From Chiridota heheva (lineage: Eukaryota > Echinodermata > Holothuroidea > Apodida > Chiridotidae), in assembly GCA_020152595.1 (NCBI GenBank), contig JAIGNY010002171.1:968501-1032500 (forward strand): DNA of 64,000 nt, written 5' to 3'. The number at the start of each line of letters is the position of its first letter. Positions within the stretch are counted from its first letter, which is position 1. The notes under the pieces are model-generated. The model was not told the origin of the DNA. It searched no databases and saw nothing but the letters and a program-made list of their open reading frames with translations. Below are positions 1 through 64,000 of the stretch, piece by piece. The translations under genes and the position numbers were made by a program.

Positions 1-935
1 ATCCCATGCCCCACATGGCATCCCATGCCCCACATGGCATACCATGTCTCACATGGCATCCCATGTCCCACATGGCATCCCATGTCCCACATGGCATCCC
101 ATGTCCCACATGGCATCCCATGTCCCACATAGCATCCCATGTCCCACATGGCATCCCATGTCCCACATGGCATCCCATGTCCCACATGGCATCCCATGTC
201 CCATATGGCATACCATGTCCCACATGGCATCCCATCATATGTCCCATATTGGATCCCACCATGTCTCACATGGCATCCCTCCCTATACCCACATGGCATC
301 CCCCCTATGTTCCCCATGTTATGTCCCACTCAGTGGCTTCCCACATGTCATATCCTAAATTATGTCTCACATTAATCCCACCATGTCTCACACAACATCC
401 CATGTTCCATGTGGCATTCCACCATATGTCCCACTTGGTATCATGTCCCACATATCATTCCATCCTATGTTTCACATTGGATCCCACCATGTCCCACATG
501 GCATCCCTCCCAATGTCCTACAACATGGCTTCCCTCCCTATGTCCTACATGGTATCCCTCACTATGTCTCTCATGGCAAGCCAACTTATGTCCCACATGT
601 CATCACATCCTATGTCCCACATGGCATCACATCCTATGTCCCACATGGCCACCTACCCTATGTCACACATGGCACCCACTCTAAGTCACACTCTGTGTCT
701 CACATGATATCCCATCTGATATCCAACATTGCATCCCATCTGTCTTACATAGCCTCCCAACCTATGTCACATGTGGTATCCCACCCTGTGTCACATGTGG
801 GATCCACCATGTCCCACATGACATCCCATCCGATTTCACACATGGCACCCACCATATGTCACATGTGGCATCCCACTCTATATCCCACATAGCATCCCAT
901 CTGATGTCACCACATGTCATCCCACCCTACATGTA
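1..935. repeat. 19-bp satellite array
   Basis: Head-to-tail copies of a 19-bp unit close to ATCCCATGTCCCACATGGC run from the first base, nearly uniform to about 240 and increasingly diverged to about 935. The array continues left of the window. Because 19 is not a multiple of 3, one strand gives a 57-bp, 19-residue periodic pseudo-peptide rich in Met, Ser, His and Pro; this is a by-product of the repeat and not a protein. A short isolated remnant of the same unit lies near 1176-1240. Confidence 0.9.
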
Positions 936-2130
936 TGTCCATAAACTCCATAAGCAGTCTCGTCCTACAATCGTGGCAAAAAGTAGTTGGGACAACACCC
1001 CACTCCCCTCGATCAATGTTGAAAGTCACATTTTACCATGTTTTTGAGCAAAGTGGGAAAACATTGTTTAAAAAGAGGGAGCACTTTTGGCCATGATTGT
1101 AGCTAAAATGCTATTTAAATTTTTTAGCAGTTTTAAAAAAATTAAATGGAGTCAAATAATCATGCCTGATTTAGAGCATACCACATGGTATATATCCCAT
1201 CCTATGTCCCACATGGCATCCCTCCCAATGTCCATATGCAGTCACACTCCCTGACTGAGCATACTAAGTATAAAAGTCTTGTCAACAAAAGTAGCAAATT
1301 TATGCAAATGAACAGAATAATAAAGGCAGAGTTTAATAATCATGCCTGATACAGCCGTTGGTGCACAAATATTTTGAAGAATTTTAAAGATTTTAAACCT
1401 CAAGTGTTATGAGAGACAGTTGGGGATCTCTGAAGAATACTGGAAAAGTATATCATCTTACAGTTATCTTCTAAGAAAATATCAAATGTTTTGCAGACTT
1501 CTTAAGGAAACTAGTTTTCAACCTGTCTAAAGATCTCTGAAAAACTTCAAATTTTTAAAAGAAAAATCCAGCCTTCCATGAGGATATCTTAAGAAACTTT
1601 CAACTTTTTCAGACGAATTCTTAAGAAGCTTTAACATTTTCTGAGGATTTTTCAAAATACTAACATTTCTGAAGAAATCTCAGGAAAAAATGTGGACAGT
1701 TGGACAAAATCGCTATTGCATAAGTCTGCATTATGCTTTGCATGCTCACCAAAAACACTCTCACAAATGCCTTGACACACTCACCAATGTCATTTTAAAG
1801 TTTTTCAAAATCAGGGCATGATATTCAGCCCTAGTTACTTATCAATGATACATTTAAACACTTTCCAATAAAAACTCTTTTTGGTAGCAACTAGTTTATG
1901 GTACAAGCTTCATGCCTACAGTACCAACATGAACGACAAATACTCCAAGGAGGGAACTTTTCCACTCTGAGATATCTGTGCAAATATTCAATCAAATTTG
2001 TTATTTTCACAAATAATAGTATCAATGTTTTCTACATGTATCAGAAAATTAAAACATCAATATTCAATGTAATTCAAAAACCACCAAACTTGTTAGCTGG
2101 ATATATGTAAAAACAAGACATAAAGCTAAC
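936..2130. other. AT-rich non-coding stretch (AAMP intron 3 or later)
   Basis: No supported gene. The only structured part is the 19-bp satellite remnant near 1176-1240. Because the AAMP-like exon ending at 2131 has a splice donor, this stretch should be intron on the minus strand. I searched by eye for the next WD-repeat exon and did not find it, so it probably lies left of the window. Confidence 0.6.
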
Positions 2131-5100
2131 CAGTGCATTTCATGTACAATTCACCACTCTCCACACTCCAGAGGTAGGCTTGGTCATCCTCCCCACCAGA
2201 AATAGCAATTAATCCATCGGTTGGCTCTATAGCACAACAGAAAACAGATCCTAACAGAAAAAGAGAAAAGACTTTACAGGCAAAGAAAAAACACAGGAAA
2301 CTAATATTTTTTACATCTCACCTTCATAAAAAGCAAAAATAATTTCTCAAAAAGAAAATTGTTTTAAATAAAATGCCTTAAACCACAGCCTGGCCCAATA
2401 CTTAATTATGCACCTTACAATCATCACACACTCATATTCAAAAATATCTCTGATTACTTTTCATACAAAATCACAGAAATTAAAGATAACTATCAAATTG
2501 GCTGCACAAATATTCACTATAATTATATCTGTCATTGAAATAGAACCTTTTCTCTCTGTGTGCATGAACCATATAGAAAAGAAAATCAATCAAGTTCATT
2601 ATTACATCACAGCAACTACATGTGCTTCTTCAAATATCACCTGTGGTAGCACAGAACTAATAAGGTATAACTGCACCAGCCCAAAATGAAAACCCTGAAA
2701 GAAAAGGCTAATAAAAATATTTTAGAGCAGTTGAAAATTTCAGAAATGGTAGAGAAGGGATAGGTTTTGATTATGTATATCCATACTTGACGAGATTTGT
2801 TTCAGTAAACGTTTTATGGGGAACTATTTTACCCATACCAAAATTTGAGTGATATTATGAGGGTATATAAGACCTTTTCACTTCAACCTAAAAAAGGGTC
2901 AAAACCTCCGGTGACCCTATGGAAAGTACCCTCATCCGAAAGATATTATATAGTACTTTTCGTAAAATATCACGAAATATCCCAAATCATTCGCATTCTG
3001 GTACAAAAAGGACCTTAAACTTGACTCATTTATCATAGGCATCAATGGGGCAAATAATTAGTTCCGTGCTAGTCTTTGCCACCACAGCTAAGATGAAAAC
3101 ATGTGACACATAGGTTCTGCTAGTGATAGCGCTTTATGAATGCAAACTAGGAAAAGCTTAAAATAGGTAAAATAAAATACAAATAACAAATCAAAGAAAA
3201 TAAACCAGAAAGGTATATCAAAGAAAAATTGTAATAATTGAAAGAGAAATATCAACCACAACCAAAAAGTTTTGTGGTTCAGATGCTTTTTTTCATAAGT
3301 TGATTAACTGTCATGTTATTGTATATCAAGAAATATTTGTTCCATGATATTTATTCATAAGCCACACTCACCATGCAGATCAGTAAAAAGGTTAATAACA
3401 TTAGCATTTGTACAATAATTAACATTATCATAGCAGGTATGATGCAAAAATGGTTGCTCATTCATTCTTTTTTAAGAATTTGTCAGTAAGCCCCGCCTAC
3501 TCATTAATATTCATGATATCACTATTACAACATTAGAATATATGTACAGACCATTACCCATCTGTGTACCTGATATAGCATAAATGTGATATATTGTTTA
3601 TTAAAAACAGTATGGTGTTTACATCATTAAGCACTTTCACATTAAGCCATGCCCACCGTGCATATAATGACATCTGCTAAAAACATTAGCATGAACACAA
3701 TAACCAACAAAATTATCATGCCCAATATAACACAAAACAGATATACACTTCCTCATTTATCACTTTTTTTAAATTTTCACTTTGAGCCCCACCCACTTAT
3801 TAAATCCCTACCAAAAACAATAGGGCACATCTACAGACCATGAACTTTCTGTGTACCAAATATGACATGAATCAAGATTAACATTCTTGATATACTGTGT
3901 ATACAAGCACTTTTCAGCAAAATCATATTAAGCATCGCCTACTATGCATATTAATGAAATTCAAAGTTTTTGCATCATGAACATGTACACACCGGCTAAC
4001 ATGATACTGATCCCAAATATGAAACAAAACAGACATGCGGTTGTGAACCTGATATAGCATAAATGTGAACATTTCAAGATTTTTACATTAACCTTCACAT
4101 ATTCATTAATATGCAAGATATCACCACCAAAAACAATAGGGCACAGTACAGACCATGGGCTATACGTGTACCACAAATGAACTGAATCTCATGTACAGTT
4201 CTTGAGATATAAGCTCTTTTCAACAAAATCATGTGACGCCCTGCCCATTATGCATATTAATGAAATTCAATGTTTTTATACCATGAACATGTACTCACGA
4301 GCTAACATCATAATTATCCTACATATGAAACAATACAGACATGCGATTGTCAAAATATAAACATTTCAAGATTTTTACATTAAGCCCCTCCTACTCATTA
4401 ATATGCATGACATCAACATCAAAATAAAATAGGGCACATCTACGGTCCATGGGCTATCTGTGTACCACATATGACATAAATCCAGTTAACTGTTCTTGAG
4501 ATATCGCGTTTACGAGCTGGCCATCACACACATACACCCACACACACATACACACGCCATCATGACCACATAGGTTCCTAATGCATCATCACGACGGAAC
4601 CAAAAAGCATGTAAAACCTTTGTGCTGCTTGAAGCAGACCTCCGCATCGTCTGGAAAATCTGCACTAGCTCCTCCCTCTTGCATATCATCCTCAAATCCT
4701 TCTTCATCTTCGTAATTTTTCAGGTCCATATCTCCTATCTCGTCAGTAAGTTCCACACCTACAAGAAATGACAATATCAACTATAGTAAGGGAGGATAAT
4801 GACACAATGACATAGTGACACAATTTATTTCTAACAAAAAATAATACAATATTTTTTTATCTTTGTCTTGTGTCTAATCCGTAAATTATTGTATAGAAAA
4901 GGAGAAACCTGAAGTGTGATACTTATAAAATGTTTCCCCCCAAACATTATTTCCAATAGAAATAGGAAGATTTTGTGATAAAACAACATCAATGTGTACA
5001 AAAAGATACCATGAAAAAATCTTTGAGAACAAAAAGATAATGATAAGAGAAGGATGTTGATATACAATAGAAAGATGCATTAGTATCTGTGTGTAGAAAC

Positions 5101-6977
5101 TAATACAAGTGATTAAGTAAGTATAAAAATCCCTCTCCCAATAAAAATAAATGAACTTTTCAACTAACTAAAATCATTTTTCATGACATGATCAATCAGA
5201 AAAATTTACAGGATTCTGTTTTAGTACTCTCCTGACAGTATCTTTGACTGTCAGTTTAAAGTCTCTAAAGGTTTCTGAATGTTTCAGGGGCACTGTGGCA
5301 TTTTTAAGGGAACCATCTATGTAAAAACTGTATATGATTGTAATGGCCCCACCACATTGAATATCCCTTGTTTCTATAATATATTTTGTAAATATTTAAA
5401 GTGGAAATGAATATGCTCAGGGATTGAGACACTGTATTACTAGTAGAGTTGTTAGGATATGTTGAATATCACAAATCATTCATGATATCATGATTTTGAT
5501 TTTCCACGATATCAAAAATACCCTGACCAACATATCATGATATATAACATTTGCACCATATCCTGACCAACATATCGTGATATATAACATTTGCACCATA
5601 CCCTGACCAACAAATCGTGATATATAACATTTGCACCATATCCTGACCAACATATCCTGATATATAACATTTGCACCATATCCTGACCAACATATCGTTA
5701 TATATAACATTTGCACCATGTCCTGACCAACATATCGTGATATATAACATTTGCACCACATCCTGACCAACATATCCTGATATATAACATTTGCACCATA
5801 TCCTGACCAACATATCGTGATATATAACGTTTGCACCATATCCTGACCAACATATCGTAATGTATAACATTTGCACCATATCCTGACCAACATATCGTAA
5901 TATATAACATTTGCACCATACCCTGACCAACATATCGCGATATATAACATTTGCACCATATCCTGACCAACATATTGTAATATGTAACATTTGCACCATA
6001 CCCTGACCAGCATATCCTGATATATAACATTTGCACCATATCCTGACCAACATATCGTGATATATAACATTTGCACCATATCCTGACCAACATATCGTGA
6101 TATATAACATTTGCACCATATCCTGACCAACATATCGTGATATATAACATTTGCACCATATCCTGACCAACATATCGTGATATATAACATTTGCACCATA
6201 TCCTGACCAACATATCGTGATATATAACATTTGCACCATATCCTGACCAACAAATCGTGATATATAACATTTGCACCATATCCTGACCAACATATCCTGA
6301 TATATAACATTTGCACCATATCCTGACCAACATATCGTGATATATAACATTTGCACCATATCCTGACCAACATATCATGATATATAATATTTGCACCATA
6401 TCCTGACCAACATATCATATATAAAACACTTGCACCATACCCTGACCAACATATCGTAATATTTAACATTTGCACCATATCCTGACCAACATATCATAAT
6501 ATTTAACATTTGCACCATACCCAGACCAACATATCATGATATTTAACATTTGCACCATACCCAGACCAACATATCATGATATATAATATTTGCACCATCA
6601 AATAGATAATTTTGGTGCATATTTTCTAGACATTGGTGTACATTTTTAGATCTTGGCTCTTATTTTCTACACATAGGCACACATTTTTTAGTTCAACAAT
6701 TCTGTGCAAACTTTGCAAACTATGCAGTCTGGGATGCTGTGAACAATTATGTTTTCTGGGTAGCTGTGGACATGTTCATCATCAACATATCGAGTATCTG
6801 CACAGCCATGCATACAAGCTGCACCATTTCTATAGTCATCAACCTGACGATGTTTGATACATATAATCCGGGAGAAGAAAAGGGAAGAGAGGTAACAAAC
6901 TCACCATTTTCTCCCGATTCATCAGGAACTTCAATCAAATCATCCTCTTCAATGAAATCATCAGGATCAGCATCCAT
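2131..6977 (-). CDS. AAMP: AAMP-like WD-repeat protein, first three coding exons (partial)
   Basis: Minus-strand gene. Coding exons are 6977-6905 (73 bp, starts MDADPDDFIEEDDLIEV), 4758-4618 (141 bp) and 2250-2131 (120 bp). All internal junctions are phase 1 with GT donors and AG acceptors, giving 111 residues so far. Exons 1 and 2 encode an acidic N-terminus (DMDLKNYEDEEGFEDD) ending in PDDAEVCFKQHK. Exon 3 opens the first WD repeat with SVFCCAIEP, then GGEDDQAYLWSVESGELY. That order, acidic tail, then DD-EV-F--H, then SVFC, then GGEDD-A--W, is the pattern of angio-associated migratory cell protein (AAMP), a cytosolic WD40 protein linked in vertebrates to cell migration and ribosome biogenesis. 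The remaining WD repeats lie left of the window. An AG acceptor at 7014-7013, just before the ATG exon, implies a separate 5'UTR exon or a further upstream start. Introns 1 and 2 hold large tandem arrays. Identity rests on remembered family motifs, with no search run. Confidence 0.82.
3400..4510. repeat. Diverged ~300-bp tandem units in AAMP intron 2
   Basis: About four diverged units share the blocks AATAGGGCACATCTACAG, then an accgtGGGC/ctgtgtacc stretch, then TTCTTGAGATAT, then TGCATATTAATGAAATTC. The first block recurs near 3820, 4135 and 4430, giving a period of about 300 bp, with a weaker copy near 3545. The units lie in intron 2 of the AAMP-like gene. A short CA microsatellite (4524-4560) follows just before exon 2. 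Confidence 0.7.
5521..6598. repeat. 40-bp minisatellite in AAMP intron 1
   Basis: About 27 copies of a 40-bp unit combining CATATCGTGATATATAACAT and TTGCACCATATCCTGACCAA. Copies stay in register for most of the array and diverge at the right end (6400-6598). Three units equal 120 bp, so each minus-strand frame stays open and encodes a 40-residue periodic sequence. The length is not a multiple of three per unit and the array sits inside an intron, so it is not coding. Confidence 0.93.
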
Positions 6978-8445
6978 TTTTGGTTTCCTTGACTTGGAAA
7001 GACAATTTTCTCCTAAACAAACAAAAATAAACATTTCAACATCTACACATGCAACCACTGTGAAGTTAATTTTGTAGCAGCTCTTTAAAGATCTAGGCTA
7101 GTATTGTACACTTTTATAGCTAGGCAGCATACCCTATGCAATCCAATGGGAATTTCAAATGGCGGAGTTAAACAAAACACTCAAATTTACATCTCTCGAA
7201 AAGATAAAGAATATATGCAGGAAAAGGTTCAAAAACTTACTTACTGTTCAAAATATTGTTACTATGACCTTACCTAAATTAACTTATCATAAAACCATAA
7301 TGAGATAGCATTCTTATCGAAAAGTTATAGAAAATATTTTTCTGTCCACCACTACTTGCTTGTTCACTGCACACAATGTTCGTTTCACGCAAGTGTACGC
7401 ATTTAAAATGTGAGAATACAGCTTTTTCACTGGAGTTCACGCACTAGCCTACCATTTTGAATTGGTACCACTTTTTTTTTGGTGAAGAGCACAAACTTTG
7501 TCTTCTAAATGGGCTATCATCTTCGATGGGTTAGACCTACTAAAGAAGGAATGAAAATATTTATGTTTGAATTTTGAGACAAAAGTAAGAACATTTTCAT
7601 ATCCCAAATTGAGTTGCACTAAAATTTTGGTACAACTTTATTGGACATGTGTGGCTGAGTTGGATGTCCATTAACTTTTGCTTCAGTGTGTTGTTCATAT
7701 TTTTCAATACACATGCGTTCACAACATGATTTTGGCATGAATATTTGTGCTAATTACAAACTCAGTCAAACATCAACAAAATCGGGAGGTTTTTCCTATG
7801 CAGCCTTACACTAAGGACCCCTATGAACGACATTTCAAGTGTGGCTTGAAATGGTAACGAAAGGGATCATAAGTGTTAGGCTGCATCTAAGAACTTAAAA
7901 CTAAAGTTTGACTCTTTGAGTTTGAGATGATATTTCATATTTGTTGTGCAACTGGCTATGCCATGGAACACACTGCACAAACAATTATGTTTTCAGGCTC
8001 TAATCCTATTTATCTACGCTTTTAACAATCCCAGTAGTGCCCACAGTCGATTCAATATATTATATTCCTTTCACCTGCTGTTTCTGACTTAAATTTTGTA
8101 GAAAAGTGTCTCACTCTCACTTATTATTTTGCGTCACGTTCTCGGTCTCACATGGGGGCTGACATCTTGAAAATGGAAAAATCGTGAATCCGACGATGGC
8201 GCCCTTTTACAGTTTTAGATCTGTGAGTTTTATCACAGATCTGCAGATAGGCTATCTGTGAGTTTTATTAAACTATTTTATTCTTTAGGCTTATGTCAGG
8301 TGGAACATTCTTAATGATCGGAAGGTTGGGCTGTCCTAACATAAGTGGCCTTTTGCTCTTCTTACGTACCTTCATTTGTGCTCTATTTTGTGAAATAATT
8401 TCTTCCGGGAATTTATTTTTAATTAAATTGATTTAAGTCATTTTT

Positions 8446-8490
8446 GGTTCGATCATGGAGTTAAAAAAGTGTTTAACTCCATGGTTCGAT
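8446..8490. repeat. Hairpin flanked by 8-bp direct repeats
   Basis: CATGGAGTTAAA (8454-8465) and TTTAACTCCATG (8472-8483) form a perfect 12-bp stem with a 6-nt loop. The sequence GGTTCGAT occurs directly on both sides (about 8446-8453 and 8483-8490). This could be a minimal fold-back insertion with an 8-bp target duplication, or chance. Confidence 0.55.
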
Positions 8491-8803
8491 GTGCCAATAG
8501 ACACCGCAGCCAAGTACATAACAAACTGAAGTTTGAATGTCAAACTATGTTTTCATATCACACTAACACGGAATTTTTTGTTTAATCAGCGTAAGACTCT
8601 ATGGACATACACAATTTGGGTTGTGCTTCTGTTCGAATATTGGCAGAACTCAAAACTTGTAGTATTTGAGTCAGGCATGTGCGGGGGAAGATGCACTCAG
8701 TGAGGCAACAATAGGGTGGAAAGCCTTGGGTGGGTAACCCCCACGAACCCGGAGATTTGGCCCCGAGCAATGACAAGATATAACTCGAAATGTTTGCTAT
8801 GGC

Positions 8804-8827
8804 ATGGAGGTAGAATTCTACCTCCAT
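8804..8827. repeat. 24-bp perfect palindrome
   Basis: ATGGAGGTAGAA followed directly by its reverse complement TTCTACCTCCAT, with no loop. No associated element was recognised. Confidence 0.85.
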
Positions 8828-9029
8828 ATGGGTTCCCCGACCTCTATTTTTGCGAATTTCACAGAAATCTTATCCAGAAAAGATCGATAATTTTCATGCA
8901 TCAAGGAAGGCAAAGGTTACTTGAATATTTGTATTAACCAGAAATTTTTTATACCGTTGCGTGCTAGATAAGCATTTGATTTTTGGGGACCCCCTTAAAA
9001 TACGCCCCACTTTTGGTCTAGTGCTCCTT

Positions 9030-9545
9030 TAACATAACAAGAAAACGGGCTAAAAAGGGTTAGTCACCCCATAAAAAGCCCAAAATAATACCACCAACAA
9101 CAACAAAATCAAAGACGCCCAGAGTTAGTAAAGAACTTTTCAATGTTGACTTTGAAATTGTGAACAGAATTGGAGCACCATTCCACTCATTAACAACTCT
9201 TTGCGAAAAGCTAAAACGCCGAATACCTATCCGTGAGAACTCTTTGGTCAACTTCAAACTGTTACCACGTGTCACATGAGGATTAGCTGAAACATGCAAA
9301 AAATAATAGGAAGTCATGAACTTAAAAACCTGAATCATATCGCCACTTACTCTTCTCAACTCAAGCGTGGTCAAACCAAGAATTCGCAAGCTAGAGTTAT
9401 AAGAGAGATTCCTTACTTTGAGAATAAGTCTAGTGACTCTTCGCTGAACTTGGTCCAAAATGAACTTATCCTTATTATAAAAGAGACCCCAGGCTTGAAT
9501 AGCATACTCAAGGTAAGGCCTGACTATTAAATTGCTACAATACAA
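9030..9545 (-). mobile_element. 5'-truncated CR1/L2-like LINE, RT C-terminal fragment (copy 1)
   Basis: Minus-strand reading frame with RPYLEYAIQAWGLFYNKDKF, then LDQVQRRVTRLI, then LRILGLTTLELRR, then RRFSFSQRVVNEWNG. This is the region downstream of the reverse transcriptase catalytic core in CR1/L2-like non-LTR retrotransposons. The 3' end reads into a short TTATG-type tail (TAACATAACAAG on the plus strand near 9033). A sister copy on the plus strand ends near 19676. The catalytic RT and endonuclease parts are missing, as expected after 5' truncation. Confidence 0.85.
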
Positions 9546-9879
9546 GATCGTTTTAAACTGACAAAGGTAACGTAATCACATGTAGTAGGCTTATTTGTTT
9601 TCCCATGTTTCATAACAACAACAAAACATTTGGAGCAATATCATGTTGACATAATTTTCTTCTCCTTGATGGGAAGGGGGGGGGGGGGGGGGTTAAGTTA
9701 ACCTGAAAGAACCGAAGATAATAATTAATAATTATTTACCAATTTCATGACTTTGCATTTCCGTCCTTCAAATCAGTCGTTTCACAGTGAACGTTCGTGC
9801 CCTCACTTGAAATATTGCTTCGCGGCCCATGCCCCTCCCATCCAAACCTAACATGCGTATGACGGCGTGAGGTCCAGAG
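9546..9879. other. Non-coding, with a long G homopolymer
   Basis: No gene seen. A run of about 17 G occurs at roughly 9676-9692. Such runs are often miscounted in assemblies. Confidence 0.6.
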
Positions 9880-10740
9880 GCCCGCACCACATAAGCCCTG
9901 GTAGGGGTCCAGGTCCAGGGGGGAAAACCCCGGAAGCTCTGAAATTTCTGTGATTTCGATATCCCAAAATGGTTTTAAATTATACAACAATTTCAATAAA
10001 GTTTACATGAGGACATGCATTTTCGCCAGTTCAATTAATAAAAAGAAGATTTTATATATTTTTTCATGTTCAAATCGATAAGAGAAAAAAAGGCCTGATA
10101 GAGGTTCAGGGGCTGAAGATTCTGTGAATTTTATACCCCAAATGGCTTTAAAAATGATACAAAAATGTCAATAAAGTTTAGATGCGGACATATGCATTTT
10201 CAACTGTTCAATTGATGAAAATATTTTTTTTACTTCAATATCAATCAGGAGCGAAGCTCTAGTAGGGGTCCAGGGAGAAAAGTTCGCGAGCTTTGAAAAT
10301 TCTGAGATTTCGATTACCCAAAATAGCTTAAAATTATACAATTTTAATGAAGTTTACACGAGGACATGCATTTTCGACAATGATTTATAAATCACTGTCG
10401 AAAATGCATCAATACAAAAAACATTTTAGAGTTGAAATCAATAAGGGACGAAGCTCCTGGACGCCGAACCCGGAAGCTCTGAAGTTTCTGTGAATTTGAT
10501 GCCCAAATGACTTTAAAAAAGATACAATAAGTTCAATGAAGTTTCCATGTGGACACATGCATTTTCGACTGTTTAATTGATGAAAAGATTTTTTTTTTTT
10601 AGATCAAAATCAATTACGGATGAAGGCGAAGCCCCCTGAAGCTCAGGAGACTCCTTGATTTTGGTGCCCGAAGGGCGTAAAATAATACGGAAATTTCAGT
10701 GAAGTATATATGAGGACAAACAATAGAACGCTTCGCCCCT
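9880..10740. repeat. Tandem repeat, ~165-185-bp units
   Basis: About five imperfect head-to-tail units. Each contains a GGTCCAGG-like head, GGAAGCTCTGAA, TTCTGTGATTTCGAT, CCCAAAATGGCTTTAAA, CAATGAAGTTTACATGAGGA and CATGCATTTTCGAC. The CCCAAA block recurs near 9962, 10137, 10318, 10500 and 10664. No coding potential is conserved between units. Confidence 0.8.
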
Positions 10741-10968
10741 GGAAGCCCGCGTTATAGTTTCAAGTTTTGTAGGTTTTTGTTTGTGTCGGCATTTGCCGAT
10801 ATGATTATATTTTGATTTGATAATACTTTTTGTGGCCTCCTGAACCTCAACCCGTGTTGAATTGCCGACAGGTCTGATGATTTGCCGACAGACCAATTTA
10901 TTGGGGGTGTCACTCCCCCCCCTCCCACCACCAACCCTCTAACTACGCCCTTATTTGAGCACTTTTTA

Positions 10969-11925
<957 letters not shown>

Positions 11926-12720
11926 ACGCCGACACCCAGAAAAATAACTGTTCGAAGCGCTGTACAAAAATAGGCTAAGTTTTATTGTGAAAGTAAATCA
12001 AAAAGATAAGTCTTTAGTTGTCCTTTAAATGTATTCAATGTCGGTGAAAATTTCAGGTGAGGAGGTAGAGAGTTCCAGAGCTTAGGTGCTGATGCTGAGA
12101 AAGAAATATCACCAAAGTGGGTTGTTGTTGATGATTGTAGAAGCTGGAAAGAATCACCAGAACGTAGAATGCGACTTGGAGTATAGGTTGAAATGAGACT
12201 GCTAAGATAAACTGGAGCTGTACCGTGAATGGACCGAAAAGTCAGAAGAAGAATTTGAAAATAATACGCTTTTCGTCAGGAAGCCAAAGTAAGTCCTTCA
12301 GAATAGGTGAGATGTGGTTCGTTCATCTGGAATTAGTGATTAGCTGGGCAGCTGAATTTTGGATAAGTTGGAGTTTGTGCAAGAGGAAAGAAGAACACCC
12401 ATAAAGAAGAGAGTTGCCGTAGTCACGTCGAGACGTAATGAAACAATGAAAAAGCTGAATGAGGATTGGTTGCAGCAGATATTTCTTAATTTTAGCGATA
12501 CTCCTTAGATGAAAATAGGCAGATCTTGCAAACTTGATTAACATGGGATTCCCTTGATAAATTGGAGTCCAAGATAATGCCAAGATCACGAACAGTTTTA
12601 ACCTACTTGAATAAATGTGAGGCAAATTTCAAAAGAAGGTGTGACAGGAATATTTCTAATTTGATATTTTGATCCGAAAACAAAAAAATTCTGTTTTGTT
12701 ATCATTAAGTTAAAGCTGTG
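11926..12720 (-). mobile_element. 5'-truncated L2/CR1-like LINE, RT C-terminal part and 3' end
   Basis: Minus-strand peptide pieces read, in order, VRDLGIILDSNLSRESHVNQ, FHLRSIAKIKKYLLQP, FHCFITSRRDYGNSLLYG, LHKLQLIQNSAAQLI and finally SASAPKLWNSLPPHLKFSP then FKGQLKTYLF. This is the standard post-catalytic order of L2/CR1-type reverse transcriptases. Frameshifts separate the pieces. The terminal part (TACAGCGCTTCGAACAG) runs directly into the ATC/GTC array at 10969-11925, so the trinucleotide array sits where the LINE 3' tail should be. Confidence 0.87.
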
Positions 12721-14530
12721 AAAAATGCATCCAGTTTTATAATTAAAAAATTATTAAAGCATACACGCATAAAAAAAAAATCGCGGAACTAGCTATGATG
12801 TGTTACGGAAAGCTGAAAATGAACTTGTAAGGTACTTGGATTGTACCATTATTATGCAGGTTTGTTTTAAGAACAAAGTCCTTGAAACAAGAGTTGAATA
12901 CTTTTAGTTGTAGGCCAAGTTCGTAGAGTTAAGATTTTCTTTGAGGGCAAAAATAAGATGAATATGGATTTATCAACACACATAAAAGCCCGTCATGTGT
13001 GTATATTTATCATACAAAAGTATTATGTGGTTCTCAGATGTGCGTGTTTACGCGTAGCGTGATCATATTCGAGATTGTCACTCTTGATCATACCAGTGAC
13101 AAGAGACTGATATGGCTGGCATATGGGAGAGGGTGTGACAGCAAGTGGGAGCGGGTGGGCCGGCATGTGGGAGAATTATGAGAAGGCATGTGGGAGAGGG
13201 TGTGATTTCATGTGGGAGAGGGTGGAACGACGTGCCATATTTGAGGGCATGGCATGTGGGATGTAGGCCAAGTGGAATGACACTTTGGACAACATTTTAG
13301 TTAACAAATAGCCAGTTGCAATGAATAGTCTTTGAAGCAAAACAAATTAAAGGAAATTTAATGCACACACAACTTCATTTCAAAAGTTTATTAGACGAGA
13401 CATTACTGATGAGAAACTTTTTAAACTCATTTTTCTTAAACAAATGTACGGCAAATTGTATTTGTGCTGATTAGAAAACAATTTTTAAGAATGCGATGAT
13501 AAGAAAAGATATGAAGAAGTTTATTCAAGGATATAATAAACAAATATTAATTCATACAAAAAGTTTAATAAATAGCACACTTCTTAATTTTTTGGTATCA
13601 TAATCATGCGACCTAACTTTGTCGTTATGCCTTTCTCTTGCACTTCTTCGTTCATGATTGTTGTCGATAATATTTCTGCCTTCTGCCAAATAATGTTTTA
13701 ATTTCTGATGAATACAGTCATACAATCAGAAATATATCTCAGTGTAACAAAATAAACAAGAAGACTGTTAACAAGAATTGTCGAAAGAACAGTATGCTCG
13801 ACTATTCAAAGCTAGCGTAGACAATGGGCTTGTTGATGGACGTATATGCCGGTAATGGGGCTAGTGGGGAAAGTTAATTAAAAAAACATGAGCTATCAAG
13901 GATGCACTTACTTTTCCTCTTTCTTTAGATTTTCACTGTACTGCAAGTCTCAAAATATCTTTCAGTTGTATCAGACATTTTTCAGACATTTTGGGTGAGG
14001 CTACTATTCCTCACCCAGTAACTCAGAAAACATGAAAGAAATCTCTATCAATGTAAAACTTTTTGTCATTATATCCAATGAGTCACAAAGAAAAGAGAAA
14101 TCCATGACTTGCCCATGTCAATGAAATATCAAAATATGAACAATGAATCCTTGCTGCATAATGCAATTATTTGTTATTTCTTTAGTTATTTACTTACCTA
14201 ACTACCATATCTGTTTATCTTAAAGGAATAGTTCAGTAGTCAAATTAATTTACCTTATATGAAAGAGGACTAAGAAAGAAACAAACAAAAATGGTGATGG
14301 AAGCATTCCAAAAAATATTTATCCATTAAGGATATAGTTAAGTCAAAAGTGTTGTCTCATTTGTTTAGAAACGACTAAAATCTGATTAATATATAGTTGT
14401 GACATTACATCCTGATATCCTCAGTCTTTATGTATTCTTTCATATTTTCCCAGGGCCTGTGATTTTGAGGATTAAATCTATTGGATACGCGAGGATAGTA
14501 CTTGAAAAGAATCTAGTTAAGGGTAATTAT
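12721..14530. other. Non-coding region with minor repeats
   Basis: No supported gene. A few imperfect copies of CATGTGGGAGAGGGTGTGA lie at about 13120-13265. A 9-bp perfect hairpin (TGGGTGAGG/CCTCACCCA) is at 13992-14000/14009-14017. The rest is AT-rich with no recognised feature. Confidence 0.5.
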
Positions 14531-14539
14531 ATCAAATTA

Positions 14540-15390
14540 CCAGCTGAAAAAATTGAAAGAAAATTGTTATGCAAATAATGTAATTATTATGCACACTACA
14601 CCTCACCATTGAGTGTAAACAATGCTCTTCACATATATGATTATTTGTGTAAAATCCCCACACCCACTTTATTTAGGAGATATCATAGATACAAACATTT
14701 TCATTGTTATGCAAATAAGCTAATTAGTATGTACACACAACCCCCCTCCCCATCTCATTATCCAATCATGCTTAACTGAACAGTATTGATGCCACCTACA
14801 ATTGTATCAAGTACCAAGTTATTATCTCAGGTTAAATGTTTTCTACAAAAGTACATTGTTGTGCAAATGACGTAATTAATATGCACATTACACCCCACCA
14901 TTAATTGTATGCTCTTCACATATATGACCATTTGTGTAAACAAAATCCCCACTCCCGCTTTAAGCTAAGACATCATAGATACAAATGTTTTCATTGTTAT
15001 GCAAATAAGCTAATTAGTATGCACACACGATCCCCATTCATGCTTATTTGAACACTCATTTGAGTACCCATGTCCTCTACCCCTATGCCAAGTTACATGA
15101 ATGTACACTAATCATAATCTAAGTCATGCGCTCATGAATGTTAAACATTTTGTACGAGTCTATTGTTATGCAAATAACCTAATTAACATGCACACTTCAC
15201 CCCACCATTGAGTGTACACAATAACAAAATCCCCACTCCCGCTTTAATTTAAGACATCATAAATACAAACATTATCATTGTTATGCACAAGCTTATTAGT
15301 ATGCACACACAACCCCCAATGCTTATTTCAACAGTACCCATGTCCTCTACCTCTCTGCCAAGTCACATGAATGTACACAATATAACATGG
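14540..15390. repeat. Tandem ~130-180-bp units carrying octamer ATGCAAAT
   Basis: Diverged repeats alternate two related subunits. Each has the block TTGTTATGCAAATAA, then CTAATTAGTATGCACAC, then a CCCCACTCCCGCTTTA or CACCCCACCATTGAGTGT segment. Perfect ATGCAAAT octamers lie at 14569-14576, 14709-14716, 14999-15006 and 15178-15185; a variant lies near 14867 and a decayed copy near 15285. The octamer is the core POU/Oct-type binding site, but no function is shown here. Confidence 0.75.
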
Positions 15391-15396
15391 ACTCTA

Positions 15397-17259
<1,863 letters not shown>

Positions 17260-17530
17260 GGCCTTCGGTATCTGGGCCCCTGGTAAATGACATGTTTTAA
17301 TTGTGTCAAATAAATACTAAATTGTATTTTACGACTTGTTTGTACTATGAAGGATTGTGAGTGAGTGGATTGCTATGCGTTTTCAAACTTCAAGAATGAC
17401 CTAGAATAATTTCATATCACTTCCAAAACAGAACCTCCTGCCCTCAACTTTCAAAAAGGCACCGCCTTTCCCCTTCGTCCCTTACTCTAGGGCAAGGGGA
17501 AGTTCCCCACTCCGTGCTCCGTACATCGCT
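17260..17530 (+). repeat. Dispersed repeat, inverted partner at 24130-24450
   Basis: The segment with CTGGTAAATGACATGTTTTA, AATTGTGTCAAATAAATACT, GAGTGAGTGGATT and CCCTCAACTTTCAAAAAGGC is matched in reverse complement at 24130-24450 (GCCCTTTTGAAAGTTGA, AGTATTTGTTTGACACAATT). The two copies are about 6.9 kb apart in inverted orientation, and both are non-coding. Confidence 0.75.
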
Positions 17531-17917
17531 GTAGACATGGCTACACCCATGGTTACACTTACTTTCATTTCTTCAATAAAAATAGCAATTGAGAAAGCAT
17601 AAGCAGGGTGAACAGGCAAACTTTATTGGCAGCGCTAATAATGTAGTGGAAGAGCGCCACTAAGTGTCTCTGATATTTGGACAAAACTATCTTCATTTTC
17701 ACTTAAATTCCTGACATAAAGGGTAAGTATTTAATTGCCTATACAGTCTTACATTTTATAAAAAAGTAGAAGAAACTGACAATTTTACTTGCGTAACAAA
17801 ACATGCAATAATGTTATGTTTAAGCTGAATTAAACCTTTGGTCGATGGTAAATCTTCCACACGCCTAACGTTAGGCCCTAACAATCATTAGGTCGATTTC
17901 GCGAGAAAAATATTGGC
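17531..17917. other. Non-coding stretch
   Basis: No gene, repeat partner or element recognised between the dispersed repeat and the LINE fragment that follows. Confidence 0.4.
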
Positions 17918-18080
17918 CTATGCTACGGGTCTCGATGGGCATTTTGTTGATCAAAAAAGGCATCTAGGTGTTGTTATTACCAACAATTTGAAGCCTTCTA
18001 AACAGTGTGCTTCAGCAGCTGCAAGGGAAAATAGGATGCTTGTTTTTTTTAGAAGAAACCGGCTCTGTACGGTTTTGCTA

Positions 18081-19078
18081 AGTTGGATGGAAAACTTTAT
18101 CATTTACAGTCAATGGGATATTGTTTTATGAATATTTGTGTCGCCTTAGCCAGTCACCGAAAATAAATGGTACTCATATATGTTGGAAACTATTATCTAA
18201 TACACAACATTTGTGAAGAAAAATAAATTATGTCCAGTATATGTTGAAAAATGACAAAAAATAGGTTTTTCTCCCATTGACTGCAATGATAACTGACTGT
18301 TTCAGTGTTTGTTTTCCCCTTTAATTAAAATTTGAGGTCGTCAAAAAGCATTGTTACGTCACCGTGCACTACAACATTCCTAGATGTCCGACCCCAAGAA
18401 TTCTTGAGGTCGGAGTCGACGTAGGCCTAGCTGTGTACGAGCTCAGTGCGGTTTTTCTAATGCACTTGTCAGTTGTATGACTCACCCCTACTACCCCCGG
18501 CAATGTCAGTCAAAGGTGAGTCATTGACATATGAAAAAGTGACTTACATGTGCATCATTGTACCTGATTGTCAGTCACCAGAGTGACTCAGGGTCAATTT
18601 ACTTCAGACCCATTGACTTTGCACAGAGGTGAGTGGTTTGGGTAAGTCATTTGCACAAGAATTGTCAGTCACCCGAGTGACTGAGGGGTGTGTCACCCAC
18701 TTTGGTGCAATGAGTCACCTTGTCCGGCGGTGTAGGGGTGAGTCATACAATTGACAAGTGCATACTGTAAGTTGGGAAGGGAAACTTGATCATTACAGTC
18801 AATGAGATATTTTTTTTATCAATACTAGTGCCGCCTCAGCCAGTCAGCGAAAATTAATGGTACTCATATATGTTGGAAACTATTATCTAATACACAGCAT
18901 AATTGAATAAAAATGAATTATGTTCAGTATTTGTTAAAAAATTGACAAAAAATATGTTTTTTTTTCCATTGACTGCAATGTTAGCTGACTGTTTGTTTTC
19001 CCCTTTGAGTGAAAATGAGATCATCAAAAAATCATTGTTACATCGCCGTGCACCACAAAATTCCCGGATGTCCGACGT
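18081..19078. mobile_element. Insertion flanked by ~300-bp direct repeats
   Basis: 18081-18405 and 18770-19078 are diverged direct repeats. They share TTACAGTCAATGGGATATT, GGTACTCATATATGTTGGAA, TTCCATTGACTGCAATG and CGTGCAC-ACAA-ATTCC. They flank a ~360-bp spacer that contains a MITE, and the whole block interrupts a LINE reading frame. The direct repeats could be short LTR-like ends or a local tandem duplication; I see no LTR-type TG/CA termini or primer-binding site. Confidence 0.6.
18461..18762. mobile_element. MITE-like element, ~31-bp terminal inverted repeats
   Basis: The left end TGCACTTGTCAGTTGTATGA (continuing CTCACCCCTAC) is mirrored at the right end, GTAGGGGTGAGTCATACAAT then TGACAAGTGCA, with one mismatch. 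The interior repeats the theme in inverted form (GTCAGTCACCAGAGTGACT and GTCAGTCACCCGAGTGACT). Total length is about 302 bp with no ORF. The target-site duplication is unresolved, so the superfamily is not assigned. Confidence 0.8.
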
Positions 19079-19954
19079 TGAAAATCTTGGTAGAGAGGTT
19101 GTTCTTAATTTGTATAACTTTAAGCACTTAGTCAGGCCTCACCTTGAGTATGCTATTCAGACTTGGAGTCCCTTTTATGAGAAGGATAAGTTCATTTTTG
19201 AGCAGGTTCAGTGAAGAGCTACTAGACTTATTTACAAAGTAAGGAATCTCTCTTATGAATCTAAGTTGCGAATTCTTGGTTTGACCACACCTGAGTTGAG
19301 AAGAGTATGTGACGATATGATTCAGGTTTTTAAGTTCCTATCTGGTAGTGATGCTTTGACTTCCTGTTATTTCTTGCATGTTTCAGCTAATCCTCATGTG
19401 ACACATGATAACAGTTTGAAGGTGACCAAAGAGTTCTCACGGATAGATATTCGGCGTTTTAGCTTTTCGCAAAGAGTTGTTAATGAGGGGAATGGTTTGC
19501 CTGAGTGGGTAGTTAGCTTCAATTCTGTTCACAATTTCAAAGTCAACATTGATAAGTTCTTTAATAACTCTGGGTATGTTTGATTTTTTTTTTTTGTGGT
19601 GGTGATGGTGGTGTTAGTTTGGCTTTTCATCGGGTGACTAACCCTTCTTGGCCCGTAATCTTGTTATGTTATGTTATTCGTTTTTCTGTGTGTATTTCAA
19701 TGGGCATTCGGTTGGCATTCGTTTTAGTACCACCCCTATGCTACTTTCATTAAGAACAAATTCAGTAGGGCCTATTACTTGTCCTTCCATTTTGTACAGC
19801 TTTCATGTTCCATGATGATATGCTGATTTCTAATACCTATGGGATTTACACTACTAATGTTAGTACGCATCCACAATATCCAAATTGAGCAGATCTCCAA
19901 ATATACCGATTTGAGCACAGGTTAGTGTTATGGCAACCTATATAGTAACGTTAA

Positions 19955-20150
19955 CATTAATATGTATAATATATATAACAAGGTAAGTCACCCTCATAAG
20001 TCAGCGCGAATCCTGAATCGTAAATTCCTCTTTTTGACCCCTTCCCAATCATAATCACATTTCTTACTCAACTCACATTCGCTGGAGACTCTTCTTTCTT
20101 TATATGCCATGGTATTTTTTTTTACTTTTTCTGATGAGATGTACAAAGAA
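19955..20150 (+). repeat. Left arm of a ~3.9-kb spaced inverted repeat
   Basis: ATATAACAAGGTAAGTCACC, CTCATAAGTCAGCGCG, CTCTTTTTGACC, TTCGCTGGAGACTC and TCTGATGAGATGTACAAA are found in reverse complement at 23625-23815. Arms are about 190 bp and diverged. They could be the ends of a decayed DNA transposon or two inverted copies of one dispersed repeat. Confidence 0.65.
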
Positions 20151-20159
20151 TGAATTTTT

Positions 20160-20290
20160 CAGAAAAATCCTAGTAATAGTATAGCGGAAAAATCGCTATA
20201 TATGAATTAATTTCAACAACTTTAATACTTATTGGTGACTTATTTTCTTGAAACTTTCAGAATTTATAAATAAAAGATTAAAAATCTTAA
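20160..20290 (+). repeat. Dispersed repeat, inverted copies at 22960-23000 and 26535-26670
   Basis: AAAATCCTAGTAATAGTATA then GCGG, followed by AATTAATTTCAA and TTTTCTTGAAACTTT, resembles the reverse complement of 26535-26670. Its first ~45 bp also match the reverse complement of about 22960-23000 (TTACCGCTTTACTAGGATTT). Confidence 0.55.
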
Positions 20291-20299
20291 CCCTTACTA

Positions 20300-21455
20300 T
20301 ACCATGCGGCGATACTATCGCTGTTTTTAAACCACCTTTTTCTAAAAATAAAATTGGGACTTAACCACAGTCCTATAAGAGTAATCTTGGTATCATTTTA
20401 AAGTACTAGTATATTTCTTTCACAAAATGAAACTTTATCATAGGGGTCATATTACATAATCTTTAGAAAAAGTTTATCGAAAAAGGGTAAAACTTAAAAA
20501 TTGCTGAACAATTTACAATTTGTTTTGTCTTTTTTTTTTTAAATCTTGCAATAACTTTAAGATCACATTTTTGCTTCAAAATCAAACATGCAAGTCCTAA
20601 GACATGATAGTATTGGTTTCTGGTATCATTTTTATAATCCCTACATGCAATTTTTTGTTCTGGAGAAATTTCTTCAAAATTTCATAAATTTCTCCTTTTT
20701 TTGACCCGTTTTTTTCTTCAAAAATTGTGTAACGAAACCGTACATCACACATGTTTCGTTGAACCGCCGTTCAAAAGCGCTTGAAATTTCCTTCCATTTG
20801 ATGTATAAATAAAGGCATACCCCCCTCTATTTAGAACCTGTCCTATAAGAAATATATTACACCTCTCCAATTTGAACGACTACTTGGTGGAGAGGAAATG
20901 TACGCGGCTAGCATACGAGCGCACCGGGTTCGAGTCTCACCGTGACCACTGCGTAATTATTTTTCTGCTGCAGCTTTCAGGGGAAGTTTGACTTTTATCA
21001 TTTTTGATGTGTTTTCATCTTTCCTTTCTTTTTTAGTATCACTGGAAAGGAAATTTCAAAAAGAATCTAGATATGTAATACAAATCTGTTTTCAATACTG
21101 ACAAGAAGTTATACTTCTGCAAAGATTGAACATTTGATAACCAAATTTAGCCAAAAAGTGCTTAATTTGCATAATTTTGTCCAATATTACCTAAATTGGT
21201 TTTAATTACTCAAAGATGAATATTTTAGCACCTATTTTAACCAAACTTGTAACGAAAGAAAATAAAAGGAAAGTTGTCGAAAATGCATATGAAAAAAAAG
21301 TTACGTAAATTAGGGTCGCTTTTTTCAAAGCCCTGGTAGAGTAAGGCTTAAAACATCTATTTTAGTCAACAATCTAGGAATTTTTGGGCAAAAACAGGTT
21401 TTATTTCAATCCTATAAAATTTGGAGAAAAAATTTGAGGCTTCAAGGAAATCATG
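20300..21455. other. Non-coding stretch
   Basis: Apart from the weak tRNA-like motif at 20878-20945, I see only AT-rich sequence with short T runs. No gene or further repeat was recognised. Confidence 0.4.
20878..20945 (+). promoter_or_regulatory. Possible tRNA-like pol III promoter (A and B boxes)
   Basis: TGGTGGAGAGG (20885-20895) fits the A-box consensus TRGYNNANNNG, and GGTTCGAGTCT (20927-20937) fits the B box except for its last base, with tRNA-like spacing. The flanking bases do not form acceptor or T stems, so this is not a functional tRNA. It may be the head of a tRNA-derived SINE or chance. Confidence 0.25.
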
Positions 21456-22386
21456 CTTATTAGTAGTGTTTACACGGGTACCCAAAATATCCAGGTACCC
21501 GACCAATTGTGTTGTTACCCGGTTCCTAAAATACAACCCAGGTATGGATTTTCATAATATTACCAATTGCAGACTGTTTCTGTTTTAGAATTGTATGTTA
21601 AAAAAAAAAAATCTTAACTTACAAGAATTAAAAAGTGTATTTCTATTTTAACGCAATACAATAAAACGATAACAAAATATTGTCACAGATCGCAGAAAAG
21701 ATGTTGAACGAAGATGTGGCTACATGTAGTTACGTATGTACGCTAGTAGTACTACATGTACTAGTAGCGCAAAACTTAACTCTCTAAACTTCGCTGTAAA
21801 AAAAAACAAATAACCAAACCAGTGCGCAACAAGCAGTGTGTGTAGTATGCTGTAGAAAAAATAAATTGCAGTTGTACATTATCAAATTGTTCTGAAAGCA
21901 TGTCTGCTATTTGCTGAAAAAAATTGTACCACCTATTATGAACCAATCACAAGTTGTGTTCAAATGAAATTGTTACGTGTTACTGAGCATGCACTAACAG
22001 AATCATGGAATCAGTCAGTAATTCCCAGCATAGCATTAATGAGGTGGAATTGTGTACAGTATTTAATATTCAAGAATACTAAGTGACCCATCCTGTGAAA
22101 TTTGGAGGAAGTGCGTATATTATTATTTTACGGTATTTTATGAAGACTGGTAAATAAAAGAGACGAGAAACATTTGTATTCTGTTTCTTTATTCACAAAA
22201 ACAAAGGTACGATTGAAAAACAAGAAATATCACAAGATTTTACAGGGTACACTGTTAGATTTTAGCACATATACTACTTCCGTAAAAAATATGAAAATGC
22301 TTTGTCTGTACGTCGGATACCCGGCCGATAATGCAGGCCGGGTACCCGGTCCGATTTTTGGATCCGGTGCAAACACTACTTATTAG
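21456..22386. mobile_element. Non-autonomous hAT-like element with 8-bp TSD
   Basis: The element spans 21464-22378. The left end TAGTGTTTACACGGGTACCC and the right end (reverse complement TAGTGTTTGCACCGGATCC) are terminal inverted repeats. The 8-bp sequence CTTATTAG flanks both sides directly (21456-21463 and 22379-22386). An 8-bp target duplication plus TAGTGTTTRCAC ends are typical of the hAT superfamily. About 915 bp, with no transposase. Subterminal GGTACCCGG-type palindromes are repeated near both ends. Confidence 0.88.
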
Positions 22387-22617
22387 TCATTTTGAAAAGT
22401 TTCTTAAGTTTCAGCAATCTTCTGTTTTTTTTACTGTTCTTTATTTACCCATTATTCCAAAATAATTTCAAATTTATACCTTGTCGAGCAAATTTTGTTA
22501 AAAAAGGAAGCAAATCATGAGCTCACAATTTTTGCATTCTTGTCGGTGATTTTGAATTAAACAAAACTAAAGAAAAAAAGCTGAATAACAGTGCAGAGAA
22601 ATTTTAACAAGAATTAT

Positions 22618-22680
22618 TCCTAAATCTTAAACTAAAACCTAATCCTAATTCTAAAGCCTAATCCTAAAACCTAACCTGAA
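22618..22680. repeat. Degenerate telomere-like CCTAAT repeats
   Basis: Irregular tandem hexamer-like units such as AAACCTAATCCTAATTCTAA and CCTAATCCTAAAACCTAACC. A G-rich counterpart in the opposite orientation lies at 25788-25866. The units are not canonical TTAGGG. Confidence 0.6.
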
Positions 22681-23002
22681 AATGAGTATCTACATTAATT
22701 ATACACATCTTTTAAATTTGTTTTATTTTATTTAAACGGCTTGCAGACTCCACTCATCAGTACAGTTTGGCTATTATACACTGAAAAGTAAAAGTTTTTA
22801 TCGGAAAGCCAAAATCTAAGAATTCTTCTTCTTTTTTAAACATGTTTGGCTTAGTTTATACAGTACTTGAAAGACCCAAATCTAAAAAGGAAAATAGTTC
22901 AAATAAATCAATACAACCGATTTAAACCAAAATTTAGAAAGAAAAAGCAAAAATCCTTATATAGATATTTACCGCTTTACTAGGATTTTACCAAATTTTT
23001 AC

Positions 23003-23617
23003 CCCAATACACATCCAACGCACAGCAATTTGCGAAAAACCAAAGAAATATTCACGATGACATCGTGAAGCTCGAAGAAGAACATCAATGCAGGGTTGCC
23101 AGATAACTTTTGTGGCTTGGTACCAAATATTTTGCATTTGGATACCAAATTACAGCACTCAGATACCAAAAATAAAAAAAATCACCAATTTGTACCTAAG
23201 GAGGAATTTGTTTTTGAACATTTTTTGCAGGGAATAGATTGTTGAGGAATTTATCTTGCAATTCTTTAAAGTTTCATGACCAGGGATGCAAGAATCATGC
23301 TTTAACAAAATTTGAGGTTTATAGGCCATACTTGAAATGGCAACCATATGGGTCATTAGTGTACAGCCTGCAAAGGAATTCAAAAGAAAAAGGAAAAATT
23401 TGAAGCTATTTTGAAAGCTGTATAATGACTTAAAAGCACTGCCGTTTATTTGCAGCCATCAATTTCATTGTCAAATTAAAAAAATATCTAAATAATTGCT
23501 TGGTACCAAGCCACAAAACTGATCTGGCAACCTGTAGATGTGCTTCTTCATGACGTCATCATAGACATTTCTTGGGTTTTTTGTAACTTGCTGTGCTTTG
23601 GATGTCTATTGGGGTGA
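23003..23617. mobile_element. Fold-back element, ~160-bp arms
   Basis: The left arm 23003-23160 (CCCCAATACACATCCAACGC, CAATGCAGGGTTGCCAGAT, TTTTGTGGCTTGGTACCAA) is mirrored in reverse complement at 23455-23617, around a ~295-bp spacer. The arms are diverged by substitutions and small indels. There is no coding capacity, so this is a MITE or fold-back candidate. Confidence 0.75.
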
Positions 23618-23624
23618 AGAGTTC

Positions 23625-23815
23625 ATTGTTTGTACATCTCATCAGAAAAAATCAATAAATACCGTGGCTTATAAAGAAAGGAGGGAGACTCCAGCGAATG
23701 TAAGTTGAGTAAAAAATGTAATTAAGTTTCGCTAGTGGTTCAAAAAGAGGTTTTTCCATATACGGTTTGAAAGTCGCGGTATGAGGGTGACTTACTAGCT
23801 TGTTATATATAGGAA
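23625..23815 (-). repeat. Right arm of the 19955-20150 inverted repeat
   Basis: Reverse complement of the left arm, ending GAGGGTGACTTACTAGCTTG then TTATATA. It directly adjoins the fold-back element at 23003-23617. Confidence 0.65.
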
Positions 23816-24129
23816 GACCTGTGGATTTGGGTATGTGCCTTTTTTTGTTGAAAAAGTGGCGCCATGTTAATCAAAAGTCAATGGGATTAAACACGTCTTC
23901 AAAAAAGTTCCCAGATTTTTCTGAAAGCCTTTATTTTAGATATCAAAATCAACTCCCTTTTCACTAAAAAATTAAACACACTTCAGTTTGTTTCCAGTTT
24001 CCAGTTGCAGTTGTTAAATTTGGAGATGCTTACTTAAAAACAGTTTCCACATATTCAAATGATTTTTAAAGCTCCATAAGGTGGTTGGGAAACTAGAGTC
24101 CTGGGGGTAGGTGGGGAATTTGGCACTTT

Positions 24130-24450
24130 GCAGCGATGTTGGAACCGCAGCGGCAAAGAGAGGGGGGGGCACTGCCCCTTGCTCTAAAGTAAGGAGAGCA
24201 GGAGGTGCCCTTTTGAAAGTTGATGGTGGACTAGGCAGGAGGTACCCTTTTGAAAGTTGAGGGCATATTGGGCTGGAGGCACCCTTTTGAAGTCATTCTT
24301 GAAGCTTAAAAACAAATAGAAATCCACTCACTCACAAAGATACATAATACATAGAAGTTGTTGCATACATTTAGTATTTGTTTGACACAATTAAAGCATG
24401 TCATTTTAACAGAAGCACTGACACCGTGGGTCGTGGTGGGAGGACGCACG
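24130..24450 (-). repeat. Inverted partner of the 17260-17530 repeat
   Basis: Matches 17260-17530 in reverse complement. It contains three short imperfect repeats of GGAGGTRCCCTTTTGAAAGT. A GT microsatellite lies just to the right (24560-24577). Confidence 0.7.
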
Positions 24451-24739
24451 CCCGCAATAATTTTGTGAGCAGCAATTTTCAAAAGAAGCCTTTATTTGCC
24501 CTGATGGGTAATTGTCAACATTGGTTTTGGCTTGCTTACCGAAAGTGGGGGAAAGTCAAAAGTGTGTGTGTGTGTGTCAGGGTGGGGAAGGGGGATTACA
24601 AAATCACTCTAAAATACAACACATCACCATACAAAAGTATCTATTTGGACAAAAAGTGAGGGTGGGGGAAGTGCCCCGTTGCTTCCCTCAAATTCCGCTT
24701 CTGTTCAAACCATATAAGTAACTACCATGGGGCGAGAAG

Positions 24740-24850
24740 GCAAGATACTTCCACTTTTTCGAAAACTGACAAAAGTTCCCCTTTTTAAAATGAAAAGTGT
24801 TCCTCAATTACTGTCCAAGAAGCACCCAAACTATTAACTACCCACTTACA
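24740..24850 (-). repeat. Fragment of the GGGGCACTTTTGTCA dispersed repeat
   Basis: The reverse complement reads GACAGTAATTGAGGAACACT then AAGGGGAACTTTTGTCA, which resembles 36210-36290 and 47050-47120 inside the duplicated segments. Confidence 0.55.
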
Positions 24851-25179
24851 TGTACAAAAACAGGCTTATACCATGGCACCCCAAAATGTATGTTGAGCTA
24901 CTACATCATTGATGTTCTAGTTTTAAATGACAAAATAACCTTTTTTTTATGAATAGAATGTTTCTTCCCGTAAACTACCATTATAATTGCTAGAACCGTA
25001 GATTTTTTCCAACTCCGTCTGACAGGTACAGTATGATCATTAAATGGCACTGGCCTCAGAACTCTCCATCCAAATCAGACATTAAATTCACCAAAATCTT
25101 GAGGGGCTGGATGGTCAAATTTGATGCTGCAATCTGACCAACATTTGTCCAGGTAGGACTCAAAAGTCTTAACATTGAA

Positions 25180-25290
25180 AGCATTGAAGGCATTGTCCTT
25201 GGTTTTCTGATGTTTCTCCTATATGTCAACAATATAGGGGATGAGGTGTCTGAAAAGTCACACATAAAGCTCTACAGATTTATGCAAATA
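25180..25290 (+). mobile_element. LINE reverse-transcriptase fragment
   Basis: The plus-strand peptide GIVLGFLMFLLYVNNIGDEV then SEKSHIKLYRF matches the RT block around the conserved G--LGPL-F--Y-NDI motif that precedes the catalytic ADD motif. The ADD itself is lost. Only about 35 residues remain. Confidence 0.65.
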
Positions 25291-25787
25291 CAAAGTTTAC
25301 AAATCAATCAATCAATACAAAAGTATTTGAACCTCAAAACCTTTTGGTTCTGTTTTAACTTTTGGTTTTATTCTGTTGTACTTTGGTATTTTAACTATTT
25401 TTCTTTTTAAATTGGGGACTTTTAAGTACAAACTAAAGCCATTTTTTTTTTTTTTTTTTTTCTTTTAAATTCTTACCTTTTAGGTTTCTGATTGGAAGTT
25501 TTTCCACTGCATGTACGTACTGTACTGATGCAATGTGTGAAATATTGGCCTGACTGGTGCCGTTTTGCCATTTACTGTAGATGAAATAAACAAACAAAAA
25601 TGTACGTGTATTTAATGTAGATCCTCATCTTGATCGTGTAAAAGCTTATTTTTTGTACTTTTCACTGTTGATTTAAATTTATTTAAGTGGTTTTATTGCC
25701 TTTTGGGTTATTTAAGAGTTTTGAAGCATATTTGTCAGGATTTTGGGCTAGCTTTGGGATCATTTTTAAGGTGATAGTATTTGAAGG

Positions 25788-25866
25788 GATAGGATTAAGG
25801 ATTAGGTTTTAGGATTAGCTTTCAGGATTTGGTTTTAGGATCAGGATGTGAGGATTAGGTTTTGGT
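25788..25866. repeat. Degenerate telomere-like GGATTAGG repeats
   Basis: GGATTAAGGATTAGGTTTTA then GGATTAGC, GGATTTGG and GGATTAGG units. This is the opposite strand orientation to the CCTAAT tract at 22618-22680. Confidence 0.6.
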
Positions 25867-27189
25867 TGGAAATTGTTTGAACAGTTTTAAAATGGAAGGA
25901 ATTCTTTCCTTCATTTAATTACTTTTTAATTTCTCTTGGGATGTCAAAAACAAATAAATGGATCCTGAGTTTTTTCAGAAAGTTCTGTCTGTACATAAAC
26001 CCGTCTATATAGTTTGCAATATAATTCCTTTTACTCTTCTCATTTTATCTTTTTTACATGTAAATTGCTAACAAAAACACATTGTGCAACATTTTTTATA
26101 AATGTTTTCATATTGCATAATATGTTCCATATTTTAAGCATGAACTATTTTACGTAGATTTTTTAAATGAAAATTGCATCTTGTTGACATGAACTTTACA
26201 TGCCGAAAAGTACCTTGACATAGTTGACATTATCAAAATTCCTCTGCCACATTATTCGGCTGTTTGTGTTAATCTTGTTCAAAGATGGCTGACCAAGAAT
26301 GGTTTTAGCAAGCTCTCGTTTTTTTTATCATTTCTGAAATATATTTGCCAAAAAAAAACAAATTTGAAGATTTTTGAAAAATAAGAAGGAAAAGGAACAG
26401 TAGAATTGTTGAAAAAGGTAAAAAACTTTATTGAATAAATAATAATCCTGATTTTTCTCAAAGCGTAAATTTTGTTTTCTTAATTTTATTGCATTTAAAA
26501 AAAAAAAAATTACCTCAATGTTCTTAGTTTGTTGACTTAAATTTTTGTTTTAAGATTTCACTAACCTTTCTCTGTAATTCCTAAAAGTTTGAAGAAAATC
26601 TGTCAGCCAGAAATAATAAAAATACTGAAATTAAATTGCTATATTGCGATTTACCGCCTTAGTAGGATTTTTTCAACTATGGTTTCTCAAAATAGACTCG
26701 TATTGTTAATGAAATAATTTCATATTACTCGCAGAGATGGATATTCAACATTTGGCAATATAAGTTACAGTGGACATTGTATTGACTAAAATCCTAGTTC
26801 CTGATGATTGGCTTTTGTCACATTACGTTGTTGACCTATTTTGACAATCTGTGCACTTCTCTGAGAACTTGATGTGGATTGGTGTCAAAATACTTTTGTT
26901 CTGGGGAAATTACTTTTATCATGATTGTTTTTGTGTTGACCCATATGAAGTAAACATCTCAAGGCAGACATTTATACGATTTCCATTTGAATAGAGAATT
27001 TGCAACGTGAGTATTTTGTTACAAAAAATGCCTCTTATCTCAGGTCGATGAAAACCTGCAGCTATACACATTTTTCATTAGTATATTATGTTGTGAAAAG
27101 TGTATATGCTAGGACACTAATGTCCTCTGATGGTGTACTATGGCCTGCTGTAATTGCAAATAAATACAAAATGTCAATAAAATGCAAAT
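25867..27189. other. AT-rich non-coding stretch
   Basis: No gene seen. It contains the dispersed repeat copy at 26535-26670 (reverse of 20160-20290) and several homopolymer runs. Confidence 0.5.
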
Positions 27190-27544
27190 GAAAATGGATG
27201 CCCAACCCACTGTCAGAGGAACTAAAATGGGTGCCCAATCCACTATCAAAGGAATGAAAATAGATGCCCAACCCACTGTCAGAGGAATGAAAATGGATGC
27301 CCAACTCACTGTCAGATGAATGAAAATGGATGCCCAACCCACTGTCAGAGGAATGAAAATGGATGCCCAACTCACTGTCAGAGGAATGAAAATGGATGCC
27401 CAACCCACTGTCAGAGGAACTAAAATGGATGCCCAACCCACTATCAGAGGAATGAAAATGGATGCCCAACCCACTGTCAGAGGAATGAAAATGGATGCCC
27501 AACCCACTGTCAGAGGAATGAAAATGGATGCCCAACCCACTGTC
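27190..27544. repeat. 33-bp minisatellite
   Basis: About 11 copies of a 33-bp unit, AAAATGGATGCCCAACCCAC plus TGTCAGAGGAATG. Because 33 is three times 11, frames on both strands stay open with an 11-residue period (for example GIHFHSSDSGL on the minus strand). No splice or start context supports a protein. Confidence 0.92.
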
Positions 27545-27959
27545 TCGGACTAGACTTTCTTATGTTAGAGCTTGCTGGTTGGACAAATATTTTGAGATTA
27601 TGTCCCTTAGTTGGTTTGCATCGGAAGGCAAGTAGATACACTGTTGTCATAAAAATGTTTTGTAATCTTACAAGTTTTGCCTCTCAAACAATGATTGACA
27701 ATGACAAATTATAACAAACAATGGAGAGAATGAATTTCATACCAGACAACCAGCCAAAAAGGGGAATCCAAACCAAGCTTTATGTGTATTTTCAGAAGAA
27801 AAAAACTTTTTTATGGGGAAAAATCATTTTTATGGGGAAAACAGCTTGTACATATTAAGTTAATTTCAGCACATTTTGCTGTGAAATAATGCTGAAGATT
27901 CTTACATGTACATTGGGGAGGCTTACAGTATAAGCCACACTTGAAATGGTATTCATTTT

Positions 27960-28374
27960 TGAGGTTGGCATAATGCCATCATGGATTACCGAACCAGGAG
28001 ATTTTGAGGTCGGCATGATGCCATCATGGATTAACAACCCAGGAGATTCTTGAGGTTGGCATGGTCCCATCATGGATTAACAACCCAGGAGATTCTTGAG
28101 TTTGGCATGATGCCATCATGGATTAGCAATCCAGGAGATTCTTGAGGTCGGCATGATGCCATCATATTTTAGCAACCCAGGAGATTCTTGAGTTCGGCAT
28201 GATGCCATCATGGATTAGCAACCCAAGAGATTCTTGAGGTCGGTCGGCATGATGCCATCATGGATTAGAAACCCAGGAGATTCTTGAGGTTGGCATGATG
28301 CCATCATGGATTAGCAACCCAAGAGATTCTTGAGGTCGGTCGGCATGATGCCATCATGGATTAGCAACTTAGGA
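27960..28374. repeat. 46-bp minisatellite
   Basis: About nine copies of a 46-bp unit: GGATTAGCAACCCAGGAGAT, then TCTTGAGGTCGGCATGATGC, then CATCAT. It lies 0.4-0.9 kb upstream of the NDUFS5 start codon. Confidence 0.9.
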
Positions 28375-28527
28375 GAAAATTCCAGTTAGGATTTTTTCAA
28401 CTGGGAATTTTTCCGACCGTATTTGGGAAAAATCCCAACTTATATGATCTGATCCAAGTTGGAAATATGTTCAATCCCAGTTGGGACCAGTTGGGAATCG
28501 CAAGTGGTCTCAACTGGAATTTTCCTC
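28371..28527. repeat. Short fold-back block upstream of NDUFS5
   Basis: GGAGAAAATTCCAGTT at the left end is mirrored by CAACTGGAATTTTCCTC at the right end. The ~150-bp interior is packed with CAACTGGGAAT/CCCAGTTGGGA motifs in both orientations. It is either a tiny MITE or a regulatory palindrome cluster. Confidence 0.55.
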
Positions 28528-28814
28528 TGGGAAAGGAGAAATGCATGGTATGTGCTGGCTGCATGGTGTCAGTACAGAGCTACATTAGTAAAGGGGAGTG
28601 TGCACAATGTTCTGGGAGAAACAAAATTGATAAAAACATGAAATCTGGACACTTTATCTCATAACTTGTGCACTAAAGAATACATGTAGAACAAGTCTTC
28701 AACATTAACTCACTGTAAAGATTTGGTATTACAAGAAAAAATTAACTTCATGTTGCCTACTGTGTTTCTCAAAAGATGGCTTTTTTTCTGCTTCTTTTTT
28801 TCTAGCCGGTCAAA

Positions 28815-31800
28815 ATGCCTATCTTTGGTGAGCTAGAGATGGACAAGCAGATGAGATATCTGGTGAAACCACAGCTGCCTGGGGCTCCAATGCCCACATG
28901 TGCTTTCTTTGCCAGAGACTATTACAGGTACATACAGAATTGCTTCTTACTTACTTTTATGCCTTTCACGCTGGTTCCTTCAGGTTTCACGTAATGGCTT
29001 CTCCATAATTAGCTCTCCAATATTTCCTGTCTTGGGTCAGCCTTTCTGCTGTCACTAAGGAGTTGATGCCACGAGATTGCATGTCCTCCCTAATACAGTC
29101 TGCCCATCATTTTGGTGGTCTACCTCTAGGTCTACATGAAGAATTGCTTCATTGATACTACTGCAGGTAAAGTGATAGGACTGCAGGTAAAGTGATAGTA
29201 CTGCAGGTAAAGTGATACTACTGCAGGTAAAGTGATAGTACTGCAGGTAAAGTGATAGTGCTGCAGGTAAAGTGATAGTACTACAGGTAGAGTGATAGTA
29301 CTGCAGGTAAAGTGATACTACTGCAGGTAAAGTGATAGTACTACAGGTAGAGTGATAGTACTACAGGTAGAGTGATAGTGCTGCAGGAAAAGTTGGAACT
29401 TTCACCCTAAATCAAGAATTTGTGCAGTGCTATGGGGCTCACTCACAAGAAGAAGCCACTCATTGCCCCATTATTGTTTCAAAGTGTATAAAAGATCATA
29501 AAAATCACTCATGCATGAAAGATTTACTGGTAGAAAATATCCTTAGATAAACAGTCTTTGAATTTGGTGGAAAGCCTATTTATTGTAGTTAGTTCTGGCT
29601 TAACAAGTTTGAAATTAAATGCATAATTTGTAATGAAGTAATTTATAAAAATTGTCAAAGCTGCCTTCCTGAAACAGTGCTGTTGCAGAAACGAGATTTA
29701 CACTTGATGTACACCTACTGTATTGAGGAGGGCGAGGATTGGGATTTTCAATGGTGAGATCAAAAGGTTGTATTGCCCCAAGAATGACTTAAAAATAACT
29801 GAGTGAATGTTTCTGTGCAACCCCAAAATCTGCCTATGGGGGGGGAGGCTGGGGTGTGTGATCATATTAACATTTAAAAACTATTTATCTGCCTGTGATG
29901 TTTATTTGTTTATTTGACATTTTGCCATGTTATTCTCCTAGATGTACATCTGGCTTGGGCAGCATAAAGGCAGCTAAGGAATGTGCCCTGGAGAAAGAAG
30001 ATCTTGAAGAATGCTACACAATGGAAAAACGGGTGAGAAGTGGTACCTGGGTGGCTATTAGAGCTGTGACCGTTTAGCGTGTACTCGCTACACGCTCGCA
30101 AATCTTGTAAACGTTTACTAAATACTACATTGCGAGTAATCGTTTTTCATACATTATAGGCCTAGTGTCTTGCCGTTGAAAATCAATATTTATGATTCAA
30201 ATCACACACACATTCGGCTGACAAAATTCCAATCAATGATTTTTTTACAAACTGTAAACCCGATTAGCATAATCTTCTTTGAATGTGCGAATCACAAATG
30301 CGCAGTAATCACTAATGAATGGGGATATTATGCACTTTGATTTCGCCGAAAACTGAGTAATCTAACTTGTAAAATGCACCGCGAATGTGCAGCAGTAAAC
30401 AGCGAAACTAACAATAGGTCTAACGTTAGGCCATAAGACTTTAAATCCCACGCAATCAAGGCCCGTTTCATCGACCAAAAAACACTTGAATCGTGACAAT
30501 CAGTACATTTACATGTAAATATTACCTGATGAGTCAAATAAATTTTGCAAGAAAGAAAAAATATTGCATAATATATAAACAGAAAAAGGTTTTAACAAAG
30601 CTGAAATTCTGCATGCTTCGCAAAGAAGGCGGCCATTTTTTTGAGAGGACTTAAATTTCAGAACTTCCTGGTGGTGGTGGCGTAGTTTTGAAATGTTTTA
30701 CGGCGAGGTATATCATAGGCCTCAGTATGCAAGATTTTCACAGACCTTTGAAAGCCGTAGCGAATAGGACAAACAAGTTACGCGATGTTGAGTTTAAATG
30801 ACATTGAAAGGAAGTTATCTGTTCTTTCTAAACTGAATTTCCATGCATATTTTCCATAGAAATGATGATTTGTACTGTAGAAGTAAACTTTCTACGATTT
30901 GGAAAGCAAAACTCAGCGTCTATTTGGGCAATGCAGTCAGTACTTTTGCCATACTAGTTGCGCGATTTTTTTACTTCGCCTCATAGTTTTGGAGCAATTT
31001 TGGTGTATTTCCGAAAATTACGGTACTAAACTCGTGTACACGATACACGCTCGCTTTTTTTGGCGTGTACACATTTACTAAAATCCCTAAACGTTCACAG
31101 CTCTAGTGGCTATGATATAAAGTGTTGGCACATGTGGGGGTGGGGGGACTCTAACTGCAAATTTTAGACATGTGTACATGACTTAAAACATTTATCCCAA
31201 ATTTAACTTCCTCCAAATCCTACAATTTGGCTATTTCATAATTGCTTTTCATCTTCAAGAGCTAATGACAGATTAGTTTCTTCAACAATGAATGCACATG
31301 TGTTACATCTACTCTAAGAGTAATCAATAGATGTTATTCTCTCCAATCATGATACACATGTAATGTATCACTTCTTACATATATTTTGTTACATATATTT
31401 TGTGTTTACTTTAATAAAATGGCAAAGTTTCCTCTCTGTTTGATCCAAAAGAAAAAATACTTTTGCAGAATGTCTTGCATAAGAAATTGTGATGTGTTCC
31501 CCCTCCCTCCAACACTGGATAATCAATTTTAGCAAAGTTGTACCTTAACTTATTGTTGAAGTGCATAATAGTTACTTACGAAATGGGAAGAAGTTTGGGC
31601 ATTATTTGTCATTTTGCAAATGCTTTAATGAGAACAAGTAAGAATTTGCTCCCAGACAGGTAGTACAATACTTATTGTATAGCTGCATCTGTGAACTTAT
31701 TGTTAAATAACTGTAGTGGGTATGTCCATTCTATATGCTTTAGTTTAATGTCTGCCTTCTGTAAATTTATTATATGTCTCCAAAAAAATAATGAAGTGAT

Positions 31801-32481
31801 ATCTACTTATTGTAAACATTTAAAAAATATATATATTAAGATGGAAAATTACAGTTTGTAAATAATATTTCTGCAAATTCAGTTACATATTTAGTGGGTT
31901 TTATTTGATTACTTCATCAGATTAAGTAAGATATAAGTTAAATTTACAATAGTTTTTGAGCAGTGTATGTGATGTCGTAAGAAAGACAAATGCTTTGTGG
32001 TTAGAGAGTAGATATGATGACATATATAATCTTGATACCAACCATTCTTGCAAACATCTTTATAGCTTTCAACTTGAATATGTGGATTGATACTTTTGAA
32101 CCTTGCTTTGCCATTGCTCCTTAATTATGTCTCTATTATAAAACAGGCCAGTGAAGGATCTACACAAAATTACTTCGCCCCCTCCCTCCCCTCAGAAAAT
32201 GTTGTTCGGGCGAAGTATTTTGTCTGATAGGCCTTTACCCCCATGAGTCAAAGCTTCCCCACTTTTGCCCCCTGGAATGAAAATCCTGATGCCACTACTG
32301 ATGCTGAACCTCTATGCATCATGTTTTACCCTTAAACTGAATTATTATTCAACTTACTTCCATTTTGGTATCTTTTATCTTTCAGAGAATCCGAATTGAA
32401 CAAGTTTTAAAGAAACGTGCAGAACTTGTTAAGGAAGGAAAATACACAATACCAAAGGGACCAATGGACATCAAGAGTTGA
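28815..32481 (+). CDS. NDUFS5: NDUFS5, mitochondrial complex I 15 kDa subunit
   Basis: Complete 99-residue protein from three coding exons: 28815-28927 (113 bp), 29942-30032 (91 bp) and 32386-32481 (96 bp, TGA stop). The first junction is phase 2 (AG|A) and the second phase 0; all are GT-AG. An AG acceptor at 28804-28805, after a long pyrimidine tract, shows a separate 5'UTR exon upstream that I could not place. The protein has four cysteines in the twin CX9C pattern: CAFFARDYYRC, a 12-residue spacer, then CALEKEDLEEC. This is followed by a basic helix and the tail LVKEGKYTIPKGP. The twin CX9C fold, the 12-residue spacer and the KEGKYT-P tail are those of NDUFS5, an accessory subunit on the intermembrane-space side of complex I, imported through the Mia40 disulfide relay. 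Length is close to the vertebrate 106 residues. Intron 1 holds a 20-bp minisatellite and an RTE remnant; intron 2 holds an hAT-like element. I found no AATAAA before 32953. Confidence 0.92.
28987..29135 (-). mobile_element. RTE-like LINE C-terminal remnant in NDUFS5 intron 1
   Basis: The minus-strand peptide has RPRGRPPK, one stop, WADCIREDMQSRG, then ERLTQDRKYWR. The GRP--RW-D-I--D motif followed by A-DR--WR is the C-terminal signature of many RTE/craftsman-type reverse transcriptases. The internal stop shows it is a relic. Confidence 0.7.
29150..29395. repeat. 20-bp minisatellite in NDUFS5 intron 1
   Basis: About 12 copies of GTACTGCAGGTAAAGTGATA with a few substitutions. Each unit contains CAGGTAAAGT, a good match to a 5' splice-donor consensus, inside an intron. 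Confidence 0.9.
30051..31113. mobile_element. Non-autonomous hAT-like element in NDUFS5 intron 2
   Basis: The element spans 30059-31105. The left end TAGAGCTGTGACCGTTTAG and the right end (reverse complement TAGAGCTGTGAACGTTTAG) differ at one base in 19. The 8-bp direct repeat GTGGCTAT lies on both sides (30051-30058 and 31106-31113). The TSD size and TAGAGCTG ends fit the hAT superfamily. Subterminal GTGTAC/ACACGCTCGC motifs recur at both ends. No transposase is present. Confidence 0.92.
31114..32385. other. Remainder of NDUFS5 intron 2
   Basis: AT-rich, no exon or complete element seen. 32150-32290 resembles the TTTACCCCCATGAG-type dispersed sequence also present near 39800. Confidence 0.45.
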
Positions 32482-32952
32482 TGACCAGTGTTTTCTTCAA
32501 AATCTTAAACCAGAAGGACTTTTTGAAATGCCATTGCATAAATATTCTGAAGACGTGTTAGGAAAGTTCAACATTTTATGCGACAGTTATTTGTTGTTTA
32601 ACAGAGAGCATGGGTAGGGGAGTCAAATTTCAGAGGATCCCACAGTTGAATTCTATAAGTCCGGTTCTGCCTTTAAGCAGCCTAATACAACAGAAGAAGT
32701 GTACTATGAATACCACTCCTTGCATTATACCCAATTTGTTCTGATTATATTTCTACAGCTGATATTTCTTTTCTTATTATGTGTAAGTTTTAGAACCTGT
32801 GGAAAATATATGGCGTTGGACATTGAAATATATTACATGAATCTATATTAATGCAGTGCTGTTTCTGTTTGTATAAATAGTTGTTATTCTGGCGCCTGTC
32901 ATGGTAAGTGTAGAGTGACATTTTTAGATATTTTTGTTTGCAAAAAGTTTGA

Positions 32953-35930
32953 AGTCTGATTTCATTTATTTGTTCATTCACAACTTGACATTGGATAAAA
33001 GAAAATTACAAAATAATGGATAATAAAAATTTGTAGCAAAATAAAGATAAGTGAACAGTCATATGTACATAATAGAATTAATTATATCAAGTTCTCAATT
33101 TTTTTTTGTATTTACAAAGAAAATTCTAATCAATGACAATTGATATAATAAATGACTGATTGATGCAAATTTGGATTGGGAGTGATTACAAAAACTCTAG
33201 TGAGCTTAACTTGACAAACACTCTCCTGGCTATAGAGGAGGCAAACTGATACATACTGTAGTTACTGACAACCCCCCCTCCTTCCCCTGTTTCCTTTAAA
33301 CTAACATATAACTAAATTTAAACAAGGAGGCTCCATAGTTCCACATCCCATCCCTACACACAATCATCCCACCCCAGTAACACAACCCTAAAAAGGAAAA
33401 AGAATAATATAATCTGTGCTTATGAAGTACTTCTTAAGATAATTCTTTATATTGGATATAGAATGAAAAGATTTATTATGTAATTGCAGGGAATTCCAGA
33501 CATTTACTGATCGATTTCTTAAGCTTTTTGGGCATTTTTGTTATTGCAGGAAAGAGCGTGAAAGTCATTACATTGTCGGTTATTGTAGGTGTGGATCTGG
33601 TTGTTTCTTAAGCTCTTTTGGGCATCGTTGCTATTGCAGGGAAGAGCGTGAAAGTCATTACGTTGCCGTGTGTTGTAGCTGTGGATCTGGCTGTTCCTTA
33701 AACTCTTTTGGGCTTTGTTGCTATTGCAGAGAAGAGCGTGAAAGTCATTACATTGTCGGGTATTGTAGCTGTGGATCTGGCTGTTCCTTAAACTCTCATG
33801 GGCTTTGTTGCTATTGCAGAGAAGAGCGTGAAAGTCATTACGTTGTCGGGTATTGTAGCTGTGGATCTGGCTGTTTCTTAAACTCTTTTGGGCATTGTTG
33901 CTATTGCAGGGAAGAGCGTGAAAGTCATTACATTGTCGGGTATTGTATCTGTGGCTCTGGCTGTTTCTTAAGCTCTTTTGGGCATTGTTGCTATTGCAGG
34001 GAAGAGCGTGAAAGTCATTACATTGTCGGGTATTGTAGCTGTGGATCTGGCTGTTTCTTAAGCTCTTTTGGGCATTGTTGCTATTGCAGAGAAGAGCGTG
34101 AAAGTCATTTTATTGTTGGGTATTGTAGCTGTGGATCTGGCTGTTTCTTAAACTCTTTTGGGCATTGTTGCTATTGCAGGGAAAAGCGTAAAAGTCATTA
34201 CGTTGTTGGGTATTGTAGCTGTGGATCTGGCTGTTTCTTAAACTCTCTTGGGCTTTGTTGCTATTGCAGGAAAGAGCGTGGAAGTCATTACATTGTCGGG
34301 TATTGTAGCAGTGGATCTGGCTGTTTCTTAAGCTCTTTTGGGCATTATTGCTATTGCAGGGAAGAGCGTGAACGTCATTACGTTGTCGGGTATTGTAGCT
34401 GTGGATCTGGCTGTTTCTTAAACTCTTTTGGGCATTGTTGCTATTGCAGGGAAGAGCATGAAAGTCATTTTATTGTTGGGTATTGCAGCTGTGGATCTGG
34501 CTGTTTCTTAAGCTCTTTTGGGCATTGTTGCTATTGCAGGGAAGAGCGTGAAAGTCATCACGTTGTCGGGTATTGTAGCTGTGAATCTGGCTGTTTCTTA
34601 AACTCTTTTGGGCATTGTTGCTATTGCAGGGAAGAGCGTGATAGTCATTACGTTGTTGGGTATTGTAGCTGTGGATCTGGCTGTTTCTTAAGCTCTTTTG
34701 GGCATTGTTGCTATTGCAGGGAAGAGCGTGAAAGTCATTAAGTTGTCTGGTATTGTAGCTGTGGATCTGGCTGTTTCTTAAACTCTTTTGGGCATTATTG
34801 CTTATTGCAGGGAAGAGCGTGGAAGTCATTACATTGTCGGGTATTGTAGCAGTGGATTGGCTGTTTCTTAAGCTCTTTTGGGCATTATTGCTTATTGCAG
34901 GGAAGAGCATAAAAGTCATTACGTTGTCGGGTATTGTAGCTGTGGATCTGGCTGTTTCTTAAACTCTTTTGGGCATTGTTGCTATTGCAGGGAAGAGCAT
35001 AAAAGCGTCATTACGTTGTCGGGTATTGTAGCTGTGGATCTGGCTGTTTTGGGTATCAAAAGTTTTATTTGTTGGATACTGTTAATACATCTAAACATAA
35101 ATGAAGCAATACTTTGGCTAGTAACATTTGGTAAATAGGAACTAGTGTGATCATATGGATTACAGGCAGCTGTGTGATGGATGGCTTTCTGTGGAGTAAC
35201 ATCAATTTGTGTAGGTTAGAATTGTTTGTACCTGACCAAACAATATGAGAGATGTGGTAATATCAAACTTACCTAAATACAATGCAAAATATTTTTATGC
35301 AAGAAATGTTTATGCTTAGATAGGATTCCCACACTTTTTGCAAGGGACACAGAATTAGCATTAATATGATCGGACCATGATTGTTTGGAATCTATTAGGA
35401 CGCCGAGGAATCTTATTTTATCAGTACGAAAGATAGGTTTACCATTGACTCGGCACAAATATTTAAATCATGATGGCAATTACCAAGAACCATGTAATTT
35501 GTTTTAGCAATATTTAAAGATCATTTATTTGCATTGAACAGTCATGAAATTTATTAAGTTCATAATATAGGTCTATTTTTTCGTTTAACATTTTAGGATT
35601 TTCTTCAAGAGAAAAATATATTTGTGTCGTCAGCAAATTACACAGGGGATGAAGTAGTAGGTACTTTACTTGTATCAATCATATAATAATAACAACAATG
35701 GGCCAAGGATTTGAGCCTTGTGAGACTCCGATCTGAAGGTTCCGAGCATGCACCATTGCTAAATTGTTTCCTATTCATACAGCTATAGAACCATGACACA
35801 TCTACCTTGTATTCCGTAATGAATGTCATGATAATGAATAGTGTTGAATGCCTTTGAAAGGTCTAAGAAAATACCAACTATAGTAAGCTTTTTATCCAAC
35901 GCATCATGCTCTTTATCCAGGGTTGTAGGA
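32953..35930 (-). mobile_element. Jockey/CR1-group LINE remnant A with reverse transcriptase motifs
   Basis: Read on the minus strand: [17 protein letters not shown] (RT motif A), a frameshifted G-SQGS region, FADDTNIFF (catalytic motif C, near 35630), KIRFLGVLIDSKQSWSDHIN, GILSKHKHFLHKNILHC, LSLILPHLSYCLLVW, HSYNTRQRNDFHALPC and finally SLRNRSVNVWNSLQLHNK. This is the order of a non-LTR reverse transcriptase through its C-terminus. The 5' part (endonuclease, RT fingers) is missing beyond about 35930. The 3' end lies at about 32953, next to GAATGAACAAATAAATGAAA-type sequence. The copy is inactivated by frameshifts. It shares its class with copy B at 44690. Confidence 0.85.
33512..35050 (-). 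repeat. 90-bp in-frame minisatellite inside the LINE RT C-terminus (A)
   Basis: About 17 copies of a 90-bp unit equal to 30 codons. On the LINE strand each unit encodes NSQIHSYNTRQRNDFHALPC followed by NSNNAQKSLR, the YNTR block that occurs once in normal elements of this type. The single-copy continuation SVNVWNSL follows the last unit at 33510. On the plus strand the same array gives a long Cys-rich open frame (CSCGSGC, CCYCREERESH) for 357 codons, which is an antisense by-product. Copies differ by a few bases, with occasional 1-bp indels near 34800. Confidence 0.92.
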
Positions 35931-36290
35931 AGCTTTTTAAAAGTGTGTGTGGTGGGGGGGGGGGATGGGGGCACGACCTCTTAGGGGGCACTTCCCCAAG
36001 TCATATGCATATGTCCGCCTCTGTGAATAAAAGGGGAACTTCATCTTTAGAAAGGGGTAATTTTACAGTGGGAACCCATTTCCCTGTATATGGGACTGAC
36101 AAAAGTTGATAACTTGTTTCTACTATTGGGTCAGTAATGAAGGGGCATTTCGTTTTAAAAGGCACTTTTGTAAAAATTAAAAAAAATAAGTGTGCAAATT
36201 CCACCAGTTCTTGCACCTTAGACAGTAATTGAGGGGCATTTTATTTTCAAAAGGGGCACTTTTGTCATGTTTCCGAAAAGTGGGGGCCCA
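35931..36290 (+). repeat. GGGGCACTT dispersed repeat (copy A)
   Basis: A segment with GGGGCACTTCCCCAAGTCAT-type sequence, AACCCATTTCCCTGTATATG and GGGGCACTTTTGTCAT. Also found at 46766-47130 and, in part, inverted at 24740-24850. Non-coding; class not recognised. Confidence 0.6.
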
Positions 36291-36684
36291 TTCTGTGAGA
36301 TCATATTTACATGCACAAAATATACAATGACAAAATAAATAAACACAAGAAATCAAATATGAAGCAATATTGCATTAGCAAACAAAATATTCTACGCAAT
36401 GAAAAGGAAAACACTAAAAGTTTAATCAACTGGGTAGTGGTTTTGATCATAAGTAAAATAAAATAAATGTCACTGTAAACAGGATAAATGATAAACAAGC
36501 ATGACGTTTCCAACACAAAGAGAATTTTGTTTGACCTTTAATTTACACAATAAAGCATCAGAGCGTTTATAGCATGGGGCATATACTAGCAAAGAGGCTC
36601 TCTGACTGTAGGAATGGAAATATCAAATTAACTTGGATTAGGCATAGAGTGGATTAGGCATAGAGGGTGACCTGTTGTTATATT

Positions 36685-36725
36685 ATGACTGGTTAGCTCA
36701 GTTGGTAGATCACCCATAGGCATAC
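36685..36725 (+). mobile_element. tRNA-like SINE head remnant (A)
   Basis: CTGGTTAGCTCAGTTGGTAG contains a perfect A box (TAGCTCAGTTG, 36694-36704), as at the start of many tRNAs. No B box follows at the right distance. The same site in copy B is at 48354-48380. Confidence 0.4.
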
Positions 36726-37574
36726 AGGACTTTTTAATGGGGGGAGGGGTTGAGCACTTTTGCCCAAAAATTCCCAGAAATGCGTATATTTGTACATGCA
36801 TGCAAAACTGAAGATTAAGATGTTCAGTTCCGTGCGTTACTGAGGGGTGGATTCAGATGAGAAAGGAGGGAGACGAGTACGGCGTGAGATTTTTCCGATC
36901 ATATATATATATATACTTTTTTTACAATGAGATAATTCTCAGTTACGTTTTATGTCAACTTTCGGGAAATTGCATACAATGTTTGGTAAATCTCTTCAAT
37001 CTTTGGAAATTTCTTTCATTCTCGAGCAGTTTTCGGAATTTTCCTTCATTTTGGGGCAATTTTTCTTCAATTTTCGGTAGCTTTTGTTCGGAAAATTTAT
37101 AGGCTCAGAAATTTCCTTTATTCTCATTTTTGGAAAATTTCCTTCACTGTTTTAGTGCAAGTTTTCTTCAAAGCAAAAAAAAACTTATATTGTGTTCAGG
37201 TTTGTTTATTTCAGTGAAGATCCATTCGTTTTTAATAACTTACTCCATTATAGTTCAGTTATATTTTATTGTTATTAAGTTCAACATATTAGAAAATATC
37301 ATTTCCTATACAAGAAAATATAAAAAAGCGTATTCGATGTGTTCCTACAAAAAAGCGAAATTGCTCATATTGTACTTGGGTCAGTATAATCATTGAAAAT
37401 CTGAGATTGACGTAATAGAAAAGCAAGAAAAACGAGTAAAATGATGTAAAGCAATACAAGGATAACCGCAGCATCGTCAGAATGATACCGAGGCCTGTCA
37501 CCCAAGTTGTTTGTTCCGATCATGTAAGTCTTCAAAGACTTTGTCATATTGTTCTATCCAAAGAAGCAGATTTT

Positions 37575-38003
<429 letters not shown>

Positions 38004-40343
38004 GCAACGAAACTGGCCGCCGACTAAACCAAACAGATAAAACGGTACTGGGTTACGGAGATTCGGCAGTCAATATACGAGTTATTCATTCAATTTGCTT
38101 GTGTTTAGTTATACTGCCTGGCCTTTAATCGTTGTCATTGTTCATATCACTTTCCCACTGGCTAACTTACCTCGGAAGAAATCAGGAATAAACAGCTTCC
38201 ATAAAGGCGTTTAATATACGCATATTAGCACTGAATGTGTGCCATTGAGTCAAGTTGGGGATTAAGGAAGATAATTTCTCTATCTTTTGCATGGTGATTT
38301 ATTAGAGTGACTCCCCTCCCCCTCCCCACTCCTTCCCCCGCACTCTTTTGGCCTTTTCTAAGCAAATTCCGCCTATAAGTGGTCAATAGCAAATCTTATC
38401 TTTTATGAAAAATAAAGAACAAATTATTTCAACATCTTATTCTACAATAGATATTCAACATATGTTCAAGGTAAAAGGAACGACTGGCGTGGAAAGTCTA
38501 ATGTAGAAACTTGTCGCCCTCGTTCTTGACAAAGTATTCTTGACAAAGTATTGTTAAGTATGTATTATAACATAAGTTAAGATAATTTGTTTTAATAACT
38601 TAATATTAATCTCCAAACTTTCTTCAGGTAAATTATATTTACCCGTACTTTTATTTTTTTCTTCCGCACATCGAATGGTTTTTAAGCCTCAAACTCCCAA
38701 GAAAATCTAGTCTGAGTTTAGTCGCTCTACACAACGAAACTTGATTTTACACTTGAATATATTCTTACGGAATAAGCTTTTTGAACGTTTCTTACTTCCC
38801 TGTTCCCAGTTGTTTATAACAATAGCCAGACCATTTTCACGAAGAAAGACATTTATACTTCCGAATCATGAATTTATCGTACAAAGATTTTGAAATTTCC
38901 CTTTCCGGTGGCATATTTTTACTACTAGATGCCTAGTTGCTATAAAAATATTTCCTTCCCCACACACCCAAACTTAAAACCACTTTAAACTATACGGAAC
39001 ACTTTTTTTCTTCTTTTTTTTTTCTTTCTAATTTACTTCTTATTTTTCATTTTCTACAACTACTCTTCGTACTTCGGTGCTTAAAAACTTTAAAACCAAC
39101 CAAACAGCTAACTTATGAATCGCGTAACGGCGATCCCTTTCCTGTAACCATCTCTGCTTTAACGCAATTCTCTCTCCATGTTTGGATTTTTCTTTAGGAA
39201 CTTAAAAGAGTCCTTCGGGATCATACACAAAAATGAAACGCTTTTCTGTTCATTTCTTCACGTAAAAACCGTGAGGTTACGCCAAGGCTCCTGTATCGGG
39301 ATATTAATATCTAAATAGCATATCCCTGCCTGCACTTCTCCACATGTTAATGGAATTTGAACTTCTGAACGTATGAAGTCCAGGAAATGTGTTATATTTA
39401 GTTCACAGGAAAAGCCCTGATTTTTTTTTTTTTTTTTTTAACGCTAGAACAGAGAGAAAAGGATTGCACCATTCATCTTCAACAATTACATCAGACAGCA
39501 TTAACTGCTTGAGTAAAAGCACAAATATTTTGCGATTGCTTAGCTTAAGAAGTTCAAACCAAGGCACAAATAGAAGTTTCCGTTGGTGACGTTGTTGCAG
39601 GACATTTACGGTTTGTGAACAATGGCAAGTTTACTCATTTCATAGTTGGCTAAATGGTGTGTGTCTTTGTGTGATACATTATACCCATAGGCATGGCTTA
39701 AATGATCATACACGAAGTGGGTCAAGTCTGAGGAAGACGTAGCGTTATACATTTGTTGTTTACATCTACGCAGTGGCGGCTCTAAGGAGGGGGGCGGGGC
39801 TTTACCCCCATGAGATCGCTTTGTCGCCCACTTTCCCCAAAGGAAGTTTTGTAAAGTGACATGAGATCACCCCTCTCTTTCCCGCCCATGACAAAATCCT
39901 GCCGTCGCCACTCCATCTACGTTCTTTATGTTTCAACCTCCGCCACGTGGTCTGAAGTGTGTGTGTAGGACGTCCATGTCGCCCAGATTTAGAGTCCTGC
40001 CATTACTGTAGGAGGCGTGCTTTAGTTAATAAGTCAAAAGCATTTGACAACTCAGTAAAGAGACCCTAGTTCAGGCCCGGATTAAGGAGGGGGGCTGCAA
40101 CCTCAGGCCCCTGGAAAAATAGGCCAACAAAAGCATCTTTTTTGGGGGTTCTCTATGTCATAGACATACGCCTAATATACGCCTAATATACGCCTAATTG
40201 GCCTGCAAATACGGTTGAAACGGTAATGACGATGAAAAGCACTGTGCAGGCAAAGGGGTATGTATTAGTTCTCTTGGCTTTTTAAATATCCACGTGACTA
40301 TTGTTACACAGCGCCATTAATTTAAAAGTTCTTCTAGGCCTCA

Positions 40344-41168
<825 letters not shown>

Positions 41169-41222
41169 TCCATGTCCGCCTCGGCCTCGTAGAATATACA
41201 AGTTTCTATTTCTGATTTTTAG

Positions 41223-43166
41223 GCTGAAATTGATCCTCCTCTGGCTGACCTATTTCGTAGAGATGAATTAGATCTCTTTTCATGCTTACCATCAGACACT
41301 CTAAACACTCTGCATACCCAACGTAAAAAAGAAATTGATCAGAAAATAAAAGCAAGACTTATGCATACAAACCACTCTGTGGATGGTCAAGAAACTGCTA
41401 AGGTTTTAAGAATTGTCCTTCTTGGTAAAACTGGTGCTGGGAAAAGCGCTACTGCCAATAGTATCCTTGGAGAGTCCTACTTTCATGAGAATGCTGGAGC
41501 TCAAACTGAATTTAACCTAGTAGAGGATAAAGTCTGTAACATAGACGGATACGAGCTACAACTCCTCGATACACCTGGATTTTTTGACACGGAAAGAGCG
41601 CCAGAAGAAGTTTTGCGAGAACTTTCTAAAATTCCAGATATTTGTGCAGACGGAGTGCACGCTTTCTGTTTCATCATTAAAGCAACCGATCACCGATTCA
41701 CAGTACAAGAAGCAGATGTTTTTAAGTATGCAAAGGTATGTTCTATTATTTATCATTCAATCACGGTCACATAGAGGACAAGATCTAGGATGATATATTT
41801 TAGTCTGTTTGTACATACAAGCTTCTTGCTCCGGTATTTAACTGCCCCTGCCCATCAACACAGCATAATGTGCTCGAAAGCAAGAAATTGAAATTTGTAG
41901 ATGGCACTTTATTCTTACGATTTTAGTTCATGGGCGGGATTAGCCCTCCAAAAATAAGGGGGAAAGGAACAAAGTAAAGAAAAGAAGAAGAAGAAAAATC
42001 ATTAAATCACGGGAAGGGGGGGGGGATTCTTTTTGGCACCCTAATCGTAAGGTTTAAGGTCATAGAGATTTTTTTCAGATTCAAAAGGATTTTCGGTTAC
42101 GAATTCTACACCTCAAATGACATTAGTGACTATAATATTGACCATGATCAGATCACAATTTTCCCATTCTTACGAAACAAGACCACAACATTTCGATGCA
42201 AAACAAAAGTTCCTCAGCATTATCTGATGTGGGGCTAATTTTTGTACAATTGTCTGCAAGAAAAACGTTTATCTTTGGAATGACATGTAAGTTTAAAATT
42301 ATCAAAACGTTGCGTTTATCATTAATACAGTTCAATGGTAGGTATAGTAGTTACCTAGGTAGTGACGTCTAATCGTGATTCGGAAAAATGGTACAACTGT
42401 ATCTTTGTTGCAAGGAAATAATCTCGCTACGCCGCTGCTTCTACAGTATAAATGAAATAATTTGCACTCTGATTATGTTTTGCCTTTATTTGTTGGAAGT
42501 TTGTCTGATGTTTGTTAATGTTCTGTTTTTGATATAATTCATCTTCTTACCTTTCAGACGTGTCTTGGTGATGATGTTCTTAAATTCAGTGTAATTGTTT
42601 TCACTTATGCTGATGCTAAGTTTAAAAAAGGTACCACTCTGACAGAATACCTTGGCAATGCCACCGGGGAATTCAAGGAGATCATTGATGAAGTAGATGG
42701 ACGGATCATGGCAATTGACAATAAAACCGAATCAGAGTATGAACGGGTTCTACAAGTTAAAGGGTTGATATCATTATTTCGGAAAGTTCAACAGAATCAA
42801 AAACGAGTGTACTCCAATGAGTTGTTTCAGTTTGCAAAGGAAGAGAAAACCAAGCTGAGAAACTTACAAAAAAAGCTTTTCCAAGAAATAGTGAGTCCTA
42901 TTCAGTACAAAACCAGGAAGAAAACATATTCCCAAGAGGCATGTTTTTCCCAACTAGAAAATGCTGATAAACCAGAAGGAATAAACAACAATGGCGATTT
43001 TCAAAGTTGTGGAGCAGCCACGAAGGATAAGTTCACGGTAGTTCCGGAAATGAGACCCAAAAGCTGTCCTATAGAAATTCCAGAGCTCAAGGCTCAGTAC
43101 TCAAGTCAAGACTTTTCAATAATATTGGGCCAACAGCATATCTTGCGACCTCCGAAGATCTCATGA
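41223..43166 (+). CDS. GIMAP/AIG1-family GTPase, two exons, frameshifted
   Basis: Exon 41223-41735 (171 codons, phase 0 at both ends) follows an AG acceptor and ends at a GTATGT donor. Exon 42559-43166 follows TTTCAG. The first exon opens with 46 codons of non-GTPase sequence ([19 protein letters not shown]), so coding exons or a 5' part lie upstream. The GTPase region has G1 [10 protein letters not shown]3 DTPGFFD, and the GIMAP conserved box [19 protein letters not shown]. In exon 2 there is TYAD at the G4 position and AIDNKTE at G5. GIMAP proteins are septin-like GTPases that often sit on membranes; outside vertebrates they are commonly expanded in aquatic invertebrates. Exon 2 has a one-base deletion at the T run 42599-42601: VIV is in one frame and FTYADAKF in the next. 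Either the copy is a pseudogene or the assembly dropped a T. Direct ~7-kb repeats lie on both sides. Confidence 0.88.
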
Positions 43167-43738
43167 TCAATCCTCTTAGTTGCAAATCAGAAGAAATAAA
43201 AAGTGAAGATTTACCACACAGAACTAGCTCTCGAATGGATATAGCAAGCAACTCTGTGCTAGGGAGATCATTTCTTGATGTTATTGGGGCTGATACAACT
43301 ACTCACAATTATGCTGGTAATGAGGACTTGATGCCGAGAGGGGTCCGGAATCCCTCTTCAAGAAGCTACACAGAGTCAAGAAATGCAACAAGAGAACAAG
43401 ACCGAAGGTATTCAGAATCTTCTATCTCGAAACATTCAAAAGAAAATGAACTCAATAATGAGTTGTTTGATGCCACGAAGACATATATTAACTATCTTCG
43501 ACGAAATGCGGACTGGCTACATCTTAATCTTCCAGAAAGAGAAGTGTACGAGAAAATCAATCAAAATCTCTCAGAAGGTGCTGCAATGTACTTTACGAGA
43601 CAAGACATAATAGATTCCTTTAAAGCAATGTTTGAACCGGAACAGGGATACCAAAAGTCACTGGAAACTAAAACTGAACAATTCTTATACAACAAACTGC
43701 AGAAACGTGAAGAAATGCCACCTGAAGAAGTGTCATGA
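43163..43738 (+). CDS. Probable C-terminal extension of the GIMAP-like protein (unknown domain)
   Basis: A 191-codon open frame starts in a 4-bp ATGA overlap with the stop of the GTPase frame and ends at TGA 43738. It has no splice acceptor of its own and is unlikely to be translated separately in an animal. The simplest reading is that a one- or two-base indel near 43100-43165 broke a single C-terminal tail. The sequence is hydrophilic, Ser/Glu/Arg-rich in its first half, then probably helical (NLPEREVYEKINQNLSEG, FTRQDIIDSFKAMF, QFLYNKLQKREEMPPEEVS). No transmembrane segment. I do not recognise a domain. Confidence 0.6.
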   Translation: MINPLSCKSEEIKSEDLPHRTSSRMDIASNSVLGRSFLDVIGADTTTHNYAGNEDLMPRGVRNPSSRSYTESRNATREQDRRYSESSISKHSKENELNNELFDATKTYINYLRRNADWLHLNLPEREVYEKINQNLSEGAAMYFTRQDIIDSFKAMFEPEQGYQKSLETKTEQFLYNKLQKREEMPPEEVS

Positions 43739-44030
43739 AGTTATTGGAAGCATAAATTATATATTTTTTGCTTATCCACATCCACGTGCACAACCTCGTA
43801 CAGGCTGTAGTATCTCTTAGAGTCACCATAGAATAGAAATCCCTGTTCACCTAAATATTGATAACTCCCATTCAAATTGGTATTTGCACAAAGAAATGAA
43901 AGTTTATAATCAAGAAAACATAAATTCCTACTTAAAATATTAATGCATACGTCCTAGTTAAAATAATCAATTGAAAATACTAACAACTTGAAAAGTTAAT
44001 TTCGTATTGCCTAATGTCAGAATGTAGTCA

Positions 44031-44520
44031 ATGATGCATTTCTCTACACAGCCAAGGCTGACATGTGGGCCCAATGTAGGCTATAATATGGTTTTCCTGT
44101 ATCGGCCCACGTGTATTTGTCCAAAGAATTTACGTGAGGCCATATTTGCTTATAGGCACGCCATGTGTGTGTGTGTTACATGGGTACAATACGGGGCGTG
44201 TATGGGATATGTTACGCCGTGGGTTTACAAGGGGCATCTCATCTTGGAGTCTAGTTTGGGAACACATGTATATTGATTTTATAAAGAACTTTTGACTACA
44301 GCATGTCGGACTTAAAAGAATAAAGTAATCATCATCATAGAAGCCAGATGGGATATAACATTGTGGGTTTCATATGGGCAATCCTATAAATGGTTTTGCC
44401 CATATAAAACAGTAAAACCCATGTGGAACAAACGTGGGCAGGTTCATGCCCATATAAGCCCATAAATCACACGTAAAGCAAAAATGGTACCCATATGTTA
44501 TTGCTGGCTGGGTTACCATT
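44031..44520. repeat. Dispersed element rich in CCCATATAA/ATGGGC motifs
   Basis: Two adjacent blocks (about 44031-44280 and 44335-44520) are full of short direct and inverted motifs such as GCCCATATAAGCCCAT, AAACCCATGTGG and TACCCATATG. They look like a low-complexity MITE or SINE derivative. Exact ends and class were not determined. Confidence 0.4.
44319..44324 (+). terminator. Candidate polyadenylation signal of the GIMAP-like gene
   Basis: AATAAA about 580 bp after the stop at 43738. It is the first canonical hexamer I noticed downstream on the plus strand. Confidence 0.35.
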
Positions 44521-44689
44521 AGAGGGTAAGTGACAATTATTGAATGAAATAACTAAATGCTAGAGAAATAATGCTTGAACACGGAAAATTAACACAATAA
44601 GTCCAAAAAATTGAAATAAAGGACGGGTTCCACAAAGAGATGTCTACAATGTATAGTAGTTGTGCTTTGACAGACATGAAGATTTTTAG

Positions 44690-46765
44690 AGTCTGATTTC
44701 ATTTATTTGTTCATTCACAACTTGACATTGGATAACAAGAAAATTACAAAATAATTAATAATAAAAAATTTGTAGCAAAATATAGATAAGTGAACAGTCA
44801 TATGTACATAATAGAATCAATTATATCAAGTTCTCAAAAAATACATATTTACAATGAAAATTCTAATCAATGACAATTAATATGATAAATTACTGATATA
44901 TGCAAGTTTGGATTGGGAGTGATTGCAAAAACTCTAGTGAGCTTAACATGGCAAACACTCCCATGGCTATAGAGCAAGCAAACTGATACATACTGTAGTT
45001 ACTGACAACCCCCCCCCCCTTCCCGCCCCGCATAGTTTCCCTTAAACTAACATATAATTTAAATTAACCAAGGAGGCTCCATAGTCCCACATACCATCCC
45101 TACACACAATCATTCCACCCCAGTAACACTACCCTAAAAAGGAAAAAGAATAATGTAATCTGTGCTTATAAAGTACTTCTTAAGATAATTCTTTATATTG
45201 GCTATAGAATGAAAAGATTTATCACGTAATTGCAGGGAATTCCAAACATTTACTAATCGATTTCTTAAGCTCTTTTGGGCATTGTTGTTATTGCAGGGAA
45301 GAGCGTGAAAGTCATTACGTTGTCGGGTTTTGTAGCTGTAGATCTGGCTGTGTCTTAAGCTCTTTTGGGCATTGTTGCTATTGCAGGAAAGAACGTGAAA
45401 GTCATTACGTTGTCGGGTATTGTAGCTGTGGATCTAGCTGTTCCTTAAACTCTTTTGGGAATTGTAGCTATTGCAGGGAAGAGCGTGAAAGTCTTTACGT
45501 TGTCGGGTATTGTAGCTGTAGAACTGGCTGTTCCTTAAACTCTTTTGAGCATTGTTGCTATTGCAGGGAAGAGCGTGAAAGTCATTTCATTATTGGGTAT
45601 TGTAGCTGTGGATCTGGCTGTTTCTTAAGCTCTTTTTGGGCATTGTTGCTATTGCAGGGAAAAGCGTGGAAGTCATTACATTGTCGGGTATTGTATTTGT
45701 GGCTCTGGCTGTTTCTTAAGCTCTTTTGGGCATTGTTGCTATTGCAGGGAAAAGCGTGAAAGTCATTTTATTGTCGGGTTTTGTAGCTGTGGATCTGGCT
45801 GTTTCTTAAACTCTTTTGAGCATTGTTGCTTATTGCAGAGAAGAACGTGAAAGTCATTACGTTGTCGGGTATTGTAGCTGTGGATCTGACTGTTTTGAGT
45901 ATCAAAGGTTTTATTTGTTGAATACTGTTAAAACATCTAAACATGAATGAAGCAATACTTCGGCTAGTAACATCTAGTAAATGACCATATGGATCACTGG
46001 TAGCTATGTGACGGATGGCTTTCTGTGGAATAATACAATTTGTTTAGGTTAGATTTGTTTGACAAACAATATGAGAGATGTGGTAATATCAAACTTAAGT
46101 GAATACAATGCCAAATATTTTTATGCAAGAAATGTTTATGCTTAGTTAGGATTCCCACACTTTTTGCAAGAGATACAGAAATGACATTAACATGATTGGA
46201 CCATGATAGTTCGGAATCTATTAGGACGCCAAGGAATCTTATTTTATCAGTATGAACGATAGGTTTACCATTGACTCGGTACAAATATTAAAATCATGAT
46301 GGCAATTACCAAGCACCACGTAATTTGTCTTAGCAATATTTGAAGATCATTTATTTGCATTGAACCAGTCATGAAATTGATTAATTTCATTACATAGGTC
46401 TATGTTATCTTCTAACCTTTTAGGATTTTCTTCAGAGAAAAATATATTTGTGTCGTCAGCAAATTACACAGGGGATGAAGTAGTAGGTACTTTACTTATA
46501 TCAATCATATAATAATAACCACAATGGGCCAAGGATTGAGCCTTGTGAGACTCCGATCTGAAGGTTCCGATCATGCACCATTGCTAAATTGTTTCCTATT
46601 CATATAGCTATAGAACCATGACACATATACCTTGTATTCCGTAATGAGACAGCTTGGATATGAGAATGTTATGATGAATAGTGTTGAATGCCTTTGAAAG
46701 GTCTAAGAAAATACCAACTATAGTAAGCTTTTTATCCAACGCATCATGCTATTTATCCAGGGTTG
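44690..46765 (-). mobile_element. Jockey/CR1-group LINE remnant B
   Basis: Paralogue of the LINE at 32953-35930. On the minus strand it keeps GVSQGSILGPL (RT motif around 46540, intact here but frameshifted in copy A), FADDTNIFF (near 46450), KIRFLGVLIDSELSWSNHVN, GILTKHKHFLHKN, LSLILPHLSYCL and the 90-bp array. Frameshifts and the missing 5' half show it is inactive. Confidence 0.85.
45257..45895 (-). repeat. 90-bp in-frame minisatellite inside the LINE RT C-terminus (B)
   Basis: About 7 copies of the same 90-bp, 30-codon unit as at 33512-35050, more diverged from one another than in copy A (for example GTAGAACTGG, TTTTTGGGC and GCTTATTGCAG variants). Confidence 0.9.
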
Positions 46766-47130
46766 TAGGAAGAATTTTAAAAGTGTTTGTGTGTGGGGGG
46801 GGGGGCACGACCACTTAGGGGCACTTCCCAAAGTCATATGCATATGTCCGCCTCTATCTGTAGACAAAAGGGGCACTTCATCTTTAGTAAGGGGTAATTT
46901 TACAGTGGGAACCCATTTCCCTGTATATGGGACTGACAAAAGTTGATTAGTTTCCTACTATTAGGTCAGTAATTAAGGGGCATTTTGTTTTGAAAGGGGC
47001 ACTTTCGTAATATTTTGTTTAAAGTGTGTGCAAATTCCACCAGTTCTTGCACCTTAGACAGTAATTGAGGGGCACTTCTTTTTTAAAAGGGGCACTTTTG
47101 TCATTTTTCAGAAAAGTGGGGGCCCATTCC
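46766..47130 (+). repeat. GGGGCACTT dispersed repeat (copy B)
   Basis: Matches 35931-36290, including ATGTCCGCCTCTATCTGTAG-type sequence and GGGGCACTTTTGTCAT. It is adjacent to the LINE 5' break, as in copy A. Confidence 0.6.
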
Positions 47131-47972
47131 CCCTCCCCCTCCCCACCTCTTCTTTTATTCAATGAATTAGGCTACTTTACCACTGACCAGGCGCCTTTAG
47201 GGTCATGTTGCAACCCTGAATTTGCACGTGAAGTTTTTTTCTTCATAGCTATGCGAATAACATGATTTAATTTATGACGATACAAACGATAATTTGATTT
47301 ATTAGAATCCAAAGGATGCCTCAATGAGACTTTTAAAGTTTATTTTTTTGTTTTGATAGATGTAAGAATGCCACTTGTAATCCATAGATGTCTTTTATGT
47401 TTGTTTGTCATTTGAATGAAGGGAAAACATTCATTATAATGCTGACAAATTATCACAATAAGCATTATTTACATCATATTCATTATGCACAAAACTCCAG
47501 TCTACACTACCAACTTTAAAAGTAAAATTGATAACTTTAATCTGAGAATAATTTCTAGTTTTGTGACCTTTAAAACCCGTTTTTTGTTTTTGTTTTTTTG
47601 TGTGCAGAAAATGAGGTAATGATCAATTAACTGGTTAAGTTGGTTATTATCAGATTATATCACCTGATAAGAAAGCATCACGCTGAGATGCATTAGTTTG
47701 CCTCTTTGCTCCTTTAAGTGAAGTTTTTGAAGACACAAGCATGACGTTTCCAACATGCAGGGATTTTATTTGACCTTAGTAAAGCACCAGAGAGCTCATT
47801 ACATGAGCTAGGCAAGCTTTAGGTCCCTGAGGTTCAATCCCTGGCGGGTCTTCATGCACCAGTCTGCCAGTGCTTAAATCTGGTTTATCAAACGGCCGTG
47901 CCATAGCTATATAACCTTAGCTGTTAAGAAAGGGATGTAAGCTTCCCGCCAATAAAGCAATGATTTGATTGA
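47131..47972. other. Block present only in duplication copy B
   Basis: Copy A joins GGGGGCCCATT directly to CTGTGAGATC; copy B has about 840 bp between. The block ends with a tRNA-like stretch carrying GGTTCAATCCC (B box, 47831-47841) and a tail near CAATAAAGCAATGATTTGAT. This suggests a SINE or mixed insertion in B, although deletion from A is equally possible. No ORF of note. Confidence 0.6.
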
Positions 47973-48353
47973 TTCTGTGAGATCATATTTACATGCACAA
48001 AATGTACAATGACAAAATAAATAAACACAAGAAATCAAATATGAGGCTATATTCCATTAGCAAACAAAATATTTTGCGCAATGAAAAGGAAAACACTAAA
48101 AGTTTAACCCAACTGGGTAGTGGTTTTGATCATAAGTAAAATGAAATAGATGTCACTGAAAACAGGATAAATAAAAAACAAGCATGACGTTTCCAACATG
48201 AAGGGAATTTTCCTTGACCTTCAATTAACACAAAGCATCAGAGCGTGTATAGCATGAGTTTGGCATATACTAGCAAAGAGACCCTCTGACTGTAGTAATG
48301 GAAATATCAAATGAACTTAGGTTAGGCAAGATGGTGACCTGTTTTTATATTAT

Positions 48354-48390
48354 GACTGGTTAGCTCAGTTAGTAGAGCCCCCATAGGCGT
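48354..48390 (+). mobile_element. tRNA-like SINE head remnant (B)
   Basis: CTGGTTAGCTCAGTTAGTAG; A-box copy at 48361-48371 with one change from copy A. No B box follows. Confidence 0.35.
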
Positions 48391-48536
48391 GCGGGACTTT
48401 TTATTGGGGGGAGGGGAATGAGCACTTTTGCCCGAAAATTCTTGAAAATGCATATATTTGTACATGCATGCAAAACTGTAGGTTAAAAGGTTAAGATCCA
48501 GCGTTACTGAGGGGTGGCACGGCATCAGATTTTTTG

Positions 48537-48763
<227 letters not shown>

Positions 48764-51701
48764 ACAATGAGATAATTCTCAGTTACGTTTTATACATTTT
48801 TGGGAAATTCCATACAATGTTTGGTAAATCTTTACAATCTTTGGAAATTCCCTTCATTCTCGTGCAGTTTTGAATTTTCCTTCATTTTGGGGCAAAATTT
48901 CTTCGATTTCGGTAGCTTTTGTTCAGGAAATTTATAGGCTCAGAAATTTCCTTTATTCTCATTTTTGGAAAATTTCTTTCACTATTTTGGTGCAATTTTT
49001 CTTCGATTTTCGGTAACTTTTCTTCATAGAAGGAAAACTTATATTGTGTTCAGGGTTGTTTATTTCAGTGAAGATCCATTTGTTTTTAATATTTTACTTC
49101 ATAATAGTTCAATTATATTTTATTGTTATACAGTTCAACATATTAGAAAACATCATTTTCAATGCAAGAAAATATAAAAAAGCGTAATTGATGTGTTCCT
49201 GCAAAAAAAACGAAATTGCTCATATTGTACTTGGGTCAGTATAATCATTAAAAATCTGAGATTGACGTAATAGAAAAGCAAGGAAAACGAGTAAAATGAT
49301 GTAAAGCAATACAAGGATAACCGCAGCATCGTCAGAATGATACCGAGGCCTGTCACCCAAGTTGTTTTTTCCGATCATGTAAGTCTTCAAAGACCTCTGT
49401 CATATTGTTCTATCCAAAGAAGCAGATTTTAGCAACGAAACTGGCCGCCGACTAAACCAAACAGATAAAACGGTACTTGGTTGGAGATTCTGTTAGTCAA
49501 TATACGAGTTGTTCATTCAATTTGCTTGTGTTGAGTTATACTGCCCGCCACTTAATTGTTGTCATTGTTCATATTACTTTCCCACTGGCTAACTTACCTC
49601 GGAACAAATCAGGAATAAAGAGCTTCCATAAAGGCGCTTAAAATACGCATATTAGCATTGAATGTACTACCAGTGCATTTTTGAAAGCACTTTCACTGTG
49701 TGCCATTTGAGTCAAGTTGGGGATTAAGGAAAATAATTTCTTTATCTTTTGTATGGTGGTTTATTAGAGTGACCCCCTCCCCCGCACACTTCTGACTTTT
49801 TCTAAGCAAATCCCGCCTATAAGTGGTCAATAGCAAATCTGATCTTTTCTGAAAAATGAAGAAAGAAAAATTTCAACATCTTATTCTACAATAGATATTC
49901 AACATATGTTCAAGGTAAAAGAAATGACTGGCGTGGAAAGTCTAATGTAGAAACTTGTCGCCCTCGTTCTCACTTTCTTGACAAAGTATTGTTAAGTATG
50001 TATTATAACATAAGTTAAGTTAATTTGTTTTAATAACTTAATATTAATCTCCAAACTTTCTTCAGGTAAATTATATTACCCCATACTATTTTTTTTTTCT
50101 TCCGGACATCGAATGGTTTTTAAGCCTCAAAGTCTCAAGAAAATCTAGTCTGATTTCAGTCTCTCTACACAACGAAACTTGATTTTATACTTGAATATAT
50201 TCTTAACGAAATAAGCTTTTTAAACGTTTCTTACTTCCCTGTTCCCAGTTGTTCATAACAATAGCCGGACCATTTTCACGAAGAAAGACATTTATACTTC
50301 CGAATCATGAATTTATCGTACAAAGATTTTGAAATGTCCCTTTCCAGTGGCATATTTTTACTACTAGATGCCTAGTTGTTATGTAAATATTCCCTCCCCC
50401 ACACACCCAAACTTAGAACCACTTTAAACTATACGGAACACTTTTTTTCTCCTTTTTTTTTCTTCTTCTAATTTACTTCTTTTTTTTAATTCTCTACAAC
50501 TACTCTTCATACTTCAGTGCTTAAAAACTTTAAAACCAACCAAAGAGCTAACTTATGAATCGCGTAACGGCGATTCTTTCCCTGTAACCATCTCTGCTTT
50601 AACGCAATTCTCTCTCCATGTTTGGATTTTTTTTTTAGAAACTTGAAAGAGTCCTTCGGGATCATGCACAAAAATAAAACGCTTTTCGGTTCATTTGTTC
50701 ACGTTAAAACTGTGAGGTTACGCACAAGGCTCCTGTACCAGTGATATTGATATCGAAGTAGCATATCCCTGCCTGTACTTCCCCGTTTTATTTGTTTACA
50801 AACATGCGAATGGAATTTTAACTTCTCAACGTATGAATTCCGGGCAATGTGTTATATTTAGTTCACAGGAAAAGCCCTAATTTAAAAAAGAAAAGATCCA
50901 ACGCCAGAACATGGAGGAAAGGATTGCATTCAACAATTACATCAAAAAGCAGTTAAAAGCACAAATATTTTGCGATTGCTTTGCTTAAGAAGTTCAAAAC
51001 AAGGCACAAATAGAAGTTTCCGTTGGTGACGTTGTTGCAGGACAATTACGGTTTGTGAACAATGGCAAGTTTACTCATTTCATAGTTGGCTAAATGGTGT
51101 GTCTTTGTGTGATACATTATACCCATAGGCATGGCTTAAATGATCATACACGAAGTAGGTCAAGTCTGAGAAAGACGTAGCGTTATACATTTGTTGTTTA
51201 TATCTACGCAGTGGCGGCACTAAGAAGGGGGGAAGGGGATTTTCCCCACGAGATTGCTTTGTCGCCCACTTTCCCCTAGGAAGTTTTGTAAAGTGACATG
51301 AGATCACCCTTCTCTTGCTCCGCCACATGGGTTGTGTGTGTGTAGTGGGACGTCCATGTCGCCCGAATTTAGAGTCCTGCCATTACTGTAGGAGGCGTGC
51401 TTGAGTTAATCAAAATGCGTTAAAAAGTCAATAGCATATGACACCTCAGTAAAAAGGGGGCTGCAACCTCAGACCCCTGGAAAAATAAGCCCACAAAAGC
51501 ATTTTTTGTTTGTTTTGGTTCTCTATGTCATAGACTTTTTGTTTGTGAAAAAATACGCCTAATAGGCCTGCCGGTAATGACGATGAAAAGCACTGCGCAG
51601 GCAAAAGGGTAATACATTAGTAATGCGCACTCAGTGGCTATTTGAATACCCACGTGACTATTGTTACACAGCGCCATTACATCAAAAGTCGTTCTCAAGG
51701 C

Positions 51702-51704
<3 letters not shown>

Positions 51705-51787
<83 letters not shown>
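51705..51787. repeat. TA microsatellite at the duplication/Maverick boundary
   Basis: (TA)n of about 82 bp, ending copy B and directly followed by AGTAGTATAGAGGGTGC, where the Maverick-associated sequence begins. Confidence 0.93.
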
Positions 51788-51789
<2 letters not shown>

Positions 51790-52445
51790 TAGTATAGAGG
51801 GTGCAGGATCACCCCAGGATCGGACCTTGAGGATCAGCCCCAGGATCGGACCTTGAGGATCAGCCCCAGGATCGGACCTTGAGGATCAGCCCCAGGATCG
51901 GACCTTGAGGATCAGCCCCAGGATCGGCCCTTGAGGATCAGCCCAGGATCGGACCTGAAGATCTACCGTCCAGGATCAGCCCCTCGAGGATCACCCCTCT
52001 AGGATCAACCTCCAAGATCACCCCTTGAAGATCTACCGTCCAGGATCACCCTCCAAGATTACCCCTCCAAGATTACCTCCCAGGATCGGACCTTGAGGAT
52101 CAACCCCTCCAAGATCACCCCTTGAAGATCTAAGGTCCAGGATCAGCCCTCGAGGATCACCCCTCTAGGATCAACCTCCAAGATCACCCCTTGAAGATCT
52201 ACCGTCCAGGATCACCCCTCCAAGATTACCCTCCAAGATTACCTCCCAGGATCGGACCTGAGGATCAACCCCTCCAAGATTACCCCTTGAAGATCTACCG
52301 TCCAGATCACCCCTCCAAGATTACCCTCTAGGATTACCTCTCCAAGATTACCCTTAAGGATTACCCCTCCAAGATTACCTCCAAGATCAGCCCTTAAGAT
52401 CAGCCCCTTAAGATTACCCTTCAGGATCACTCCTTCAGGATCGCT
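51788..52445. repeat. GGATC-rich subterminal tandem block, left arm
   Basis: Irregular short units such as CAGGATCGGACCTTGAGGAT, CCAAGATCACCCCTTGAAG and CCTCCAAGATTACC. The reverse complement starts at 63893 and runs off the window. It sits between the TA microsatellite and the integrase, where a Polinton terminal or subterminal repeat is expected. AGTAGTATAG at 51788 is a possible element end. Confidence 0.75.
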
Positions 52446-52452
52446 TATACCA

Positions 52453-52833
52453 TCAGGTTATTCGATAGAAAAAATTAAAATCAAGGAAATTGAAAAGAAT
52501 AAAAAGAACACTGATTTTATGTGGTGGTAATGTATATTCTATGACACACTCAGAAAAAATGATAAATACAACAACAATGGAATTCCAAGCAACATTAATC
52601 TTTAAGATACATTTTACAGTCTCCTTTCTTTTGATCATGCATCCAAGCTTTCCAATCACACGATTTTGCCATATCAGCGGCATCACAGCATGCAAAAGTT
52701 CATTAAAGAGTTTTTCATTGGTATCTGCTAGCCGGTGTTGTCGACACAAATCTGCAATAAAGAGTGAAAGGATGATGATTTGGTATGGACTGACATTTTC
52801 ACTATGCCCCAAAGCTTGTTTTGCTGCAGTCAC
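52453..52833 (-). pseudogene. Unrecognised ORF downstream of integrase, left arm
   Basis: A 126-codon frame containing SPYQIIILSLFIADLCRQHR and hydrophobic stretches near its end (IVVVFIIFSECVI). It lies directly downstream of the integrase remnant on the same strand, so it may be a frameshifted integrase tail plus unrelated sequence. The mirrored copy (about 63510-63885) is broken by indels. Function unknown. Confidence 0.35.
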
Positions 52834-52859
52834 TTTTAATCACATCTTTAGGTTTAGAG

Positions 52860-53540
52860 TCAATTTATCTGGTTTCTTCATTATTTAATGGTTTTACAAC
52901 TTCAGGTAGCCTTTTAACCCACTCTAACGAGTCGGAGCCACGAGGCGACTCCAATGCAATGCCCACATGGAGGCTCACCATTTCCTTAGCATACTTATGA
53001 AAGAATAAGTGTTTAGCTAAAGTTCTATTAAATCGCTCTGCAATCGCTTACGATCTATGGTCCCCAACTTCACCCCTCTGAATATTAACATTGTGGTTTT
53101 TCATTAAAGTGTTAACACTAGCCATAAAATCTTTCCGTGGGTCAACCTTCTTGATTATTTTTAGAAAGACCAACAGCCCCTTTTGTAGATTTTCTTAAAA
53201 GCATTAGCTACTTGAACTGCTGTTTTATCAGTAAGGGATTCAGCTTCCTTGTACCTGTTCGCCACATCGACGACTGTAAGTGCATATTTGTAGGTTTTTC
53301 TACCAATTGTATCATGTGGCAAAAATAACAGATCGGCTTCATGCAAGTCATTAAGTTTTGCGCTGTTACTATTCACACTCGTTGACCGTGGAATATATTT
53401 TAAAGGAGCCCTATATATTTGCCACAAAGCTTGTTTTGTTGAATATTCCTTAGTGACTTTATCTGTAACTCTTGCTTGTTTAGCTAGTTTCTTTATTGCG
53501 GCATCTCCTTTCCACTTTCCAGTACTGCTATAGTAAATGT
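52860..53540 (-). pseudogene. Polinton rve-family integrase, left arm, broken
   Basis: On the minus strand the frame begins around YYSSTGKWKGDAAIKKLAKQ (HHCC-like N-terminal region). It continues with LNDLHEADLLFLPHDTIGRK and YALTVVDVANRYKEAESL (first catalytic Asp block), then frameshifts to VDPRKDFMASVN, and ends with AIAERFNRTLAKRLFFHKY (catalytic Glu region) and EWVKRLPEVVKPLNNEETR. The enzyme would insert the element into host DNA. A stop codon just before AIAERF and at least one frameshift near 53160 inactivate it; the right arm carries the same stop. Confidence 0.85.
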
Positions 53541-53641
53541 TTCTTAATTTGTTTTTTTGTTGTGTGATCTATTCTCTTTACTTTTTACAGACATATTTTT
53601 AATTCCGAGTGTATGTATGGAGGAGGGTGAATTTCCTTTTC

Positions 53642-54163
53642 CTAGAACAATCTCAGTTTGTAATTAGTTTTTGTAGAATTTCCTCTATTTTTGTTTACAT
53701 TTTTATCCTTTTCAATTAATTTTTCTTTTTGTGATTTTAGTAATTGAGTAGTCCTGTTTTTGGTAGTCAAGTTATGTCTAATCTCTTCCTTCATTGCAGA
53801 AAACTTGTCAGATTCTCTCAAAGTTAATTCGAATTCTTCTTGGCTTATAACACCATCTTGTAAGGCTTCTGAAATATAACTTGATATAGTATTCAGTTTA
53901 GAAATAGCTAGAACCTTAATCTCATTATGCTTTTTGGCTTTCTTTATTAATTTTCGCGAAAAGTATTTAGAGAACATTACTCCGATGCCACAACTAAATG
54001 CAAACTCTTTCAAAATGATAAATATAGGCGCTGTTACAACACCTGATAAAGACACGATTCCAATTGAACCGCTAGCAATGGCTGCCACTTCTGCATAGTC
54101 TAATATATTAATAATTGTTTTTATAATTTGTATGTAATGACTAGCCTTGATTTTTCTTTTCAA
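53642..54163 (-). CDS. Polinton-associated TM/coiled-coil protein, left arm
   Basis: An intact 173-codon frame. Two hydrophobic segments (VAAIASGSIGIVSLSGVV and FIILKEFAFSCGIGVMF) near residues 25-65 are followed by a basic patch (SRKLIKKAKKH), a helical region (LNTISSYISEALQDGVISQE) and a Lys/Glu-rich coiled-coil tail. Similar hydrophobic-plus-helical proteins are, to my recollection, frequent in invertebrate Polintons, but I cannot name the function. The right-arm copy is frameshifted by loss of one A in the AAAAAG run, so the two copies test each other. Confidence 0.65.
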   Translation of the reverse strand: MKRKIKASHYIQIIKTIINILDYAEVAAIASGSIGIVSLSGVVTAPIFIILKEFAFSCGIGVMFSKYFSRKLIKKAKKHNEIKVLAISKLNTISSYISEALQDGVISQEEFELTLRESDKFSAMKEEIRHNLTTKNRTTQLLKSQKEKLIEKDKNVNKNRGNSTKTNYKLRLF

Positions 54164-54311
54164 TCTCCTTTTGAATGTTTTTAATTGTTTGCAACCTGTA
54201 TGCGTTTACGTTAGTGGGATTTTCTGGCAATTAAGGATAAATATTTGGATAATCTGGTTTTTTCTTTCATAATTTATTTTTCAATATATTTCAATTTCGT
54301 AGCAAATATAT

Positions 54312-54739
54312 TCTACGCCTCCAATAAATTTACAATTTGTTTTCTTAGCACACACACCGCATTAAAAGTATGTAGGAGTATCAAAATCAAATGCTTTATA
54401 TTTTATTCCATCAGCACTAAGAAACACCATTGATTTAATTCATAATTTCCAGCCCCGTACTGCACGCGCGATTAGTGCCCTTAATTCTAAATCCAAAAGT
54501 AGTAATACTTCCTCTGTAAGCCAAGACACGTTTCTGCATAAATCTTGGTTGCTTATATGCTCCATTCCATTCAATAGTTATATAATCATCTTCGTATGAA
54601 TTAGTTTTATCATTTTCGGAGTTTGATATTTTTCCTGTACTTATCTCTCCATATTTTTTTGTTTAAAGTATTTCAGTATTTACATATGTATTTAGTTCTG
54701 CCATTTTGTCATTGCCAAATTCTGGACCAAAGATACTCA
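54312..54739 (-). pseudogene. Polinton ORF starting MSIFGPEFGND, left arm, broken
   Basis: The frame begins MSIFGPEFGNDKMAELNTYV, meets a TAA after 25 codons, and continues in the same frame with ITIEWNGAYKQPRFMQKRV and TFGFRIKGT before a one-base shift to a short tail ending EA-stop. No recognised domain. The same TAA occurs in the right arm. Confidence 0.55.
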
Positions 54740-54764
54740 TTTTATTTACATATATAAAAATTAT

Positions 54765-55270
54765 GTTATTTCCAAAGTTAATATTACGGGTAGACCGTAG
54801 TTGTTGATTTCTTGTCCTTTGGAATCTTTTATACTGAACTTAAATTCACTAATTAGGCCTGGTATCAAAGGTTTCCTTTGAGAACGCTGCTATAGAAATC
54901 AATATGTATACTACTCCCAAAAGGTGTATCACCAGCAGGAATAATTTCTAAAAGATTTGAGGATTTTCCAAAAGTTATCACTTGCGGAAATTTGATCGCA
55001 GTGTATATAAATAGTTTCAAATGATTGAAAACTGATCATTTCCTTCCAATGTGTTTTCCATCTGCCAACCATCTATAATCCATACTAAATAAATCTGTTA
55101 ATTAGATTTCTCTGGTGGAATCATGAAGGCTACTCGTTCTGTTTATCTGTTTACGTTAATTTTCATCCATGGAACTTGTCTGGTTATTATGTAATAAAGC
55201 TGCAGAATGTTATAAAGGCCAGCTTCTAATAGTATTTCCGTAATTTCTCCCTTTGGAACATTATAATACC
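54765..55270 (-). pseudogene. Possible Polinton structural ORF, left arm, broken
   Basis: Fragments in shifting frames include LLEIIPAGDTPFG-like sequence, KPLIPGLISEFKFSIKDSKG and INNYGLPVILTLEIT. The beta-rich D--G--I---G-PV-LTL pattern is seen in virus-like minor structural proteins of such elements, but this assignment is inference. No intact frame. Confidence 0.4.
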
Positions 55271-55381
55271 CTACCCAATATATAACTGATTTTACGATTA
55301 TGGAACCCTCTTTGAATTTCGATTGCCAATAGGTTGCTCTAATATTATTGGTTAATCAAAAGTTTTTATTTCAAATGTATA

Positions 55382-56577
55382 ATGCATTTTTATTTTATAT
55401 CAAAAGATAAATTACATTATTTCCAATATAATTTCGAGGAATTTTTCAAAATAAATAAAGTAAACACCGTATATAAACCTGGAGTTAGTGAAACAGAATT
55501 TACACAGCAGGGTATAAGTATAGTAATATACATATCTGATAGTAAGAGTTTCCGCGCTACTTTTCCGAATATTTTTGAGAAATACAAGTCACCTCATGTT
55601 ACATCTGATAAAATTGTTAATTTGTGGAAACGTCAGCCAATGAGCTTTTGGCAAAATCAATTAAATTGTGTTACACGGATGGCGACAACGGGTTTGGGAT
55701 ATCTTATGTACATCTAAATCATGATAATCCTTTAATCAAAACTGTTTATAGATTTCAGATTATTAAAAGAAATGGGCTGTCCTACTCCATTTCAAAATTA
55801 TTGGTAGGTTTTCGAGAACAAGATAGATATCTCTGCCTATAAAAATATATGTGGACAGTTTCGTGTTTCACCCCATTCCATGTGGAACAACACGAAGATA
55901 ATTACAGCAATGGGTAGGGAACTGCTTACCATTATGATGGTGGTAAGTCACCCAGTGCCTGACAATGATTATGATAATTCTAGCTTAAACAACCCGTATG
56001 ATAAATGGAATGAATATACGACTGCTACAGAGATGAGTTTTGGTGATCATCCATTTAAGTATACTGTTGCATATATAGCTCAAGAGTGTAAGTAGTGCTT
56101 AGAAAGGATTTATTTTCGATAAAGGTAAATAAATATACGATGGGGATGAGGAGATGTATCATGTCATCGGAGGATCTGATGGATTTATAGATATCGGCGT
56201 AGAAAGGATCAATGATTCTATCCGAACATATATTTATGCGAGGAGCCCAAGTTCAGACAAAAACAAGCATGCTCGCTCCAGGGACCGGAACTGATGCGCG
56301 ACGACAATTTCTGAATATTGTTGAAGATTGTATTACCTCACCTGTTGATTTACAAGGCAGCATAGATCGCTATGAAGATTGTTTGCAATATGCACGAAGT
56401 AGTCTAAACTTCATGCTTGGGGAAGACCTGTACCTTATAACTTCGGATATGAATCTACGCATTGGAAAATACGAAGGCTATAATAACAACAACAATCAAA
56501 TAGCGGAATTATCAGAGATGAAGGCAATTAGTTTAGGTTTTATCCCACATGTTAATTCTGAACAGCGACGCGGATGA
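55382..56577 (+). pseudogene. Polinton virion-like protein gene, left arm, broken
   Basis: Consecutive plus-strand frames carry KINKVNTVYKPGVSETEFTQ, DKIVNLWKRQPMSFWQNQLN, then after a shift GISYVHLNHDNPLIKTVYRF, and finally GAQVQTKTSMLAPGTGTDAR and ITSPVDLQGSIDRYEDCLQY. The order and the GAQ-QT-T--GTGT-A block match, from memory, a long conserved protein of invertebrate Polintons thought to be structural. I cannot confirm that it is the major capsid protein. At least three indels interrupt it. Its 3' end runs into a GC-rich repeat. Confidence 0.55.
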
Positions 56578-56745
56578 TCGGGGGATCGGGGGACTCGAGG
56601 GAGCCATAGTCGTGCCAGTGCCCGCCCCGGAGCCTCGCGACTCAAGGGAGCCGGCAGGTGACTCAGCCTCGCGACCAAAGGGAGGGCAAGTGACTCGAGG
56701 GAACCGGCAGGCGACTCAAGCGAACCGGCAGGCATGCAGTAAATC
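56575..56745. repeat. GC-rich short repeat block, left arm
   Basis: About four imperfect ~21-bp units (GACTCAAGGGAGCCGGCAGG, GACTCGAGGGAACCGGCAGG) lie in an otherwise AT-rich element, between the virion-like ORF and the small membrane peptide. The mirrored copy at 59594-59764 differs by small indels. Confidence 0.75.
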
Positions 56746-56751
56746 GTGAAA

Positions 56752-56829
56752 ATGAAAAAGGTAGCCCTAATTGTTGGAATTCTAACCATCGCTGGAATTG
56801 GTTATATGCTTTATGAGGTACTAAGATGA
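56752..56829 (+). CDS. 25-residue hydrophobic peptide, left arm
   Basis: ATG to TGA, 25 residues: MKKVALIVGILTIAGIGYML then YEVLR. Lys-Lys start, one ~18-residue hydrophobic helix and a charged end, so a single-pass membrane peptide. The frame is identical in the right arm. Too short for routine gene calling. Small hydrophobic proteins occur in Maverick-like viruses, but the function here is unknown. Confidence 0.5.
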   Translation: MKKVALIVGILTIAGIGYMLYEVLR

Positions 56830-56931
56830 TACTTCTTTTTGTAGATACATACAAATCAAAAACCCTACACCCAGTAACGAGAGTCCAGACATGTTCAGCT
56901 AGTCATCCAACAGAACCGCTTAGCTGATGAA

Positions 56932-57651
56932 ATGTCAACTTTTAAAGATTTCCTCATATGGTATAATAACAAAGATGTCGTGCCATTTTTAGAGGCTCTT
57001 TCCAAAATGAGTCTTTTTTATAAGTCCAAAAGCATAGATATGTTCAAGGAAGGTATTTCTGTCCCAGGTTTAACGCTGAGATATTTATTTCAGAATCTGG
57101 AGGATCACTTTTGTTTATTCCCAGCAAAGCATAATGATTTATATCATTTGTTTAAAGATAACATTGTAGGGGCCCTCAATTATTTTTAATCGTCACCAGG
57201 AAAAAGACAGAACAAAAATCAAGGGGGCAAATTGTGTAAAAATTGCTGGTTATGATGCCAATGCCTCTACCTCTGGGCTGTCATGCAGGACATGCCTACA
57301 GGTGTCGCTTTAAGACGACGGGCTGATACTGGGTTCAGCTGTGAGTTTACCCACTGGCCCCAGATGACTTCTGTGGGGTGGTTGGAATGGAGGCCAAACA
57401 ACGGGGTATAACTATCCAGCATATACTCAATGGTAAAGAAGTGCGGATAGGAAAACGACAGTTACCTGTGGACGGGTTTGGTGCGGGGGTCATATATCAA
57501 TTTCATGGGTGTTTTTGGCATGGTCATCCATGTCAACTAACTGCAGGTAAAACCCATAACCACGTGAATGGCAAAACATTCTCTGAATTGTATCAGAAAA
57601 CGTGCGAAACAACCGCATACTTACAATCTTATTTTCAAGTGGTTGAAAAAT
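56932..57651 (+). pseudogene. DNA polymerase B N-terminal part, left arm, truncated at the fold-back junction
   Basis: The frame MSTFKDFLIWYNNKDVVPFL, DMFKEGISVPGLTLRYLF, HNDLYHLFKDNIVG is followed by shifts to GYDANA and FHGCFWHGHPCQL, then stops matching after LQSYFQVVEK. At 57651 the sequence switches to the antisense of the polymerase 3' half. In this arm a base is missing at GCCTCTACC (right arm GCCCTCTACC). The polymerase would be the protein-primed replicase of the element. Confidence 0.82.
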
Positions 57652-59407
57652 TCCCCCGAAACAATAAAAACATTTGCTGGACAAGGATACAATCCCATCC
57701 CCTCCCACTCAAGTTTGAACAACCCTGGGGTGCGCTTGTCATATTTTTGAGCTTCCTCTGGTTCTGTACGAGGAAACCATAAATGTTTTTCCTTTTCAAA
57801 TTTTTGTTTCATTTCTGGTTTTATTACATCCTCCAAAGACTGGGCAGCTATGGCAATATACGCTGAATCTGTATCCATCTCACAGTAGGCAAAATCAGAT
57901 TGGTCCACGAATACTGAGATGAAATCGTAGTAAAACTCTAACATTCTTAATTTTGCATACTGGTAGACAAAAATCCTATCTGAAGGGGCAAATCGAGCTT
58001 AACTTTACGTTTATAAAGTTCCACTTCATACATATTAAATTCAAGGGGTGTTAGTCTTTTAAAAAAAGGATCATTTACTTTTGCATACACTGAATCTTCA
58101 GTGCACACCTTAATATCAAGGTGCCTTTCTTTGTTTGTCACTGTTTTGCCACACGCCGAGTTGCCAATTAATTTCATAGTATCAGCTATAATAGACTTGG
58201 AAGGGTCTTTGTCCCCTTCCCTTCGAGCATTGTTGACTTCCTCACCAAAGGTTTTGAAAACCTGTTTTGGCGAGAATTGGATTATTTGATATATTTTAGT
58301 TACAACTAACCCGTGAGCTAGATACCATTTAACCAAAGGGGTGGTCAATAAAAGTTTCTTACCAAGCATACTGCCGATCAGACTACGTCGAGGTTGACTT
58401 AATAAGTTGTTTTCTTTAGCATATGTGGACATATGTTCCCCTATATCATCTATGGAAATGTCAACATTTTTAAATATGGGGGGCATTTCTGCAAATTTAG
58501 GTTTGAGGTGTTCGGGGACTTCAATATCGCATTCAACAGCACCAAAAATATGGCCTGATTGAATAAGACTTAGCAATTTGTCCTCTGGCATTGAACCTCG
58601 ATGCCCAACGGCATGGGGAAAGAGCTGAATGACAAAGTTGCGAATTTCAACAGAGTCTTTTTGCTCTTGCAGCCACTCGCACTCCCATTTTTCAACCACT
58701 TGAAAATAAGATTGTAAGTATGCGGTTGTTTCGCACGTTTTCTGATACAATTCAGAGAATGTTTTGCCATTCACGTGGTTATGGGTTTTACCTGCAGTTA
58801 GTTGACATGGATGACCATGCAAAAACACCCATGAAATTGATATATGACCCCGCACCAAACCCGTCCACAGGTAACTGTCGTTTTCCTATCCGCACTTCTT
58901 TACCATTGAGTATATGCTGGATAGTTATACCCGTTGTTTGGCCTCCCATTCCAACCACCCACAGAAGTCATCTGGGGCCAGTGGGTAAACTCACAGCTGA
59001 ACCCAGTATCAGCCCGTCGTCTTAAAGCGACACCTGTAGGCATGTCCTGCATGACAGCCCAGAGGTAGAGGGCATTGGCATCATAACCAGCAATTTTTTT
59101 TACACAATTTGCCCCCTTGATTTTTGTTCTGTCTTTTTCCTGGTGACGATTAAAAATAATTGAGGGCCCCTACAATGTTATCTTTAAACAAATGATATAA
59201 ATCATTATGCTTTGCTGGGAATAAACAAAAGTGATCCTCCAGATTCTGAAATAAATATCTCAGCGTTAAACCTGGGACAGAAATACCTTCCTTGAACATA
59301 TCTATGCTTTTGGACTTATAAAAAAGACTCATTTTGGAAAGAGCCTCTAAAAATGGCACGACATCTTTGTTATTATACCATATGAGGAAATCTTTAAAAG
59401 TTGACAT
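57640..59407 (-). pseudogene. Protein-primed DNA polymerase B (loop plus right arm), nearly complete but frameshifted
   Basis: Read on the minus strand from 59407: MSTFKDFLIWYNNKDVVPFL, ISVPGLTLRYLF, a shared one-base frameshift near 59166, then GYDANALYLWAVMQDMPTG (polymerase motif A region), FHGCFWHGHPCQL, a 303-codon open stretch 58858-57947 with SLIGSMLGKKLLLTTPLVKW and MKLIGNSACGKTVTNKERH (motif B), and after another shift YCEMDTDSAYIAI (motif C, DTDS) and FKLEWEGMGLYPC. The gene then breaks at the fold-back junction near 57652, so the C-terminal thumb end is missing. This is the only place in the window where motifs A, B and C occur together. Confidence 0.87.
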
Positions 59408-59509
59408 TTCATCAGCTAAGCGGTTCTGTTGGATGACTAGCTGAACATGTCTGGACTCTCGTTACTGGGTGTAGGGTTTTTGATTTGTATGTATCTACAA
59501 AAAGAAGTA

Positions 59510-59587
59510 TCATCTTAGTACCTCATAAAGCATATAACCAATTCCAGCGATGGTTAGAATTCCAACAATTAGGGCTACCTTTTTCAT
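59510..59587 (-). CDS. 25-residue hydrophobic peptide, right arm
   Basis: Mirror of 56752-56829 with the same 25 codons. Preservation of this small frame in both arms is expected from the recent duplication and is not in itself evidence of selection. Confidence 0.5.
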   Translation of the reverse strand: MKKVALIVGILTIAGIGYMLYEVLR

Positions 59588-59593
59588 TTTCAC

Positions 59594-59764
59594 GATTTAC
59601 TGCATGCCTGCCGGTTCGCTTGAGTCGCCTGCCGGTTCCCTCGAGTCACTTGCCCTCTCCCTTTGGTCGCGAGGCTGAGTCACCTGCCGGCTCCCTTGAG
59701 TCGCGAGGCTCCGGGGCGGGCACTGGCACGACTATGGCTCCCTCGAGTCCCCTGATCCCCGATC
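59594..59764. repeat. GC-rich short repeat block, right arm
   Basis: Mirror of 56575-56745 (GCCTGCCGGTTCCCTCGAGT, CGCGAGGCTGAGTCACC). It differs by small indels, such as CCCTCTCCC here versus GGGAGGGC on the other strand in the left arm. Confidence 0.7.
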
Positions 59765-60957
59765 ATCCGCGTCGCTGTTCAGAATTAACATGTGGGATAA
59801 AACCTAAACTAATTGCCTTCATCTCTGATAATTCCGCTATTTGATTGTTGTTGTTATTATAGCCTTCGTATTTTCCAATGCGTAGATTCATATCCGAAGT
59901 TATAAGGTACAGGTCTTCCCAAGCATGAAGTTTAGACTACTTCGTGCATATTGCAAACAATCTTCATAGCGATCTATGCTGCCTTGTAAATCAACAGGTG
60001 AGGTAATACAATCTTCAACAATATTCAGAAATTGTCGTCGCGCATCAGTTCCGGTCCCTGGAGCGAGCATGCTTGTTTTTGTCTGAACTTGGGCTCCTCG
60101 CATAAATATATGTTCGGATAGAATCATTGATCCTTTCTACGCCGATATCTATAAATCCATCAGATCCTCCGATGACATGATACATCTCCTCATCCCCATC
60201 GTATATTTATTTACCTTTATCGAAAATAAATCCTTTCTAAGCACTACTTACACTCTTGAGCTATATATGCAACAGTATACTTAAATGGATGATCACCAAA
60301 ACTCATCTCTGTAGCAGTCGTATATTCATTCCATTTATCATACGGGTTGTTTAAGCTAGAATTATCATAATCATTGTCAGGCACTGGAGTGACTTACCAC
60401 CATCATAATGGTAAGCAGTTCCCTACCCATTGCTGTAATTATCTTCGTGTTGTTCCACATGGAATGGGGTGAAACACGAAACTGTCCACATATATTTTTA
60501 TAGGCAGAGATATCTATCTTGTTCTCGAAAACCTACCAATAATTTTGAAATGGAGTAGGACAGCCCATTTCTTTTAATAATCTGAAATCTATAAACAGTT
60601 TTGATTAAAGGATTATCATGATTTAGATGTACATAAGATATCCCAAACCCGTTGTCGCCATCCGTGTAACACAATTTAATTGATTTTGCCAAAAGCTCAT
60701 TGGCTGACGTTTCCACAAATTAACAATTTTATCAGATGTAACATGAGGTGACTTGTATTTCTCAAAAATATTCGAAAAGTAGCGCGGAAACTCTTACTAT
60801 CAGATATGTATATTACTATACTTATACCCTGCTGTGTAAATTCTGTTTCACTAACTCCAGGTTTATATACGGTGTTTACTTTATTTATTTTTGAAAAATT
60901 CTCGAAATTATATTGAAATAATGCAATTTATCTTTTGATATAAAATAAAAATGCATT
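59765..60957 (-). pseudogene. Polinton virion-like protein gene, right arm, broken
   Basis: Mirror of 55382-56577 on the minus strand with the same conserved blocks. Private differences include TTGGGAAGACC here versus TTGGGGAAGACC in the left arm, which moves the end of the last frame. Confidence 0.55.
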
Positions 60958-61069
60958 ATACATTTGAAATAAAAACTTTTGATTAACCAATAATATTAGA
61001 GCAACCTATTGGCAATCGAAATTCAAAGAGGGTTCCATAATCGTAAAATCAGTTATATATTGGGTAGGG

Positions 61070-61575
61070 TATTATAATGTTCCAAAGGGAGAAATTACGG
61101 AAATACTATTAGAAGCTGGCCTTTTATAACATTCTGCAGCTTTATTACATAATAACCAGACAAGTTCCATGGATGAAAATTAACGTAAACAGATAAACAG
61201 AACGAGTAGCCTTCATGATTCCACCAGAGAAATCTAATTAACAGATTTATTTAGTATGGATTATAGATGGTTGGCAGATGGAAAAACACATTGGAAGGAA
61301 ATGATCAGTTTTCAATCATTTGAAACTATTTATATACACTGCGATCAAATTTCCGCAAGTGATAACTTTTGAAAATCCTCAAATCTTTTAGAAATTATTC
61401 CTGCTGGTGATACACCTTTGGGAGTAGTATACATATTGATTTCTATAGCAGCGTTCTCAAAGGAAAACCTTTGATACCAGGCCTAATTAGTGAATTTAAG
61501 TTCAGTATAAAAGATTCCAAAGGACAAGAAATCAACAACTACGGTCTACCCGTAATATTAACTTTGGAAATAACA
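61070..61575 (+). pseudogene. Possible Polinton structural ORF, right arm, broken
   Basis: Mirror of 54765-55270. The plus-strand fragment KPLIPGLISEFKFSIKDSKG then INNYGLPVILTLEIT ends at a TAA just before the next ORF. Confidence 0.4.
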
Positions 61576-61598
61576 TAATTTTTATATATGTAAATAAA

Positions 61599-62026
61599 AT
61601 GAGTATCTTTGGTCCAGAATTTGGCAATGACAAAATGGCAGAACTAAATACATATGTAAATACTGAAATACTTTAAACAAAAAAATATGGAGAGATAAGT
61701 ACAGGAAAAATATCAAACTCCGAAAATGATAAAACTAATTCATACGAAGATGATTATATAACTATTGAATGGAATGGAGCATATAAGCAACCAAGATTTA
61801 TGCAGAAACGTGTCTTGGCTTACAGAGGAAGTATTACTACTTTTGGATTTAGAATTAAGGGCACTAATCGCGCGTGCAGTACGGGGGCTGGAAATTATGA
61901 ATTAAATCAATGGTGTTTCTTAGTGCTGATGGAATAAAATATAAAGCATTTGATTTTGATACTCTACATACTTTTAATGCGGTGTGTGTGCTAAGAAAAC
62001 AAATTGTAAATTTATTGGAGGCGTAG
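61599..62026 (+). pseudogene. Polinton ORF starting MSIFGPEFGND, right arm, broken
   Basis: Mirror of 54312-54739. TAA at 61674 and a frameshift near 61910, then VFLSADGIKYKAFDFDTLHT to a TAG at 62024-62026. Confidence 0.55.
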
Positions 62027-62176
62027 AATATATTTGCTACGAAATTGAAATATATTGAAAAATAAATTATGAAAGAAAAAAACCAGATTATCCAAATATT
62101 TATCCTTAATTGCCAGAAAATCCCACTAACGTAAACGCATACAGGTTGCAAACAATTAAAAACATTCAAAAGGAGA

Positions 62177-62690
62177 TTGAAAAGAAAAATCAAGGCTAGT
62201 CATTACATACAAATTATAAAAACAATTATTAATATATTAGACTATGCAGAAGTGGCAGCCATTGCTAGCGGTTCAATTGGAATCGTGTCTTTATCAGGTG
62301 TTGTAACAGCGCCTATATTTATCATTTTGAAAGAGTTTGCATTTAGTTGTGGCATCGGAGTAATGTTCTCTAAATACTTTTCGCGAAAATTAATAAAGAA
62401 AGCCAAAAGCATAATGAGATTAAGGTTCTAGCTATTTCTAAACTGAATACTATATCAAGTTATATTTCAGAAGCCTTACAAGATGGTGTTATAAGCCAAG
62501 AAGAATTGAATTAACTTTGAGAGAATCTGACAAGTTTTCTGCAATGAAGGAAGAGATTAGACATAACTTGACTACCAAAAACAGGACTACTCAATTACTA
62601 AAATCACAAAAAGAAAAATTAATTGAAAAGGATAAAAATGTAAACAAAAATAGAGGAAATTCTACAAAACTAATTACAAACTGAGATTGT
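62177..62690 (+). pseudogene. Polinton-associated TM/coiled-coil protein, right arm, frameshifted
   Basis: Mirror of 53642-54163. The frame ends early (about codon 84) because the run in GCCAAAAGC is one A shorter than in the left arm; a further one-base loss near 62505 (GAATTGAATT versus GAATTCGAATT) follows. Confidence 0.7.
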
Positions 62691-62799
62691 TCTAGGAAAA
62701 GGAAATTCACCCTCCTCCATACATACACTCGGAATTAAAAATATGTCTGTAAAAAGTAAAGAGAATAGATCACACAACAAAAAAACAAATTAAGAAACA

Positions 62800-63480
62800 T
62801 TTACTATAGCAGTACTGGAAAGTGGAAAGGAGATGCCGCAATAAAGAAACTAGCTAAACAAGCAAGAGTTACAGATAAAGTCACTAAGGAATATTCAACA
62901 AAACAAGCTTTGTGGCAAATATATAGGGCTCCTTTAAAATATATTCCACGGTCAACGAGTGTGAATAGTAACAGCGCAAAACTTAATGACTTGCATGAAG
63001 CCGATCTGTTATTTTTGCCACATGATACAATTGGTAGAAAAACCTACAAATATGCACTTACAGTCGTCGATGTGGCGAACAGGTACAAGGAAGCTGAATC
63101 CCTTACTGATAAAACAGCAGTTCAAGTAGCTAATGCTTTTAAGAAAATCTACAAAGGGGGCTGTTGGTCTTTCTAAAAATAATCAAGAAGGTTGACCCAC
63201 GGAAAGATTTTATGGCTAGTGTTAACACTTTAATGAAAAACCACAATGTTAATATTCAGAGGGGTGAAGTTGGGGACCATAGATCGTAAGCGATTGCAGA
63301 GCGATTTAATAGAACTTTAGCTAAACGCTTATTCTTTCATAAGTATGCTAAGGAAATGGTGAGCCTCCATGTGGGCATTGCATTGAGTCGCCTCGTGGCT
63401 CCGACTCGTTAGAGTGGGTTAAAAGGCTACCTGAAGTTGTAAAACCATTAAATAATGAAGAAACCAGATAAATTGACTCT
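62800..63480 (+). pseudogene. Polinton rve-family integrase, right arm, broken
   Basis: Mirror of 52860-53540: YYSSTGKWKGDAAIKKLAKQ, LHEADLLFLPHDTIGRKTYK, VDPRKDFMASVN, a TAA, then AIAERFNRTLAKRL and EWVKRLPEVVKPLNNEETR. The stop before AIAERF (near 63287) is shared with the left arm. Confidence 0.85.
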
Positions 63481-63892
63481 AAACCTAAAGATGTGATTAA
63501 AAGTGACTGCAGCAAAACAAGCTTTGGGGCATAGTGAAAATGTCAGTCCATACCAAATCATCATCCTTTCACTCTTTATTGCAGATTTGTGTCGACAACA
63601 CCGGCTAGCAGATACCAATGAAAACTCTTTAATGAACTTTTGCATGCTGTGATGCCGCTGATATGGCAAAAATCGTGTGATTGGAAAGCTTGATGCATGA
63701 TCAAAAGAAAGGAGACTGTAAAATGTATCTAAAAAGATTAATGTTGCTTGGAATTCCATTGTTGTTGTATTTATCATTTTTCTGAGTGTGTCATAGAATA
63801 TACATTACCACCACATAAAATCAGTGTTCTTTTTATTCTTTTCAATTTCCTTGATTTTAATTTTTTCTATCGAATAACCCTGATGGTATAAG

Positions 63893-64000
63893 CGATCCTG
63901 AAGGAGTGATCCTGAAGGGGTAATCTTAAGGGCTGATCTTAAGGGCTGATCTTGGAGGGGTAATCTTGAGGGTAATCCTTAAGGGGTAATCTTGAGAGGT
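63893..64000. repeat. GGATC-rich subterminal block, right arm (cut by window end)
   Basis: GATCCTGAAGGAGTGATCCT, GGGGTAATCTTAAGGGCTGA and related units, the reverse complement of 52340-52445. Continues past the window. Confidence 0.75.

Follow-up and report, generated by a model that had tools for sequence, protein, structure and literature searches.

Structure of the palindromic locus

Reported Polintons carry one copy of each gene. The 64,000-nucleotide stretch analysed here (the window; positions 968,501-1,032,500, forward strand, of contig JAIGNY010002171.1 in the 1.1-Gb Chiridota heheva assembly GCA_020152595.1) ends in a Polinton-like element that is largely its own mirror image, which raises the question of whether such a palindrome is mobile DNA or an assembly error, and how it came about. 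Self-BLAST of the window returned a single inverted pair, 52336-57651 against 64000-58687, with 99.08% identity over 5337 columns (5 mismatches and 44 gap bases), and 1035 nt (57652-58686) lie between the arms. Together with exact blocks, this bears out the original prediction of two reverse-complement arms, with paired coordinates summing to ~116338, around a 1035-bp loop. A chance origin of an inverted repeat of such length is out of the question. On global re-alignment over 4798 columns, 52840-57651 and its mirror are separated by 15 substitutions, and the 0.7-kb inner part accounts for 7 of these. The arms had been put at ~5.9 kb; the left arm does reach its terminus at 51788 (5.9 kb), but only ~5.3 kb per arm is comparable, because the partner of the left outer end lies past 64000, where the next 2500 bases are N and the right terminus of the element is out of view. 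Judged from genome matches, the window element is a mosaic with outer arms of one family (family 2) and a centre of another (family 1). Its features are given below; copies elsewhere in the genome bear C numbers, and ref denotes reference positions.

51705..51787, no strand: (AT)n microsatellite (TRF, 41.5 copies), adjoining the element on its left
51788..52442, plus strand: left terminus AGTAGTATAGAGGGTG, then a 26-bp-type minisatellite within the terminal inverted repeat (terminal motif, TRF arrays)
52443..52833, plus strand: terminal unit common to family-1 copies such as C1717, C3225-2 and C2917 (matches end at or near 52833/63503)
52834..56931, no strand: outer part of the left arm, assigned to family 2 (genome matches, many as inverted pairs)
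53164..53568, minus strand: integrase-like fragment, here the left-arm copy, with a mirror copy in the right arm (PF00665 rve, tblastn)
56932..57651, no strand: inner part of the left arm, family-1 polymerase-gene slice in copied-back orientation (99.3% to ref 11169-10447, minus)
57650..57652, no strand: fold-back junction J1, where ref 10447 (minus) meets ref 9409 (plus) with a 2-bp AT overlap
57652..58686, no strand: single-copy loop, made of downstream polymerase-gene sequence of family 1, reading on the minus strand (genome copies)
57621..58858, minus strand: two polymerase ORF fragments, 57947-58858 and 57621-57944 (homologue search)
58687..59406, no strand: inner part of the right arm, native continuation of the polymerase slice (reference match)
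59407..63502, no strand: outer part of the right arm, assigned to family 2, mirror of 52834-56931 (exact blocks, self-BLAST, genome matches)
63503..64000, no strand: right terminal unit, running into the minisatellite; terminus out of view, N thereafter

The family-1 matches to the right-hand copy of the terminal unit (63503-64000) are at 97-99%, and 57650-59407 is an unbroken match to ref 9409-11169.

Coding content

The ORF at 57947-58858 has 259 homologues, and PF03175 is carried by 3 of the 120 listed; the named homologues among the matches listed come from sea cucumbers and other marine invertebrates. This homology identifies the ORF as part of a Polinton/Maverick family-B DNA polymerase gene. 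Pfam gave no direct match for the window polymerase fragments, and PHROGs nothing useful. The fragment at 53164-53568 hits PF00665 (rve) with E 0.0016, below the cut-off, and resembles the family-1 integrase in tblastn (E 2e-7, 30% identity); the linear relative C3513 has an rve integrase (PF00665, 57.1 bits versus a cut-off of 32.6). Some ORFs of the linear relative resemble capsid, ATPase or protease genes by eye, but Pfam had no match for the candidates, nor did a PDB search with one capsid candidate ORF. Rfam over the window returned nothing at the gathering threshold. The ORFs in the window arms are short and broken. The claim that every gene but the 3' half of the polymerase is present twice was roughly right but over-read, since the arms hold broken ORFs plus a slice of the polymerase gene, and the loop is the single-copy downstream part of that gene.

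A shared fold-back junction

Further palindromic Polintons, for which a search had been proposed, were found in the same genome: J1 occurs in five more insertions, and there are other junctions and a second family. The loop (57652..58686) has 20 near-full-length genomic copies at 98-100% and one of 905 nt. Among the 23 family-1 insertions examined, 9 are folded back and 14 are linear. J1 is present in six of them, namely C2156 (the window), C1717, C952, C494, C3225-2 and C3228; it is identical in the window, C1717, C952 and C3225-2, is followed by one change a few bases further on in C494, and retains only 11 bp of the left arm in C3228. C3006, C866 and C2781 have three other junctions, with a near-loopless centre in C3006 and, where C2781 switches, an inverted match of 10 nt (AAAAACATTT). 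The junction positions cluster at ref 9409, 9423 and 9439, and also at ref 10011 and about 10018. One terminus at both ends, with a stem and a single-copy loop, was found in C1717, C952, C494 and C2781, and in nearly loopless form in C3006; stem and single-copy loop are present in the window element, the right end of which is out of view.

J1 at six loci, the other junctions and the family-2 palindromes rule out a single unique fold-back event. The one failed molecule that had been imagined gives way to a multi-copy group with several junctions, in which the window copy is a two-family mosaic.

A search with the left half of the element (best 40 of 69 candidates) found inverted near-identical pairs on two of the contigs listed, C1055 and C3225, the latter arising from one element nested in another. 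The apparent bias of the fold-backs towards the right half is imperfectly controlled.

Termini and target duplications

The left end of the window element, AGTAGTATAG, is an AGT-repeat terminus. AGT-repeat termini are found at both ends of nine other copies, and the AGTAGTATAGAGGGTG motif also ends copies C1717, C3225-1, C3225-2, C2014 and C3006. Both ends could be read in six fold-back insertions, five of which (C1717, C952, C3006, C2781 and C3225-2; four palindromes and one truncated copy) carry perfect 6-bp target duplications around AGTAGT...ACTACT termini, the palindromes measuring 9-14 kb. The sixth, C494, has both termini and unlike 6-mers outside them (ACCACG versus CACAAG), hence no duplication. 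Perfect 6-bp duplications also flank 3/3 linear family-1 copies (C3225-1, C2014 and C3513, the last with GACACA on both sides), and across all related copies with both ends read the duplication is present in 8/10, being absent from C494 and C145. C145, the sole family-2 element with both end stretches read, has neither a clean left terminus nor a duplication; the right-end flank of the family-2 copy C2 is AATAGG. When the 100 bases outside the two ends were compared in mirror orientation, 24, 23 and 26 of 100 matched in C1717, C952 and C3006, indicating that the palindrome stops at the element termini.

Polinton termini with perfect 6-bp duplications mean that the five fold-backs integrated already folded, which excludes an assembly chimera or a later in-place rearrangement for those five and shows that defective mirror-image Polintons can be mobile DNA rather than assembly errors. 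That a missed adapter or a fold-back read made the palindrome is accordingly a very remote prospect. Such an artefact would fit the single-base arm gaps, most of which lie beside the same base (20/22 in the window on pairwise re-alignment, as in long-read assemblies), the location of C3006 and C952 on contigs <40 kb, and the lack of target duplications at C494 and C145; it does not fit an identical J1 on six contigs, four palindromes with perfect duplications, or the unlike flanks of C1717, C952 and C3006. The suspicion of an assembly chimera is thus rejected for the family by the shared junction and the target duplications, while the window copy itself, with its right end in N, is not independently cleared.

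Two head-to-head insertions, or an inverted duplication in place after insertion, with the middle later trimmed, would also give two mirrored arms. Nested Polintons do occur (C3225-2 lies inside C3225-1), and C494 lacks a duplication. However, internal termini and separate duplications would be expected, whereas the five fold-backs have one matching outer 6-bp duplication, by which head-to-head insertion is rejected for the duplicated copies; the same internal junction also recurs at unlinked loci. We regard this origin as improbable.

A second palindromic family and the mosaic element

In the genome, 52840-56900 has 40 matches listed at 94-100%, many in inverted pairs. These matches reveal a second, largely palindromic family, ruling out a cargo insertion as the source of the outer window arms. 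Among the best 36 of 311 candidates, inverted arm pairs of family 2 lie on 15 of the 22 contigs listed and a single listed arm on the other 7; one complex centre is common to eight copies. Within the window, the switch between families has an identical non-homologous nucleotide breakpoint in both arms, with 2-bp microhomology at 56932.

Family 2 might instead be a normal Polinton with very long terminal inverted repeats, the palindrome being its functional genome form. Nine inverted pairs among the matches listed share an almost identical centre of 1.91-1.93 kb, as that reading would have it. Against it stand at least two different arrangements of the family-2 centre, the broken ORFs of the window arms, the contigs with a single listed arm and, by sequence match, relatives at 79-87%. 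It seems to us hardly probable.

Similarity and phylogeny of the arms

The two arms of an element mostly resemble one another more closely than they resemble the arms of other same-junction elements. The within-element divergence, from pairwise re-alignment of somewhat longer stretches, is 4.4 per kb in C1717, 6.4 in C952, 7.8 in C3006 and 6.5 in C2781, as against 6.9-15.7 per kb between elements in the comparison of shorter stretches, so that the margin is small for C952. In the arm tree, the arms of C952 and C494 form a clade (99/96) within which the own arms of each element are sisters (96/94 and 95/94). Pairing of arms by position was rejected (p-AU 0.021 and 0.0098), and a single clade of all J1 arms was weakly rejected (p-AU 0.044). 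Fifteen substitutions are present in both C1717 arms and in 0 of the other 14 alignment rows; eight columns (two of them adjacent) are exclusive to the J1 arms of C1717, C952 and C494, the top score of 120 element triples, and three substitutions are common to C1717 and C3228. Loop substitutions, with too few informative sites, gave no grouping of J1 copies: some occur in linear copies as well, and none in all J1 copies. The C866 arms are 11.8 substitutions per kb apart and are not sisters in the tree, which gives this copy the look of a switch from one molecule to another; a purely intramolecular snap-back is not upheld for every copy.

Given the weakly rejected J1 clade and the ungrouped loops, a single inherited J1 needs arm exchange or recombination, or J1 arose repeatedly. 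The main rival to an arm-equalising step takes J1 to be a replication hotspot, where independent copy-backs formed from different linear parents, with palindromes that do not breed and arms that are not equalised. Within-element arm similarity would follow at once, other junctions do lie nearby, and both the weak rejection of the J1 clade and the pattern of loop substitutions agree with it. Yet J1 is nucleotide-exact in six copies where other events differ, and the C952/C494 clade, the eight exclusive columns, the three substitutions of C1717 and C3228 and the one complex centre in eight family-2 copies all tell against it; moreover, the family-2 switch in both window arms must then have been arm-copied or predate yet another J1 event. 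On balance we find hotspot formation rather unlikely.

Proposed origin

The window element is, in our judgement, probably a copy-back (snap-back) defective Polinton mobilised in trans, and the evidence favours the original prediction in so far as it envisaged a Maverick derivative turned palindromic by a fold-back switch. Judging by the polymerase type, replication of these elements may be protein-primed. Fold-back priming during replication is the origin proposed here. Synthesis would start at the right-hand terminal repeat and run leftward as far as ref 9409 in the polymerase gene. There the 3' end of the new strand would anneal over a few bases to the strand's own sequence at ref 10447, ~1 kb back, and elongation would return to the terminal repeat from which it began. 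The J1 overlap is 2 bp only, weak support for annealing. The product would end in an identical terminus on either side and lack working genes, and would therefore have been moved by the proteins of other copies. Because the arms are self-complementary, one could template the other in a later round and re-equalise them, a step that is partly shown; such templating would explain both the shared non-homologous family-2 switch of the two window arms and the mostly closer resemblance of arms within elements than between them.

More tentatively, copy-back Polintons may breed as palindromes, replicating and transposing as a lineage by way of an intermediate, a half-genome or a hairpin, that lets one arm serve to rewrite the other in every cycle. 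One illegitimate switch to a different family would thus be mirrored to both arms, and palindromes of two families could recombine to symmetric mosaics such as the window copy. We consider this extension possible, though somewhat less than an even chance. Were it true, transcripts through such palindromes would be long hairpins that could silence parent Polintons.

Comparison with known systems

Ideas of how Polintons replicate have so far been drawn from their gene content. Copy-back products preserved among integrated copies would be a direct record of replication failure with mappable switch points, and the palindromes described here show that loss of one half of a large DNA element and doubling of the other need not prevent integration. 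Equalisation of the arms in each cycle, if it occurs, would be an uncommon way for mobile DNA to evolve in concert. Palindromic Polintons are easily mistaken for assembly errors and may therefore be under-reported; no report of them was found among the papers listed for the open-licence PMC literature.

Copy-back defective interfering genomes of negative-strand RNA viruses and symmetric defective genomes of adenovirus, the replication of which is protein-primed, have the geometry seen here, that is, a switch, a loop and a copied-back stem with one terminus at both ends. They differ in that an RNA polymerase is at work in negative-strand RNA viruses and that neither system is known as an integrated mobile element. 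The Foldback elements of flies (FB/TU) are likewise mobile and made mostly of long inverted repeats, but belong to another superfamily and are not known to derive from a self-synthesising element by copy-back. AAV, a parvovirus, has self-priming hairpins. Its subgenomic 'snapback' DNA, described as a major category of defective particles, similarly duplicates one half of a linear genome in folded-back form (PMC8235507), whereas here amplified copies, with target duplications, form part of an animal genome. Origin-dependent inverted-repeat amplification (ODIRA), as described in PMC10766183, is a yeast chromosomal copy-number change and not a mobile element with its own termini. Vertebrate Mavericks have (AGT)2//(ACT)2-type termini and 6-bp target duplications (PMC8097293, the main text of which does not contain the term 'palindrom'), and our elements share these with animal Polintons/Mavericks along with the family-B polymerase gene and the rve integrase, but differ in that one half is doubled and the other half lost.

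The inverted repeat of the window

Self-comparison revealed that the window ends in a single large inverted repeat, in which 52336-57651 pairs with 58687-64000 around a loop of 1035 nt. The arms share 99.08% identity over 5337 columns, with 5 mismatches, 44 gap bases and blocks of exact complementarity, bearing out the original prediction of two reverse-complement arms around a 1035-bp loop. On global re-alignment, 52840-57651 differed from its own mirror by 15 substitutions in 4798 columns. Of the 22 single-base gaps between the arms, 20 adjoin the same base and are homopolymer noise. The left arm extends to the terminus AGTAGTATAGAGGGTG at 51788, adjoining an (AT)n array, and the right arm runs to the window edge (64000), where the following 2500 bases are N; at the loci checked, N runs begin just past multiples of 500 and may be masked tiles. 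Terminal repeats of this copy (51788-52442) and its relatives are largely 26-bp-type minisatellite, and the distance from terminus to inner terminal unit differs among copies. Other features of the window are as follows.

15399-16608: 18-bp G+C-rich array, lifting local GC to ~0.61
33515-35049 and 45261-45895: two arrays of one 90-bp minisatellite, separated by 10 kb
41223-43166: ORFs resembling an AIG1/GIMAP-type GTPase (judged by eye)

Fold-back copies in family 1

The centre of the window's inverted repeat belongs to a Polinton family, here family 1, whose copies (named by contig) were sought in the assembly (1.1 Gb, 3744 contigs). Coordinates marked ref follow the linear copy C3513 (contig position less 419000), which is ~14.5 kb long, carries terminal repeats, an rve integrase scoring 57.1 bits and broken polymerase ORFs, and is flanked by the target duplication GACACA. 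The best named relatives of the polymerase ORF in the loop were from the sea cucumbers Holothuria (67% over 69% of the query) and Apostichopus (69% over 57%), with others in anemones, a coral and a brittle star; these relatives point to a host that is probably a marine invertebrate and perhaps an echinoderm. Among the best 40 of 51 candidates scored, 23 insertions were examined, apart from three shorter ones matching at 97% or more (C3134, C812 and C1123). The loop region was crossed unbroken in 14, C3513 included, and a fold-back was present in nine, so that the search for further palindromic Polintons proposed in the original prediction was positive beyond the window itself. Six copies have in common the junction J1 (window 57650-57652), in which ref 10447 (minus) and ref 9409 (plus) are fused, overlapping by 2 bp.

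Fold-back junctions of family-1 copies
Window, C1717, C952: J1
C494: J1, with a change a few bases beyond the junction
C3225-2 (second copy on its contig): J1, rearranged otherwise and truncated
C3228: J1, 11 bp of the copied-back arm remaining
C3006: turn at ref 10011, almost loopless
C866: ~ref 10018 joined to ref 9439
C2781: ref 9542 joined to ~ref 9423, with a 10-nt inverted match across the join

Turn points of separate fold-backs cluster at ref 9409-9439 (within ~30 bp) and 10011-10018 (~10 bp), which suggests that the polymerase gene contains sites of pausing or breakage.

Integration of the palindromes

Six fold-back insertions of family 1 could be read at both ends, and five of these were flanked by perfect 6-bp target duplications (C1717 TCATTG, C952 CCAGGG, C3006 CATGGC, C2781 CAAAAT and the truncated C3225-2 CCCAAG), as were all three linear copies tested (C3225-1 GATGTT, C2014 TAATAA and C3513 GACACA); C3225-2 is nested inside C3225-1. 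The sixth, the J1 palindrome at C494:2849217-2861254, has both termini between unlike 6-mers (ACCACG and CACAAG), possibly through later flank exchange or deletion. In mirror comparison the 100-base flanks beyond the two ends were unlike each other (C1717 24/100, C952 23/100 and C3006 26/100). The termini, AGTAGT...ACTACT, are of the (AGT)2//(ACT)2 type and, like the perfect 6-bp duplications, resemble those of vertebrate Mavericks as described in PMC8097293. Given these termini and duplications, the four complete palindromes integrated as such and were substrates of integration. The duplications are decisive against both a chimeric assembly, the alternative raised in the original prediction, and rearrangement of an element in place; this holds for those four, the window copy, with N at its right end, standing outside the claim.

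Possible equalising of the arms, and history of J1

Arms within an element differed by 5.2 (C1717), 4.4 (C952), 5.0 (C494), 5.0 (C3006), 4.6 (C2781) and 11.8 (C866) substitutions per kb, and J1 elements differed from each other by 6.9-15.7. When the arms were re-aligned in pairs over different stretches, some of them longer, the values were 4.4 (C1717), 6.4 (C952), 7.8 (C3006), 6.5 (C2781) and 3.1 (window), so the margin between the two levels is method-dependent, and small for C952. In a tree of 16 rows, the C952 and C494 arms formed a clade (99/96) in which each element's own arms were sisters (96/94 and 95/94); pairing by position was rejected (p 0.021 and 0.0098, for pairs named once the tree was known). 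Fifteen substitutions were confined to both C1717 arms. A simple history of J1, rather than a junction hotspot, is favoured by eight columns (two adjacent) common to J1 arms only, the highest of 120 triples, whereas weak rejection of a single clade of all J1 arms (p 0.044) and loop sites that do not unite the J1 copies count against it.

The window copy as a mosaic of two families

The outer arms (52840-56900) gave no DNA match to C3513 and represent a second family, with at least 40 genome matches at 94-100% among the best 36 of 311 candidates scored. Among the matches listed, inverted pairs occurred on 15 of 22 contigs, with centres of 1.91-1.93 kb in nine, 2.5 kb in the window and 0-0.76 kb in five. 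The loop of C145, whose centre was read in part, was used as query (best 40 of 137 candidates scored). One identical complex centre was present in at least eight copies (C1852, C2, C3690, C3291, C140, C797, C2205 and C3262), and C145 and C753 had a different one, with further relatives at ~79-87%. The arm-to-arm distance of C145 and C753 is nearly equal to that of the first seven of these (1.91-1.93 kb), which may reflect coincidence or a length-keeping rearrangement. No target duplication was confirmed for family 2, C145 having no clean left terminus.

The window copy switches from family 2 to family 1 at 56932 (and 59407), with a 2-bp match, identically in both arms. Two independent non-homologous breakpoints at one and the same position are improbable, so either the switch occurred in one arm and was then copied into the other, or it preceded the fold-back. 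Because C1717, C952 and C494 also carry J1, the latter order would require a second formation of J1 at identical positions. Another inter-family switch, at C2538:2911577, joins a linear family-1 stretch to family-2 centre sequence.

Proposed copy-back origin and comparison with known systems

The fold-backs are best explained as copy-back (snap-back) defective Polintons. The fold-back template switch originally proposed as one possibility fits the junctions, which suggest a strand that turned and was copied back to its start. Read from the other strand, such a strand would begin at the right terminal repeat, run to ref 9409-9439 (or 10011), turn and be extended back to its own start, yielding a product with the same terminal repeat at both ends that could be moved in trans; we infer protein priming, a hairpin intermediate and the trans mobilisation. 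Doubling of the left half seems rare, the left-half search (best 40 of 69 candidates scored) giving inverted pairs in C1055 and the nested C3225 case. The C1055 pair (4917-12589, 3.7 kb apart) is a possible left-half fold-back.

No report of palindromic Polintons was found among the open-licence PMC papers listed. Copy-back RNA-virus genomes and symmetric adenovirus defectives have the same geometry as these fold-backs. Snap-back AAV genomes, as described in PMC8235507, share it as well.
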